NCBI RefSeq assembly: GCF_019097595.1
Contig: NC_080731.1
Coordinates: forward strand, 17,075,071 to 17,139,070
Source of the DNA: Hemibagrus wyckioides
Lineage: Eukaryota; Chordata; Actinopteri; Siluriformes; Bagridae
DNA length: 64,000 bases
Direction: 5' to 3'
The notes under the pieces were generated by a model. The model saw only the letters and a list, made by a program, of their open reading frames with translations. It was not told where the DNA came from and did not search any database. A program made the position numbers and the translations under genes. Shown piece by piece: positions 1-64,000 of this stretch (its first letter is position 1; every line of letters starts with the position of its first letter).

Positions 1-828
1 AAACTGTTCCCACAAAGTTGGGAGCATGGAATTGTCCAAAATGTCTTGGTATGCTGAAGCATTCAGAGTTCCTTTCACTGGAACTAAGGGGCCAAGCCCA
101 GCTCCTGAAAAACAACCCCACACCATAATCCCCCCTCCACCAAACTTTACACTTGGCACAATGCAGTCAGACAAGTACCGTTCTGGCAACCACCAAACCC
201 AGACTCGTCCATCTGATTGCCAGATGGAGAACGCGATTCATCACTCCAGAGAACACGTCTCCACTGCTCTAGAGTCCAGTGGCGGCGTGCTTTACACCAC
301 TGCATCCGACGCTTTGCATTGCACTTGGTGATGTATGGCTTGGATGCAGCTGCTCGGCCATGGAAACCCATTCCATGAAGCTCTCTGCGCACTGTTCTTG
401 AGCTAATCTGAAGGCCACATGAAGTTTGGAGGTCTGTAACGATTGACTCTGCAGAAAGTTGGCGACCTCTTCACACTATGCGCCTCAGCATCCGCTGAAC
501 CCGCTCCGTCAGTTAGGCCTACCACTTCGTGGCTGAGTTGCTGTCGTTCCCAAACACTTCGACGTTCTTATAATACAGCTGACAGTTGACTGTGGAATAT
601 TTAGGAGCGAGGAAATTTCACGACTGGATTTGTTGCACAGGTGGCATCCTATCACAGCTCCACGCTGGAATTCACTGAGCTCCTGAGAGCGACCCATTCT
701 TTCACAAATGTTTGTAAAAACAGTCTGCATGCCTAGGTGCTTGATTTTATACACCTGTGGCCATGGAAGTGATTGGAACACCTGATTCTGATTATTTGGA
801 TGGGTGAGCGAATACCTTTGGCAATATA

Positions 829-831
<3 letters not shown>
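1..831 (-). mobile_element. Truncated, inactivated Tc1/mariner element (copy 1)
   Basis: This stretch matches, nearly base for base, the right two thirds of the full Tc1-like element at 9214-10461, so the window opens inside it. The right terminal inverted repeat ends at 831 and is followed by TA. The transposase reading frame (minus strand) is broken by small deletions and substitutions, for example near 180-230 and 505-520, so only fragments with the DDE-region and helix-turn-helix similarity remain open. It is a dead copy of the same family as the intact one. Confidence 0.9.

Positions 832-893
<62 letters not shown>
832..893. repeat. (TA)n microsatellite
   Basis: About 31 uninterrupted TA units start exactly at the TA target dinucleotide flanking the Tc1 end, so the repeat probably grew from the insertion site. 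The next 165 bases (894-1060) show nothing recognisable. Confidence 0.95.
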
Positions 894-897
<4 letters not shown>

Positions 898-1059
898 CTT
901 TTTGAATTGTTGCATTTATATTCAAGTATAATTAATTAATTATAAAACGTGAATGGATGTCTACTGGCCAGTTGAGTTGACCATTTAATATTGTAGGCAT
1001 AGGTTCTCAAAGATAGTTAATTAAGAGGTGTGTAAATTAGCGAACTAATTCGCTGAACT

Positions 1060-2510
1060 GCTGGATGTCCAGGTGGTGCTCCGAAAACAATGTGGGCTTC
1101 ATAGACAATTGGAGCTCTTTGGAGGGCAAGGCTGGCCTGTTAGGATGGGATGGTGTCCATCCCACTCAGGAGGGTGCTGCTCTCATTTCTTGTAGCATAG
1201 CACATAGTCTTAGAGCAGCTCTAGTTAATCGGTGACAATCCAGGGCCAGGGCCAGGGAGCAGACAAGCAGGCTAATCTGACTGTCTGCTAGCTGCAATGA
1301 GTCGTCACCCAGGGTTCATAACATGGAGACATTGTGTCTGTTCCCCAAGCCAAACAAAAATATTTTAATTAACCTGATAAACATAAAACTAGATCATAGT
1401 GAATGTTGATCTGAAGCTAGGACTGTTAAATATAAGATCTCTTTCATCTAAAAAGATTAATTTCATGCATGATTGGTTCGCTGTCTGACCCCACAGAACT
1501 TGATCAGGCGACTGATAACCTGGAGTCAGTGTTTCGCAACACCCTAGATACTGTAGCTCCACTTAAAAGGAAAATAATTAAACAGAAGACACTAGCACCC
1601 TGGTACAATAACCACATATGAACCTTAAAACAATCAGCTAGGAAACTAGAACGTAAATGGCTTCAAACTAAATTTGCAGTATTTCAGTTAGCATGGAAGG
1701 AAAGCCTTCTGATCTACAAAAATTATCTTGTACTGCTAGATCAGCGTATCTCACTGCCCTAATCAACGATAACAAAAACAATCCTAAATTTTTATTTAGT
1801 ACTGTAGCAAAACTAACTTCAAAATCTAAAATTGATAATATCAGGCAAAAAATTCAGACTAGTAACTTAAAAGCAAATTGTTTGATAGATAATCCTTTAG
1901 ATAATATAACTATTTATTATCAGAGCTTAGAAGGTTTTACTCCAAGAGCCTGATCTAATTTTACTAATTTCATCGTCAAAACTTTCAACTTGCATTCTAG
2001 ATCCTTTACCCATGACTTTCCTTAAACAGATATTACCAGTAGCTACCGAACCATTTCTAAAAATGATAAAATCTTCCTTTAGCACTGGCTATGTTCCTAA
2101 ATCTTTTAAGCTAGCAGTTATCAAACCCCTGATTAAAAAAACGGGCCTCGACCCCATCAGCTGTCTAACTATAGACCAATATCAACCCTGCCCTTTATCT
2201 CCAAGAAAAGACTGTAGCACAGCAGTTATGTTCATACTTACATAGGAATAACATTCATGAAATGTATCAGTCAGGATTTAGGCCTCATCATAGCACAGAG
2301 ACAGCACTGGTTAAAGTGGTAAATGACCTGTTACTGGCTTCTGATCAGGGTTGTGTCTCCTTACTGGTGTTACTCAATCTTAGTGCAGATTTTGATACCA
2401 TTGACCACACTATTCTACTTGATAGGCTAGAACATGTTGTTGGTGTTAAAAGAACAGCCCTCTCCTGGCTCAGGTCTTATTTGACTGATCCTTATCACTC
2501 AACAAACTGG
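1060..2510 (+). mobile_element. Degenerate L2/CR1-like LINE remnant
   Basis: Several plus-strand fragments belong to one decayed non-LTR retrotransposon. Around 1090-1210 a frame reads like the esterase-type (SGNH) region of fish L2-like ORF1, with a DGVHP motif. At 1693-1953 and 2012-2245 there are reverse-transcriptase flanking segments, and 2262-2510 holds the RT segment with the [14 protein letters not shown] motif followed by a D-x-FDTIDH block (the usual first catalytic Asp region is altered). Frameshifts and stops separate the pieces. Related RT fragments lie on the minus strand at 49068-49265 and 49572-49916. Confidence 0.75.
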
Positions 2511-2530
2511 TGTGTGTGTGTGTGTGTGTG
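2511..2530. repeat. (TG)10 microsatellite
   Basis: Ten TG units at the junction between the LINE remnant and the following dispersed repeat. The same repeat family has TG runs at the equivalent position near 24650 and 63005. Confidence 0.9.
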
Positions 2531-2910
2531 TTTATACATTAGAACAAAGTTCTAAATCAACAAGCTTGGACACACACAATTACATAATCTGCTAAACTGG
2601 ACACATTCATAATTGTTGAAATTCTGAAAATCTAATACTTCACAGACATTATTCTATCAAAAATATGTTATGTTGCTTGGAATGAAATACTAGCTAATAA
2701 CTATTAAGCTTTCTGAACGTCTTCACAGAAAAAAAGTAAATATATATTTTTAGATGTGTTTTGATGTACACAGGACACCGCAATTTCACATGATAATTCC
2801 ACACTCACCCGTAGATGTGGTTGTACTGACATGGGCACATTCCTGTTTTATTTATTGCTTATAAATAAAAATAATAATAAATAATATATATAAGAAACCA
2901 GGAAATATAA
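2531..2910. repeat. Dispersed repeat family R, copy 1
   Basis: The motif order (aaatcaacaagctt, cacattcataattgttgaaat, atgttatgttgcttgga, a cacaccc block, then tggttgtactgacatgggcacatt and ataagaaaccagg) recurs at 24250-24725 plus 28235-28790, 48380-48830, 49290-49650, 50281-50620, 51400-51515 and 62690-63690. I cannot place the family in a known class. No coding frame is evident. Confidence 0.7.
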
Positions 2911-3039
2911 GAAAGGATGCAAACAGTATTCAAATATGTTTGATGGATCCCTGTAATATAGAGAAATGAGAAATCTGGAGCATGAATGAACTTTAATAAG
3001 CTTGTCTTTAATGAACTGATTCTGATTAACCCCAAATAA

Positions 3040-3870
3040 ATATTGGCTTTTCCTGCAGAATTTGTCTTGAAATCACCTTGGTTTCATCCCAGTGCTCAAG
3101 CCATGATCCACAACAAGCTTCCAGAGCTGGGTCTGGATATCACTGGTCAACTCAGCTGAATATGATTTTTAAAAAGCATTCATTATTAAGGGGTACAAAT
3201 GGGTTTTCAAACATTTGGAAACATCCAACAAACATCTTAACAAACATCCCAGTGTGCCACTGGGAAGGCCATCTTCAAAAAGTGGAGAATGTGCAGCACC
3301 ACGTACTTGTTAATAATGGCCTTTACAGTATGGGGAAACTCAGTGGCATAACAAGACTGTCTAAAACTGACATAAGGACAAGGGAGGGTTGGCTGTAAAG
3401 AGGTGTATGGAAACATTAAAGGCACTGCTGCTCACTCCCTGCAATTTCTAATCTTTTTAACCTGTCTGGGCTATACAGTAGGCCCAAAAATCCTTCAAGC
3501 CTGCATAAACTTGCCAAAATATACAACAAATTGCCATCAGTCATGTGAAAAATTTGGAAGGTTTGGTGCAAAAAGAAGATACCCAAATTACACCAGACCC
3601 GTAGTGAAGCATGGTGGTGGCAGCATCATGCTTTAGGGCTCCTTCTCTTTAATTGGAATTGGGGAAGAAAAGATCAACCTCTCATTTTGGAAACTCTCGG
3701 TCAGAACCCTGATATATATCTTGTTGAAAACCTGTGGACTGACTTAAAGAGGGTTGGGCACAAGAGATCCTTATGCAAACTGACATTTTGGCCAGAAAGG
3801 GTGAAATAAAATTGACCAAATAGACTGAATGCTGTATTACAAACAAAAGATGCTTGAACCAAGTATTAGT
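3040..3870 (+). mobile_element. Old Tc1-like transposase relic
   Basis: Plus-strand fragments show Tc1 landmarks: KHGGGSIML near 3609-3635 and, after a gap, QNPD..LVENLWTDLKR near 3700-3755, which corresponds to the second Asp/Glu region of the DD34E transposases. Frames are interrupted by stops and deletions. It belongs to a different Tc1 subfamily from the copies at 1-831 and 9214-10461. Confidence 0.7.
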
Positions 3871-5990
3871 TGAAAGATGTGTAACCAGGTTATTGTAAGA
3901 GTTTTCTTCTTTTTTCCTCTAAAATATTTCAGTTTGTTGGTTTAATTCTGTTGGTAGAAAGATGGAATAAGATCAAACATGATTTATCTGTTTTTTCCAC
4001 ACAAAAACCTTTTATAAGCTTATATATACTTTTTAAAATATCCATTGAACATTCTAACAGTGGGATAAAGTGCACTGAAAAGGAAATTAAATCCCTATTA
4101 TTTGTATAACAGCGAATAATCAACTAAAATGTCAGAATTTTAATAGGCCTAAACAAGTTCCTTTTTGTCAGTTATTGTGCAAGCAGAAACAAAAATACAT
4201 ACACAGTGCTATTTTCCTGCTACAAGTTAAAGTTTGGATTTGAATGTCATCAGGCACCTTGTTTTAATTTTGCAAGTTGTAAAGTTTGACTCTGGCCTCA
4301 CTGACATGTGAACCCGTGAATGACTTTCCCACTGTTGGCTTCGCCTTTCACACTGCAGTATGTTTGTACAGGCTTGTATAATGTAAAGGAGAATTCTGTA
4401 AAAATATTGGGCACGTACAGTATACTCTTGCTTTCATGTAAATGTAGTTTTTAGTACACCTACATTTCTAAAATATTGAAATAGCAGTATGAATTCAGTC
4501 ATATTACTCAAGTCATATGTGTGTCAGAATATTTAGAGCTTTCATAAGAATAAGTGGAGTTTATAAGTGGAGGTTTATCGTGCTTTAAGATTACTGTATG
4601 ATTAAATTAAATAGTCAAATATTATTGCACCCTCTAAGTGTATTTAACATTAGTGTGTCTCTAAGTACACCAAATGTTAATGCTTAATTTATTGTTTATG
4701 CTTAATTTATTGTTCTCTTTTTTCATCAAGAAAATCTTCACAGCAAGAACTCTAATGAATGTTAAAGCCTAAATACAACTACCAGAAGTAAAAAGGTACA
4801 GGTAGGCTATAAACAAACTACACCGAATAAACGAATTTCGTGGATAAAACTGAATACATGAAGTTGGAATAGTTTGCAAGAGCGTATAATATAAATTAAT
4901 ATTTATATAATTAGCATATTAGCATAAACACAACAAGAATAATAGATGACTTTTCCTGGTCAGTGCAATGATCTGTAACTGACCATCTCTGAAGTCCCAT
5001 TTAACCAATTGTAAGAAACTGCCTTTTTCATGAGAGGTAAAAGCTCTAAAAACTCATCAATGGGGTGATATATTTTGTAGTTTATGTTGTAGAATAAAAT
5101 GTGAAAATATCTTGAGCTTGTGCTAAGCACAAACAGTACCACTAACTTAAAACCAATTAATTTCTGGGTTTTAGGACTTATGCAGCACTGTACTGATGCC
5201 TGTTCACTTCATCTTTCAGATGAAATAAGTATTCGCATATACTGGCTTTGTAGATAAGAAGTTGGATAAATAAACAAAAAACAGTAATAACACTCATGAT
5301 TTTTATTTTTGGTGTTTTTTAGTGTTAGCCCTAGCTACATAGGGTCATAATTGCCAGGCAGCAGATATGGATGCAGATACAGGTGAATAACACAAACTTT
5401 ATTTCTAAGACTTTAAAAAATTTTAAATCCACATCATAAGACAAAAAAAAAAACAGGAAGTGGTCAGACTATACGTTTTAATGAACAAATGCAAACATTC
5501 CCCATAACATATAAGGTAAAATATCATAACTGTCATTATGAATAGTCACTGTGTCATGAAAATGTCATGGTGGTCTAAACTTTAATTTTGCTCCCTTGTT
5601 GGAAGTTTCCTTAAGATTAGAAATTTTTTTCTCTGGTAATGAACATATTTTCAAAAAGTGAATTGTCTTCTTTTTTTAAGTAAATCTTATAGTTACTTCT
5701 CTGTTGTGGCATTCTGAATTTTCACACAAGTTTATAATTGCATAATGCTGATTGAGCTAACACCATAAGCTACTAAATAAAATAACCAAGTGGCACCAGA
5801 ATAATTGTAAATAAAGAGACTTATACAAACAAGCCATAAACTGTTCGCAAATTAATTGCCTATTCAGAAATATGGTAACTAAAATAATATCACCTCATGT
5901 AGATAAGTCTAGCACTGAAGAGCTACATGAATAAAAAATCATAAAAGGTGTAAGAACATTTAGATGTAATTCATATTTTTGTCTTCTTTG
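3871..5990. other. AT-rich interval with no recognised gene
   Basis: I see no exon with a supportable reading frame, no RNA gene and no recognised transposon here. A short minus-strand frame at 4960-5142 is open but has no motif I know. It lies downstream of SAMHD1-like gene A. Confidence 0.5.
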
Positions 5991-6240
5991 TAAACATCTT
6001 TAGCACTGGTATCATTAAGGGCTTTTGTGCTTTTGTTTACTCTGCTACATTATTAGCAGTGTTTGTACAGGAATAATCCAAACTATCTTGGTTCTTGTGC
6101 ACAAATGTGTTTCACAAATATGATCTTCTGGCCTGATCTTCATTTCCCTGAACCTAAATAGTTTATCATTATTAAACTAGATGCTACCACTTTCCGAAAT
6201 AGTTTACTCAAAGACTCAAAGGGTAAAAACAAAGGTTTTG
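5990..6240 (-). other. 3' flank of SAMHD1-like gene A, shared with gene B
   Basis: The block around 6010-6130 (agcagtgtttgtacaggaa, then a cttggttcttgtgcacaaat segment) closely matches 52830-52900 downstream of gene B, so the tandem duplication unit extends past the stop codon. I could not pick a poly(A) signal with confidence. Confidence 0.65.
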
Positions 6241-6413
6241 CACACACCCATCACCAACCTATTTGCACACACCCATCACCAACCTATTTGCACACACCCA
6301 TCACCAACCTATTTGCACACAACCATCACCAACCTATTTGCACACACCCATCACCAACCTATTTGCACACACCCATCACCAACCTATTTGCACACACCCA
6401 TCACCAACCTATT
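6241..6413. repeat. 25-bp minisatellite, seven units, over the stop of gene A
   Basis: Seven near-identical copies of a 25-bp unit (cacacacccatcaccaacct plus atttg) run from 6241 to 6413. The last unit contains the stop codon of SAMHD1-like gene A (6409-6411, minus strand), and the remaining units form the start of its 3' UTR. Gene B has only a single cacacaccca sequence in its 3' flank (near 53074). The array is open in several plus-strand frames but that is only a product of the repeat. Confidence 0.95.
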
Positions 6414-9400
6414 TCAGCTTTCCTTTGGCCTTTTTGGAGTGTGGTATCTCATGCTCATTTTTTCGATTCTTTGCTATTATTTTCCAGAACTCGTCGATCT
6501 CGTCCTTGCTTAGGTTTGGGGTAGGCATTTTTATGTGAAACAGCATGACCTTGGTTTCTTGAAAGGTTTCTGGCATAATGGAGGAGACCTGGAGAGACAA
6601 ATGGTATTAACACATTGTGTGTGAAAAATATTGATTTTTTTTCCACTTCATTGACCACAATAAACAAACTACTACATATAAATGCCACCCCAAAAAATAC
6701 ATGCCAAATTAAGCATACATTTTTAGAACTCTCTAGTTGAATGCAAAAAGGAAAAACCTCAAACAGGAGAACCTACCATATTCTCCTTCAGGGGTTCTGC
6801 ATTCTCTTGATCATGTTTACTATAGAATCGTAGAGATTTTATGGGATCTTCATTGTTCTTTCCATAGTCCATTTTAACAGGCTGTAATTGATGGTAATAT
6901 AGTTATTATTCATTGCAGCAGTAGTAGTAAAAATGTGTTTCTGGTGAACTTCGGTATCAAAAAAATGATTAATTATAATTTCAGATAATTAAATACAGTC
7001 CTTGAGTCACTCATTTTTTTCACTCATTTTTAATAAATATTTTTTCACTCAGCTTAAACCTGTCTTATTTTCTGTGAGAAGCAAATATCTGTGAACCACA
7101 AGAAGTAGTGAAGTGAACCGATGTTTTCAATTTTGGGTGTTTAACTAAAAATCTCAAAATATAACTGCACAAGAAAAGATTTTTTTCCTCTACTCACCCT
7201 TACTCTGAAGTCTGTTTCAGGAAGATCTTGCCTATAGATGTCCTTAAGCCAACTCTTCACAGCTTCCTACATGACACACATACAGGTCCACTCAGGTTAA
7301 ACATTTAAAAATTTTAGATAGACATAGAGTGTATAATTTTTATCACAAATGTGGCTGTTATATTTTTTTATTTGTTTCAGGTGATAGTAAAAAAGTTAAT
7401 AAACTAAAATAAAAGTAATGTGGGTGCACATGCACATATTTACATTCCACATGGGCATGTGTAGAAAATTGCTGCTGACCAGACTGATTGCTGTAGAGAG
7501 TGATTATCAAACTATATGAAGCAATAGGCTTCAAAGTTCTTGTATATAACCCATCAAATTTTATCTGGTATTTTTTAGATGACAGAAGGCAAAAAAGAAA
7601 TTATACCGTTTCACTGACTTAACAAATTATTATACACCATTTATTGTTGAACATTATGGGTGTATGTATTAAAGAACAAGCTTGGTTAGATGCCCAAGAC
7701 TGAGAGACTGTGTGGGGTATATGTGGTACTTGGGCAAATATTAATTAAAACAGAATGATCCCCTACTCTCTATATGACCCATTTATTTAGTTTGCCTTAC
7801 TATAGCCTATTGCCTACCTGAAGACAACCTGAGATCAATACACACTGTGCTTTTTTACTCTCTAAATCTTTCCTGTCTTTCCTCTAGAGCTTTCCTGTCT
7901 ACTCCAAACTTCTGGTAAGATATGACAGGTTTCTGATGGTTGTCTTTTTATACAGATGATATGCTTCTTATCCTCTGTCATGAAATGTAGTTCTTCCTCA
8001 ATTTGTCATCTTAAGGATGCAAAAATTATTTATTAGCCTAATAATTTAAAGATAAACTTAAAGTGACAGTATTCAAAATCTGTTTCAAAATCACAGTATT
8101 CAAAATCTGTTTATGAAATATATTTATAGGCATTCAGTGTAAGTGAGATTTAAATTTTTTAAAAACTTTTTAAAATCTTTAAAAAATATTTCCCATGTCC
8201 ACATTCTGTCACGTCCCATCGGGAATCCGAACATCAGAGGGAGCCCTCACCTGAGTTTTAATCAGTCACGTGACCCATTTCCTATTTCCCATGGACATTT
8301 AAGCAGCACACACACACATACCGGCGCGAGGTATTGTTCCCAGATGACATACTAAGCGTTCATGATTCATTGTTAGATTTCTGTGTTTGACCCTGCTTGC
8401 TCTTGACCACCGTTTTTGCCCTGTGTTATTGAATTTTTGAGTATGATCTCGCTCATTTCTCGACCACGTTTATACCGTTTTACACTTCAGATTTGTTTGC
8501 CCGTTACTGTGTATGCGCTTTGTTTTCCTGACCACGTTTTGTCCTTTGATCTCAGCTGCTAATAAACCGCTGATGGATTCTGTAACCAACGCCTCTGACG
8601 ATCCCTTACGTATTCCAAGTTATTGATCTCTAAATTTTGCAATATGTAGTGATACTTAGCCCAAATCAGTGCATAAACATCTGAAAAATGTGCATTTATG
8701 TGACTTCTTTCCTCGCCAAAGTTTTCAGTCAGCTTTTAAAATGATTACCAAAAAGTAAGAACATGGGTAGTAATAACACTCATGATTGTGGCTTATTTTA
8801 GTGTGTAATGTCAAATTGCTTTGAAATAACAGGAGGTATGCAATAACAAACACATTAATTAATTAAGACAGAGTAGGATAATACATATTTTTATAATATA
8901 ATTATGAGCTTAAAGTTGGTAGTATGCTTGGGTACATGAGGTACATCTACCTACATCTACATGTGAACCTTATTATGAACCTTAGTCTGCAAATACCTCC
9001 TTAAATTAGCTGAAAAAAGTTTGCACCTGAATTTCTCTGATAGAACTTAATAAACCTAGAGTACATTGGTACACTAAGTCAAACAAGGTTAATTCAAATA
9101 AAGCAGAGATTTTCTTCTGATAAACAGCATGTTTTATTGCTATTTTACTACAAAAATCACCAATGATGATCAGAAATGTAGTCCATCTGTACCTTAGCTG
9201 ATACACTGACATACACTATATTGCCAAAAGTATTCGCTCACCTGCCTTGACTCGCATATGAACTTAAGTGACATCCCATTCCTAATCCATAGGGTTCAAT
9301 ATGATGTCGGTCCACCCTTTGCAGCTATAACAGCTTCAACTCTTCTGGGAAGGCTGTCCACAAGGTTTAGGAGTGTGTTTATGGGAATTTTTGACCATTC

Positions 9401-12400
9401 TTCCAGAAGCGCATTTGTGAGGTCACACACTGATGTTGGACGAGAAGGCCTGGCTCTCAGTCCCCGCTCTAATTCATCCCAAAGGTGTTCTATCAGGTTG
9501 AGGTCAGGACTCTGTGCAGGCCAGTCAAGTTCATCCACACCAGACTCTGTCATCCATGTCTTTATGGACCTTGCTTTGTGCACTGGTGCACAGTCATGTT
9601 GGAAGAGGAAGGGGCCAGCTCCAAACTGTTCCCACAAAGTTGGGAGCATGGAATTGTCCAAAATGTCTTGGTATGCTGAAGCATTCAGAGTTCCTTTCAC
9701 TGGAACTAAGGGGCCAAGCCCAGCTCCTGAAAAACAACCCCACACCATAATCCCCCCTCCACCAAACTTTACACTTGGCACAATGCAGTCAGACAAGTAC
9801 CGTTCTCCTGGCAACCGCCAAACCCAGACTCGTCCATCAGATTGCCAGATGGAGAAGCGCGATTCGTCACTCCAGAGAACGCGTCTCCACTGCTCTAGAG
9901 TCCAGTGGCGGCGTGCTTTACACCACTGCATCCAACGCTTTGCATTGCACTTGGTGATGTATGGCTTGGATGCAGCTGCTCGGCCATGGAAACCCATTCC
10001 ATGAAGCTCTCTGCGCACTGTTCTTGAGCTAATCTGAAGGCCACATGAAGTTTGGAGGTCTGTAGCGATTGACTCTGCAGAAAGTTGGCGACCTCTTCGC
10101 ACTATGCGCCTCAGCATCCGCTGATCCCGCTCCGTCAGTTTACGTGGCCTACCACTTCGTGGCTGAGTTGCTGTTGTTCCCAAACACTTCCACGTTCTTA
10201 TAATACAGCTGACAGTTGACTGTGGAATATTTAGGAGCGAGGAAATTTCACGACTGGATTTGTTGCACAGGTGGCATCCTATCACAGTTCCACGCTGGAA
10301 TTCACTGAGCTCCTGAGAGCGACCCATTCTTTCACAAATGTTTGTAAAAACAGTCTGCATGCCTAGGTGCTTGATTTTATACACCTGTGGCCATGGAAGT
10401 GATTGGAACACCTGATTCTGATTATTTGGATGGGTGAGCGAATACTTTTGGCAATATAGTGTATCTTTATTCCAAGTTCAGTAATGACAGTGTCTACTGA
10501 ACTTTTCTCTTAGGAAAATTCAACATAACCCACTGTGCATGGCATTAATATAGCCTTACAAATTATTTTTAACAACTGCAATCAATTAGATATTAATGTG
10601 ACTAACCTCCTGCTCTTTGTCAGTGTCACAACCTTTCAGATTGCCAGGCTTGAAGATTTTGCTCCCAAGAAAGCTGTAAAGATCACGCTTCTTAATTCTG
10701 TTGATGATGTCCTTTGCATTTTGTGGGAGATTTGTATCTTCCAGAATGTCATCTGTAAAACAGAAGAAAAAAACTAAACAAGAGTCTAATCACTGATACT
10801 ATGTCATATGGTATCATAGGCACAGACTCCCAAAACAGGACAGTTGAAGATTTTTGTCTTCAGCTGTCCAATTTGAGTATATCTGTACTAGATATAGCCT
10901 TAGATTATTGTTCTTGTTCTGCCTAACTTTTGCATTGTGCTTCTGCCACATGAGCGACTGATTAGATAACTACATGAATGTGCAGGTGTTTCCAAGCAGG
11001 TAGATCTGTCTTTCATTGTTGCATATAGAGCTTGAAATCTGGCCACTAGCATTTTGCTAGTTAGCGAGAATAGTGTCCATGCGAAGTCAAATCTCACTTA
11101 TGAGAGGGCTGATCCTTGGTGTACACCAAATTTAATGTTGAATGTTAGTAAGATTTCTTATGGGAATCATACAGCACTAGATGATGTGTAGTAGTTCATC
11201 CATTTTACCATTCATCCTTTTTTGTCCACATAGGCTACTCAGCTGCTTGTTCAGTCCCTTAGACTATTTAGACTGGTCTACTGCAACTCGCTCCTTGAAG
11301 ATCTGCCTCTGAGCGCTACTCAACCTCTGCAAGTCATACAGAGTGAAGCTGCATGATTTGACTGCAACAGATTCAGATTTTTGAAAAAACCTTGGTTGTT
11401 TTGACTTCTGATGTGGAAACTGACATCACTGGTCTGTTCGTTTTTATGACAGTAGGATATTTAGAACTATGTTAAAAGAGAACCTGTGAGTGTTAGAAGT
11501 TTTTCAGGTGAAGTTGCTTCTTCAGAGATTTTCCTGACATCCGTATCTGCTGCCAAAAGTGCGTCAACAATCCTGAAAAATGAGGGAAACATGGTGATGA
11601 AAACATACATTCATATAACATACAGATCTGCTCATAATTACACATACTCTTGGAAGAATTTGTAAAATTTTTTACCTTTTTTTATTTTTAGAATTATATG
11701 TGATTATGTGATGCAATACACATTTTCTTTATTTAGTAATAGTGTGTGGATAAAGCTATTTATTATCACAGAAATGTCCATGAATTATAAGCGTAATAAA
11801 CATCCCTATATGTGCATCATAATTCTGCATCATAATAATTATTGAAATTACACAAATGAAATTACATGCCCTTTTGGATTGTTACTGTGAACTTTAGGAA
11901 TTTGTAACTGTAATTTGTTTGATTGTAATTGGTGAATGTGCATGAACTGTCAGTGTGTTTCTAAGTTATTAGGCAAACCTTGTGCATTACATTTAAGTCT
12001 ATACTGAATTTGGTTGATACTAAAATATGGGGAAAGCAACTGTCTAATGATCTATGAAAAAAGTAATTTAACATTTTAAATTAGGTTATTAGCTTTGGTT
12101 ATTCAAACACTAATAAAGAAGTGGAAAGCCAGTGGTTCTGTGGGTACAAAGTCAAGATCAGATACACCATGGTAAAAGTTCAGGCACAAACCTTTTACGA
12201 GATGAAAAGAAACTTTTACGAAATGCAAAAACCCTCAAGCAATATAGTCAAATTTTACTCAAATACTGGTTTATCTGAAACAGAGTTAGATTACTGTAAG
12301 GAAATGCTGAAACAAAATCAGCTACATGGTAAGGTTGTCTGAAACTTTTTTTTTTAAAATCTCCCTTTTGGTTTTTGTCTGCCTGATTACATTCATAGGA

Positions 12401-12455
12401 ATTCTCTGGATATTTGACTCCTGAACTCTTAACTTTTGGCTTTCAAATTTTCTGC

Positions 12456-12496
<41 letters not shown>

Positions 12497-13845
12497 TATT
12501 ATTATTATTATTATTATTATTATAATTATTATTATTGCTTGTTTTTCAATAAAATTTGAAAGGATCTAATTTGGTGTCTTGCATTCAGGTCCCCTTTTGA
12601 ATTATGTTACAAAAAAGATCATAATGCATCACATCATCAGAAAATCTTGGAGAAAATTATGCTCACAGACAGGGAAACATGAAATCAATCCAAAGCACAA
12701 GGTTTTAGTAGCTGCACAGGAAGAAGGTGAATGTTCTGGACTGGTCTTTGCAGTCTGCAGACCTCAAAAGAACCTTGTGAAGAACATGCAGTACATGCAA
12801 GGCAATCAAAGAATTTACAGGACCTGAAAACTTATTGACAAGAAGGGACTTTGCTACCTGAGAAAAGTAATATTCCCAACTGTCATAAGTGGTTGCAAAC
12901 TGCCATATTAAAAAGCAAGTGTATGTAAACCTTTGATGAGGTTCATTTGTATAATTTCACATATTATTATGGTTATTATAATGCATGTATTTCTAAGAGG
13001 ACAAGTAGTGTAAACTGAGAACTGTTAGTTAAAATAAGAAATGTTTTGTATCTCTCATATTTTTCCCCTAAAATTCAAATTCTGCCAGGGGTAAATAAAC
13101 TAAAAAAAAATCATTGTTATGCAGTTATATTTTCCCTTAAATCACATATGATAATGTATTATGGCCTGATGTTAAAGACGAACTCACATTGTTTCAATTG
13201 CCACCTTAACTCTGTGTTTGTAGGCATTGCAATGAAGCAGGTATCGAACATGAAAAAGTTCATACATGTTCAGTGATTCCTAAAAGACACAAAAGTATTA
13301 TTTTGCATCAACATGTTATATCAAATGTAAAGATACTCTATTATAGATATAATGATTACTACCCACACTTAGCTTACTTTATCTCTCATGCAGATTTGCT
13401 TTTTTCCCTCACTGGTGCAAACTCGTGCAAACATCACAAACCGCTCATGGGAGAAGTTACTTTTCATTCCCAGATGGAGGCAATCTCTAGAAAAGGAAAT
13501 ATTAATATTTCATATACACAAAACTGTTCCCTAAATCTACTGGAAAATAAACTTTGTGCATAATAAAATTAAGGCAAATGTGTGGACACATAAATGTATG
13601 TGTGCAAGCATAGCTTACCTACTGAAATAATCCATTTTGTCGACATCAATACCTGTGTCTTCATTGGCCACAATCTGAAATAAGTAGGGATTATCTTTGC
13701 GTCTTTGATTGTCTTCTCTCTACATAAAATGAAATAATAAATAAAATAAACTTAGCATTAATTATTATTATTATTTTTACTACATATTTTAATTCTTTGT
13801 TTTGACATCAACTTTATCATTCTTAATAAATGCTAAAGTAACACT

Positions 13846-13885
<40 letters not shown>

Positions 13886-16431
13886 TTCCTCCTCACTATA
13901 GTCTTCTGATTGAAAGTTTCCTTTGCGATAGATGAGGTTCTTGATAAATGTAATGTCACTTTTGTTCAAGTTATGCTCAATCTTGGAGATCAGACTTTCG
14001 AACATTTTGACTGATGCCTCTTCATGCTATTCCATAAGAATAGAAGTAAAGAAGTAGGTTAAACAACAACAAAACAGAGGTATTATTAATATTTCCTTGT
14101 GTATTGAGATGCTATAAAAATTAGATATATTTATCAAAGGAAATCCTAAGTTTTACTGATTTCCATGTAAAACAAATTATTTTTTTACCGTCCATTTCAA
14201 TCCTGGATTTGCCTTCTTCATGAAAACCTCAAATACATGAGAGAAAGGGCCATGACCTTAATTTTAAAAAGAGGTAAGAGGTTTGATTTATTATCAGAAT
14301 TAAATTATTCCTCAAGATTTGCTATTAATATACAATAATGTTACCGGTATGTAGCATATTGCAAACAGGCAATAAGCTATACAGCTACCTAAAAAATCAG
14401 TAAACAAGATTTATTTATTAACTGTGGTCTGGTCCCTTGTGGAAACCACCTCTCCCCAGGTGGTCAGGATGCAGGCAGAATTTTTTAATATGTAGAATAT
14501 GCCACAAGCCACTTGTTACAGTTTAATACACACAGTTTAATACTCACCAAGGTCATGACACAATCCAGCAATCTGAATACAGAGTTCATCTTTATCAGTT
14601 ATATTGTTTCCTTGAGCTTTCAGACTCCGCACAAGTTCTCCTGCCAGATGAGCCACACTGTGAATGAAAGTACCTTGTAGTATTTTTACTTGATTTTGTT
14701 GTGGTATCGATATTGTAAGACATTACATGAAGATTTTGCTGCAAATGTTATGCAGGTCAGCAGTTATTCGGTAGATTTTACTAATATAAATTACATTAGT
14801 AACAAGGTAGATTCAAGAACCAACTATTTAAATTTGTCCATTTTTTCACAGTATATCAGTTTTCATTGGAATAAGAGTTAATGTTGAAAGAAAAAAAAAA
14901 CAATGTTTATCTAGGCCTCCAATACAATTCTTAGAAGATTATATTAAATTATTATATTATATTAAATTATATTACAGGTTTCTTTCTTTTGTATTAGTTA
15001 TTCTAGTCCTTTAACTTAAATTAAAGTTAAATTAAATTAAAGTATAGAAATTAAAAATTTGTATTAACAACACAGTATTCAAGCATTACTATCACATTAT
15101 TACATCAGCCACCACTACCCCCACCTAACATTGTTTAATGTTAGTATAAAATTGTTAAAATTTTTACCCAATGGAGTGCTCAAAGCGGTTGTGAGAAGCT
15201 CCTGGAAAGACAAAATAGCCTCCTCCTAGCTGCTTGATGTTCCTCAGGCGTTGAAACTCTGGTGTGTCAATGATTTTAACCAGCAAAGGATGCATCTCAA
15301 TATGGCCATGGACAGAGTCATTAAAGATCTGTGAAATAAAAAAAAATATCCCCAATTCAGTACTCCTATAGCAACATGTTTTAGTCTTAATTCCAATTTT
15401 GTAGGGATTGTCTGGCATTTTGGGAGATTGGGCCACCTGTGTATGGGGCTTGTGGGAGCTTGGTCACAGATTTTCTGGATATAAATCAATGTTTCTTTGT
15501 AGTGGTCTATAACCTCTATACCAAAAAAAGGCTGGGATTTATGTCCACTGTATCAGTTTCTGCCTGTGAAATGATACAATGGTATCACTTTAAGCTTATG
15601 ACCATCACTAGTGACAGTAGACTACAGATTGTTTTAGTAGACATAATAAGCACAACCTTAAAGTCTTTTACCACCCAGATGCAAATGGTGGCAGAGAGAG
15701 ACTGAATCAGGCATGAACGTTAATGACATTGTTCATCTGAACACCTATCTGACTTTGTCACTAAGTGGTATTAGGCCAGATAAAACACTGAGACAGGGTT
15801 AAAATCTATATACTGGCATCACATTCATATTGTAGCTGGTGCCATATATGCATTTTAAGAGATACAGAGAATGACTATAGTAGGGCAATTCAAACCAAGT
15901 ATACAAAAAAATACTAGTTGTGACTTTAAGCCTAACCAAGCACTGTAAGGATGCAAGAAAGGTGAATAATTCAAAGGAGAAATCACAGTGATATGTGCTG
16001 CTTACTGTACAGAAAATACAAACCCAATGGCACTGCAGGGGAAACTCACCATTGCATGTAGAGATGACTTTCCCCATAAGTAGAACACTATAAAGGGCAG
16101 AATTGCTTATGTATAATATAAGGGCACTCACCAAGGTAGAATGGAGTGAGAGCTTTTCAGTTTATTGGGGGCAATTCTAGCCACTGCATTTGGAATTACT
16201 TGGCTGTAAAATTCCATTAAATATTGGAGGTGGACACTCTTGACTTTGTATTTAGTTCTTGTGATAACACCATTTATTTTTTAATGATCTCCAACAAATT
16301 TATTTTTCAAAAATAAAAAACTAGCCACCCAGCCTCCTAACACATCATAAATGTGCACTTAACCATCACATTACTCATAATAACATAATCTATGCAAGTA
16401 CAAAACTCACCTTGTATGTTTCTGTAGCCAT
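6409..16431 (-). CDS. samhd1-like: SAMHD1-like dNTP triphosphohydrolase, copy A (13 exons)
   Basis: Exons on the minus strand: 16411-16431, 15168-15328, 14548-14657, 14189-14256, 13886-14026, 13619-13719, 13378-13486, 13188-13279, 11484-11572, 10607-10752, 7198-7266, 6777-6881, 6409-6588. All junctions are GT-AG and phases agree, giving 1392 nt and 463 residues starting MATETYK. The protein is an HD-domain enzyme like SAMHD1, which cleaves dNTPs to nucleoside and triphosphate. Metal and catalytic residues are visible: His58 in NRFEHS, His95-Asp96 in LCHDLGHGPFSH, His121, Asp197 in DVDKMDYF; Asp28, Gln33 and Arg36 match the allosteric dGTP-site residues of human SAMHD1. There is no SAM domain, and it is much shorter than the 626-residue human protein. 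Exon 5 is 16 codons shorter than in copy B, and exon 6 begins with a diverged charged stretch. Antiviral function is inferred from the family, not seen. Confidence 0.9.
8207..8610 (+). mobile_element. Solo LTR of a gypsy-type element in intron 10 of gene A
   Basis: The segment starts TGTCACGTCCC and carries a promoter-like acatttaag region and an AATAAA signal (near 8561). It ends near cccttacg and is flanked by similar 5-mers (cattc / tattc). Sequence order and motifs resemble the 5' LTR at 24726-25113. No internal region remains. Confidence 0.7.
9214..10461 (-). mobile_element. Full-length Tc1-like transposon (copy 2) in intron 10 of gene A
   Basis: A 1248-bp element with inverted ends. 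The left end begins cactatattgccaaaagtat and the right end is its near-perfect complement for about 28 bp, with TA on both sides (9212-9213 and 10462-10463). It lies between exons 10 and 11 of SAMHD1-like gene A and has the same orientation as the gene. The intact transposase and good TIRs suggest a recent insertion. Confidence 0.95.
9296..10327 (-). CDS. Tc1-like transposase, apparently intact
   Basis: The frame encodes 343 residues from the methionine of [13 protein letters not shown], which fits the usual Tc1 transposase length; the open frame extends 28 codons further upstream but that part overlaps the terminal region. Visible parts in order: N-terminal helix-turn-helix ([18 protein letters not shown]), GRPRKL linker, second helix-turn-helix, then a DD34E catalytic core with [17 protein letters not shown] and IEHLWDELE. 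The residue after DLN is Leu rather than the common Pro. It would cut and paste the element via the flanking inverted repeats. Activity cannot be judged from sequence alone. Confidence 0.92.
12090..12960 (+). mobile_element. Old Tc1-like relic in intron 8 of gene A
   Basis: Two pieces of a decayed Tc1 element lie on the plus strand. One (12110-12330) matches the N-terminal region; the other (12590-12960) matches the C-terminal catalytic region and right end, with a gaatgttctggactgg then cagacctcaa arrangement and a caagtgtatgtaaacctttg terminus. The AAT/ATT microsatellite at 12457-12536 sits between them. No usable frame remains. Confidence 0.7.
12457..12536. repeat. (AAT)n-(ATT)n palindromic microsatellite
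   Basis: A run of AAT units switches directly to ATT units, making an 80-bp self-complementary sequence able to form a long hairpin. It lies in intron 8 of gene A. Confidence 0.95.
13847..13885 (-). repeat. TAA/ATT microsatellite abutting the exon 5 splice donor, gene A
   Basis: Read on the minus strand, exon 5 ends at 13886 and the intron begins GTAATAATAAT, so the trinucleotide repeat starts within the donor site itself. The paralog has the same arrangement at 56579-56620. Confidence 0.95.
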
Positions 16432-16949
16432 ATCTTGGCCTGACTCTAAAGCCTTGTTTCAGTGGATTAGATAAGGGAACAAAATTAAGGTTAATATGTT
16501 GTATAATTCACACAAAGTGAACATGCTCAGCTTGGGCATAGAAAACTATGTACACAAATGTTTCTTAAAGTACAGGGCTACTATTCCAAGATAATAACTT
16601 TATGGTCCATTCATCCCTTCCCAAGAAACTGCTTTATTATCTGACTCTATCTTGATAAATATTAAATTTTTTAACCTTTGTCTTTCCTTATAGCACATAC
16701 TGTACATTCCACTACATTTACTTTTGATTTCTTAGTTCAATTATTTTCACTTAATTTCTCGTTACAGATAAATGGCAGGTTAAAAAGTAAAAAATACACA
16801 ATAAAATGAAAGGAAGAGCTTAGTTTTAGTTTACAACCTCATTCTGGGTATAAACTGAAACACAACATCAAATCTGTCAATACAAATATGATAACAGAAA
16901 TGATAGTTGTATCACAGTACTGATAAAAACACAATGTTTGCAAGTAAAA
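16411..16949 (-). promoter_or_regulatory. First-exon/promoter unit 1 of gene A
   Basis: Exon 1 coding part is 16411-16431 (MATETYK, then a GTGAGT donor). Upstream on the minus strand a roughly 0.45-kb block follows (cttgtttcagtggattaga, ttcacacaa, catgctcagcttgggcata). It recurs upstream of the other candidate first exons at 17351 and 61398. I take it as the 5' UTR and promoter region; no TATA box is obvious. Confidence 0.6.
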
Positions 16950-17345
16950 AAAAAAAACTCATCTTGTACATTCTTTTAGGTGTATTTTGCCCAAACACAA
17001 ATTCACACAAACTGAGCATGTTCACATTGGGCACAGATAAATATTAATAGATCTTATTTATATATATATATCTTGAGGAACTGGTTTACTCTAGAGGTAG
17101 CATTGGGTCCAAAGTTTATTTTGATTTTAGCATTCCTTATAGCACATGCTGTACATTCCACTGCATTTACAAAATTGTTTCAGAGAAATGGAAAAACACA
17201 AAAAAATGAAAGGACAAGCTTAATTTTTTTAAAGGGCCTCATTCTGGGAATAAATTCAAACATTATCAAACAAATATGAAAAGAACAAAAGTAAAATGGT
17301 AGTCATAACATCACATAACTAATAAAATCACAATATATGCAAGTA
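16950..17345 (-). pseudogene. Decayed first-exon unit 2 of gene A
   Basis: A copy of the first exon and flank lies here: the 16960-17000 segment resembles the other first exons, but the ATG is lost and the donor GT is changed to AT. The flanking block (attcacacaaactgagcatg) is conserved. It shows that the unit was present at least three times upstream of gene A. Confidence 0.6.
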
Positions 17346-17350
17346 CTTAC

Positions 17351-17371
17351 CTTGTACTTTCTTTTAGCCAT
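17351..17371 (-). CDS. Alternative first exon of gene A (MAKRKYK)
   Basis: The minus strand reads ATG GCT AAA AGA AAG TAC AAG followed by GTAAGTACTT, a consensus donor. The exon ends in phase 0 like exon 1 at 16411, so it can join exon 2 (15168-15328) in frame and would replace MATETYK by a more basic N terminus. The surrounding 17346-17830 block is homologous to unit 1. Use of this exon is inferred; transcript data would be needed. Confidence 0.55.
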
Positions 17372-17973
17372 ATTTTGGCCTGAACCTGAAGCCTTGTTTC
17401 AGTGGGTTAGAGAAGGGAACAAAATTAAAGTTAATAATTTAAAAAGGTGAACTGTGTATAATTCACACAATTTGAACATGTTCAGCTTGGGCATAGATAA
17501 ATATGTGCACACATCAAAGTCAAAGACAAAGACAAAGAAGCTTTATTGTCACATGTATCTTAAAGTACAAGACAACTATTCCAAGATCATAATAACTATA
17601 TGGTCCTTCTGTCCATTCTTCTGTTCATTTATCCCTTTCAGAGGAACTGCTTTATTCTAAAGTCAGGGTAGCATTGGCTCCTTCTTCCTGTTCCAGTTCA
17701 TTTTTTTTTCTCTTCAAAACTTAATTTCTCATTTCAGAGAAATGGCAAGTCTATGAGGAAATACAGAATATAATAAAAAAGGAAGAGCTTATTGTGTCAT
17801 TATGCATGACCTTTAACTTTGAAAATTGAGCTCAATTGGTTTGTGACTCTGGAGTAAGTTGCTTTGATAAAAAATGTCAGCTAAATGAGCAAATTTACTG
17901 GATTATGTGCCGATTAATACAATGCATGACATGCACTTAGAATATGCTATATATGTATATATCTACATATGTA

Positions 17974-18527
17974 CACTACCAGTCAAAAGTTTGGACACAC
18001 CTTCTAATTCCATGGTCTTTCCTGATGTTTATTTCTTTCTACATTATAAAACAATGCTGAAGGCGGCCGAAATACACAATAATGTCCTTTGAACAGTTGA
18101 TATTGAGATATGTCTGCTACTGATGCTCTGTAAAGCCTTCATAACGCCTCTAATCTGAGGTGCTGTTAATTGGTGATTACTGAGGCTGGTCACTCTAAAT
18201 GAACTTCTCCTCTGCAGCAGAGGTCAGTTTTGGTCTTGCTTTACTGGGATGGTCTTCATGTGAGCCAGTTTCATCATGGTGCTTGATGGGTTTTGCAAAT
18301 GCACTTGACAATACTGTTCTTGCAAGAACTATTCCAGAACACCTGACCTTCGTGTCTTAAAATAACAACTGACTGTTTTTTGTTGTCATTACATATGGAT
18401 TACTTAAGTCCATGTGTGTTATTTCATAGTTTTTAAAGTATTTCCAGTATTGTTCTAGAATGTAGAAAATAAATCCCTAAACAAAAAACACTGAATTAAA
18501 AGGTGTCCAAACTTTTGACTGGTAGTG
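17974..18527. mobile_element. Non-autonomous Tc1/mariner-type MITE
   Basis: A 554-bp element with inverted ends of about 28 bp: left cactaccagtcaaaagtttg, right its complement ending ggtagtg at 18527. It has no transposase. Its ends are of a type very common in fish. Confidence 0.85.
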
Positions 18528-18537
18528 CATATATATA

Positions 18538-18823
18538 TGCCCCAGCAGCACTTCCCCGCTCTCAATCACCTGATTTCTAATCACGCCACCTGCACCCAAT
18601 CTCCCGGACACCTATTTAAAGTGCTCACTCGCCAGTGACAGCGGCGAGTATTAAGACTTGTTCGCCTTGTGTTTCCTGAATTCAGTCTCTTACTTTAAGT
18701 TCGTTGAAAAGTATGTCCCGTGTGCCTGCCTGCCAACCTACATTACCTTTTTGCCTTCTGCCAGCCTTGTTTGATTAAAGTGGCATTCGATTCACCCTCT
18801 GCCTCTCGAGTGTGTCGTTACAA
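18538..18823 (+). mobile_element. Solo LTR of a gypsy-type element
   Basis: This shares its order of motifs with the solo LTR at 57803-59211: ccacctgcacc, a ctatttaaagtgctcactcg promoter block, gcggcgagtattaagact, then a tctcgagtgtgtcgtta end. No internal sequence is present. Confidence 0.65.
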
Positions 18824-19083
18824 CATTATATATATACACATACATATATATATATACACTGTAAAAAATGATTTTGGTGGGTGGTAAATACTACCCTTGC
18901 AAATAGTCTACCATTTACCTATTATGTTAGTCAGCAAGTGTAATTATATAATAATGAGTAAAATTCACCCACACTACCTAATTATTTATAGTAATACCTG
19001 CAACCTAAAAAAAAATCATAATATATGCCCCAAAACATTGCACACAGTATAGGAGAAAGCAATTTGCTAAGGAGCATTTCTCA

Positions 19084-20912
19084 TTGATTGAGCCAACTGA
19101 GTACATGTTTGATGATGACAAGAAAAAAACCTTCCAGTATGTGCCAATTCTCCCATTGTTGTCTCAACTTTTGAACAACAGGCACATTCATGACACAGTA
19201 TTACAGAATAGGCAGCCATTTGATGTTTCTTTGGGATACAAGTCATTGCATGATGGATCTTTTTTCAGAGCAAACAGTTTTTTATGTGGAGATGAACATA
19301 GACTCTCACTCATTCTTTACATAGATGAGTTTGAAATATGCAACACTCTTGGGACATCCCGCAAGAAACATAAAGTGACAGCTGTGTACTGGGTGTTTGC
19401 AGACATTCCTGCTACCTTGCGATCTACACTAGCCTCCATTCACTTAGCCATTCTTTGTAGGGCAGATGATGTCAACCAATATGGATACCCAAAAGTGTTG
19501 GAGCCGCTGATTAGAGATTTGAAATCCTTGGAAGATGATGGTATTTTTGTGGCAAGTCTTGGCAAAGTGGTCAAGGGTACTATATTTGCTGTAGTAGCTG
19601 ATAATCTTGGAGCTCACTCTATAGGTGGGTTTGTTGAAAGCTTTTGCTCTTCACACTTTTGTCGCTTTTGCATTTGAGAGCGTTCAGAGATCCAGGAGCA
19701 TGAAGTAGGAGCAGGAGTGTTTCCTTTATGGACTAAGTCCAATTACAGTTTGCATGTCAAGGCAGCATTGTCTAACACTGATGAAGCTCATTATTGTGGA
19801 GTAAAAAGTCAGTGTCCCATCTCTGATAGACTAAGTTACTTTCATGCCACATCAGGTTATCCCCCTGATGCTTTGCACGATTTGCTTGAAGGGATTGTTC
19901 CTTTTGAATTGGCACTTTGTCTGGATGTGTTTATAAAAAAGAAATACTTTTCTCTTCAGGAGCTCAACTGGTCCATCTGTCAATTTCCTTATAAGTGGAA
20001 TGATAAAACCAACTGTCCACAAAGTATTCCCTTCACATTGTTTCACGTAAGAGTGTAGGAGGCAATGTGAACGAAAACTGGTGCTTATTGCGGATGCTAC
20101 CTTTTATGATCAGTTGCAAAGTACCAGAGAATGATGAAGCATGGCATGTTTTGATGACCTTGAAAGACATTGTTGAGCTTGTCATGGCTCCTGTGCACAC
20201 AGAGAAATCACTAGGATACATGGAAAGCAAGATCAGTGAGCGCTGTTATAGGTTTTTGGATGTGTTCCCAGGGGATAAATTGAAACCTAAACATCACTTC
20301 CTTGAACATTATCCATGGCTTACAACTGCTTTTGGACCACTTGTGGATCTCTGGACCATGCGTTTCGAAGCGAAACACAGATTCTTTAAAAGAACTGTGA
20401 GACAGACCGGGTCTTTCAGAAACATTCTGATGACAATGGCATGAAAACACCAATCAATGGTGGCATATCACATGAATAATGCTGTTATCCAAAGGCCAAC
20501 ACTGTTGGTATCCAGAATGACTCAAGTGGCAGTTGAGGTTCTAAAAGACAGCATTAAGGGGTTGTTTGTAAGGAAGTTTCCCAGTGCAGTGGTTGTGAAC
20601 ATGACAAAGAGGGTCACCATTTTAGGGACTTCATATCGTGTTGGGATGTTGTTGCCTTTTGGATCTACAGGAGGGTTGCCAGACTTTGGAGAAATACTTC
20701 AAATAATCATTGTGCATGAATGCCCTGTGTTTGTTCTTAAGTTGCTCAGTGGTTGGTACCATGAGCACCTGAGAAGCTTTAGAGTAGAGCCCACAGGAAA
20801 TATTGAAATCCTTCAACATTCGGAAATCGAAGATACTTACCCCTTGGCTGCATATAATACAGCAGATGGTCGAATGGTATCCCTGAAACACTTCATTTGC
20901 ACGTCAGAGTAA
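19084..20912 (+). pseudogene. Transposase-like gene (HDLLEGI / MRFEAKHRFFK type), inactivated
   Basis: The plus strand reads through a conserved protein seen in many fish genomes as an uncharacterised, multi-copy gene. Landmarks in order: TFQYVPILPLLSQLLN, LILYIDEFE near 19310-19340, GTSRKKHK, a Cys-rich FCRFCI segment, YPPDALHDLLEGIVP (19858-19905), LKPKHHFLEHYP and TMRFEAKHRFFKR (20356-20394). It is broken by an in-frame TGA at 19675, a frameshift near 20045 and another TGA at 20442. The last exon ends at about 20908 with a GTAAGT donor. The 5' part of the protein is missing. I regard it as the transposase of the surrounding element; the superfamily is uncertain. Confidence 0.65.
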
Positions 20913-21218
20913 GTATTGCACATCAGTTTAATTTTTCTATTATTGTGTTTCACCATGGCAATGTAGTTAATTATAATGGGTTCTAAGTAGGTTGATAGTC
21001 TTCATAGGCAATGTAGGTAACTATAAGAGCTTCTAAATAGGTTGTTAGTCTTCAGAGGCTACAGAATGGCACAGGTTTGGAGTTACCAATAACCAGTCTC
21101 TATTATAACTGTCGAGGGGAGGGGGATCCAGGATGTTGTAACAAAGTTTTCTCTCAGACTAGTAAGCCTGTCAAATTTTAATCAACTGCAATCTCTTCTT
21201 TTTTCTCTCTCTTTACAG

Positions 21219-23419
21219 CTGATGACAACACATCCACACCAATCAACACCCTAAACCACAATATCAGTCCGGTTGCAAGTGATTATAGAAGAACATAATG
21301 TACGAAAGTTGACACTTCCATTGGGGATTCCTGATACGGTGGAAGATCGTTTCAATAATTGTTCAAACATTCCAATTACAAGGGGAATATGGACTACTGT
21401 ATGAAGACAGAGATTTTGGGAACCAGTTTTTCAGTGTCATCTCAACTACTGAACTTCAAGACATGGCCACTGTAAAAACTGTAAAAAAAGAACCTACAGT
21501 TGTCCTTGACTTACACCCACTTGAAGAATCAGGACTGTCCTCTGTACTGAGTTCAGTGGACAGTGTAACTGACACCACTGGAGATGACAGTGAAGCATGC
21601 CCTGCTGCTACAGATGACTGTCAATCATCCAGCTCACAAGACACTGTCCTCCTCCCTGCATCATGCCGCACTGATCCATGGCCAGTGTCATTTAAAATTC
21701 CACAATTTTCACGTGACATTCAGCTTGTCCTTGAAACAAGGCATATCATGCCTCTGGAACACACTTCCAAGATGCAAGTGTTAAATCGGCAATAATGCAA
21801 GACCTTGCCAAAGCCATATTCTCCTACACAGCCTACCCCTCAAGCCTGCAAATAGCCTCAGTGGCTGAAGCACTTGTTGAGAAGTTTCCATGCCTTAAGG
21901 AGCCTGGGTCTTTTGCAGGGATGTATCGGTGGCAGCAACGCCTCAAGTACAAGATGCACAATTTTCGTGCCAAGCTGAAGACAGGAAAATATGCCTGGCT
22001 GGAAATAGAGGTAAATACATTAAAGAGAAAGTCACCTGCTGACACAGTCCCGGCAAAAAATCTGAAGAGGCCCAAAAAAGCAGAGGTCAATTATCTCCCT
22101 CCACATCCTTTGGGAGAAAATCAAGACAGTTTAGAGAAGGAGAGGCTTGAGTTAGTAAATGAAATAAAAAAGAAGAACAATGGAAAGATTATAGGAAAAA
22201 AAATGTCCAAAATTTTTTCAATTCGAAGAGAAGAGGTGGTGACTCTCTGCCCAGCTGTCAGTGTCTTCAAAGAGAGGTGGCCAGCTTTATTCACTGAGGC
22301 TCAAGTAAGCATATATGTTTATATTTGTTAATCTTTTCCACCAAGTACTCTGGCTCATGTTATTGGTGACGACAGTCCCAACCTTAATTTCTACATACAC
22401 CTAATCACACGCCTAAATGCATAAATAAAGCAAATTATAAATGTTACTATTATAGTTTATATACAAATATTTCTAAATACTTAAATAAATAAATAGTTAT
22501 TAATATTAATTCATAATAATAAGATAAATTAACTTTGTTTCCTTTTAGAATTTGTGACTCCTTATTTGAAAGAGTTGTCATATTTTGTCCCTTTACTTAT
22601 TTAATAGATCAAAGAGGAGTTCCGTCAGATAACAACAATTTCCCTGGAAGAAAAATTCATGCTTAAGCTTGACAGTTACACACCCCGTCTCCTGCAGCTG
22701 ATGCATGCCAAAGGGGGTGCTGTTGGTACCAGGATGCATCCTCTCCTTAACACTGTAAATGAGGTATGTTTTTTTGTTTAACTTTTGTCTCAAAAGTGCA
22801 AACACCAATTTGTAGAAACAAGGCTGGTCATTAAAATGCATCTCCTTATAGTCTCAGAGTATTGAGAAAAAAAGGGATGCAGTGGTCTGCTGCCTCATTG
22901 AGGACCTAGGGGAGCCCCAAGAAGAGCTCTTCCAAGACTCTCAGGTAAGTTACAAAATGAGTGATCTACACAAGGTGTTTACAGACAGGCTCATGAACTA
23001 ACAATTTTCTCATTTACAGCATGTGGTTAGATTGATAAATGTTAATGGAGTCAAGCATTCAATTTGATCTTAACTTATTGCTTGCATTGAAGTTTGTTGT
23101 TGTTTGTTTCTGTCATTTAAAGATTGATCAGGAGGGCCACACAGAACAAACCATGAAGGTCCTTGTGATCCATAATCCCATGGCTGAGGACGATCCGGTA
23201 GACGTGACTATTGTGATAGAGGGCATCCAAGTGATCAGTGGGTGTGGATACAAAACCAAGGCATGCATGTTGTTGATGGGTTTGATCTATGCCCTCAACC
23301 TTGAGTATCCCAAGAAGCTCAAGAACACTTTTGAAGTATTTCAGAAACTTCTTTTGGAGCTTGATGGAGGCAAGTGTCTCAAGAAGGTTCACAGCCTCAA
23401 AATTAAGCTCATGGAATAG
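21219..23419 (+). pseudogene. samd3-like: SAMD3-like gene inside the DNA transposon, inactivated
   Basis: Exon pieces can be followed at 21219-22305, 22609-22763, 22853-22946 and 23122-23419, joined by GT-AG introns (for example an acceptor after ctctctttacag at 21218 and donors at about 22764 and 22947). The protein resembles the fish multi-copy family annotated as SAM domain-containing protein 3-like: DPWPVSFKIPQFS, FSYTAYPSSLQI, WQQRLKYKM, a KRPKKAEVNYLPPHP basic patch, CLIEDLGE and YPKKLKNTFEVFQKLLLELDG near the end. Frameshifts near 21345 and 21750 disable it. I see no intact SAM domain. Its link to the transposase upstream suggests it is cargo or a second transposition gene. Confidence 0.65.
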
Positions 23420-24174
23420 AGTGTTTCCTTGCCTTGTGTTGGGGACAGTTACCCAAGTCAAAGTACACTGTAATTCATTTTTTTAAAATTTTATGTTGAT
23501 GTCAAAATGTTTTGAAATGTATGTCACTGTATACATACAAAAGTATGTATTGAAGCATTAGTGTCTCAGCTCACAGTAATTGGTACATTTAAAATAGACA
23601 CACTTAGTTAAACAAATAGGCACACCAAGTTTAATTAATGAACAAGTAGACACATTGTTTTAATGTGAGCAATGTTAGCCTAATCTTTATTTTCTTTATT
23701 TGTGCTGTAATAGTTTTTGAATGAAAAAAAAAAAAAAACGCACATATTCTAGATTCTTGTGTTCAAGAAACTCAGCTGCTTTTGAATATGTGGAGAAAAA
23801 GGTAGATTTGTACCTTGTTTCTTTATTTGTTTAATAAAATAATCATGTCTGATCTACTGTGTCTGATAACTTTTTAAGTAAAGTTAACCTTTCCTGATTA
23901 GATCATGGCTAGTCATATTAATTGATTAATAACAGCAATTATTAAGCAAATTATGAACTACAATGGAGTTAATGTTACATAACTTTAATAAGTAATTCAT
24001 TATGCAATGTAATGAGTAGATTTGACCTAATTTCAATTGCCATGTTATAGCTGATTTATTTAGGTACTCTTTATGAAAAATATGGGGTGAAATGTACCCA
24101 AACAAACTGAGTGCAAATTGTTACCTCACATTTTTGGGGTAAATTCTATAGGTAGTTTTTTTACAGTGTACCAA

Positions 24175-24504
24175 CTAATTTACTTCTGCTAGTCATTTGA
24201 AATCAAACCAACTGAAAACATTTAGAGGTTTCCACAAAATAGAAAATTTATTTATCCATTAAATATTCCCAGTGCTTTTTTAATCAATGTACAAAAATAA
24301 AAGTTTATTCCGTTTTATTGTATATTTATTAAAATAAGTTAACTGGTAAATAATTAAGTGCAAAACACTTTTGCGATAAAAAACAGATTCTAAACTAAGA
24401 AAATAAACATGTTGCCTGCAGAGAAATTAATTTATTTGTCACAAACAAAAAGGGTGCAAAACAGCTATTGTTAATTCGTTTTTTATGTATTACGTAAGTA
24501 TAAA

Positions 24505-24540
<36 letters not shown>

Positions 24541-24720
24541 TATGTAAATTATTGAACATTAACATTACAATCATACTGTAATGATTTACTTACCTTTCTC
24601 AGCCTGAAGCTCTGAATTTCACACAGCTGATTGGTGTCTGTCTGTCTGTATGTGTGTGTGTGTGTGTGTATGTGTGTTTATATATAAGGGTAATGAATGC
24701 AGTTGTAAATCAACAAGCTT
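24175..24720. repeat. Dispersed repeat family R, copy 2, left part
   Basis: This block closely matches 62670-63075 (shared caaaaataaaa, gttaactggt, aaacatgttg, tgatttacttacctttctca, aaatcaacaagctttggac). It contains an (ATA)n run at 24507-24541 and a TG run at 24650-24668. The copy is interrupted by the chromovirus and resumes at 28235. Confidence 0.75.
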
Positions 24721-24725
24721 TGGAC

Positions 24726-25113
24726 TGTAACATCCAAAAACGAACGCGAACCCTCCCTGGAATACTAATTACTCACGTGACTCGCCCATTGTTTTCCCAC
24801 GGACTTAAATACCCCACGCACGCATTGTTTTACGCGAAGTACAGTATCGTCCTCACGTGACCTACTGAGCGTTTCTGTGTTTGAGATTGATATTGTGTAT
24901 GATCCTTGCCTGTTTTCCACGTCCGATTCTTGCTTTGCCTCTGATATTGATTTCCGTGTATGACCCCGCCTGTTTCTCTGACTGCGCACTTCGTTTTGTG
25001 CTTTCGGTTATGCTACCACTCATCCCAGTGGTTTTCCGGTTTTGACTCGCGTTTGTTTTTTGACTCCGATTTAGCCTGTGTGTTAATTAATAAAGATCAT
25101 CCTCATCCTTACA
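24726..25113 (+). repeat. 5' LTR of the chromovirus
   Basis: It starts TGTAACATCC and ends CCTTACA, with a ttaaataccccac promoter-like segment near 24805 and an AATAAA near 25089. It is related to the solo LTR at 8207-8610. Confidence 0.8.
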
Positions 25114-25219
25114 GGATACTTCGCCTATTGAGAATCCAGCGGAGTTACACGCAGAGTTATGGTCCGCGCATATCAAGACCAGCTCGCGGAACTACAGGCT
25201 ACCAATGCGCAGCTGCAAC

Positions 25220-25428
25220 TGTAATGATATAGGCTTAAAGGTGTTGTGCCCTTTAAGAGCTGCCGGAGTTGTTAGAGCATGCGCAGTATATGTGTGTACG
25301 CCTGTGGAGCTAGTGGTAGCATGACAACAATGGCTGTTAGAATTACCACTGAAGTTTAGTTAATAAAGAGTTTCCTTTTAAGTAAACCCGGTGTGGTTAA
25401 TGAAGAACCCACAACATAAAACATGACA
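25220..25428 (+). mobile_element. 209-bp solo LTR nested in the chromovirus gag leader
   Basis: It starts TGTAATGATATAGGC and ends CATGACA, with direct repeats GCAAC at 25215-25219 and 25429-25433. It contains AATAAAG near 25363. Removing it restores a continuous Gln/Ala-rich gag start (agctgcaac joined to aacaacagcc). Confidence 0.8.
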
Positions 25429-25433
25429 GCAAC

Positions 25434-26010
25434 AACAACAGCCTCAAGCCCAGGTATCGAACACTGCTCCTCCTGTTTCTCTGCCACCTGCTCCTGCTGC
25501 ATGTAGTTTAACTCCTCAAATGGCGCTGCCAGAAAAAATTTGATGGATCAGCTGATCGTTGCCAGGGATTTCTTCGCCAGTGTGATAATTACATTGCGCA
25601 TCAACCAGAACTGTATAGCAGCAAAACAACCAAGTGCACGTTCATGCTGTCTCTCCTCACGGGCAGAGCTCTGGACTGGGCATCGGCAGTGTGGGACGCA
25701 GATCCACAGATCAAGACTTCTGCTGATTATTTCGCAGGTCAGATCCACAAGGTTTTTGAGTATCCAGCAGGGGGCAAAGACATTTCTGTGCAGTTGATGG
25801 AGTTACGCCAAGGCTGATAGTGCTGCTGATTACGCCATAAAATTTCGTACCCTTGCAGCCCAATCCGGGTGGAATGATACAGCTCTCCTGGCTGTTTTCC
25901 AAGGCGGTTTGAGCCCAGCTCTACAGGCGGATATGGCACCATGCTATCCCGATTTACTCCTCCCTTGAAGACCACACCCGCCATGTACGCCTTGTTCTGT
26001 CCCGCCTTCT
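25434..26010 (+). pseudogene. Chromovirus gag remnant
   Basis: Fragments read as a gypsy Gag: [29 protein letters not shown] near 25650-25700 and, in another frame, [12 protein letters not shown] and [14 protein letters not shown] (25840-25940). Stops and a frameshift near 25800-25930 break it, and the zinc-knuckle part is absent because the sequence jumps into the polymerase. Confidence 0.75.
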
Positions 26011-26029
26011 ACAGCATCACCTCTGTGCT

Positions 26030-26860
26030 AAGTTAGAATAATGCGAGTTTCACCATACTACCATCACCTTCCTAGGTTATGTGCTCTCACTGGGGAAGGT
26101 GGAGATGGATCAAGCCAAGGTCCAAGCTGTCTCCAAATGGCCCGAATCCATCACAGTTAAGGATTTACAACGCTTCCTGGGGTTTGCTAACTTCTACAGA
26201 CGCTTTATCAGGAACCATAGCATGATTGCCAGTCCGCTAACCTCTCTTCTTAAAGGAAAGCCTAAGAGACTGTCATGGACAGACCGAGCATGTGACGCTT
26301 TTAAAAAACTCAAAACCAGTTTCACCTTGGCCCTGATCCTATGTCATCCTGATCCAGACACCCCCTTTGTCGTGGAAGTCGACGCCTCCAGCCCGGGGAT
26401 TGGGGCCATCCTGCCGCAAGGCCAGCCAGATTCCGGGAAACTCCACCCTTGTGCGTACTTCTCCAGGAAACTAACCCCAGCAGAGGCAAATTATGATGTG
26501 GGCAACCGTGGCGCCACTGGCTGGAGGGAGCACGACACCCCTTTCTGGTTCTCACAGACCACTGTAACCTTCAATATCTGCAAGGTGCCAAGCATCTCAA
26601 CCCCCGGTCAGGCCCGCTGGGCCCTCTTCTTCACCCGCTTTAACTTCTCCGTCACCTATCGTCCAGGCTCCAAGAACGGCAAAGCTGACATGCTGTCCCA
26701 CCAAATGGACATAAAAAACTCGCAATCTCAGTCTGATCCCATCCTGCCACCCTCTGTTATCCTGGCTCCCATACAATGGAACCTTATGTAGGAAATCAGG
26801 AGAGCTCATGTAGAGGAAGCTCCGCCCGCAACCTCCCCTATAACCAAGCTTTATGTGCCC
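26030..26860 (+). pseudogene. Chromovirus pol remnant: RT end and RNase H
   Basis: It begins inside the RT thumb ([16 protein letters not shown]), so the YxDD catalytic block and the protease are missing. The frame 26081-26791 holds [15 protein letters not shown], the RNase H start [13 protein letters not shown] and [19 protein letters not shown] stop precedes CEFH, and the connection to integrase is broken after 26791. Confidence 0.85.
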
Positions 26861-27637
26861 ATCACTCTTCGTCCTAGAGTTTTACAGTGGGTGCACAAGG
26901 CGCCCAGTAGTGGCCATTCAGGTATTCGCTGCAACACAGAACTCACCCAGCACCATTTCTGGTGGCCCTCTCTCAGTTCCGACGTTGAGGATTATGTGAG
27001 ATCTTGCTCTACCTGTGCCCAGTCACGCACCAGCCGCCAGCTTCCCGAGGGTCTGCTTGAGCCACTGCCCATCCCACACTGTCCCTGGTCGCACATCGCA
27101 GTGGACTTCCTGACGGATCTCCCAGCCTCGGATGGGTTCACTGCGATCCTAGTCATCATTGACTGGTTTTCTAAAGCCTGCAAACTGATACCACTCAAAG
27201 GACTACCCATAGCCATGGAAACAGCAACCATGCTTTTTCACCAGGTTTTCCGTCACTACGGACTCCCAGAGGACATTGTGTCGGACAGGGGCTCTCAGTT
27301 CACCTCACACATTTGGCGGGCCTTCTGCTCTCAACTGTGCATTAATGTGAGCTTGAGTTCTGGGTACCACCCTCAGTCTAATGGCCAAGTAGAAAGACTT
27401 AATCAGGACATCAGGAGGTTTCTCCACTCCTACTGTAGCCGCCAACAACACTGCTGGAGCGAGTTTCTTCCCTGGGCTGAATATGCCCAGAACTCCCTGA
27501 CCCACTCGTCCATGGGGCTCACGCCATTCCAATGTGTCTTAGGATATCAACTGCCATTGTTTCCCTGGTCTGGGGAGCCCTCCTCTGTCCCCGACGTAGA
27601 TGACTGGTCCAGATACAGCCAAGAGGTATGGGAATGA
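26855..27637 (+). pseudogene. Chromovirus integrase, open but truncated
   Basis: About 260 codons are open. Zinc-binding HHCC residues are visible (HKAPSSGH then CSTC), followed by the DDE core: [15 protein letters not shown] and [13 protein letters not shown]. This enzyme would insert the cDNA. The frame stops at 27637, and the C-terminal part continues in a different frame from 27688. Confidence 0.85.
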
Positions 27638-27687
27638 GCTCATGTCCATTTACAAAGGGCTATTAGAGGGCAGAAAGATATGGCGGA

Positions 27688-28185
27688 TTGCCACCATCGT
27701 CCGCACCCCACCTCAAGGTAGGGCAGCAGGTCTGGTTGTCTACCCGTAACTTGAAGCTCCAGCTCCCTTGTTGCAAGCTGAGCCCATGTTTCATTGGCCC
27801 ATTCACCATCATTCGCCAGGTCAATCCAGTCTCTTACCGTCTGCAGCTGCCACCCGCATACCGAATCTCTCCTACCTTTCATGTCTCTCTTCTTAAGCCG
27901 GCCTATGATCCCCCGTCTAATACCCCCAGTCAGGACGAACCGCCACCCCCTCTGGACATTGACGGGGCCCCGGCCTATCGAGTATGTACCCTCCTGAACT
28001 CCTGTTGCGTCCGCAACTGCCTACAGTATCTGGTGGATTGGGAGGGCTATGGCCCTGAGGAATGCTCCTGGGTAGACTCTGCTGACATCCTTGACCCCTC
28101 TTTAATGGAGGAATTCCACTCGGCTCACCCAGACCATACCGCCCTTGGGGTAGACCACGCCGTAGAACACCAGGAGGTGTTCATG
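27688..28185 (+). pseudogene. Chromovirus integrase C terminus with chromodomain
   Basis: The frame continues the integrase C terminus ([37 protein letters not shown]) and then a chromodomain marked by [16 protein letters not shown]. Chromodomains define the chromovirus branch and guide insertion into chromatin. A G-rich tract near 28187-28197 is the likely polypurine tract before the lost 3' LTR. Confidence 0.85.
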
Positions 28186-28234
28186 GGGGGGGGGGATTTG
28201 ACTCCTGCAGCCTCCGGCTCATCCTTACATGGAC

Positions 28235-28900
28235 ACACCTTTTTGAAATATGTTTTGCTGCTTGGAACGAAATACAAGCTAATGAGTATTAAGCCTTGTG
28301 AACATCTTCATAGAAAAAAGTAATTTTTTTTTAGATTTTTTCCCAACGTACACTCGAAATGGTACATTAGCATTCTAATAATTTCACACACACCCATAGA
28401 TAAGGTTGTACTGGCATGGGCACATTCTTGTTATATTTCTTACTTCTAAATATAAGAAACCAGGTGCTATAAAATATAAAGTGAGATGGGAAACTACACA
28501 CACCATGCAGAGTTTCTAGAAATAACTCAAAACAGTAAGCCACTACAAATGACTCATTACATCTATGAAAACAAAATTAAATACAGGAAAATGAAATGAA
28601 AGTAAAATAGAATTACAAATGAATTATATTTAAGGTAGCTACTCTTAATTAGTGCTTGAATTTTAAGTTCACTTACTCTAAAAGCTGTACATGTCTGTGC
28701 CAGATAGAAAACACAGGGGTAAAATCTAGTTCATTTACTTTACAACTTTGTTAAGATGAAAAAAACAACAACCTTGATTTACATTTGCTAATGTTACTTA
28801 AAAATAAAAGAAGTTATTTGAACTACTCATAATTTATTTGATTTTATTAGTTTATTAACATGTGAGAAATGTACATAATAGCAACATTAATGTATAAGAT
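28235..28900. repeat. Dispersed repeat family R, copy 2, right part
   Basis: This matches 63180-63700 closely (gctgcttggaac, acaagctaatgagtattaag, tggcatgggcacattcttgt, aagccactacaaatgactca, cacaggggtaaaatctagtt). It continues the copy interrupted by the chromovirus, with an internal deletion relative to 63073-63180. Confidence 0.75.
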
Positions 28901-29560
28901 TAAATTTCTTGTGTTTTTGTACATATCACTACACTATCATGGCTCTAGGAATGCTTTTTTGCAGAAGTTGTGTCTGAAGCCCTGTGTGAAATCAAAATGA
29001 TTTATCGGCTCGGATAGGTAATGTGATGAAGCGGAGTGGACCAGCAAGACCATAAAAGCGCATCTACATCACATTATTCCAGTCTGTACTTGTCTGAAGG
29101 AAGCACGAGTGGGAACCTGGTTACATAAGTAACCTGATGTAGTTCCCTTTCAAGACCACCTTAGGAGATTTTCGAACTCCACAGAATGCAGTGGCAATTC
29201 AACTGCTGCTTGCTCCTTGTTGCTCACATCGAGCTCCTCAGAGTCCAATGCAGACAACATTATATCCTGATCTAGGTTGGGAGAAATCGCAAAGCCAGCT
29301 CCCAGAGCCAAAGCGGATGTATTAGAGTTAACTGAGTGGATGTCAGAAAGTCATTCAAGATTGTTGCCACTGATTGTTTTCTCTCAGGAAGCAATTTAGT
29401 GGGATACCACTCATCATTGCCCACATCAAGCTCTTCAGAGTCTGATGAAGACAATAATAATTCTTTTTTGAGCTGAAGCCGGGAAATCCAAATCACAAGA
29501 GAGGACAAGAGAAAGGGGATCACCCATCTCTTGTTCTGCCTCAACTAACTCGAACTATAC
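28900..29560. other. Unassigned interval with an internal imperfect duplication
   Basis: A minus-strand frame at 29272-29544 is open and acidic, but I do not recognise it. A segment with agctcctcagagtc near 29229 recurs with changes near 29430 (agctcttcagagtc), about 200 bp apart, so the region holds a diverged duplication. A gttacataagtaacctgatg motif typical of a fish dispersed repeat is at 29123. Confidence 0.4.
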
Positions 29561-30060
29561 ATGTTTTTAATGTTGTAATTGTTAAGTGTGTGTTTTTGTT
29601 CATTTCTCTACACTATTAGCTATGTAAATAAAACTCCTGTATAAAAATTTATTTGTTTTTTAAAGATAATCCATCGACCTGTTGCTTAGTAAATTGCCTG
29701 ATCCTTTGGCAAAGATAAAACAAAAGTAGTTTGAAGTTGAATATATAATTTTTTGTATTACACAAATTGATACCACCTTCCAGTATAGTGTAATAATGAC
29801 CTAGTGCTCTAATATAGAAATTTCCGGCTAGTTTCCCATTCAGTTTTCCTGCTGTTTTTTTGTTTGTTGTTTTATGTTGATGTTGTTTTTTTTAGTCTGC
29901 CACCCTTTGCTAGTCTTCTGGAAACTTCTATAATATTTTCCAGAACATATTGCTGTCTTCACTGCCTTAGCATGGCCTATTTCTGTTCAACAGCATGACT
30001 TTGACACCATAAAATATTTCAAGCTGAATATAAGGGATCTTGAGAGAAACATGGTAATTG
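29560..30060 (-). pseudogene. Relic of a third SAMHD1-like copy (last exon and 3' flank)
   Basis: On the minus strand, 29885-30050 aligns with exon 13 of genes A and B: a ctctcaag acceptor remnant, then a frame with GVKVMLLN matching TKVMLFH of copy A, ending in a premature TAA. Downstream, 29640-29725 matches the 3' flank of gene B at 52900-52965 (gataatccat, acctgt, tgcctgatc). No other exons were found nearby, so this is a truncated remnant. Confidence 0.65.
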
Positions 30061-30423
30061 GCCCCAAACATGGTTTGTTTACTCGTGGCCATAAACACAA
30101 GCATATTAGCTTCATCTTATAAATATAAACTTTATATATATATAAAATATTGACTTAAAATACAACCCAATTAGTGCCCATTGTAGCTGCTTCACTCTCA
30201 GTCATGGACAGGGGTCAGCATGAGCACTCTGACCAGATGCAGATAAAATGTAAAATGTAAGACACTATAACTTTTCCAGAAGTTTGCTCTACAGTAGTTG
30301 TTCTATGGGATTGGACCAGATAGGCTAGCCTTGGGCACTTAGTACCCTGTTGCTGGTTCACTGGGTGTCCTTCCTTGAACCACTTCTGATATGTACTAAC
30401 AACTGCATACTGGAAACACCCTA

Positions 30424-31208
30424 CAATTCAATTCAATTCAATTCAGTTTATTTTGTATAGCGCCTTTTACAATGAACATTGTCTCAAAGCAGCTTTACAA
30501 AAGAAGAAAACAGAGAAAAAGGAGGGGAAAATGAAAAATAATAATAAAAAATAAGAAATAAAAATAACTAATTAACTAGAAATAAGAATAAATTATTAAA
30601 TTCTATAATTAGACTATTTTATCCCTAATGAGCAAGCCTGTGGCAACGGCAACGGTGGCAAGGAAAAACTCCCTGGGATGGTAAGGAAGAAACCTTGAGA
30701 GGAACCAGGCTCAGAAGGGAACCCATCCTCATTTGGGTGACACTAAAGAGTAAATAATGTAACTGTAGCTTATTAGTGTCCTTTCTACAACAGCAATCAA
30801 TGACCATGAGGAACTATTAGGTCATTGTAGTTTCTAAGGTCATTATAAACATTAGTTCTTTGCTGTCACGGGCTGACAGATGAAATGGCATCTCTGTGAT
30901 GGTGTGAAAGTCCCCAAGTGGCTCTGTCCATGGCTGTCTCCTGGTCCACACAGATCCATCCACAGCACCAGTGGTCACCATCAAGCGGCGAGACTCCGAC
31001 CAGGGGTAGGGCAGTGGTCACACTGGAAACTGGCAAACACTGGGAACTCAGGAATGGGGTGTATAGTTCAACAGAGAAGGTAGAGAGAGAAAGAGAAAGA
31101 TATTAAGTTTCTGATCATGTGATGCTTAAAGACAGTGTAGAATTAAGTGTAAAGTGCAGGCAGGGACTCCGGCAAGACTAGCTATGACAGCATAACTAAA
31201 AGGGAGAG
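30424..31208 (-). repeat. Interspersed fish repeat split by the provirus (left part)
   Basis: It starts with (attca)n and gtttattttgtatagcgcct, then agcagctttacaaaag and aggaaccaggctcagaaggg, all typical of an abundant teleost repeat. It runs to agggagag at 31208 and resumes after the provirus at 48210 (ccagaaggtcacagacatga), ending near 48360. The strand and class (possibly a LINE 3' end) are uncertain. Confidence 0.7.
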
Positions 31209-32992
31209 TGTCGGAACTCAGAGCCCCCTCCGAGTGGACATATCACAGGGTGGAATTTTTGTTTGTATCTATTTCTCTTAGCTTTCCCAATGACCCCCAC
31301 AAGCTATAAAACTTAGCCGAAATAAAAGAGATCTCAGTCAACAGATGAGAAGAAGCGGGTTTCTTTATTCAGCCATGCAGTCAACAACATGCATATCTGA
31401 AGAGAGCAGCTGGTCTCCCAAACCCCGAAAAAGTCCCCTCTACTTATACCCCAGGCGCCCCGGGGCGCCTCCTTTTCTCTGATTTAAATATTTCCAGCAA
31501 TTTCCAATTATATTCAGTGTATGGCTACTTTAGTCCCTCCTTCCTTAGTTTACATACGTTTCCCAGTTCCCATTATTTTCGCATTTGTCCCGATACCGCC
31601 CCTAAATTGATACCATCCTCCCCTCAATGACGTCAATTTTCCTCCTCTCCAGTTCCCCTTATTTTTAGGCTAAGTCAACAATTTTTAGAAAAAATAGGCG
31701 CTTACTTATAGGCGCCACTTCCTTATTGACTTCATTTGACCGTCACCTCTTAAAGGTGCTTCCTCGGCTCATCCTGACCTCGCGCGTTGCCCTCCACAAC
31801 AATGTGTAAGTACCTTGCTCTCTTCCTCTATGTCATGATGACTTTTCCCTCTACCTACTTGATCTAAGTTTTATTTACTATTTTTAAAATAAGCTGTGCC
31901 ATTAAGCTGCCTCATATCCTTTTCTCTTTTCATCACTGTTGGTTGCTAGTATTCCAATGCTATTGTCTCCTCTACCCGCCTATCAGTGTCATGTCACAGT
32001 GACCTGGCCTACTTCCCACACTGTGTTCCTTTTGCCTTAGTACATGCTCTCTTTTGCTGACTACATAGTCACGCAATATGCACTTCACTCATCTTCACTC
32101 ATCTCTTCCCATTTCCCGTTATTTTTCCTAGCTCAGTCAGCCCGCCGCGCTATCTTCCGGAGAAGTCCCAGGGGTGCTCTGCGACGCTATCGCCAGTATC
32201 AGCTATCCTGTCTGGCCTTTGAACTTACTGGTTTCCTGGAGCACCTATCTGAATCCTCTATTCCTGAGTCTCCTTACCTCGCTCACCATATCGTGAGAGA
32301 TACCGTCTTTCTTGATCAGAGCACCCAATTTCACCCCACAACCTGTGATCAGTCTACTCAGACCTTCTACTGGCATTGGACACGCACCACCTCTCAAGGC
32401 GTCCAGACTGAGGATTTCCCTGTTGAGATCTCCTCTAATGATTCTTCCTCTGACTCTTCTTCATCTCCTAATTCCCCTGACATTCCCCAACTTTCTCCTG
32501 AATTTGTGCCTATGCCTTACAGTGTTCATGATATTCCTCAGTCTTCTCCTGACTATTCGCCCCCAACTTCTCCCACTGATTACTCTCCAACTTCTCCTCA
32601 GGATCCCGAGATTCCGTCTTCTACAACTGACCCCCCGGTCCCACTGATCCCATTGGATAGGCTGGCTGACTGAGTTGTAACTCCTAATGTTCCAATAAAT
32701 CTCTCCTCTTTTCTGTTTCTTCAGTCCCAGTGTGGTTATTACGCTAGCATGCTGCCATTAATAATTCTGCATGATTATTATAAAGACTATGAAGCTATAT
32801 CTGATTATTATAGCTATTATTAATCAAAGTTAACTACTCAATCAATGGCTAAATAATTCTTGATAGATACACACTACTCTTAGGCAGAATATTGCTAAGT
32901 CAGAGCTTAGAGCATTGAGTACATTATTACTTAAGCTACTTTTAAAGCTAGGTATATAATTCAAAGCTGGATATATTATTTTTTCTCCGACA
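31209..32992 (-). repeat. 3' LTR of the provirus (1784 bp)
   Basis: It begins TGTCGGA and ends TCCGACA in either direction. In the viral (minus) direction a TATAAG box is at 31443-31448 and AATAAA at 31364-31369, so U3 is about 1.55 kb, unusually long. The opposite strand holds CCAAT (31287), TATAAAA (31305-31311), a 209-codon ORF and AATAAA (32694-32699). Confidence 0.92.
32044..32673 (+). CDS. Antisense ORF inside the 3' LTR (209 aa, unknown)
   Basis: The ORF runs opposite to gag-pol-env and lies wholly in U3. I do not recognise the protein. Residues 34-50 are Arg-rich (RR..FRRS..G.LRRYR), 128-153 are Ser/Asp/Glu/Pro-rich, and the C-terminal part has two heptads, YSPPTSP (171-177) and YSPTSPQ (180-186), like RNA polymerase II CTD repeats. 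Local signals fit a gene: TATAAAA at 31305, a GTAAGT donor after 31805, a pyrimidine-rich acceptor ending at 32040 three bases before the ATG, and AATAAA 21 bp after the stop. The ATG context is weak, and splicing would create a 7-codon upstream ORF starting at 31802. A second copy in the other LTR has the same sequence. A nuclear regulatory role is inference only. Confidence 0.6.
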   Translation: MLSFADYIVTQYALHSSSLISSHFPLFFLAQSARRAIFRRSPRGALRRYRQYQLSCLAFELTGFLEHLSESSIPESPYLAHHIVRDTVFLDQSTQFHPTTCDQSTQTFYWHWTRTTSQGVQTEDFPVEISSNDSSSDSSSSPNSPDIPQLSPEFVPMPYSVHDIPQSSPDYSPPTSPTDYSPTSPQDPEIPSSTTDPPVPLIPLDRLAD

Positions 32993-33008
32993 TCACTCCC
33001 CCTTTGAG
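32993..33008 (-). promoter_or_regulatory. Polypurine tract of the provirus
   Basis: On the viral strand AAAGGGGGAG is followed by TGA and then the LTR TGTCGGAG, the standard position for plus-strand priming. A second copy of AGGGGGAGTGATGT lies at 33581-33594. Confidence 0.8.
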
Positions 33009-33800
33009 ACTCGTGAGTCTCACAATCAGCTTGTACATGTCTTAGTTCCACTACTCTGTGTTCTTATCCCCCATAGTAGTTACATCATCTTCTTGCGACA
33101 TTACACACAGGGTTTTCATGCACAATGTCCTTTTAGATGAGGCACAATTTCTTCTGACCCAGGCACTTTGCGTGCCGTAGAGGGTCCGATGGAGCTCCTG
33201 GGAGAGGTTACCAGCACTTCACCAGGTAGCTCATCACTACACGGTCCAGTGTGTCACTTGGACACTATCTATGTCAGGTAGACATCAAAACTGTCAAGTA
33301 GACATCAGAAACTTTCCACATTATTAGAAAAGTTCCACATTATTAGATTCTTTTCTGTATTTCTAATGCATCAAGTACGCTTTCTAACATCCTCCACCTA
33401 GTTTACTCCTATTCCATTGTCCTCTTCCACATTATATTATTCTGTCTATTTTCTTACTATACCCGATGTATTCATTACATTCTTTTTGTTTCTTACTATA
33501 CCCGATGTATCCAATATATTCTTTTTGTTTTTCTATTCCATTGTATTTCCATTACAATAGTGATGTCCATACCATACCCCACATCACTCCCCCTATTCAC
33601 TCACTATGCTTCTTCTCAAGGTGAACCAGGAGCGAAAAACCCTCAAGAGCCAATTGTAAGGGAAAAGTCCCACTCTGCTCGCACTTTGTCATTTGTGCGA
33701 CAGCCTGTTTTGCCAGGATCACCAAACACATACAGACATACGTTCATGACATTTTGCACACAGAAACACAATTCACCAGGTCCAGTCAGCACTTACAATG
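33009..33800 (-). other. Non-coding 3' region of the provirus
   Basis: Between the accessory ORF and the polypurine tract I see no coding frame of note. There are short direct repeats: aagtagacatca-type pairs near 33281-33305, tccacattattaga pairs near 33316-33346, and a 38-bp pair containing ttactatacccgatgtat at 33453-33530. A second polypurine-like motif is at 33581-33594. Confidence 0.6.
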
Positions 33801-34568
33801 TCACCGATCAGTTCCACCACCAATAGTGGTGTTTGTATAACGCCGAAATCCACTTTGGCAAGGGCGCGCGTATGCGCGAGCGTGCCCGCAGCGCATCCCA
33901 AACATCCCAAAAGTGTGCATTTTCATGCCAGTACCTATTCCTTTGCAGGCCACCACTTCTGAGTCTTTATTCTTCCATGCATAAAAGAAGTGAGGCATGG
34001 GCTTGAGGTTGTCCAAGCGTCTGCGTTGTCCTTTGGAATGTGAGGTCCACAGAAAGTAGCCACAGAAATGCACAGTCACTATTTGTACCATAGTAGACTG
34101 GACAACATTACGCGTGACGAGGAATCCATGCGCCTGGGGACCCCCGTATACCGAAGCCAACGATATGGGACGCCGAAGCAAATACGTGTCCACGGTTAAA
34201 GACAGGTTGCGGGGAAGCTCAAAGCGTGTCGAGTACTTCTCGACCAACCACCTATCTTCCTCATAGTAGAAGTCGGCCTGTGTGAGCAGCTGCTCGATGG
34301 GACGTGCCGCTTCCATGCTGAAGGTCCACTCTGGGTCTGTACAACATGCGTGGAAGACCTTCCACCGTGCCTGAGGATCCCGAGACTCATGCAGGGCTTC
34401 TAAGGTTGCCATCATATTGCAGCAGGCCACACACTGGAGATTATGCCATTCCAGATAGCCTTTCCCTTGTGAATCAAGTTTTAGTTGTCCACACGGAAGA
34501 GATGTTCGGTTAGGGCGATGGTAGCACCTGCACTGAAAGACTGCACCTGGGCTCTGTGATGCTGCCAT
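33801..34568 (-). CDS. Intact accessory ORF between env and 3' LTR (255 aa, unknown)
   Basis: A single open frame of 255 codons from MAASQSPG. I chose this start because a good splice acceptor (TGTGTGCAG at 34574) lies five bases upstream of ATGG; the frame opens six codons earlier at 34586. The protein is Cys-rich in its first part (CRCYH, LPCGQ, CVACC, HACC) and basic later (KGQRRR). No signal peptide or membrane segment is clear. Its place after env and its separate acceptor suggest a spliced accessory or regulatory gene as in complex retroviruses. It has no stop or frameshift, unlike pol and env. Function unknown. Confidence 0.7.
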   Translation of the reverse strand: MAASQSPGAVFQCRCYHRPNRTSLPCGQLKLDSQGKGYLEWHNLQCVACCNMMATLEALHESRDPQARWKVFHACCTDPEWTFSMEAARPIEQLLTQADFYYEEDRWLVEKYSTRFELPRNLSLTVDTYLLRRPISLASVYGGPQAHGFLVTRNVVQSTMVQIVTVHFCGYFLWTSHSKGQRRRLDNLKPMPHFFYAWKNKDSEVVACKGIGTGMKMHTFGMFGMRCGHARAYARPCQSGFRRYTNTTIGGGTDR

Positions 34569-34664
34569 GAATCCTGCACACAACATTTATATACACAACA
34601 AAGAGGAGAGACAACAGAGAGGAAAAGATGCACAAGAAACAACACATACCAACACCTTTAACTT

Positions 34665-37083
34665 TCTTTAACAATAGTATGTGATATTGTCCAGCAGGGG
34701 ACAATCGGTCTCCTGCCTTTGTTTTCCATCTTCTCCATTGTCCTCCGCTGTGCCCATAAAGACGGGGTCGCTCATGTCCTGCATGTAGAGCTGCATATAC
34801 TGTCCGAAAAGAGAGTGCACAATCTTGTCCAATAAGGCACGTAAGCATGGTATTCCACAACAAGCGATGAGAGCAACTACCAGTAACACTATTAAAATGG
34901 TTGTCCCGATGCGCGTGAGTCCGGCCAACTAATCAGAGGAAAACAGCCAGTCAAGCCAGTCTGGGTCTGAGGAAGCATTATTAGAGACCATTTCGTCCAG
35001 AGCCGCTTTCATCTGTGATAGCAGCATGTCCAGTGGGCCTGCAGGGCCCGTATGCAGCGGAATAATGGTACAACAATCAGATCCTATCATGTCACATACT
35101 CCCTGATCGGGTCCGCGCATCATGTCTATAGCGAAACGATTCTGTACAGTCATAAGGGTCGTCGCATGGAGCTGTTCTGATACCAATTTTAATGCCTCAA
35201 TGGTATGATTAATAAACCGTTGCTGGTTATACCAAATGTAATTAACCCATGCCGTGTTCCGATGTACCTGTACTGCTGGAAGCAAGATGTTCCAAGCTGT
35301 AGACGAGCCTCTTCGAAGGGCTAAATGTTTGCTAGGAACTCCAACTGGTATCCCTTCCCAATTTATATAAATATTCGTGTCCGGACCCCATTTTGGGAGT
35401 ATTGAGGAGTTTGTGACCTGTAAGTACTTTTTTTCGATATGAGCCTGGAAGACCAGTATGGGTAAAAATGCTTCTAGCAACTGTATTTGTGAGTTCACGC
35501 TTGGGGCGGCGTAAATGTGCAGGTTCAAACATGGATGCGAGGTATGAGTCATTAAGGGCGATTACCGAGAGTCGTCCTTCCAGTACCACTGGGGCACATA
35601 GCCCATGCCATAATCTGGGTAGAATTTGTAGGACTTCCGTACCTCCACAATATCAAAAGACGTCTGCAATGGGTAACGTTCCCAGACACAAGCTTGGGAT
35701 CTTCAGTTGGACTACCATACCGGGTTCACAGCCGTACTCTGACACATTACAGGTTGGCATTACATTAACTATAGGGTGTGCTGCCTCCATTATTTTATCA
35801 CACAATGCTTTTGGTAGATCCCCTACATATTCCGTACCTCTAGAACGGATGCACAGTGGAAACAATTCAAGAGGATGAGAACGTACACGTATACTATCGG
35901 TAGCCTGAGTGGCAATGGGATGAAAAGTGCAAGAGGAACTTAATTTACGCATCCAGTCTGCACCATGAGTCCTGGCTACAGACCCCAGCAGACATACTGC
36001 AGGGCATAAATAGCTTTCATTATATGGTGGGTTAGCACATTCTTGGATTCCCCTCGTAGGCATCACAAGCAGGGGGCTATGCATGTGGTTATGGCATACC
36101 ATACATGTGCTGTTGGTAACAGTCTTGCGTGCTGCATCATGTAGCCATTGGCGGTACAGGTTCTGTGGAGATTCAGCGCCGTTTGTACTGTTGTACTACG
36201 TGATCTTTGTGATGTTAACATAATCTATTGCCTCTTGTACATTCTGGGTCAAATTTCCTACGGTCAAATTACAAAGTGACCCGGTGCTACAGTCTTTAGG
36301 AATCTTTACCCCAAAGTCAATCCCGGCCTGGCGGATTTCTGTGTAGGGGTGCCCCGTGGGCACAAACACACGAGCCTTATAGTCGTCTAGCAGGACGGTC
36401 TTCTGAAGATTACGTTTAGAGGTAGCATTCCCAAAGATACTGTAATACCAGAGCAGATGAATTACTCTGCAGTATGCCTCCTCTGGTTTTCCTGCTATAA
36501 TTACACTGCTTGTTGGACTGCTTGCATTATGGCGACTATAGGGCGACTTAATACGTACCTCAGCTGTCACTGTATAATTTATCGCCGAATTGTTCTCCGC
36601 CCACCTGATAGGATCCACATTTACTGGTGGATCGGGCCCCATGTACTCCAAAGAGTACATGACGAACACCCCTTCATTCTTCGGTATCATGTTTGCCTTT
36701 AAAGCATGTCCTATCAGTCCTATTGCACATTTCAGGTGATCCTGAACCGCGATCTGAGCCTTCTCTTTTGTAAGATCCAGTGTGCGCTGTTGTCCTCGAT
36801 ACACTGTACGGCCTCCAATGGATGCCTCACCATACCCTACGTTTCTTCTGTATCGTGAATTAGCCTGTTTTTCAGAGTGCTGCCGTGTCCCATGGGTCAG
36901 TGTGGGGTGTGATTCATTAACTAGTTTTGTCTGAGTTGCGTTTATCAGTGTCATATTTTCCGATGTCGTAGTTGTGTGACCAAGCATCCAAACTATCCCC
37001 ATGTATACACTAATTAGTACTGCCACTATAGCGCAGTGGCGCAGTTTCAGCGTTTGTTCGCGGCCTGCTACCATGACCTTCAT
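34665..37083 (-). pseudogene. env: Envelope gene (env), inactivated
   Basis: The gene starts at 37083 with an N-terminal hydrophobic segment (about residues 17-36) and a surface-unit region rich in N-x-S/T sites. A furin-type site RPKR is encoded near 35490. The transmembrane subunit has an immunosuppressive-like region followed by CDMIGSDCC, the C-x6-CC motif, then a membrane anchor (near 34860-34915) and a tail ending at about 34668. Lesions: in-frame stops at 36196, 35653 and 34929, and a frameshift near 35400-35550. The C-x6-CC motif marks gamma-type env proteins whose two subunits are disulfide-linked. Confidence 0.85.
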
Positions 37084-37215
37084 TCTGACTCTTCTGTACT
37101 GTCTTGAGCTATATCTGCTAAATTCAGTGTTGTTAGATCTGATGCATCAAATGCTTGGGACGGTTTATGCCCAGACGGACCTGGTCTGGGCTCGCCTGAC
37201 AAATCTTCTATCGTT

Positions 37216-40200
37216 TCAGGCTCCCTTAAAAATTGGTGCACTATAGGTTCGAAGTTGCTCCTCAGTAATCGGGCCTGACTCTATGGTCTGGGACTCCGCC
37301 TTCTGCTGCACTTTCTTTCCTTTTCCCCATGTATTGTATGCTGGTGCTTCTGGATGTTCTACATCTTCTGGGTCAGTGTCTTCCTCCGAGTGAGCGAGCT
37401 GCACCAGTTTTGGGCGCGAGTCTTTCCACTTCGGTCCTTTCCCTGCCGCTCTACAACAATGATTCAAATGATACCAGTGTTCTCTTCCTTCAACCTTGAC
37501 CGCCGTTGGCATTGCCAATACTACCTTGAATGGTCCCTCTCTCCTTGGTTGGCTCCAATGCTTTCTTTTGAACACTTTGATATACACGTAGTCTCCTGGC
37601 TCCACCTGACGAAGCTCCTCCTTCTCTACCCTCACACCATGCGTGGCCTCGCAGACCTGTGAATACAGAGTTCTATGTATTTGGGTTAGGTGTCTTACAT
37701 AGCTTGACATTTCGCCCTCTAGCTGTTCCAGCGATGGGCCCTTGTAAGGCCCCCAAATGAAGGCTACTGGCATTGGCCGTCCTGTAAGCATTTCATGTGG
37801 TGTCAAGTGAGTGTTCCTGTTGGTTTGCGAACGCATTTTCATCAGTGCTAACGGCAATGCTTGTACCCAATTTAGCTTTGTGCTCACACAGATCTTAGCT
37901 ATCTTCTCTTTCAGCACTCCATTAGCTCTTTCTACAATCCCCTGAGACTGTCAGTGATATACGCAACCTAGACGGTGTTTCAGGCATAAGGCCTCTGCCA
38001 TAGCTTTCATTACTTCGTTCACAAAATGCGGACCATTGTCTGAGCTCAGCTGATCTGGGATGCCAAAGCGGGGGATCACTTCCCTGCACAGGAACTTAAC
38101 CACTGTCTTGGCGTCATTTTTGGCCGTAGCCTGCGCCTCTACCCATCGGCTGAACCGATCTATCACAACCAGAATATACCTCTTTCCTTCCTTTCTTTCT
38201 GTAGTTCCCATATCCACAAAGTCTATCACTAGGTGTGGCTGATGGGTGCCGTGAAATGTTTTCTGACATTGCGTACTGCACAAAGCTCACACGATCGCAG
38301 GAATTTGTCCACCATACTCGCTAAGTATGGAGACCACCAGCTCTCTCGAATTGTTTCAATAATTTTTCTGCGATCACAATGATCTATTCCATGTGCTTCT
38401 TTGATCAGCATTGGAAGGAAACTTAGTGGGGCCACAAACACTCCGTCACAACTTCTCCATGTCCTAGACTGGGGATCTAATACCGCTCCCTGTTTCTTCC
38501 ATAACTCTCTCTCCTCTGCTGAGGCAGACTCTTGGAAGGCCCTGATATCAGCCATTGTGACCTGCATCTGCCCTTCATCATCTGGCTCTCCTGTTTGCAT
38601 CATTACCATGACACTTGTTTCACCTACTGCTGCCTTTTTAGCTGCCTCATCAGCTACTGCATTTCCTTGGCTGACCCATTCTCCATCTGACTTGTGAGCT
38701 CTACATTTTACGATTGCCAATTCTTTAGGGAGCATCATTGCTCCTAACAGCTCTGAAATTGCCGGCCCGTGTACAATGGCTGATCCATCTGCCCTCTGGA
38801 AACCTCTTTGTGCCCAGATTGGTCCAAACACGTGGCACACTCCATAAGCATAGGCCGAATCAGTGTATATTGTACATGTTTTGCCTGGCCCCAGTTTGCA
38901 GGCTGCTGTTAGTGCTTTTATTTCTGCCAATTGGGCAGAGCATGGTTGTGGCACTGCCACGGTCAATACTGTTTTAAATACCCCTTCTTGGTCATCATAT
39001 TGAACTACTGCATAGCCAGCTTTGTTTCCCTCATTACTACGATAGCATGATCCATCCACAAAGAGGATACATTGAGCACCAGGCAGTGGTTGTGCTTCTA
39101 AGTCTGACCTAGCTTTTAGGTATTTTTCTGTCACTTCAGCACATTCATGTGGGGCTCCGTCTTCTGGGAGCCCCAGCCTATCTGCAAGATTTATTGTGCG
39201 GCATTTCTCAATTGTTAGTTCAGGAGCTGACAGAATAACATCATAACCTGTTTTTCGAGCATTGGTTATCACAAATTTTTGACTAGTCAGCAGTGCATGC
39301 AAGGCATGGGATGTATACAGGGTCACTGGATGCCCCATTGTGATTGATGATGCCTTTTGATAGGCAAATGCTGCAGCTGCTAATCCTCGATAGCATGGTG
39401 GCATGCCCTTCTCCACACTATCGAGTGCCGTGCTAAAGTATGCTACTGGTCTTTTCCCCATGCCTTCTTGTTCCTGTGCTAACACTGCTGAGGCAAACCC
39501 TTTTCTTTCAGACACATACAAATAGAATGGTTTACCATAGTCTGGACATGCCAATGCAGGTGCAGATGACAATGCAGTCTTTAGCTTATCAAATGCCGCT
39601 TTTGCTTCCTCTGTCCATGTTAATGGGGAACTAGACTTTGTTTGGTCTGCTGCTTTCACAATATCCCTAAGTGGCTGTGTTTTCATTGCAAAATCACAAA
39701 TCCACGGTCTGCTAAAACCCGCCAATCCCAAGAAGGATAGCATCAGTTGGACAGTTTGAGGTCTGGGAGCTTTTCAGATTGCTTCTACATGTTGGGTTGA
39801 GATTTTTCGTGTAGTGCCTTCTAGCACTCTACCTAAGTATTCTACCTTTTGCTGGCAGAATTGCAACTTTTCTTTACTTACTTTATGCCCGTTTAGGGCC
39901 AGAGTTTTTAAAACTTGCACTGAATCTTGTATGCATTGCTCTTTGGCTTGACTGCAGATCAGCAGATCATCCACATATTGCAATACTGTGCTGGACATAT
40001 CCAAATTAGTCAAATCTCGGGCTAGAACTTGGTTGAAATCTGAAGGGCTTTCACAATAGCCTTGTGGCAGTCTGGTGTATGTATACTGCTGTCCCCCATA
40101 GGTAAAAGCAAACAGGAACTGTGAATCTGGATGTAATGGAACACTAAAGAATGCTGAGCACAGATCAATTACTGTGTACCATTTTGTTCCTTCTGGAATG

Positions 40201-40500
40201 TTAGACAAAAGTGTGTGTGGATCTGGAACTACAGGATTTTCCGCTATCACCACCCGATTTACTGGTCGTAGGTCATGGACTAGTCTCCATTTGTCTGAGT
40301 TTGGTTTTCTGACCGGAAAGATGGGGGTGTTGCACTGACTTTTTGTTAAGACCAAAACTCCTGCTTGCGTCAGTCCCTCAATCGTTGGTTTTATCCCTAC
40401 TATTGCTTCTTTTGACAAGGGATACTGTTTCTGATATGGCAATCGTGCTCCTGGTTTAAGCTGTATCTTAACTAAACCTGCCGACTTTACCAGTCCGACA
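37216..40500 (-). pseudogene. pol: Retroviral pol: RT, RNase H, integrase, inactivated
   Basis: Reverse transcriptase (to 39774) shows WRLVHDLRPVN, LPQGYCESPSDF and LQYVDDLLI. After an in-frame TGA at 39774 the same frame continues through the connection, RNase H (VDGSCYRS, YTDSAYAYG) and the integrase HHCC finger (HGIDH, CELC) to 38229. A frameshift near 38240-38280 leads to the integrase core (DFVDMG, SSDNGPHF). Another in-frame stop at 37951 precedes QGIVERANG, and the C-terminal GPY/F-type domain (EGPFKVVL) runs to 37216. The domain order and GPY/F-type end are those of gamma/epsilon-like pol. Confidence 0.9.
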
Positions 40501-40747
40501 TCTGTTTGGTTGTTTGGTCCATGGCTGGTCAGGTATTTGTGCTAGTGCTTCCTCCCTTTCTTTCTCTGTGATCTCCTGCTCTTCAGCCCATTGGGGCAAT
40601 TGTTTCATCTTGTTCTTCTCTATCCTCAAATTCTCAGCTCTGCTTATTAGTACAGTCTGTGGCCTTACCTCATCTATTGCTACTATTCATCTATTGCTCT
40701 ATTTTAAGGAACTTTCTATCTGGGGACACACTGACTCCCTGTCCTAC

Positions 40748-41440
40748 CTATTTCCACTGCATCCTCTGACTTGCCTCCTTCACCATTGATCCTAATTCTT
40801 TTGATTCAAAACCTTGCCCAATCAGCAGGGAGACATGAGGAGCAGCATCAGGAATCTGGTACCACTGTTCGAGTTGAACTGGTGCAGCTACCCCTTGCAG
40901 TCCTACAATTACGTTTATAGTCTTCAGAGTGTATTGTGTTTTTGCAATTCGTTCGTCCCACATGGCCTCGTATTCTTCATTTTGTCCTTCTTCATCATAC
41001 ATCATCGTGCAGTGCCATGGTTCTCTGCTTTCTTGACAGTCTGGTCTCATTTTGATCAGCCAGAATTTCCACTGTGTGTACAGATCCCTTATCCCACTGT
41101 GCATGTCATTTATTTCCAACCAATAGACCTTGTCCATTGTACTTAGTTCAAGTTTCGTCTCCATCATGACATACTGTTGAACTAAATGCTCTGGGAGCTC
41201 TACCCATACTCCTCTGAAAATCAGTAAATCGTAAAGTCTGTGTTTTCCCTGAGAAGCCTACTGTTTTTACTGCTTTACTGGAGAGGGGGAGCTTTGAGCC
41301 TTCTTTGCCTATGCTTGTAAATGTTGCACCTGTGTCGATTAAGAATGATGAGCGAATTTGTCTTCCCACTATTACAGAGACAGTGGGTTCTTGAGCGGGG
41401 TGCAGAGAGGTGGTATACTGCACCAGCTCCCCCTCTGGCT
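40748..41440 (-). pseudogene. pro: Retroviral protease region (pro), inactivated
   Basis: The active-site block FLIDTGATFTSI is at about 41310-41350 in a frame open from 41423 to 41148. The following C-terminal part lies in another frame (41167-40748), so a frameshift near 41160 separates them. It sits just upstream of RT, as usual. A solo LTR separates it from gag. Confidence 0.8.
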
Positions 41441-41613
41441 TCTCTGGGCCTCCTCACATACTTCCCGGGGGTGGCCCCATGGGGCCTGCTCCCGAGTTCA
41501 CTCCTTGGGGCTGTTGATTAGGCCCCATCCAGGGTCCCATCCAATTTCCTGGACCTTGCCATCCTTGATTTTGCTGTGCGCCTCCTCTTGGCGACACCAT
41601 TTCCTGTTGATAG

Positions 41614-42606
41614 TGTGGGAGATAATTTTGTAAATGAGAATATATGTATAAGGTATGTGTGAAATAATCAGGGGGACAGCAGGAGTGAGTTCTCAGGTAA
41701 AGTTTATTCGTTAGGTCGTTTGAGCTTAAGAACAATATAAGGTTTAACACGGCATGTTGGCCTGTCACGGGCCTTGCACACAGGCTGCAAGGGCTTTGAA
41801 GAACAAGTAGTTGTACCAATGATGTCAGTCTGGCAGGCTTTCTCTGCGGTACCAGGCTTTCCAAACTTGGACCAATCAATGGCAGAGACGCACCCTAGAT
41901 TGTTATGGTCAATCTTCGCTCCATTGGTACCTTGAGCGGTAGTGAGCTCATCATGAAGTAAACGCAGCGCGTGTTGGATGGCAATGGTGGTACCAGGCGA
42001 AATATCTAGAGAACATACGTGGAAGACAGCGGATAAATCAGAAAATCCGTGAGGTGTAAAAGTTAATAAAAGAAAGGGGTGTTGGTCCCTGAAGAACTGA
42101 GAACTTACCCATGCTGTCTCCTGAAGAAGAATGAGGTATTGGCGAGAGTGAGGCCAAAGACAATCCCACTGGTGGGGGCGGAAACGCCCAATTTTTAATA
42201 TAATGATTCAGGAAAGTTTAATTATAATGGTATTCGAAAAGTTGTAAATCCAAAGATAATGGTGTAAAAAAAGAATCTAAAAGGTCAAAAAAGAAAGATG
42301 GGTGGGATTGTCTAGGCAAAGAACTAGTGACGTGTTGTATTGGGAAGATAAGGGAAATGTATATAAAGGCTGTAGTTGGAGTTCCCCGGGTAGAGGTTGT
42401 TGGGACGTTCATGCGTGGGCATCTCAATTCTTGTATCAGCGCTGATTACAAAATAAAATCTCTTATCTGTATTCATCTAGTCTGCTTGATTGGTTTATTT
42501 AGTTTTGAGGCCTTACTAACTATGAGTCTCACTTAGACTGAGCTGTCGGGTCAGTGTGGAGCTGGAGTCAGATTTCAGTAGTGAGTACAGTAGAATTTAT
42601 TCCACA
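41614..42606 (+). mobile_element. 993-bp solo LTR nested between gag and pro of the provirus
   Basis: It begins TGTGGGAGATAA and ends TTCCACA, flanked by ATAG on both sides (41610-41613, 42607-42610). In the plus direction it has a tatataaagg box near 42360 and AATAAAATC near 42450. It comes from a different retroelement and is opposite in orientation to the host provirus. Confidence 0.85.
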
Positions 42607-42610
42607 ATAG

Positions 42611-44608
42611 GCATATGGGCAGTCTTGTTTCAGGTGACTAGGATCTTGACATACCCAACATCCTCTTCCTCCTTGGTTCATTGGAGCTCTTCCTCTCAAA
42701 GGTTGCTGAAATGCTCCTCCTCCTCGACCACGTCCCCGTCCCTGACCCCATCCTCGATCCTGGGGTTGGTATTGTTGAACTGGGGGGTACATTACCAGCG
42801 GTGGAGGTGCATAGTAAGCAGGCTGCAGTTTTTGCGGGGGAATCACTGGCGTAGTTTGCGCCATCGCTGCTGGCTGTGGCACTGGAGATGCAGGCTGAGT
42901 TGCTGGGGGTGCTGCTGGTTGTGCCACGCTCTTCAAACCGTGTGATCCATTTTTGAGCTCCTTCACAAATACTTGGCAGTCTGCCGATTAATCCCGTCAG
43001 GTCCATGAATGACCATGGGACATAAGCCACATCGTTTCCTTTTATTATCACTGGCATCTGGGATGCCTCCACCTGCTGCTCTTCCTTGTTTTCTGGAGGT
43101 CCTTCCCCTGCACCTTGTTTCCGTGCAGACCGTAATTCCATAGCCAAAGGGGGTATTACTTTCCTTGTCCTTCCTTTTTCTTCTCCTCTCACCTGGTTTT
43201 GCAGTTCTCTCAGCGTCTGCCTGGCTTCCTCCACTTTTTGTTCCAGATTACAGCGTGCTTCTTTTATTTCTTTCTTGAGGTGGGCCAGTTCTTCTTCACT
43301 TTTCTTCATTTTTATCTGACTTATCGCAGACAACTCCCCTTGTGAGTGCTCTAATCCATACACCTTCTGCATTATTTGGCCACGCAGGACCTTATCCTCT
43401 GACACGTCTATTTCCGTCTTTTCCAGTTTCTTCCTTGTACTTTCCAGTTCTTCTTCTATGTGTGCTTGTGTCTGCCCCCTCAGCTCTTCCATTGTTAAGC
43501 GACTGTCTTCCATTCTTACTTCCATTCTCTCCATCCGTTCACTTATCTCACGGAACCCGCCATCTCTTTTCCCTTTTGTTGATGGCATTAGTCTCACTTT
43601 CCCTGTTATGTGATACTCTTCTTCTTCCATTTCCGCTTCGATTACTTCCTCCTCTCTGTACTCGCCCTGCTCTCCTTTTTGAGGTGTGGGGTAGAACCCT
43701 TCCTTTTGCATGATTTCCACTCCATTGTCTCCTTCATCTGGGGCAGAAGCACTTGTTGTTTCAGCATCATTCTCCCATTCACCTGGGTTGCCCCCCTGTA
43801 GAGACTCGCTCCCTTCGCTATTCGCTCTCGGTGGCGGATCTCTTGTCCAAGTATTTCTGGGTGCGGGCGTGCTTGTTTTGTCTTCCAGTCCTAACCACTC
43901 CATCTTTCCTTTGTATTTTCCCTTCCCTAAATTCATCTGATACTCTCTCCACATGTCAGTTCCTGCCCCCATTCTTCTATATGACACTGGATCCCACGCC
44001 AGACTTTCCTTACTTCCTTCCAAGCTTCCTTCCTTCTCGGACCCCTCTGGCCTAAAATGGGTCTGCTCCTGCTCTCGCTTCGAGCACTGCATGGCTGCTG
44101 CATTCTTTTCTCCACTTTCATCTTCACTCTGCGTATATACTACCTTGCCTTCAAATTGCTCTTCCATTATCTCCAGCCTTACTGTCTGTGGTTGTCCCTC
44201 TCTTAATAGGACAGGATAGATTCCTGCTGTTCGTGTTGGGGGCACTTCTCTGTATGGGGGTGGTTTCTCCTGCTCCACAGGCTCCTCTGCTGGACGGGCT
44301 GTAGCCTTTTCTTTCTTTTCATTTATAAGTGCTCTCTGCCGTTCCCCTTCCACTTGGAACCAATCCACAATTTCCTTCTTTCTGTCAGTCTTGTCACTAC
44401 TCTCCTTCTTTATTTCTCCCCAGCACTCTAGTCTTTCCTTCATCTTTTCACACCTTTCATTATTAAATGTGCCTTCTAGTGGCCACTGCAACTCCCCACG
44501 TGTCTGGTCACTCCATTTTTTCATATACCTTTTAATTTCTTTCTCTACTTCTTTGTGCTTCAGTATAATTACCACTACGGGTGTGGTTGGTGTCTCCTCT
44601 GTACTCAT
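42611..44608 (-). pseudogene. gag: Retroviral gag, frameshifted and lacking most of capsid
   Basis: The frame opens at ATG 44608. Visible in order: a basic N-terminal region, a PPPY late-domain motif near 44260, a long charged and coiled-coil region (residues about 340-490), and a short capsid-like start (VPWSFMDLTGLIG and LPSICEGAQKW near 42940-43030). The sequence then passes directly, after a frameshift near 42935, to a Pro/Gln-rich linker and Arg/Gly-rich segment and a zinc knuckle CWVCQDPSHLKQDC (42625-42670). I find no major homology region, so most of the capsid domain appears deleted. The solo LTR at 42606 cuts the end of nucleocapsid. Confidence 0.8.
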
Positions 44609-44715
44609 GACACACCCTTGTCTGGCCCTATGGGCTTCACTTCAATGACCCAAGTTACTGTTTAAAGGTGTCCAGGTCACCCTCGCGTAAATTCTTCTTA
44701 CAGTCACAGTTGGCC

Positions 44716-45217
44716 TCACTGGGTTTTTTTTCTGGATTGTTCTTCAAATATATTTATTCTATCAATCAAAAGTGCTGTTCCCAGACCTCTCTCCCACAGT
44801 ACTACCCTTGGTTCAATTGTAATAATAACCTTTAGCCCCGAACAATAATTACTCTGTATTGGTCTAGCTCCAAACACTTCCACTATGGGCTCTTCTTCCT
44901 CGCCGTATGGATCATCAATGAAATCATACACTGAAATCACTACCTGGGCCTCTCGGGGTTCAGGAGCTGCCAGTAACGCACGCAATAGTGGGCCCAAAAC
45001 ACGAGGTCTCCAGAGTCTTCTTAAGCTGTTCTACCCTATTTATTTCAGGAAACTGGTGACGCAATGTGGTTAGCCTGTCAAATGCCGTCAATGCCCACAG
45101 TTTATCACAAATCTGCTGTTCTGTCTGTCTTCTTTCAACCCCGTCTCTGTCTTTATAAGTTCTTTCGTCCCAAAAATGTGTTCTCAGTCCCTTTGTTTCT
45201 ATTGCCAAATCTGCCAT
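44716..45217 (-). pseudogene. Leader ORF upstream of gag, frameshifted
   Basis: An ORF starts at ATG 45217 (MADLAIETKG) and runs to about 44990, where the continuation is in another frame to 44716 (ISVYDFIDDPYGEEEEPI, acidic). Together they would make a protein of about 160 residues lying between the primer site and gag. I do not recognise it. Some epsilonretroviruses carry an extra gene in this position, so an accessory gene is plausible. The frameshift shows this copy is dead. Confidence 0.6.
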
Positions 45218-45311
45218 ACACCGCGCTCACTGCTATTCTCTCTACCCTTTTTACTTTCAGTTTTCTCAACTCAACTCTCCTTCTGTGTAATGGGGCTTTC
45301 CCCTGTATCTA

Positions 45312-45345
<34 letters not shown>

Positions 45346-45472
45346 CTGCTTCTGTGAGTGTGTCTGCTGGGTTACTTACCCCTCCTCTCTTTCCTTTTTA
45401 CAGCTTCTGCTTACAACAGTATTTATACTAACAGATCTATATAACAGTACCGTTAATCACCTATCCAGTGAT

Positions 45473-45720
45473 GGGCAGTGGTGGCTCAAGTGGTTAAGGC
45501 TCTGGGTTGTTGACCGGAAGATCAGGGGTTCAAGCCCCAGCACCGCCAAGTTGCCACTGTTGGGCCCTTGAGCAAGGCCCTTAACCCTCTCTGCTCCAGG
45601 GGCGCTGTATCATGGCTGACCCTGCGCTCTGACCCCACCCTCCAAGGATGGGATATGCGAAGAAAGAATTTCACTGTGCTGTAATGTATATGTGACAAAT
45701 AAAGGCTGTTTCTGTTTCTA
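45473..45720 (+). mobile_element. tRNA-derived SINE in the proviral leader
   Basis: The 5' part has RNA polymerase III boxes (A box around 45482-45500, gtggctcaagtggttaagg; B box ggttcaagcc at 45527-45536). A conserved body follows with gcccttgagcaaggccctta, and a short T-rich tail. Such SINEs are abundant in fish. Confidence 0.85.
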
Positions 45721-46012
45721 TCCATCCATGCCACTACTCCAACTCATGCTTCTATTCTTCCTAACACAATTCCTAAACACACACACCTGCTGCCAGCAGC
45801 AATCCTTCCTTTCTTAACAACACATTCTCAACAACGGCACATCACCTCATTTCATACTAACATATCACATTAACACTTTAACACATTTCCTCGGGTCCAA
45901 CCCTGCATTCCAGAACACTAACTATACTGTTCTCCGCAGTGACTCACCGACATCCCTACCATGCAGACCTGTTTTCCATATACAACAGCGGTATCTAGGG
46001 ACAAATATTCCA

Positions 46013-46097
46013 CCTGTGCAGGAATTTTCTCATACTCCACCTGCCTCAACCGGCAGGAATTTTTTTTTCACTTATGCCACCTGCTTTAGCCCACAGG
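46013..46097 (-). promoter_or_regulatory. Three CCTG...CAGG hairpins in the proviral leader
   Basis: Three short inverted repeats, at 46013-46022, 46040-46057 and 46080-46097, each have the form ccacctg...caggaatttt. They lie in the untranslated leader between the splice donor and the leader ORF, where retroviral packaging signals usually sit. The packaging role is inference. Confidence 0.45.
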
Positions 46098-46305
46098 AAT
46101 TTTCTTGCACACACTTATTCACCTATAAAACCTTAACACTTCATAAAACCACAAAACAAAAAGACCTCTCCGCTCGTTCTCATCTGTCTTCTCCACCCTC
46201 TAATTCTTGGCGTGAGGCCAACTGCCTTCACCCTTCCCAGGGCCACTCTACTCAGGCTACAGATATAGATTTAACACAGACTTTGAATATAACAGGTGTC
46301 TGCTT

Positions 46306-46308
46306 ACC
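46306..46308 (-). other. Major splice donor of the provirus
   Basis: The viral strand reads AGAAAG then GTAAGCAG, a near-consensus donor about 90 bases after the primer site. Matching acceptors for spliced messages include the one at 34574 before the 3' accessory ORF. Confidence 0.65.
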
Positions 46309-46397
46309 TTTCTGTTTTGATGCCGGCAATCTGCAGCCCGTAGTAGTTGCGGTCCTAGCTCAGATTTTCGGACTCACGTCAGCCTTCCCACGCAAGT

Positions 46398-46415
46398 TCC
46401 CGGGTTTCGGCACCA
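46398..46415 (-). promoter_or_regulatory. Primer binding site, tRNA-Phe
   Basis: The viral strand reads TGGTGCCGAAACCCGGGA, which is the exact complement of the 18-base 3' end of vertebrate tRNA-Phe. It lies 7 bases after the 5' LTR. Confidence 0.92.
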
Positions 46416-46422
46416 ATAAATA

Positions 46423-48205
46423 TGTCGGAACTCAGAGCCCCCTCCGAGTGGACATATCACAGGGTGGAATTTTTGTTTGTATCTATTTCTCTTAGCTTTC
46501 CCAATGACCCCCACAAGCTATAAAACGTAGCCAAAATAAAAGAGATCTCAGTCAACAGATGAGAAGAGCGGGTTTCTTTATTCAGCCATGCAGTCAACAA
46601 CATGCATATCTGAAGAGAGCAGCTGGTCTCCCAAACCCCGAAAAAGTCCCCTCTACTTACACCCCAGGCGCCCCGGGGTGCCTCCTTTTCTCTGATTTAA
46701 ATATTTCCAGCAATTTCCCATTATATTCAGTGTATGGCTACTTTAGTCTCTCCTTCCTTAGTTTACATACGTTTCCCAGTTTCCATTATTTTCGCATTTG
46801 TCCCGATACCGCCCCTAAATTGATACCATCCTCCCCTCGATGACGTCAATTTTCCTCCTCTCCAGTTCCCCTTATTTTTAGGCTAAGTCAACAATTTTTA
46901 GAAAAAATTGGCACTGACTTATAGGCGCCACTTCCTTATTGACTTCATTTGACCGTCACCTCTTAAAGGTGCTTCCTCGGCTCATCCTGACCTCGCGCGT
47001 TGCCCTCCACAACAATGTGTAAGTACCTTGCTCTCTTCCTCTATGTCATGATGACTTTTCCCTCTACCTACTTGATCTAAGTTTTATTTACTATTTTTAA
47101 AATAAGCTGTGCCATTAAGCTGCCTCATATCCTTTTCTCTTTTCATCACTGTTGGTTGCTAGTATTCCAATGCTATTGTCTCCTCTACCCGCCTATCAGT
47201 GTCATGTCACAGTGACCTGGCCTACTTCCCACACTGTGTTCCTTTTGCCTTAGTACATGCTCTCTTTTGCTGACTACATAGTCACGCAATATGCACTTCA
47301 CTCATCTTCACTCATCTCTTCCCATTTCCCGTTATTTTTCCTAGCTCAGTCAGCCCGCCGCGCTATCTTCCGGAGAAGTCCCAGGGGTGCTCTGCGACGC
47401 TATCGCCAGTATCAGCTATCCTGTCTGGCCTTTGAACTTACTGGTTTCCTGGAGCACCTATCTGAATCCTCTATTCCTGAGTCTCCTTACCTCGCTCACC
47501 ATATCGTGAGAGATACCGTCTTTCTTGATCAGAGCACCCAATTTCACCCCACAACCTGTGATCAGTCTACTCAGACCTTCTACTGGCATTGGACACGCAC
47601 CACCTCTCAAGGCGTCCAGACTGAGGATTTCCCTGTTGAGATCTCCTCTAATGATTCTTCCTCTGACTCTTCTTCATCTCCTAATTCCCCTGACATTCCC
47701 CAACTTTCTCCTGAATTTGTGCCTATGCCTTACAGTGTTCATGATATTCCTCAGTCTTCTCCTGACTATTCGCCCCCAACTTCTCCCACTGATTACTCTC
47801 CAACTTCTCCTCAGGATCCCGAGATTCCGTCTTCTACAACTGACCCCCCGGTCCCACTGATCCCATTGGATAGGCTGGCTGACTGAGTTGTAACTCCTAA
47901 TGTTCCAATAAATCTCTCCTCTTTTCTGTTTCTTCAGTCCCAGTGTGGTTATTACGCTAGCATGCTGCCATTAATAATTCTGCATGATTATTATAAAGAC
48001 TATGAGGCTATATCTGATTATTATAGCTATTATTAATCAAAGTTAACTACTCAATCAATGGCTAAATAATTCTTGATAGATACACACTACTCTTAGGCAG
48101 AATATTGCTAAGTCAGAGCTTAGAGCATTGAGTACATTATTACTTAAGCTACTTTTAAAGCTAGGTATATAATTCAAAGCTGGGTATATTATTTTTTCTC
48201 CGACA
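46423..48205 (-). repeat. 5' LTR of the provirus (1783 bp)
   Basis: It is nearly identical to the 3' LTR; I count 13 substitutions and one 1-bp indel by eye. All differences lie within about 490 bp at the left side or 205 bp at the right side, and none in the 1.09 kb around the antisense ORF. The viral TATA box is changed here to TGTAAG (46656-46661), while the antisense TATAAAA (46519-46525) is kept. Confidence 0.92.
47257..47886 (+). CDS. Antisense ORF inside the 5' LTR (209 aa, unknown)
   Basis: Same ORF as at 32044-32673, with the same translation and, as far as I can compare, the same nucleotides. Signals: TATAAAA 46519-46525, donor GTAAGT after 47018, acceptor AG ending at 47253, AATAAA 47907-47912. 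Here a transcript would start in the U5 side of the 5' LTR and end within U3, leaving the provirus and not crossing gag. Confidence 0.6.
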   Translation: MLSFADYIVTQYALHSSSLISSHFPLFFLAQSARRAIFRRSPRGALRRYRQYQLSCLAFELTGFLEHLSESSIPESPYLAHHIVRDTVFLDQSTQFHPTTCDQSTQTFYWHWTRTTSQGVQTEDFPVEISSNDSSSDSSSSPNSPDIPQLSPEFVPMPYSVHDIPQSSPDYSPPTSPTDYSPTSPQDPEIPSSTTDPPVPLIPLDRLAD

Positions 48206-48209
48206 AGAG

Positions 48210-48360
48210 CCAGAAGGTCACAGACATGAAGGCTTCCCGGGACATAAAGCATCCAACCACTTCACAGTCAGCAAACCTGAGCGAATTGCAAGGGTGGTAA
48301 GATGACAGCATCCAAATATCCCAGTACACCAAACACTCTATGCAAGACTTCAAGTCCTTA
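48210..48360 (-). repeat. Interspersed fish repeat split by the provirus (right part)
   Basis: This continues the repeat at 30424-31208 after the target duplication: agagccagaaggtcacagac, then cccgggacataaagcatcc. Its continuity across the provirus confirms the proviral boundaries. Confidence 0.75.
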
Positions 48361-49067
48361 TTATATATTATTATATTATTATATTAAATAAGTTGCTTGG
48401 AATGAAATACTAGCTAATGACTACTAAGCCTTCTGAACACCTTCACAGAAAAGAGTAAGTATATTTTTGGATTGTTTCACAATGTTCACTCGACGTGGCA
48501 TTTCGCATGATAATAATTCCACACACACCCATAGATGTGGTTGTACTGACATGGGCACATTCAGGTTATACTTTTTGCTTTGATGAAAAACTAAAAGATA
48601 AATTTAAGAAACCGGTTCCTATAAAATACAAAGAAAAACAAGAAACTACACACACCTCATGCAGTGTCTAATACAAATGATTCATTACATCTATGAACAA
48701 AATTACAATACAAAAAAATTAAACAAAAGGACAGTAGAATTACAAATAAATGATAATTAAGGTAGTTAGTACTAGTTACTATTTCACTTTTAAGCTACTC
48801 CAAAACCTGTACATGTCTGTGTCAGATCTAATTCATTTACTTTATTACTTTATTCCCCCTTATTCCACACACATCCAAAGATGTTGTTGTACTGGCTTGG
48901 GTACATTTAGGTTATACTTCCTGCTTTGATGAAAAACTAAAAAAAAAACAAAAAAACAAGTGCTATAAAAATGAGAGATACCATGCAGTCTTGTTACTGT
49001 GTAATTGTGACCAAATATGTGTAAGTTTGTACATATTGCTGTTTACTATTGTAAATAACTATGCTTA
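48361..49067. repeat. Dispersed repeat family R, copy 3, and AT-rich flank
   Basis: Family R motifs run from 48380 to about 48830. Part of the unit (cacacatccaaagatgttgt onward) recurs at 48865. No gene is seen. Confidence 0.6.
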
Positions 49068-49916
49068 CTATGTATATAAAGCTTTATAACACTGTATGTC
49101 AACAGCGTAACAGATGAAGCTAATACATTGTTGAAATCCTACAACATTTTCTAGCCTATCAATGAGATGAGCATGATCAGTGGAGTCAAAAGCTGCACTA
49201 AGGTCAAGCAACACCAGTAAGGAGACACAATCCTGATCAAAGGCCAGTAGGAGGCCATTGTTCAAGTCCGTATTATATATTATTTTTCTATTATATTAAA
49301 ATATCTTGCTTGGAATTAAATATTAGCTAATGACTATTAAGCCTTCTGAACATCTTCACAGAAAAGAGTAAGTATATTTTTGGATTGGTTCTGAATGTAC
49401 ACTCAATGTGGCATTTGGCTACTTGTGCTGTTTCATGGATTGTTTGTGTATGACCTGTGCTTTGTCTTTTGGCGTTTCACGTGTTTTGGTTAGTGCTACG
49501 GTTTTGTTTGCATAGATGTGGTTGTACTGTCATAGGCACATTCAGGTTATACTTTTTGCTTTGATGAAAAACTAAAAGATAAATTTAAGAAACCAGTTGT
49601 TATAAAATACAAAGAAAAACAAGAAACTACACACATCCCATGCAGTGTCCATTACAAATGATTCATTACATCTATGAACAAAATTAACAAATGGACTATT
49701 ACTATTGTAAATAACTGTGCTTACTACGTATGTAAAGCTTTGTAAAACTATGTCATTAGCATAATAGTAGAAGCTAATACCTTGTTGAAATCCTACAACA
49801 TTTTCCAGACTATCAATGAGATGAGCATGATCAGTGGAGTCAAAAGCTGCACTAAGGTCAAGCAACACCAGCATGGTCTCTATGCCATGATGAGGCCTAA
49901 ATCCTGACTGATACAC
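49068..49916 (-). pseudogene. Two L2-like LINE RT fragments with repeat R between
   Basis: On the minus strand 49110-49262 and 49775-49916 both encode pieces of the same RT region as 2262-2450 ([36 protein letters not shown]). Between them lie family R segments (49290-49650), so the region is a duplicated mosaic of LINE and R. Confidence 0.7.
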
Positions 49917-50059
49917 TACAGGAATATTATTCCTATGAGCATAACTGCTGTGCTACAACATTTTCTAGGATGTTGGAGATAAAGGAGCTGAGGTCATTTT
50001 TTTTTTTTTTTTTACATTATTTTTTGTTTTGTTTTAATTCGTATGTTTACATACTGTAC

Positions 50060-50280
50060 AGTAGTAGTACTGTGCAAAAGTTTTAGGCAGGTGTGAAAAA
50101 GTTCTGTAAAGCAAGAAGTGTTAATAGTTTATTTTTTATAAATTACGAAAATTGAAAGTAAATGAAAAGAAAAGAAATCCCAATTAAATCAATATTTGGT
50201 GCGACCACCACACAAAACATCAATTCTTCTATATGCACTCAGTTTTTGAAGGAACTCGGCAGGTAGGTTGTTCCAAACAT
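50060..50280 (+). mobile_element. Fragment of a non-autonomous DNA transposon
   Basis: It begins actgtgcaaaagttttaggc and contains tttggtgcgaccaccacaca, a pair of motifs seen together in many fish MITE-like elements. A second fragment with gtgcaaccaccacacaaaac lies at 51331. No coding frame. Confidence 0.5.
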
Positions 50281-50620
50281 CTTGGAACAACAGATCCCAT
50301 AGATGTGGTTGCACTGGCTTGGGCACATTTCAGGTAATACTTCTTGCTTCAATGAAAAACAAAAAGATAAATATTAGAAACCACGTGCTATAGAATACAA
50401 ACTTGTACACAGTTTTTGTAAGAACTTGGCAGGTAGGTTGTTCCAAACATCTTGGAACAACAGATCCCATAGATGTGGTTGCACTGGCTTGGGCACATTT
50501 CAGGTAATACTTCTTGCTTCAATGAAAAACAAAAAGATAAATATTAGAAACCACGTGCTATAGAATACAAACTTGTACACAGTTTTTGTAAGAACTTGGC
50601 AGGTAGGTTGTTCCAAACAT
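50281..50620. repeat. Perfect 170-bp tandem duplication
   Basis: 50281-50450 and 50451-50620 are the same sequence as far as I can see. Each unit joins part of repeat R (tgggcacatttcaggtaata) to part of the DNA element (ggcaggtaggttgttccaaa). The identity points to a very recent event. Confidence 0.9.
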
Positions 50621-50866
50621 CTTGGCTGCCTTAGCTCCTTCTGTCTCTTCATGTAATCCCAGACAGACTCGATGTTGAGATCATCTTCACGATGGTCACA
50701 ATGATGTTCATTTTTTGCACCCATTCCATAAATGATATAAATACCATAAATCTTAATAATGCATTAAAAATATTTATTCAATCCATGCCCCAATCCTGCT
50801 TTACATAATATGTTTGTTTTGTTAATTGTTTATTATATAACTGATTTATATTCCAGTATATTTGTG

Positions 50867-51193
50867 TGTCAATGATACCTTGGACATTTCCCCACCAGAC
50901 CACCAGAGGGAAAACCTGCAAATTTTAGTTGTACACTCTTTTGGTTGTGATTTCATTTCCCCTGTTTATTACGTACACATGTTTTGTGTTATGTGATTAG
51001 CTTGATGTCATTTTTTTTGTGATGCCTAGATAATTTCCAGGTTCTGTGTATTCCTGACTGTTCCTGAGTATTTGTTTTGCATTTTCTTGCATCAGTTTCT
51101 GTTTCTACCTAGTAGTTTACTTTGCACTATTAATAAAACTTTTATAAAATACAATTCTGCACTTGCATCTGCCTTCACTGCCTAATTGTGACA
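50867..51193 (+). mobile_element. Probable solo LTR
   Basis: It begins TGTCAATGATACC, has AATAAAAC near 51132 and ends AATTGTGACA, the layout of a small gypsy-type LTR. I found no clear target duplication. Confidence 0.5.
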
Positions 51194-51709
51194 TCGCAAT
51201 GTGAACCTATTTTAGTACTAATGAAATAAAATGAACCAATTTAATGAACCCTTTAACAGAAGCAGAATAAAATAGTTCATTTTTATTAATTGGATATTAA
51301 TATTATTAGCCTGTGGTACTCAGTTTTGGTGCAACCACCACACAAAACATCAATTCTACTGTACACTTGCAATCGGCAGGTAGTTTGTACCAAACATCTT
51401 GGAACAACAGGTCCAATAGATATGGTGGCACTGGCATGGGCACATTTCAGGTTATACTTCTTGCTTCAGTGAAAACCAAAAGATAAATATAAGAAACCAG
51501 GTGCTATAGAAAACAATCTATGAAACTGGTGGCCTTCACCTCTGAGGTACGGCCACAGCCTCAGTCAGAGATCAACCTGGAGTACACTGACACCGAGACA
51601 CAGTAACAGCCAGAGGCCGACCTGGTGGCCTCCATTCCTAAGCCACAGATAGAGGCCAACATGACAGCAGGCAGCCTCTGGTACTGAACTCCCTCCAGAG
51701 ACAGATGGG

Positions 51710-52240
51710 GCTGTCAGAAATAGGAATCAACCCCAGATCGAGGGAAAGATGAATGCAGCAATGTACAGAGACATCCTTGATGAAAACCTGCTCCAGAGTG
51801 CTCTAGACCTCAGACTGGGGCGGCAGTTCACCTTCCAGCCAAGGTAACAAAGGAGTGGCTACGGGACAACTTGAGTATCCCTCAACTTGAATGTCCTTGA
51901 GTGGCCCAGCCAGAGCCCAGACTTGAACCCAACTGAACATCTCTGGAGAGATCTGAAAATGGCTGCGCTCCAAAGCTCACCATCCAACCTGATGGCACTT
52001 TATAGGTCCTGCAAAGAAGAATGGGAAAAACTGCCCAAATATAGGTGTGCCCAGCTTGTAGCCATACTCAATATGACTTGAGGCTGTAATTGGTGCCAAA
52101 GGTGCTTCAACAAAGTATTGAACTTATGTACATGTGATTTTTTTAGTGTTTTTATTTTTAATAAATTTGTAAAGACTTCAAAAAACTTCTTTCATGTTGT
52201 CATTATGGGGTATTGTTTGCAGAATTTTGAGGAAAATATA
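51710..52240 (+). mobile_element. Tc1-like transposase fragment
   Basis: The 3' part of a Tc1 transposase: an AAMYRDILDENLLQSA block near 51755, then after a deletion the frame 51887-52081 with WPSQSPDLNPTEHLWRDLK and EEWEKLPKYRC. The right terminal sequence follows (gtcattatggggtattgt near 52198). The catalytic core is incomplete. The stretch 51530-51710 before it has no assignment. Confidence 0.8.
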
Positions 52241-53188
52241 AAATTACATTCCAACAGCAAAAGGACAATTCAAATATTACAGATGTTTATAGAAAGTGAT
52301 TTTATTGTAATCATTTTGCATAAGAACCCTTATTTATTTGTTTTTAAAGTATCATGGACATAGAGGTGATCAGACATGTATATTTTTAAATCACACAATC
52401 ACAAATTCAATTCACAGGTCACATAGCTCCCCTTTGTGTTATCTGCCTGCCCTCTTACTAAATGCATTTACTGGACCTGCACGTACTCTTCTTCTTCTTC
52501 TTCTTCTTATTGGTGCTAAGTCTGCTTTGGAGCAGGGTTTCTTAATCCTAGGTTAAAAAGCTGGGCTAACCCCACTTTAATAATCTTCTAAACTAAAAAC
52601 CTTTCTCTACCTGGAGTTAAAAGCTGGTTTTAGAATGACGATAACCCGGGGTTAAGCACAGTGTAAAAAAAGCACTACAGATATCAAGCATATCCTTAAT
52701 TCAAACCCATGTTTATAGCAACAATAAAGATCAGTATGGAAAGACCATTCACATGTGGATTATACCTAATTTTGACTTTCTTGTAAACTATTTTTGAACA
52801 ATCGTGTGTTTGTGTACACACCACTACACTATCAGCAGTGTCTGTACAGGAATAATCCAAACTATCTTGGCTCTCGTGCACAAATTTGTTTCACTCTTAA
52901 GGATAATCCATTCACCTGTGGCCTAGTCGTTTGCCTGATCATTCTGCAAAGAAAGTAGTTACATAACGTCTATATGGAAATCTGTAATCTCATGAGTGAA
53001 AGTGAGTAAAACTCATCGAAGTTTACTCAAGGACTAACGACAGAAACACCAAGATTTCACAGTAGAAGATTTACACACACCCATCCCCTGAACACACACC
53101 TAATATAGTGCTTTTAATTTTTCATTCAATTGTGTTACTGTTGTTGTTGTTTTTTTGGCCTATTGGGCCATTGTTCCTCTTGCTCTTT
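52240..53188 (-). other. 3' flank of SAMHD1-like gene B
   Basis: A (TTC)n run sits at 52488-52508. From about 52780 the sequence matches the 3' flanks of copy A (6010-6130) and relic C (29640-29725). No gene is seen between 52240 and 52780. Confidence 0.55.
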
Positions 53189-56100
53189 CTATTTATTCTT
53201 TATCATTTTCCAGAATGTGCCAAGTTGCTCATCATTTAGGCATGGGGGAGAGCTTTTCATGTAGAGCAGAAAAACCTTGGTTTCCTGAAAGATTGCTGGC
53301 TTAATGTAAGAGACCTAGGGAGATACATTCAAATTAACACACTGATTGTAGAAATTGTAGATTTCTCTCTCTCTTTTTTTTAACTTTAGTGCTTCTCTTC
53401 TCATAAAAAAGCCAATACCATACAATTTTTTGTCATCTCCAATTTATGAAGAGAGTTAAAGCAGTGAGATAACAGTCAAAGAGCAAACGCCTACCTCATC
53501 TTCATTCAGCTTTATGCCTTTCTTGACATCATCTTTTCTGTAGAACCACAGAGAATCTATGGGATTCTTCTCGTTCTGTCCATAATTAATGTTAATCTCC
53601 TGAAATAAAAAGATGGAAATGTAGTGCTTAATCATTCCAACAGCAGTCAAGAACAGGGTGTAATAGCAAATTATTAATTGTGTTCAGGTGAAGGTGAAAA
53701 TTCAGCTAATTTGTGATTAATTTAAATTAATTAATTTAATGTGGTTTTCCAGGGAGAAAAAAACATAGTCATGTTAACATCACGTTAAATATGCAATGCA
53801 AATATGCAATGAATAATTATATTAAAATTAATCCATATCTTACGATGCTTTCATTCAAAATCCCTATGTACAACTTTATACATTTATTATATTGTATTTC
53901 ATTATGTGTTTATATTATCATTTACCTGTTCTAGCCATATGTGCATGAATTAAAGAAAATCTCATAAAATGATGTTAGGGTGATTGTATGTATTGAATGT
54001 AGGGACAATCACCTACATTTCTGAAGCCTAAAACCCTAAAATTGCTATAAAAAAACACAAGTGGCATCATGGCCTGATATTCTCAATTTACATCAGGCTT
54101 TCAATCCAAAACCCAAAGCCACAAACCAGTGAAAAATTTATAGTTTTCTACTCCACTCACTATGACTCTGAAGTCTTTTTCGGGGTAATCTGGATTCTTG
54201 AAACATTCTTTCAACTTTTTTTTCCACTCTTGCAGTTTCTGAGAAACACACACACACATGCTAACAGCTACAGTAGATAAACACACATATTATACTCGAG
54301 CATGTTCATAGACACATACATTCCTATACATCATACATGGTCACTATAGAATAACAAATGAACCTGTGTCAAGAAATGCCCAAGTAGGACAGCAGACATC
54401 ATAATAAACTAGAGAAGAACCAAAAAGCCACCTGGGTATGTCTTTACAGTTTGATCATGAGACCTCTTTAAAATGTTGGTAGATTAAAAATTTAGATTTG
54501 GAAAAGAAAAAAGCACATGGAAATAAGAAAAAAAAAAGACAGAAAAGGGGAAAAACATTAGGTTATATTTAGATAAAACTGTCCATATAACATTTGTTTT
54601 AGGATAAAAAAAAAATTATCCAATGACACAGCTGCTAGGAATCTGTAATGCAATTTTAATAATTGCAATAGATATGATTGTAACTAACCTCTTCTGCTTT
54701 GAAAACTGTGCCGCCAACAAATCTGTAAAGCTCGCGTCTCTCAATTTTCTCGATGATCTTCTTTGCCTTTTGTGTTTCACGTTTGATCTTATCAAGAATG
54801 TTATCTGTAAAACAAAACAGAAAAAAGCCAAGTATAATATGGACATATTGTAGCCTTTAGCCAAACATTCTTATTTATATTGGGTATAATATATTGTCCT
54901 AGATTTTACCTGATTATTATATAGCTTAATTGCAATGGCATAGTGTGATCTTATGCACATTTCATTTCTTTATGTGTTTCTAGGACCCGGTATAGGCCCA
55001 CTATGTAATGTTATTTTTGATGTCTGCTTTCTTATTGGTTATTTAAAGTAACATTGAATGTTAGTCACATGATCAGAGCAGGTGTGTAAATGATTTGATT
55101 TGCAAGTTTCTGTACAACCAACATGATTTTGATGAAATTCTAATAAAAGTTTGGAATAAAATTAAACTCTACATAATCAACCATACTGAAGCTGTGCACC
55201 AGCAGTTTTAACCACAACACTACTATATTCTGTGCTACCTAGTAAACGTTTTAAAAGGAAATTTTGTTGTAAATTGTTGATTATGTTTGTGTTTATAAAA
55301 CAGCCTAACTGCTTCTGTTTCTAATGTTTAAGTTGCTGACTCGTTAGTTAAATTTTCCTTCAGATTGTCTATCGGTAATTGTGGCCCTTTTTCAGACTTG
55401 GGCAGGGCGAAGTAAGCAAAAAACGATCCTCAAATTGTTTATTAAATCTCTGAAAAGAAGGCTTTTGGGAAACACAAAAAGGATTCACACTTTCATGAGC
55501 GTTCCATTCTTCATTATTGGCAAACTCACCCCGCATTAGTTTGTCTGTGTGTGTGTGTGTGTGTGTGTGAGTGAGTGAGAGATTCTGGGCAACAATGTAT
55601 TTTAAATAGGAACCTGTGAGCTTCATGTATATGCTCAGGTCAGATACAGTCTCAGAGATTTTCTTTCCATCCAGCTTAAAGTCCTCCTTTTCAGCTTCCA
55701 AAAATGCATCTATAATCCTGGAAAAAAGAAAGTGGGAAAAGCCATGCATGCTTGTATCCTTTGTACAGTTATTTGATTCAGCGTGAATTAAGCATCATAC
55801 AGTGTCCTATAGCTAAATATCATTGCTTAAATTGTGTGTGATGTACTTTGACCTGAATTAACTGATTAACTCACATCCATTCAACTGCCTTTGTAACCCT
55901 GTGGTGGTAGGCATTGTGATGAAGCAGATAGCGAACGTGAAAGATTTCATACATATTCAGTGCTTCCTGAAAGAAAAAGCAAATAATAAATTAAATATCT
56001 TTTTACCTTACCTGATTCCCACCTTACCTTACCTTACGCTCACCTTATCTCTCATGCAGATCATCTTCTGCCCATTGATGTTCGGATCTTTATCGTCCTT

Positions 56101-56579
56101 GATGGTGCAAACTCGTGCAAAGTTCATGTAGCGCTCATGGGAGAAGTTGCTTTTCATTCCCAAATGGAGGCAATCTCTGGGAAAGGAAACATAGACACAC
56201 AGCACAAACAATACATTTTGCTTCAATCATTTGGAAATTGTACATAAAATAAAATAAGATGAGGATATAAACATTGAGTGCAAGCACATCTCGACAACTC
56301 ACCTACTGAAATAATCCATTTTGTCGACATCAATACCTGTATTTTTATTGGCCACAATTTCATACAAGTAGGACTTTTCCTTTGGTCTTCCTTTGTAGGG
56401 CCACTACATGGAATAAGACAGTATATAAATGTAAATGTATGTTAAATTCACATTATAATAACTATCTTACCCAATACCACAATGTTCAGAGATTCATATC
56501 ATACATACTGCATAAAAGATTATTATTTTTCCTGTTAAATAAATATTTTATTTATGTCTATTTACATATATTCCTATTA

Positions 56580-56621
<42 letters not shown>

Positions 56622-59600
56622 TTTGAATCTAAAGCTTGCAGTTGCTCGCTCCTCTTAGTAGGTGGATTTGTGCCATAGATGAGCTCCTCGATAAACACAA
56701 TGTCTTGGTTGTTAAATCCATATCCTTTCATGATTTCCTCAATCATTTTGCCGTCCTTTTGGTTATTGGTGATCAGTCGTTCAAACATTTCGACTGATGC
56801 TTTTTCATGCTACTCCATAGGAACAGAAGCAGAAAAATAAGATGTGACAGCAAAAAATAATTTAAAAAATAATTTAAAGTATTATTTTATATCGTTGTAC
56901 ATGGATTTTAATGGTCTTCACCACACATTTATTTGCTCACAATTAACATGGGTTTAGATGTAATAATTAGGGAAATATTTAGGACAAAGTTAATTATCTG
57001 TTATACAGATTTGAAAATACTTACCCCCCACTTTAAGTCTGGCTTTGCCTCCTTCATGAAGATCTCAAATGCATGAGAGAAAGGGCCATGACCTTTATTT
57101 AAAAAGTAGAAAATAGGTTTGAATAATTATCAGTGTGATAGTGATGTCGAAATTGATACTGAACTGAATTGATACCGTCCATCAGCTTCAGCATGTCATG
57201 TGTCCATGTCACATGTCCCAATGATCACTCACATCTGCTCTATATGACCCCTAATCAGCACCCCTACTTGCGTCCTGGCCTCTGTATGTTTCATTTTCAA
57301 GCTATTGTCACTACATTGTGTGAATGTGGTATCCAGTTGATGAATGATTCTACTTGCTACTTTAATTTTTGTATTTGTAAATAATTTTACAAACTATATC
57401 AGGTCCAGGGTGTAACACTTCAAGCTGTGGAAATTTTCAACATGGGTAAATGCTTTATAATAAATAAATAGATGATAATTATGTGTCTTTTACTTGGAAT
57501 GTGTTATTCCACAAGCCAGTTTAATAATAGCCAGTCTAATACACAGGGAATAACTTACCCAGGTCATGACACAATCCTGCAATCTGAACACAGAGTTCAT
57601 CTTTATCAGTTATCGTGCTTTCTTGAGCTCTCAGACTTCGCACAAGTTCTCCTGCTAGATGAGCCACGCTGTGAAGGAAAGTTGTAAATATGTTGTATTT
57701 TTACCTGATCATGGTGTGGTATCAATATTAGAAGACATTACATAATGCTTTTGCTGAAAATATAATGCAAGTCAACAGCAAATCGGTCTACAGTATATTA
57801 GTTGTCACGGGCATGCCGGCCTCAGCCGCGCCCCCATGCTCCCAATCACCAGACTTCTGATTGCACCACCTGCACCTAATTTCCCACGGCGCCTATGTAA
57901 AGCCCTCACTCGCCAGTGGCAGCGGTGAGTATTAAGACTGTTAAGGCCTGGTCACACTACAAGACTTTAACCGTCGGCAGATCGCTTTGCTGTTCAGACT
58001 ACATGACTTCACTGTATGTCTTTTTGTCCTTGTGGTGTTCACACTACGCAACGCTTCGTAAATGATCCACAAGAGGGGGTCTCACACAACACGATCTGAC
58101 AACAACTCTTTTCACTCAACGCCATCCCCAAACCACGTTTTGTCACGAAAACACACACGACAGGTGGATCCGGAAATGACGCGAGACTTTCGGTAAAGGT
58201 TTGTTTTGAAAATGGACGTCAGCAGGAGTCTCGCTCTAAATAAATGTTAATTTATTAAAATAAATGTTATTTTATTTTTGAAGCCACTATTTTTGAAGCC
58301 ATGTTGCTGCTGCTGCTTTTCTTCCGGTGACCTCAACTCTGTTGACTTGCTCTCTCATTAGCTGGAGGTCGTAGCTACAATTGACACCACGTGATGTCGA
58401 GTCGGCCGACCGTCCCACATATTTAACATGCCAGATATCTAGATTTTGTCTGTGAGGTGTCAGCGACGCGTCAGCTGGCCTCTTTTATGATCGTTGAGTA
58501 GTTCACAAATAAAGATTGCCGAGCGCTGATCACCCGCTGATTTTCCCACGATCACAGACCGATCTGTCGGCCAGCTTGTTAATTCGCAAATCGGGCTTAA
58601 AATCCTGTAGTGTGAACTAAGCTTTAGCTGAATGTGCCTTAAGGCTAGTTCACACTACAAGACTTTAACCGTCGGCAGATCGCTTTGCTGTTCAGACTAC
58701 ATGACTTCACCGTATGTCTTTTTGTCCTTGTGGTGTTCACACTACGCGACGCTTCGTAAATGATCCACAAGAGGGGGTCGCACACCACACCATCTGACAA
58801 CAACTCTTGTCACTTGTGACTTGCTCTCTCATTGGCTGGAGGTCGTAACTACAATTGACACCACGTGATGTCGAGTCGGCCGACCGTCCAAGATATTTAA
58901 CATGTCAGATATCTGGATTTTGTCAGCGAGCCTCTTTGATGCGTCGTTGAGTAGTTCACACATAAAGATTGCCGAGCGCTGATCACCTGCTGATTTTCCC
59001 ACGATCACAGTCCGATCTGTCGACAAGCTCATTAATTTGCAAATCGGGCTTAAAATCCTGTAGTGTGAACTAAGCTTTAGTTTAGTCTCTTGCCTCCTTA
59101 TTTCTGCTCATGTCCTTATTTTTACCTGCCTAAGTTTATTTCCCTCCATTTGCTCTTCTCTAAAGTAAAGACATTTCATTCACTCCCTGCAGTCTCGAGT
59201 GTTTCGTAACAGTAAAACAAGATTCAAGGACCAAACTTTATTTATTCTTCTGGTCCATTAACTTCAGAGAAGTTCTGTGAAGAAGTTAATAAGTTAAGAA
59301 TATGAATGATCAAGTAGCATCAAAATATCTTTGAATATTATCACATTGTTACATCAGCCACCAATATCTTCACCTACAATAATTTAATGTTAATGTTTAA
59401 TGTTAGTATGATTTATTGACATTTTTACCCGATGGAGTGCTCAAAGCGGTTGTGAGAAGCTCCTGGAAAGACAAAATAGCCTCCTCCTAGCTGCTTGATG
59501 TTCCTCAGGCGCTGAAACTCTGGTGTGTCAATGATTTTAACCAGCAGAGGATGCATCTTGATATGGCCATGGACAGAGTCATTGAAGATCTGTGTTTAAA

Positions 59601-61418
59601 AAAATATCCCCAATTTATTACTCCTATACCAGCATGTATTATTGTTAATACAGAGATTACAATTTTGCAGGGATTGTCTGGTATGTTAGCAGACTTGGCC
59701 ACCCCTGTATGGGTCTTGTGGGAGCTTGGTTACAAATTGTCTGGATATTAATCAATGCTTCTTTGTAGTGGTCTATGACCTCTATACAAAAAGGCTGGAA
59801 TATGTGTCCACTTTGACAGTTACTACCTGTGAAATGATTCATTGGGATCACTCTTTAGCTTATGACCATCACTAGTGACAGTAAACTACAGATTGTTTTA
59901 GTAGACATTGCTAATGTGATGGGGCATTAGGCACAACCCCAAGGCATTTTACCTCCCAGATGCAAATGGTGGCAGAGACAGTCTGAAGCAGGCATGAATG
60001 TTCATGACATCCTTCATCTAAACACCTGAAGAGCCAGCTGTGCCACTAGCCAGAGCCAGCAACCTTTCAGTCTTTCCAAGATCCATAGACTAAATAGATC
60101 TGAGGCACTGTGACACTAACCAAAGCTCTACTTAGATGTAAATATTTCTTTGCTTATATAAGAGTTTGCTTGTTGGCCAATTACCAAGTTGTATTGGGCC
60201 AGATAAAACACTGAGACAGGATGTCATGGACTGCTGGACAGATTTCTTTATGTTCACATGTGCTTCTGTTTATGTTGTGTTTGGACATGTGCTTTCCCAA
60301 CCCTATCCTTCCTCCTGTTTTATTTTATTACCTTCCCTATTTATACCTGCTCTCTTGTGCTTGTGTTTTGCTGAGTCCTTGTCTTTTCTGACCTTGTTTT
60401 GCCTCCTGGATTCTGCTGTTTGTTTTCTGTTTTGTGTATGTTATTTTACATTTAGTCATCTAGTGTTCCCTAGTGTTTCCATGTGTGTAGTTTTGTAAAA
60501 GTTTTTAGTAAATCCCCAGTTTTTCCACCTTTGCTTTTCCCCTGTTTTTCATTCTTTGCATTTGGGTCTGGATCCTGTACCTATGGAGGCACCTAAACCT
60601 GACACAGCGAGCGTTAAGATCTGCCAGGTGAACATACAGTATGATATACACATCAGAATCAACATAACTGCATACTGTAGCTGGTGCCATATATGCATTT
60701 TAAGAGATAATGACTCCATAAGTGGAAATATTGTAGCATGGTTTCTATAGTTGCTGAAAAATTGTAGCGTGGTTTCTAGTGTTGATCCATTTTGTACAGC
60801 TTGAAATAGTAGGCCAATACAAACCAAGTGTACAAAAAATGGTTATTTGTGTAAAGGGAATAATGACTCTTTGATACTAAGCATGACTTTAAGCCTCACA
60901 AGGCATTGCAAGCATGTAAGAAATGTGAAACATTTCATAGAAGAAATCATAGTGATCTGTGCTTCTTACTGTAAAGTGACTAGAAAATACAAACAAACCC
61001 ACTGGCAGTGCAGGGGAAACTCTCCATTGCCTCTAGAGATTACCTTCCCCATAGAGAGAACAGTTAATTAAAGTAATTAAAGGGCATAATTGCTTATATA
61101 TAATACAAGAGCACTCACCAAGGTAGAATGAAGTGAGAGCTTTTCCATTTTGGGGGGCAATTCTAGATCTTGCATTTGGAATTACTTGGCTGTAAAGTTC
61201 CATTAAATATTGGAGGTGGACTCTCTTGTATTTAGTTCTTGTGATAATACCATTACTTTTTAATAATCTCTAACAAATATATATTTTTTTAACAAATTCA
61301 TATAAATCTAGCTACCCAGCCTCCTTCCTCATCATAAATGTGCACTTAACCATCACATTACTCATAGAAACATAATCTATGCAAGTAAAAAACTCACCTT
61401 GTATGTTTCTGTATCCAT
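53189..61418 (-). CDS. samhd1-like: SAMHD1-like dNTP triphosphohydrolase, copy B (13 exons)
   Basis: Exons on the minus strand: 61398-61418, 59429-59589, 57559-57668, 57025-57092, 56621-56809, 56303-56403, 56044-56176, 55875-55966, 55614-55717, 54689-54804, 54161-54238, 53495-53599, 53189-53314. All junctions are GT-AG and phases agree, giving 1404 nt and 467 residues beginning MDTETYK. HD-domain residues are present: His58, His95-Asp96 in LCHDLGHGPFSH, Asp213 in DVDKMDYF; the dGTP-site equivalents Asp28, Gln33 and Arg36 are kept. Exon phases equal those of copy A throughout, so the two are tandem duplicates. Exon 5 (63 codons) keeps a longer loop than in A, and exon 10 is 10 codons shorter. 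No SAM domain is encoded. Restriction of viral reverse transcription through dNTP removal is known for SAMHD1 and only inferred here. Confidence 0.9.
55546..55580. repeat. (GT)n/(GA)n microsatellite in intron 9 of gene B
   Basis: GT units followed by GA/GTGA units, about 35 bp from the exon 9 donor. Confidence 0.9.
56579..56620 (-). repeat. TAA/ATT microsatellite abutting the exon 5 splice donor, gene B
   Basis: On the minus strand exon 5 ends at 56621 (AAG) and the intron starts GTAATAATAAT, continuing as a pure trinucleotide run of about 40 bp, as in gene A. Confidence 0.95.
57803..59211 (+). mobile_element. Solo LTR in intron 2 of gene B, split by MITEs
   Basis: The LTR begins TGTCACGGGCATG (57803), runs to about 57943, and resumes near 59083 to end TTTCGTAACA at 59211. 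It matches the LTR at 18538-18823. Gene A lacks it at the same intron position, so it inserted after the duplication. Confidence 0.75.
57944..59082. mobile_element. Two tandem MITEs nested in the solo LTR
   Basis: Unit 1 (57946-58626) and unit 2 (58641-59078) share starts (tcacactacaagactttaac, gtcggcagatcgctttgctg) and ends (cgggcttaaaatcctgtagt then gtgaactaagcttta). The start and end are inverted repeats of each other. Unit 2 is shorter through an internal deletion. No transposase is present. The class (hAT-like or other) is uncertain. Confidence 0.75.
60222..60604 (+). mobile_element. Solo LTR in intron 1 of gene B
   Basis: It begins TGTCATGGACTGC and ends ACCTGACA. The matching intron of gene A (near 15795) reads directly through the corresponding position (gagacagg to gttaa), so this insertion is specific to B. 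Confidence 0.75.
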
Positions 61419-61995
61419 ATTTTGGCCTGACTCTAAAGCCTTGTTTCAGTGGATTAGAGAAGGGAACAAAATTAAGGTAATGTGTTATATAATTCTCACA
61501 AATTGAACATGCTCAGCTTGGCATAGAAAAATATGTACACATAAGTATCTTAATGTACAAGACAACTATTCCAAGATAATAATACTATATGGCCCGTCTG
61601 TCCGTTCTTCTGTCCATCTATCACTCCCTAAGGAATTACTTTATTCTAGAGTCCTCCTTTCCAACAGTGCTGAGTCTATCTTGATAAATATTAAACTGTT
61701 AAACGTTGGCATTTCTTATAGCATATACTTTACATTCAATTACATTTCCAAACTATTTACTATTGATTTCTCAGATTGATTCTTCTTAATTTCTCGTTTA
61801 AGAGAAATGGCAAGTCTAAGAGGTAATACACAATAAAATGAAAACAAGAGCTTAGTTTTTTAAAAGGGCCTCAATATGGGTATAAATTCAATCACTACAA
61901 CATCTATCAAGACAAACATGATAACAGAAATGAAAGTTGTAACATCACATTGCTGATAAAAACACAATGTATGCAAGTAATAAAAAAAACCCAAC

Positions 61996-62013
61996 CTTGT
62001 ATGTTCTTTTCAT
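61996..62013 (-). CDS. Possible alternative first exon of gene B (MKRTYK)
   Basis: The minus strand reads ATG AAA AGA ACA TAC AAG then GTTGGG, phase 0, so it could join exon 2 at 59589 in frame. It corresponds by position and sequence to the second first exon of gene A (MAKRKYK). The donor is weak (GTTGGG), so use is less certain than in A. Flanks match the other first-exon units. Confidence 0.4.
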
Positions 62014-62159
62014 ATTTTGATCTAAATCTGAACACTTGTTTCAGTGGATTGGAGAAGAGAACAAAATTAAGTTTAATATGTTGTATAATTCACTCAAATT
62101 GAGCATGTTTAGCTTGGGCATAGATAAATATTAATATATCTTAACTGCTTTATTCTAGT

Positions 62160-62690
62160 GTCAGGGTAGCACTGGATCCTCCTGATCTGATTTTTAACTT
62201 CTTCTTCTTTCGTCTTTTCCCTTCAGGGGTGGCCACAGCGAATCATCTCTCTCCACCTATCCCTATCTCTTCTGCATCCTCAACACTTACTCCCACTAGC
62301 TTCATATCCTCATTTATTACATCCATATACCTCCTCTTTGGCCTTCCTCTTTGCCTCCTGCCTGGCAGCTCCATGTCCAACACTCTCTTACCAATATAGT
62401 CACTCTCCCTCCTCTGGACATGTCCAAACCATCTTAATCTGGCCTCTCTAACTTTGTCCCCCAAACATCCAACATGAGCTGTCCCTCTGATGTACTCGTT
62501 CCTAATCCTGTCCAACCTTGTCACTCCCAAAGAGAACCTCAACATCTTCAGCTCTGCTACCTCCAGCTCTGACTCCTGTCTCTTCCTCAGTGACACTGCC
62601 TCTAAACCATACAGCATGGCCGGTCTCACCACTGTCCTGTATACCTTCCCCTTGATTCTCGCTGATTTTGTTTTTATCAATGTACAAAAA
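62160..62690 (-). pseudogene. C-terminal end of a non-LTR retrotransposon RT
   Basis: The frame 62243-62680 carries the typical end of a LINE polymerase: VVRPAMLYGLEA, RKRQESELEVAELKMLRF, RNEYIRGTAHV, RWFGHVQRRES and GRPKRRYMDV. The adjoining ttcaggggtggccacagcga (62222-62241) is the familiar 3' end in fish genomes. The element is 5' truncated and interrupts the upstream first-exon units of gene B. Confidence 0.8.
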
Positions 62691-63700
62691 TAAAAGGTTA
62701 TTCTTTTTTATTGTATGTTTAGTAAAATAAGTTAACTGGTGTAAAGAATTATGCGCAAAACACTTTTTGGATAAAAAACAGATGCTACACTAGAAAATAA
62801 ACATGTTGACTGCAGATAAATTAATTTATTTGTCAAACAAAAAGGATGCAAAACAGCTACTGTGCATTATTTTTTATTTATTACTTAAGTATAACATAAT
62901 AATAATAAGATAACAAAAACGTAAATTATTGAACATTACATTATATTCATAATGTTATGATTTACTTACCTTTCTCAGCACGGAGCTCGGAATTTCACAC
63001 ATCTTGTGTGTGTGTGTGTTTATATGTGTTTATATATAAGGTAATGAATGCAGTTGTAAATCAACAAGCTTTGGACACACCTTTTTTAAAAATTTGCTGA
63101 CCACAATCACATAATCTGCAAAATTGGATACATTCATAATTGTTGAAATTGTGAAAACTTCACAGGTGAATTATTATTCTAAAATATGTTATGCTGCTTG
63201 GAACTAAATACAAGCTAATGAGTATTAAGACTTCTCAACATCTTCACAGAAAAGAGTAAATATATATTTTTTAGATTGGTTCCCAACGTACACTCGACAT
63301 GGTACTTTAGCATGATAATAATTCCACACACACCCAGTACATGGTTGTACTGGCATGGGCACATTCTTGTCATATTTCTTAATTCTGTGAAAAACTAAAA
63401 GATAAATATAAGAAACCAGGTGCTTTAAAATATAATGTGAGATGGGAAACTACACACACCATGCAGAGTTTTTAGAAATAACTCAAAACAGTAAGCCACT
63501 ACAAATGACTCATTATATCTATGAAAAGAAAATTAAAATACAGGAAAAGAAAATTTAAGTAAAATAGAATTACAAAAGAATGATATTTAAGGTAGTTACT
63601 CTTAATTAGTGCTTGTATTTTGAGATACTCAAAAAGCTGTACATGTCTGAGCCAGATAGAAAACACAGGGGTAAAATCTAGTTCATTTACTTTAATACTT
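62690..63700. repeat. Dispersed repeat family R, longest copy
   Basis: This is an uninterrupted copy covering the segments at 24250-24725 and 28235-28790, joined by 63073-63180. It has a TG run at 63004-63018. Its first part resembles 24250 onward; no frame is coding. Confidence 0.7.
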
Positions 63701-63704
63701 TGAA

Positions 63705-63983
63705 CCCTCCTGTTGTCTATGGGTCAATTTGGCCCGGTGTAAAAAGTAATCAAAATTGAGGTATAATTTTATATAAATGAGATTTATAATACCAAATATT
63801 TAAAAAAAAAAGTGCAAAATATATGTTAATGTGTTGAAAACAAGTTGACTAAAAAGGTGAAACAAAAAAAAAATGGTGATCATACATACCTCATTTTTTA
63901 TAAGCGGTCAAAACAGACCAGGTCAATTTGGCACATGGAGAGAATAAGTTTATAATAAATGGGAGGCAAATACAAGGGTTAAG
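63705..63983. mobile_element. Possible piggyBac-type MITE
   Basis: The segment starts ccctcctgttgtctatgggt and ends caagggttaa, with gtcaatttgg near both ends and TTAA at the right side. The left TTAA is degenerate. Assignment is tentative. Confidence 0.4.
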
Positions 63984-64000
63984 ATGGAAAAAAACAAACC

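Follow-up and report, generated by a model that had tools for sequence, protein, structure and literature searches.

Solo long terminal repeats (LTRs) are usually regarded as regulatory DNA. A protein gene within the LTR is known from MMTV (sag), and the antisense gene HBZ of HTLV-1 has a first exon of a few codons in the LTR, while its main coding part lies outside and its protein carries a bZIP domain. HBZ and the APH proteins of HTLV-2/3/4 are small regulatory proteins that are encoded antisense and made in a spliced form (PMC10186651). In HIV-1, ASP is an antisense protein-coding ORF with codon-level support that sits opposite env (PMC8622228), and antisense coding wholly in the LTR (U3-R) was proposed for HAP (PMC1654176), with small proteins, uncertain conservation and a requirement for unusual translation (PMC8622228). 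Among plant LTR retrotransposons, Grande, RIRE2 and Retand share a conserved antisense ORF located between pol and the 3′ LTR, which in Grande is under a promoter of its own and yields a product that goes to the nucleus (PMC7264820). For endogenous retroviruses the picture is sparser: a 2023 review, in its passages on the subject, gives no known antisense protein (PMC10186651), antisense ORFs of gammaretroviruses have been called little known and the translation of HERV antisense RNA yet to be determined (PMC8622228), ERVK antisense ORF motifs, one of them opposite env, have been mentioned with data not shown (PMC5237517), and the word "antisense" is absent from the main text of a zebrafish ERV survey (PMC8672886).

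In this study, we describe a class-I endogenous retrovirus of catfish whose LTRs very probably contain an antisense gene that encodes a protein. Similar to HBZ and APH, it lies antisense to gag-pol and, judged from sequence and gene models, has a spliced start. Unlike HBZ, both of its coding exons fall within the LTR, and it matches no Pfam family. It differs from HAP in being ATG-started, in having two exons and in showing codon-level selection, and from ASP and the plant ORFs in its location. The sag gene is on the sense strand, whereas the longest sense ATG ORF in the catfish LTR has just 43 codons. The original prediction knew of no precedent for an antisense gene contained whole in each LTR; this calls for qualification, since an antisense gene in the LTR (HAP) was claimed for HIV-1 in 2006 (PMC1654176), but for the catfish gene itself no earlier report was found among the matches listed from the open-access literature, a search that did not cover subscription papers.

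The window, a stretch of 64,000 nucleotides of the Hemibagrus wyckioides (Bagridae) genome (C22:17075071-17139070), holds a provirus on the minus strand. LTR-LTR alignment and end sequences place its 5′ LTR on the right (46423..48205) and its 3′ LTR on the left (31209..32992); the two are 99.2% identical (13 substitutions and one gap over 1784 bp), end in TGTCGGA...TCCGACA and are flanked by the target duplication AGAG (31205..31208 and 48206..48209). The primer binding site at 46398..46415 (minus strand) is presumably of the tRNA-Phe type, and a polypurine tract adjoins the 3′ LTR (32993..33005, minus strand). Pfam and PDB matches place the pol region at 37216..40541 (minus strand); it is split across several open frames, with reverse transcriptase, RNase H and integrase each in a different one. 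The best PDB matches of the RNase H and reverse transcriptase pieces are of MLV/XMRV type, with foamy virus and HIV lower, and Pfam MLVIN_C was matched in pol. By these sequence features, namely paired LTRs, a short target duplication, a primer binding site, a polypurine tract and a gammaretroviral-like pol, the element is a class-I (gamma/epsilon-like) endogenous retrovirus. The 656-aa ORF at the gag position (42638..44608, minus strand) has no Pfam family above threshold, nor do the ORF pieces at the env position (33801-37146, minus strand), the latter despite the gamma-like pol. The gap separating the 5′ LTR from the gag-like ORF is very long (about 1.8 kb, 44608-46422), and within it ARAGORN calls a tRNA-Asn (gtt) at 45474-45548 on the plus strand, antisense to the virus; Rfam gave no match in the window at the gathering score. 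Elsewhere, the window carries an open 354-aa transposase of Tc1/mariner type (9296-10360, minus strand) and a second retroelement in pieces, with RNase H-like and integrase core domains (26105-27637, plus strand).

As originally predicted, each LTR has a 209-codon ORF on the strand opposite to pol (32044..32673 and 47257-47886, plus strand), with zero differences between the two across its length. The predicted signals were likewise all located inside the LTR, on the plus strand: TATAAAA at 31305..31311, 739 bp before the ORF, GTAAGT at 31806, an intron-like stretch of 235 bp whose last base, 32040, lies 3 bp ahead of the ATG, and AATAAA at 32694..32699, a candidate antisense poly(A) signal read in the sequence and its copies. 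The TATAAAA, present in most copies read, is a possible antisense promoter; the leader from it would be 467 nt long with five upstream ATGs, so its role and the transcription start site are uncertain.

The start of the protein and its splicing appear to differ from those first proposed. Three NCBI-predicted proteins of the same assembly (P0002, P0003 and P0004, on contigs C7, C20 and C8) begin MSQSARR or MSQSACR, and none holds the first 29 residues of the 209-codon ORF. Joining ATGT at 31802..31805 to CTCAG at 32132, behind TTTTTCCTAG, yields MSQSARR and then the ORF through its stop, a spliced product of 181 aa. Use of the acceptor at 32040 with the same ATG was considered and rejected, as it meets a stop after 7 codons. 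The original claim of a gene wholly within the LTR is supported by coding constraint, but the probable start of the protein is 31802, with splicing to 32132 in place of the acceptor at 32040. On this model, exon 1 ends its coding part in ATGT followed by the donor GTAAGT, the proposed intron covers 326 bp (31806..32131), 29 codons of the longer ORF are intronic, and exon 2 (32132..32673, plus strand; from predicted proteins and copy comparison) holds the remainder of the 181-aa frame and the stop. The corresponding plus-strand positions in the right LTR are 47015..47018 and 47345..47886. At one C8 locus, the sequence agrees exactly with every piece of P0004 that was tested, and ATGTGTAAGT stands upstream. 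The NCBI models carry tails past the LTR stop, for which no canonical donor for the join was found in the window or at the P0004 locus; the P0003 tail is coded at L075 2640-2753, and a similar sequence can be made out by eye in the window near 33167-33280.

The unspliced 209-aa form might instead be the main product. It has its own ATG at 32044, its frame is open in the translations of L003, L004 and L006, and HTLV-1 makes both spliced and unspliced hbz (PMC10186651). Nevertheless, P0002-P0004 do without its first residues, the sequence 5′ of the acceptor at 32131 resembles a branch site and pyrimidine tract, and among the 82 copies described below, start and donor (ATGTGT) are kept in 70 and the acceptor AG in all 82. 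We therefore consider it decidedly unlikely as the main product, while a 209-aa form could still arise from unspliced RNA. Returning to the spliced model, a candidate sense TATA box (TATAAG, 31443..31448, minus strand) and a sense AATAAA (31364..31369, minus strand) would place the antisense exons in the sense U3. The gene would then be complete in the U3 of each LTR, with a small exon 1 (ATGT|GTAAGT), an intron of about 326 bp, exon 2 and its own AATAAA, presumably transcribed and spliced in vivo.

The pyrimidine richness of the strand makes ORF length by itself just moderately unusual here. Open runs on the antisense-gene strand reach 210 codons at most, and Markov simulations, according to the model used, produced open runs of at least 211 codons in 5-21 of 3000 and of at least 181 codons in 32-83 of 3000. 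One alternative frame of exon 2 has just 2 stops. These figures would fit an accidental ORF on a stop-poor strand, in a U3 conserved for sense regulation and making no protein. It is the comparative evidence, not ORF length, that is decisive for a coding frame, as far as sequence can tell. In 34 copies (40 places minus 6 with an exon-1 deletion, both window LTRs included), exon 2 has 60 nonsynonymous and 45 synonymous variants and a single stop variant, against 149.6, 59.0 and 7.9 expected from non-coding LTR rates; once the totals are made equal, the expected stops fall to 3.9. Relative to the non-coding expectation, the nonsynonymous-to-synonymous ratio is 0.53 (p 0.001), compared with 1.19 and 1.14 in the shifted frames. 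Ten divergent representatives, two of which (L087 and L090) each have a stop, give a pooled pN/pS of 0.39 in frame versus 0.77 and 2.27 in the shifted frames. Constraint is not strong in all pairs: single-pair dN/dS among them ranges from 0.20 to 0.76; comparisons of the C8 lineage with the others fall at 0.20-0.31 (dS 0.16-0.29), and Fisher tests on five chosen pairs gave p values of 1e-6, 2e-4, 0.03, 0.055 and 0.002. Exon 2 also has fewer variants per site (0.196) than other parts of the LTR (0.26-0.79) and is depleted in frameshifting indels, with 6 in 542 sites vs 36 in 1070 non-coding sites (p 0.004). Codon constraint in this antisense frame that is absent in the two shifted frames, together with a protein kept by relatives in other catfish genera, makes an accidental ORF extremely improbable. 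The same codon-level selection bears on a second possibility, that antisense RNA is the main product, pairing with sense RNA or setting a chromatin state, and the protein secondary. Retroviral antisense RNAs with non-coding roles are described, and ERV LTRs are widely bidirectional (PMC10186651); an additional RNA role is compatible with our findings, but as the main product RNA seems very unlikely given the selection on codons.

The identity of the two window ORFs was set aside as evidence of selection. Eleven of the 13 LTR-LTR substitutions lie within 31209-31703 (vs 46423-46916) and none in the ORF, the largest gap having a p of about 1e-4 under even placement, but the U5/R side is the most variable LTR part among copies, and in four further LTR pairs, which were put together solely on their spacing, exon 2 differs at 0, 0, 9 and 11 positions. 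The clustering may reflect gene conversion over part of the LTR, or else hypervariability of the U5/R side.

To describe the copies of the gene in Hemibagrus wyckioides, we drew on genome searches with the window DNA (best 40 of 280 candidates scored, 97-100%), with its protein (best 150 of 469) and with P0004 (best 150 of 402). Among the 150 scored protein matches, 130 have no stop in the aligned part, and several of the other 20 merely cross the natural stop. We read 82 distinct copies: 39 of the 40 from the DNA search (the left window LTR was dropped, its ORF being the same as that of the right one), 23 of the first 30 protein matches (the remaining seven were already counted) and 20 divergent ones chosen by hand. 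Exon 2 is free of stops and frameshifts in 71/82, a fraction that is inflated because the copies came from best-scoring or hand-picked matches; random stops in the frame were not seen among the Hemibagrus copies read. The 12 copies lacking ATGTGT comprise seven of the C7 cluster that miss exon 1, four with ATATGT and one cut by a contig end. By their surroundings, 34 of the 82 are solo LTRs flanked by a perfect duplication of 4 bp, another 7 are solo LTRs lacking one, 26 adjoin internal sequence and 15 miss an LTR end. Exon 2 is open in 30 of the 34 solo LTRs with a duplication, and 27 keep the start and donor as well; some of these are segmental duplicates (shared GGTC, AGCG), and the way in which copies were chosen inflates these fractions too. 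The proposal that each solo LTR could be a self-contained gene is supported in so far as most of those read, which were best-matching or chosen copies, keep the gene sequence, with splice sites other than those first put forward.

Copies of the antisense frame are clustered at C7 23.73-23.92 Mb (at least 11) and C8 8.82-9.83 Mb (about 12), and the seven C7-cluster copies read share a common deletion taking out exon 1. Such clusters, the annotation of three loci as genes by NCBI and the many open solo copies would fit a gene of catfish-genome origin, or a co-opted one, in which selection on the host now maintains the open copies. However, all copies that could be placed sit in LTRs, and searches of the genome with the window sequence, its protein and P0004 found no non-LTR homologue. 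Moreover, constraint is stronger among shared variants (ratio 0.43, p 0.002) and weak among singletons (0.64, p 0.07), as selection at the level of the virus predicts. We interpret this pattern as selection acting on the lineage of the virus, with no clear host selection later, and regard a host origin or co-option as unlikely. Related proteins also occur outside Hemibagrus. Protein searches returned four proteins at first, eight with an alignment and 25 with a wider alignment, the weakest three having E values of 0.13, 0.45 and 5.6; the eight-protein search scored just the 7983 candidates with most shared words. The matches listed were catfish proteins and two contigs only. They span Siluridae, Bagridae, Pangasiidae and Ictaluridae, with members in Silurus meridionalis, S. 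asotus, Hemibagrus, Pangasianodon, Tachysurus (named RPB1-like by NCBI), Ictalurus and Ameiurus. Profile comparison to the main group gave 98.3% for the Tachysurus group and 97.1% for the Ictalurus/Ameiurus/contig group, and 82.6% when these two were compared directly. Several Silurus members begin MAPP, and P0009, P0013 and P0016 are dissimilar up to the same point, which suggests that the intron position is shared.

At the level of the protein, the AlphaFold model contains one confident helix (residues 14-42) and is otherwise of low confidence (mean pLDDT 57.8). Leucine heptads thus fall in a single predicted helix near the N-terminus, and the tail, which carries TQT and an SPTDYSPTSP motif, is predicted to be disordered. 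Counted by hand among the 26 listed proteins, TQT occurs in 25, Y[ST]PTS in 20 and L-x6-[LIF]-x6-L in 24. We take the YSPTSP motif to resemble the polymerase II CTD heptad. A TQT anchor in a disordered stretch, as LC8 (DYNLL) clients have, is found here by sequence and predicted structure; LC8-binding motifs usually have TQT at their core, although TQT by itself is insufficient for binding (PMC6607443). With the window protein, Pfam returned no family up to an E value of 1; ten relatives gave none above threshold and two sub-threshold matches, one of them to the polymerase II CTD repeat in P0025 (E 0.047). A PDB sequence search with the protein gave no match, and a scan of IMG/VR with the family alignment gave five pattern matches, zero of them confirmed. 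Basic residues precede the leucine heptads, but identity as a bZIP protein was rejected: the basic part is absent in ictalurid members, there are three heptads and there was no Pfam match.

How such a protein would function can be outlined by analogy. An antisense promoter inside the LTR would drive a transcript that is spliced in vivo; the helix might pair, making the protein a dimer; the TQT motifs could serve as binding sites for LC8-like hub proteins; and the CTD-like motif may recruit, engage or compete for polymerase II factors. The 181-aa protein would then act in trans, tuning transcription from the sense LTR much as HBZ counters Tax (PMC10186651), and the catfish gene would likely work in a manner similar to HBZ and APH. 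We infer a trans-acting transcription regulator, HBZ-like in its working but probably unrelated to HTLV-1 HBZ; as the likeliest mechanism for the 181-aa protein, this remains tentative and somewhat less probable than not.

In conclusion, the anatomy, the coding constraint, the conservation across the family and the retention in solo LTRs are observed in this catfish case, which provides codon-level evidence for an antisense ERV protein, in fish, with the entire gene inside the LTR. Many solo LTRs here retain protein-gene sequence with splice sites and a poly(A) signal and, since all needed parts lie inside the LTR, could go on making the protein. It is conceivable, although we lean slightly against it, that the whole family in Bagridae, Siluridae, Pangasiidae and Ictaluridae is antisense in LTRs and forms a long-lived class, that its protein acts in trans to control the transcription of retroviruses, and that many solo LTRs are dispersed copies, each self-contained, of a viral regulator across host genomes. 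This sets two ideas within reach of testing: that antisense accessory genes have originated repeatedly in retroviruses, and that solo LTRs may supply viral protein in trans to silence or activate related proviruses.
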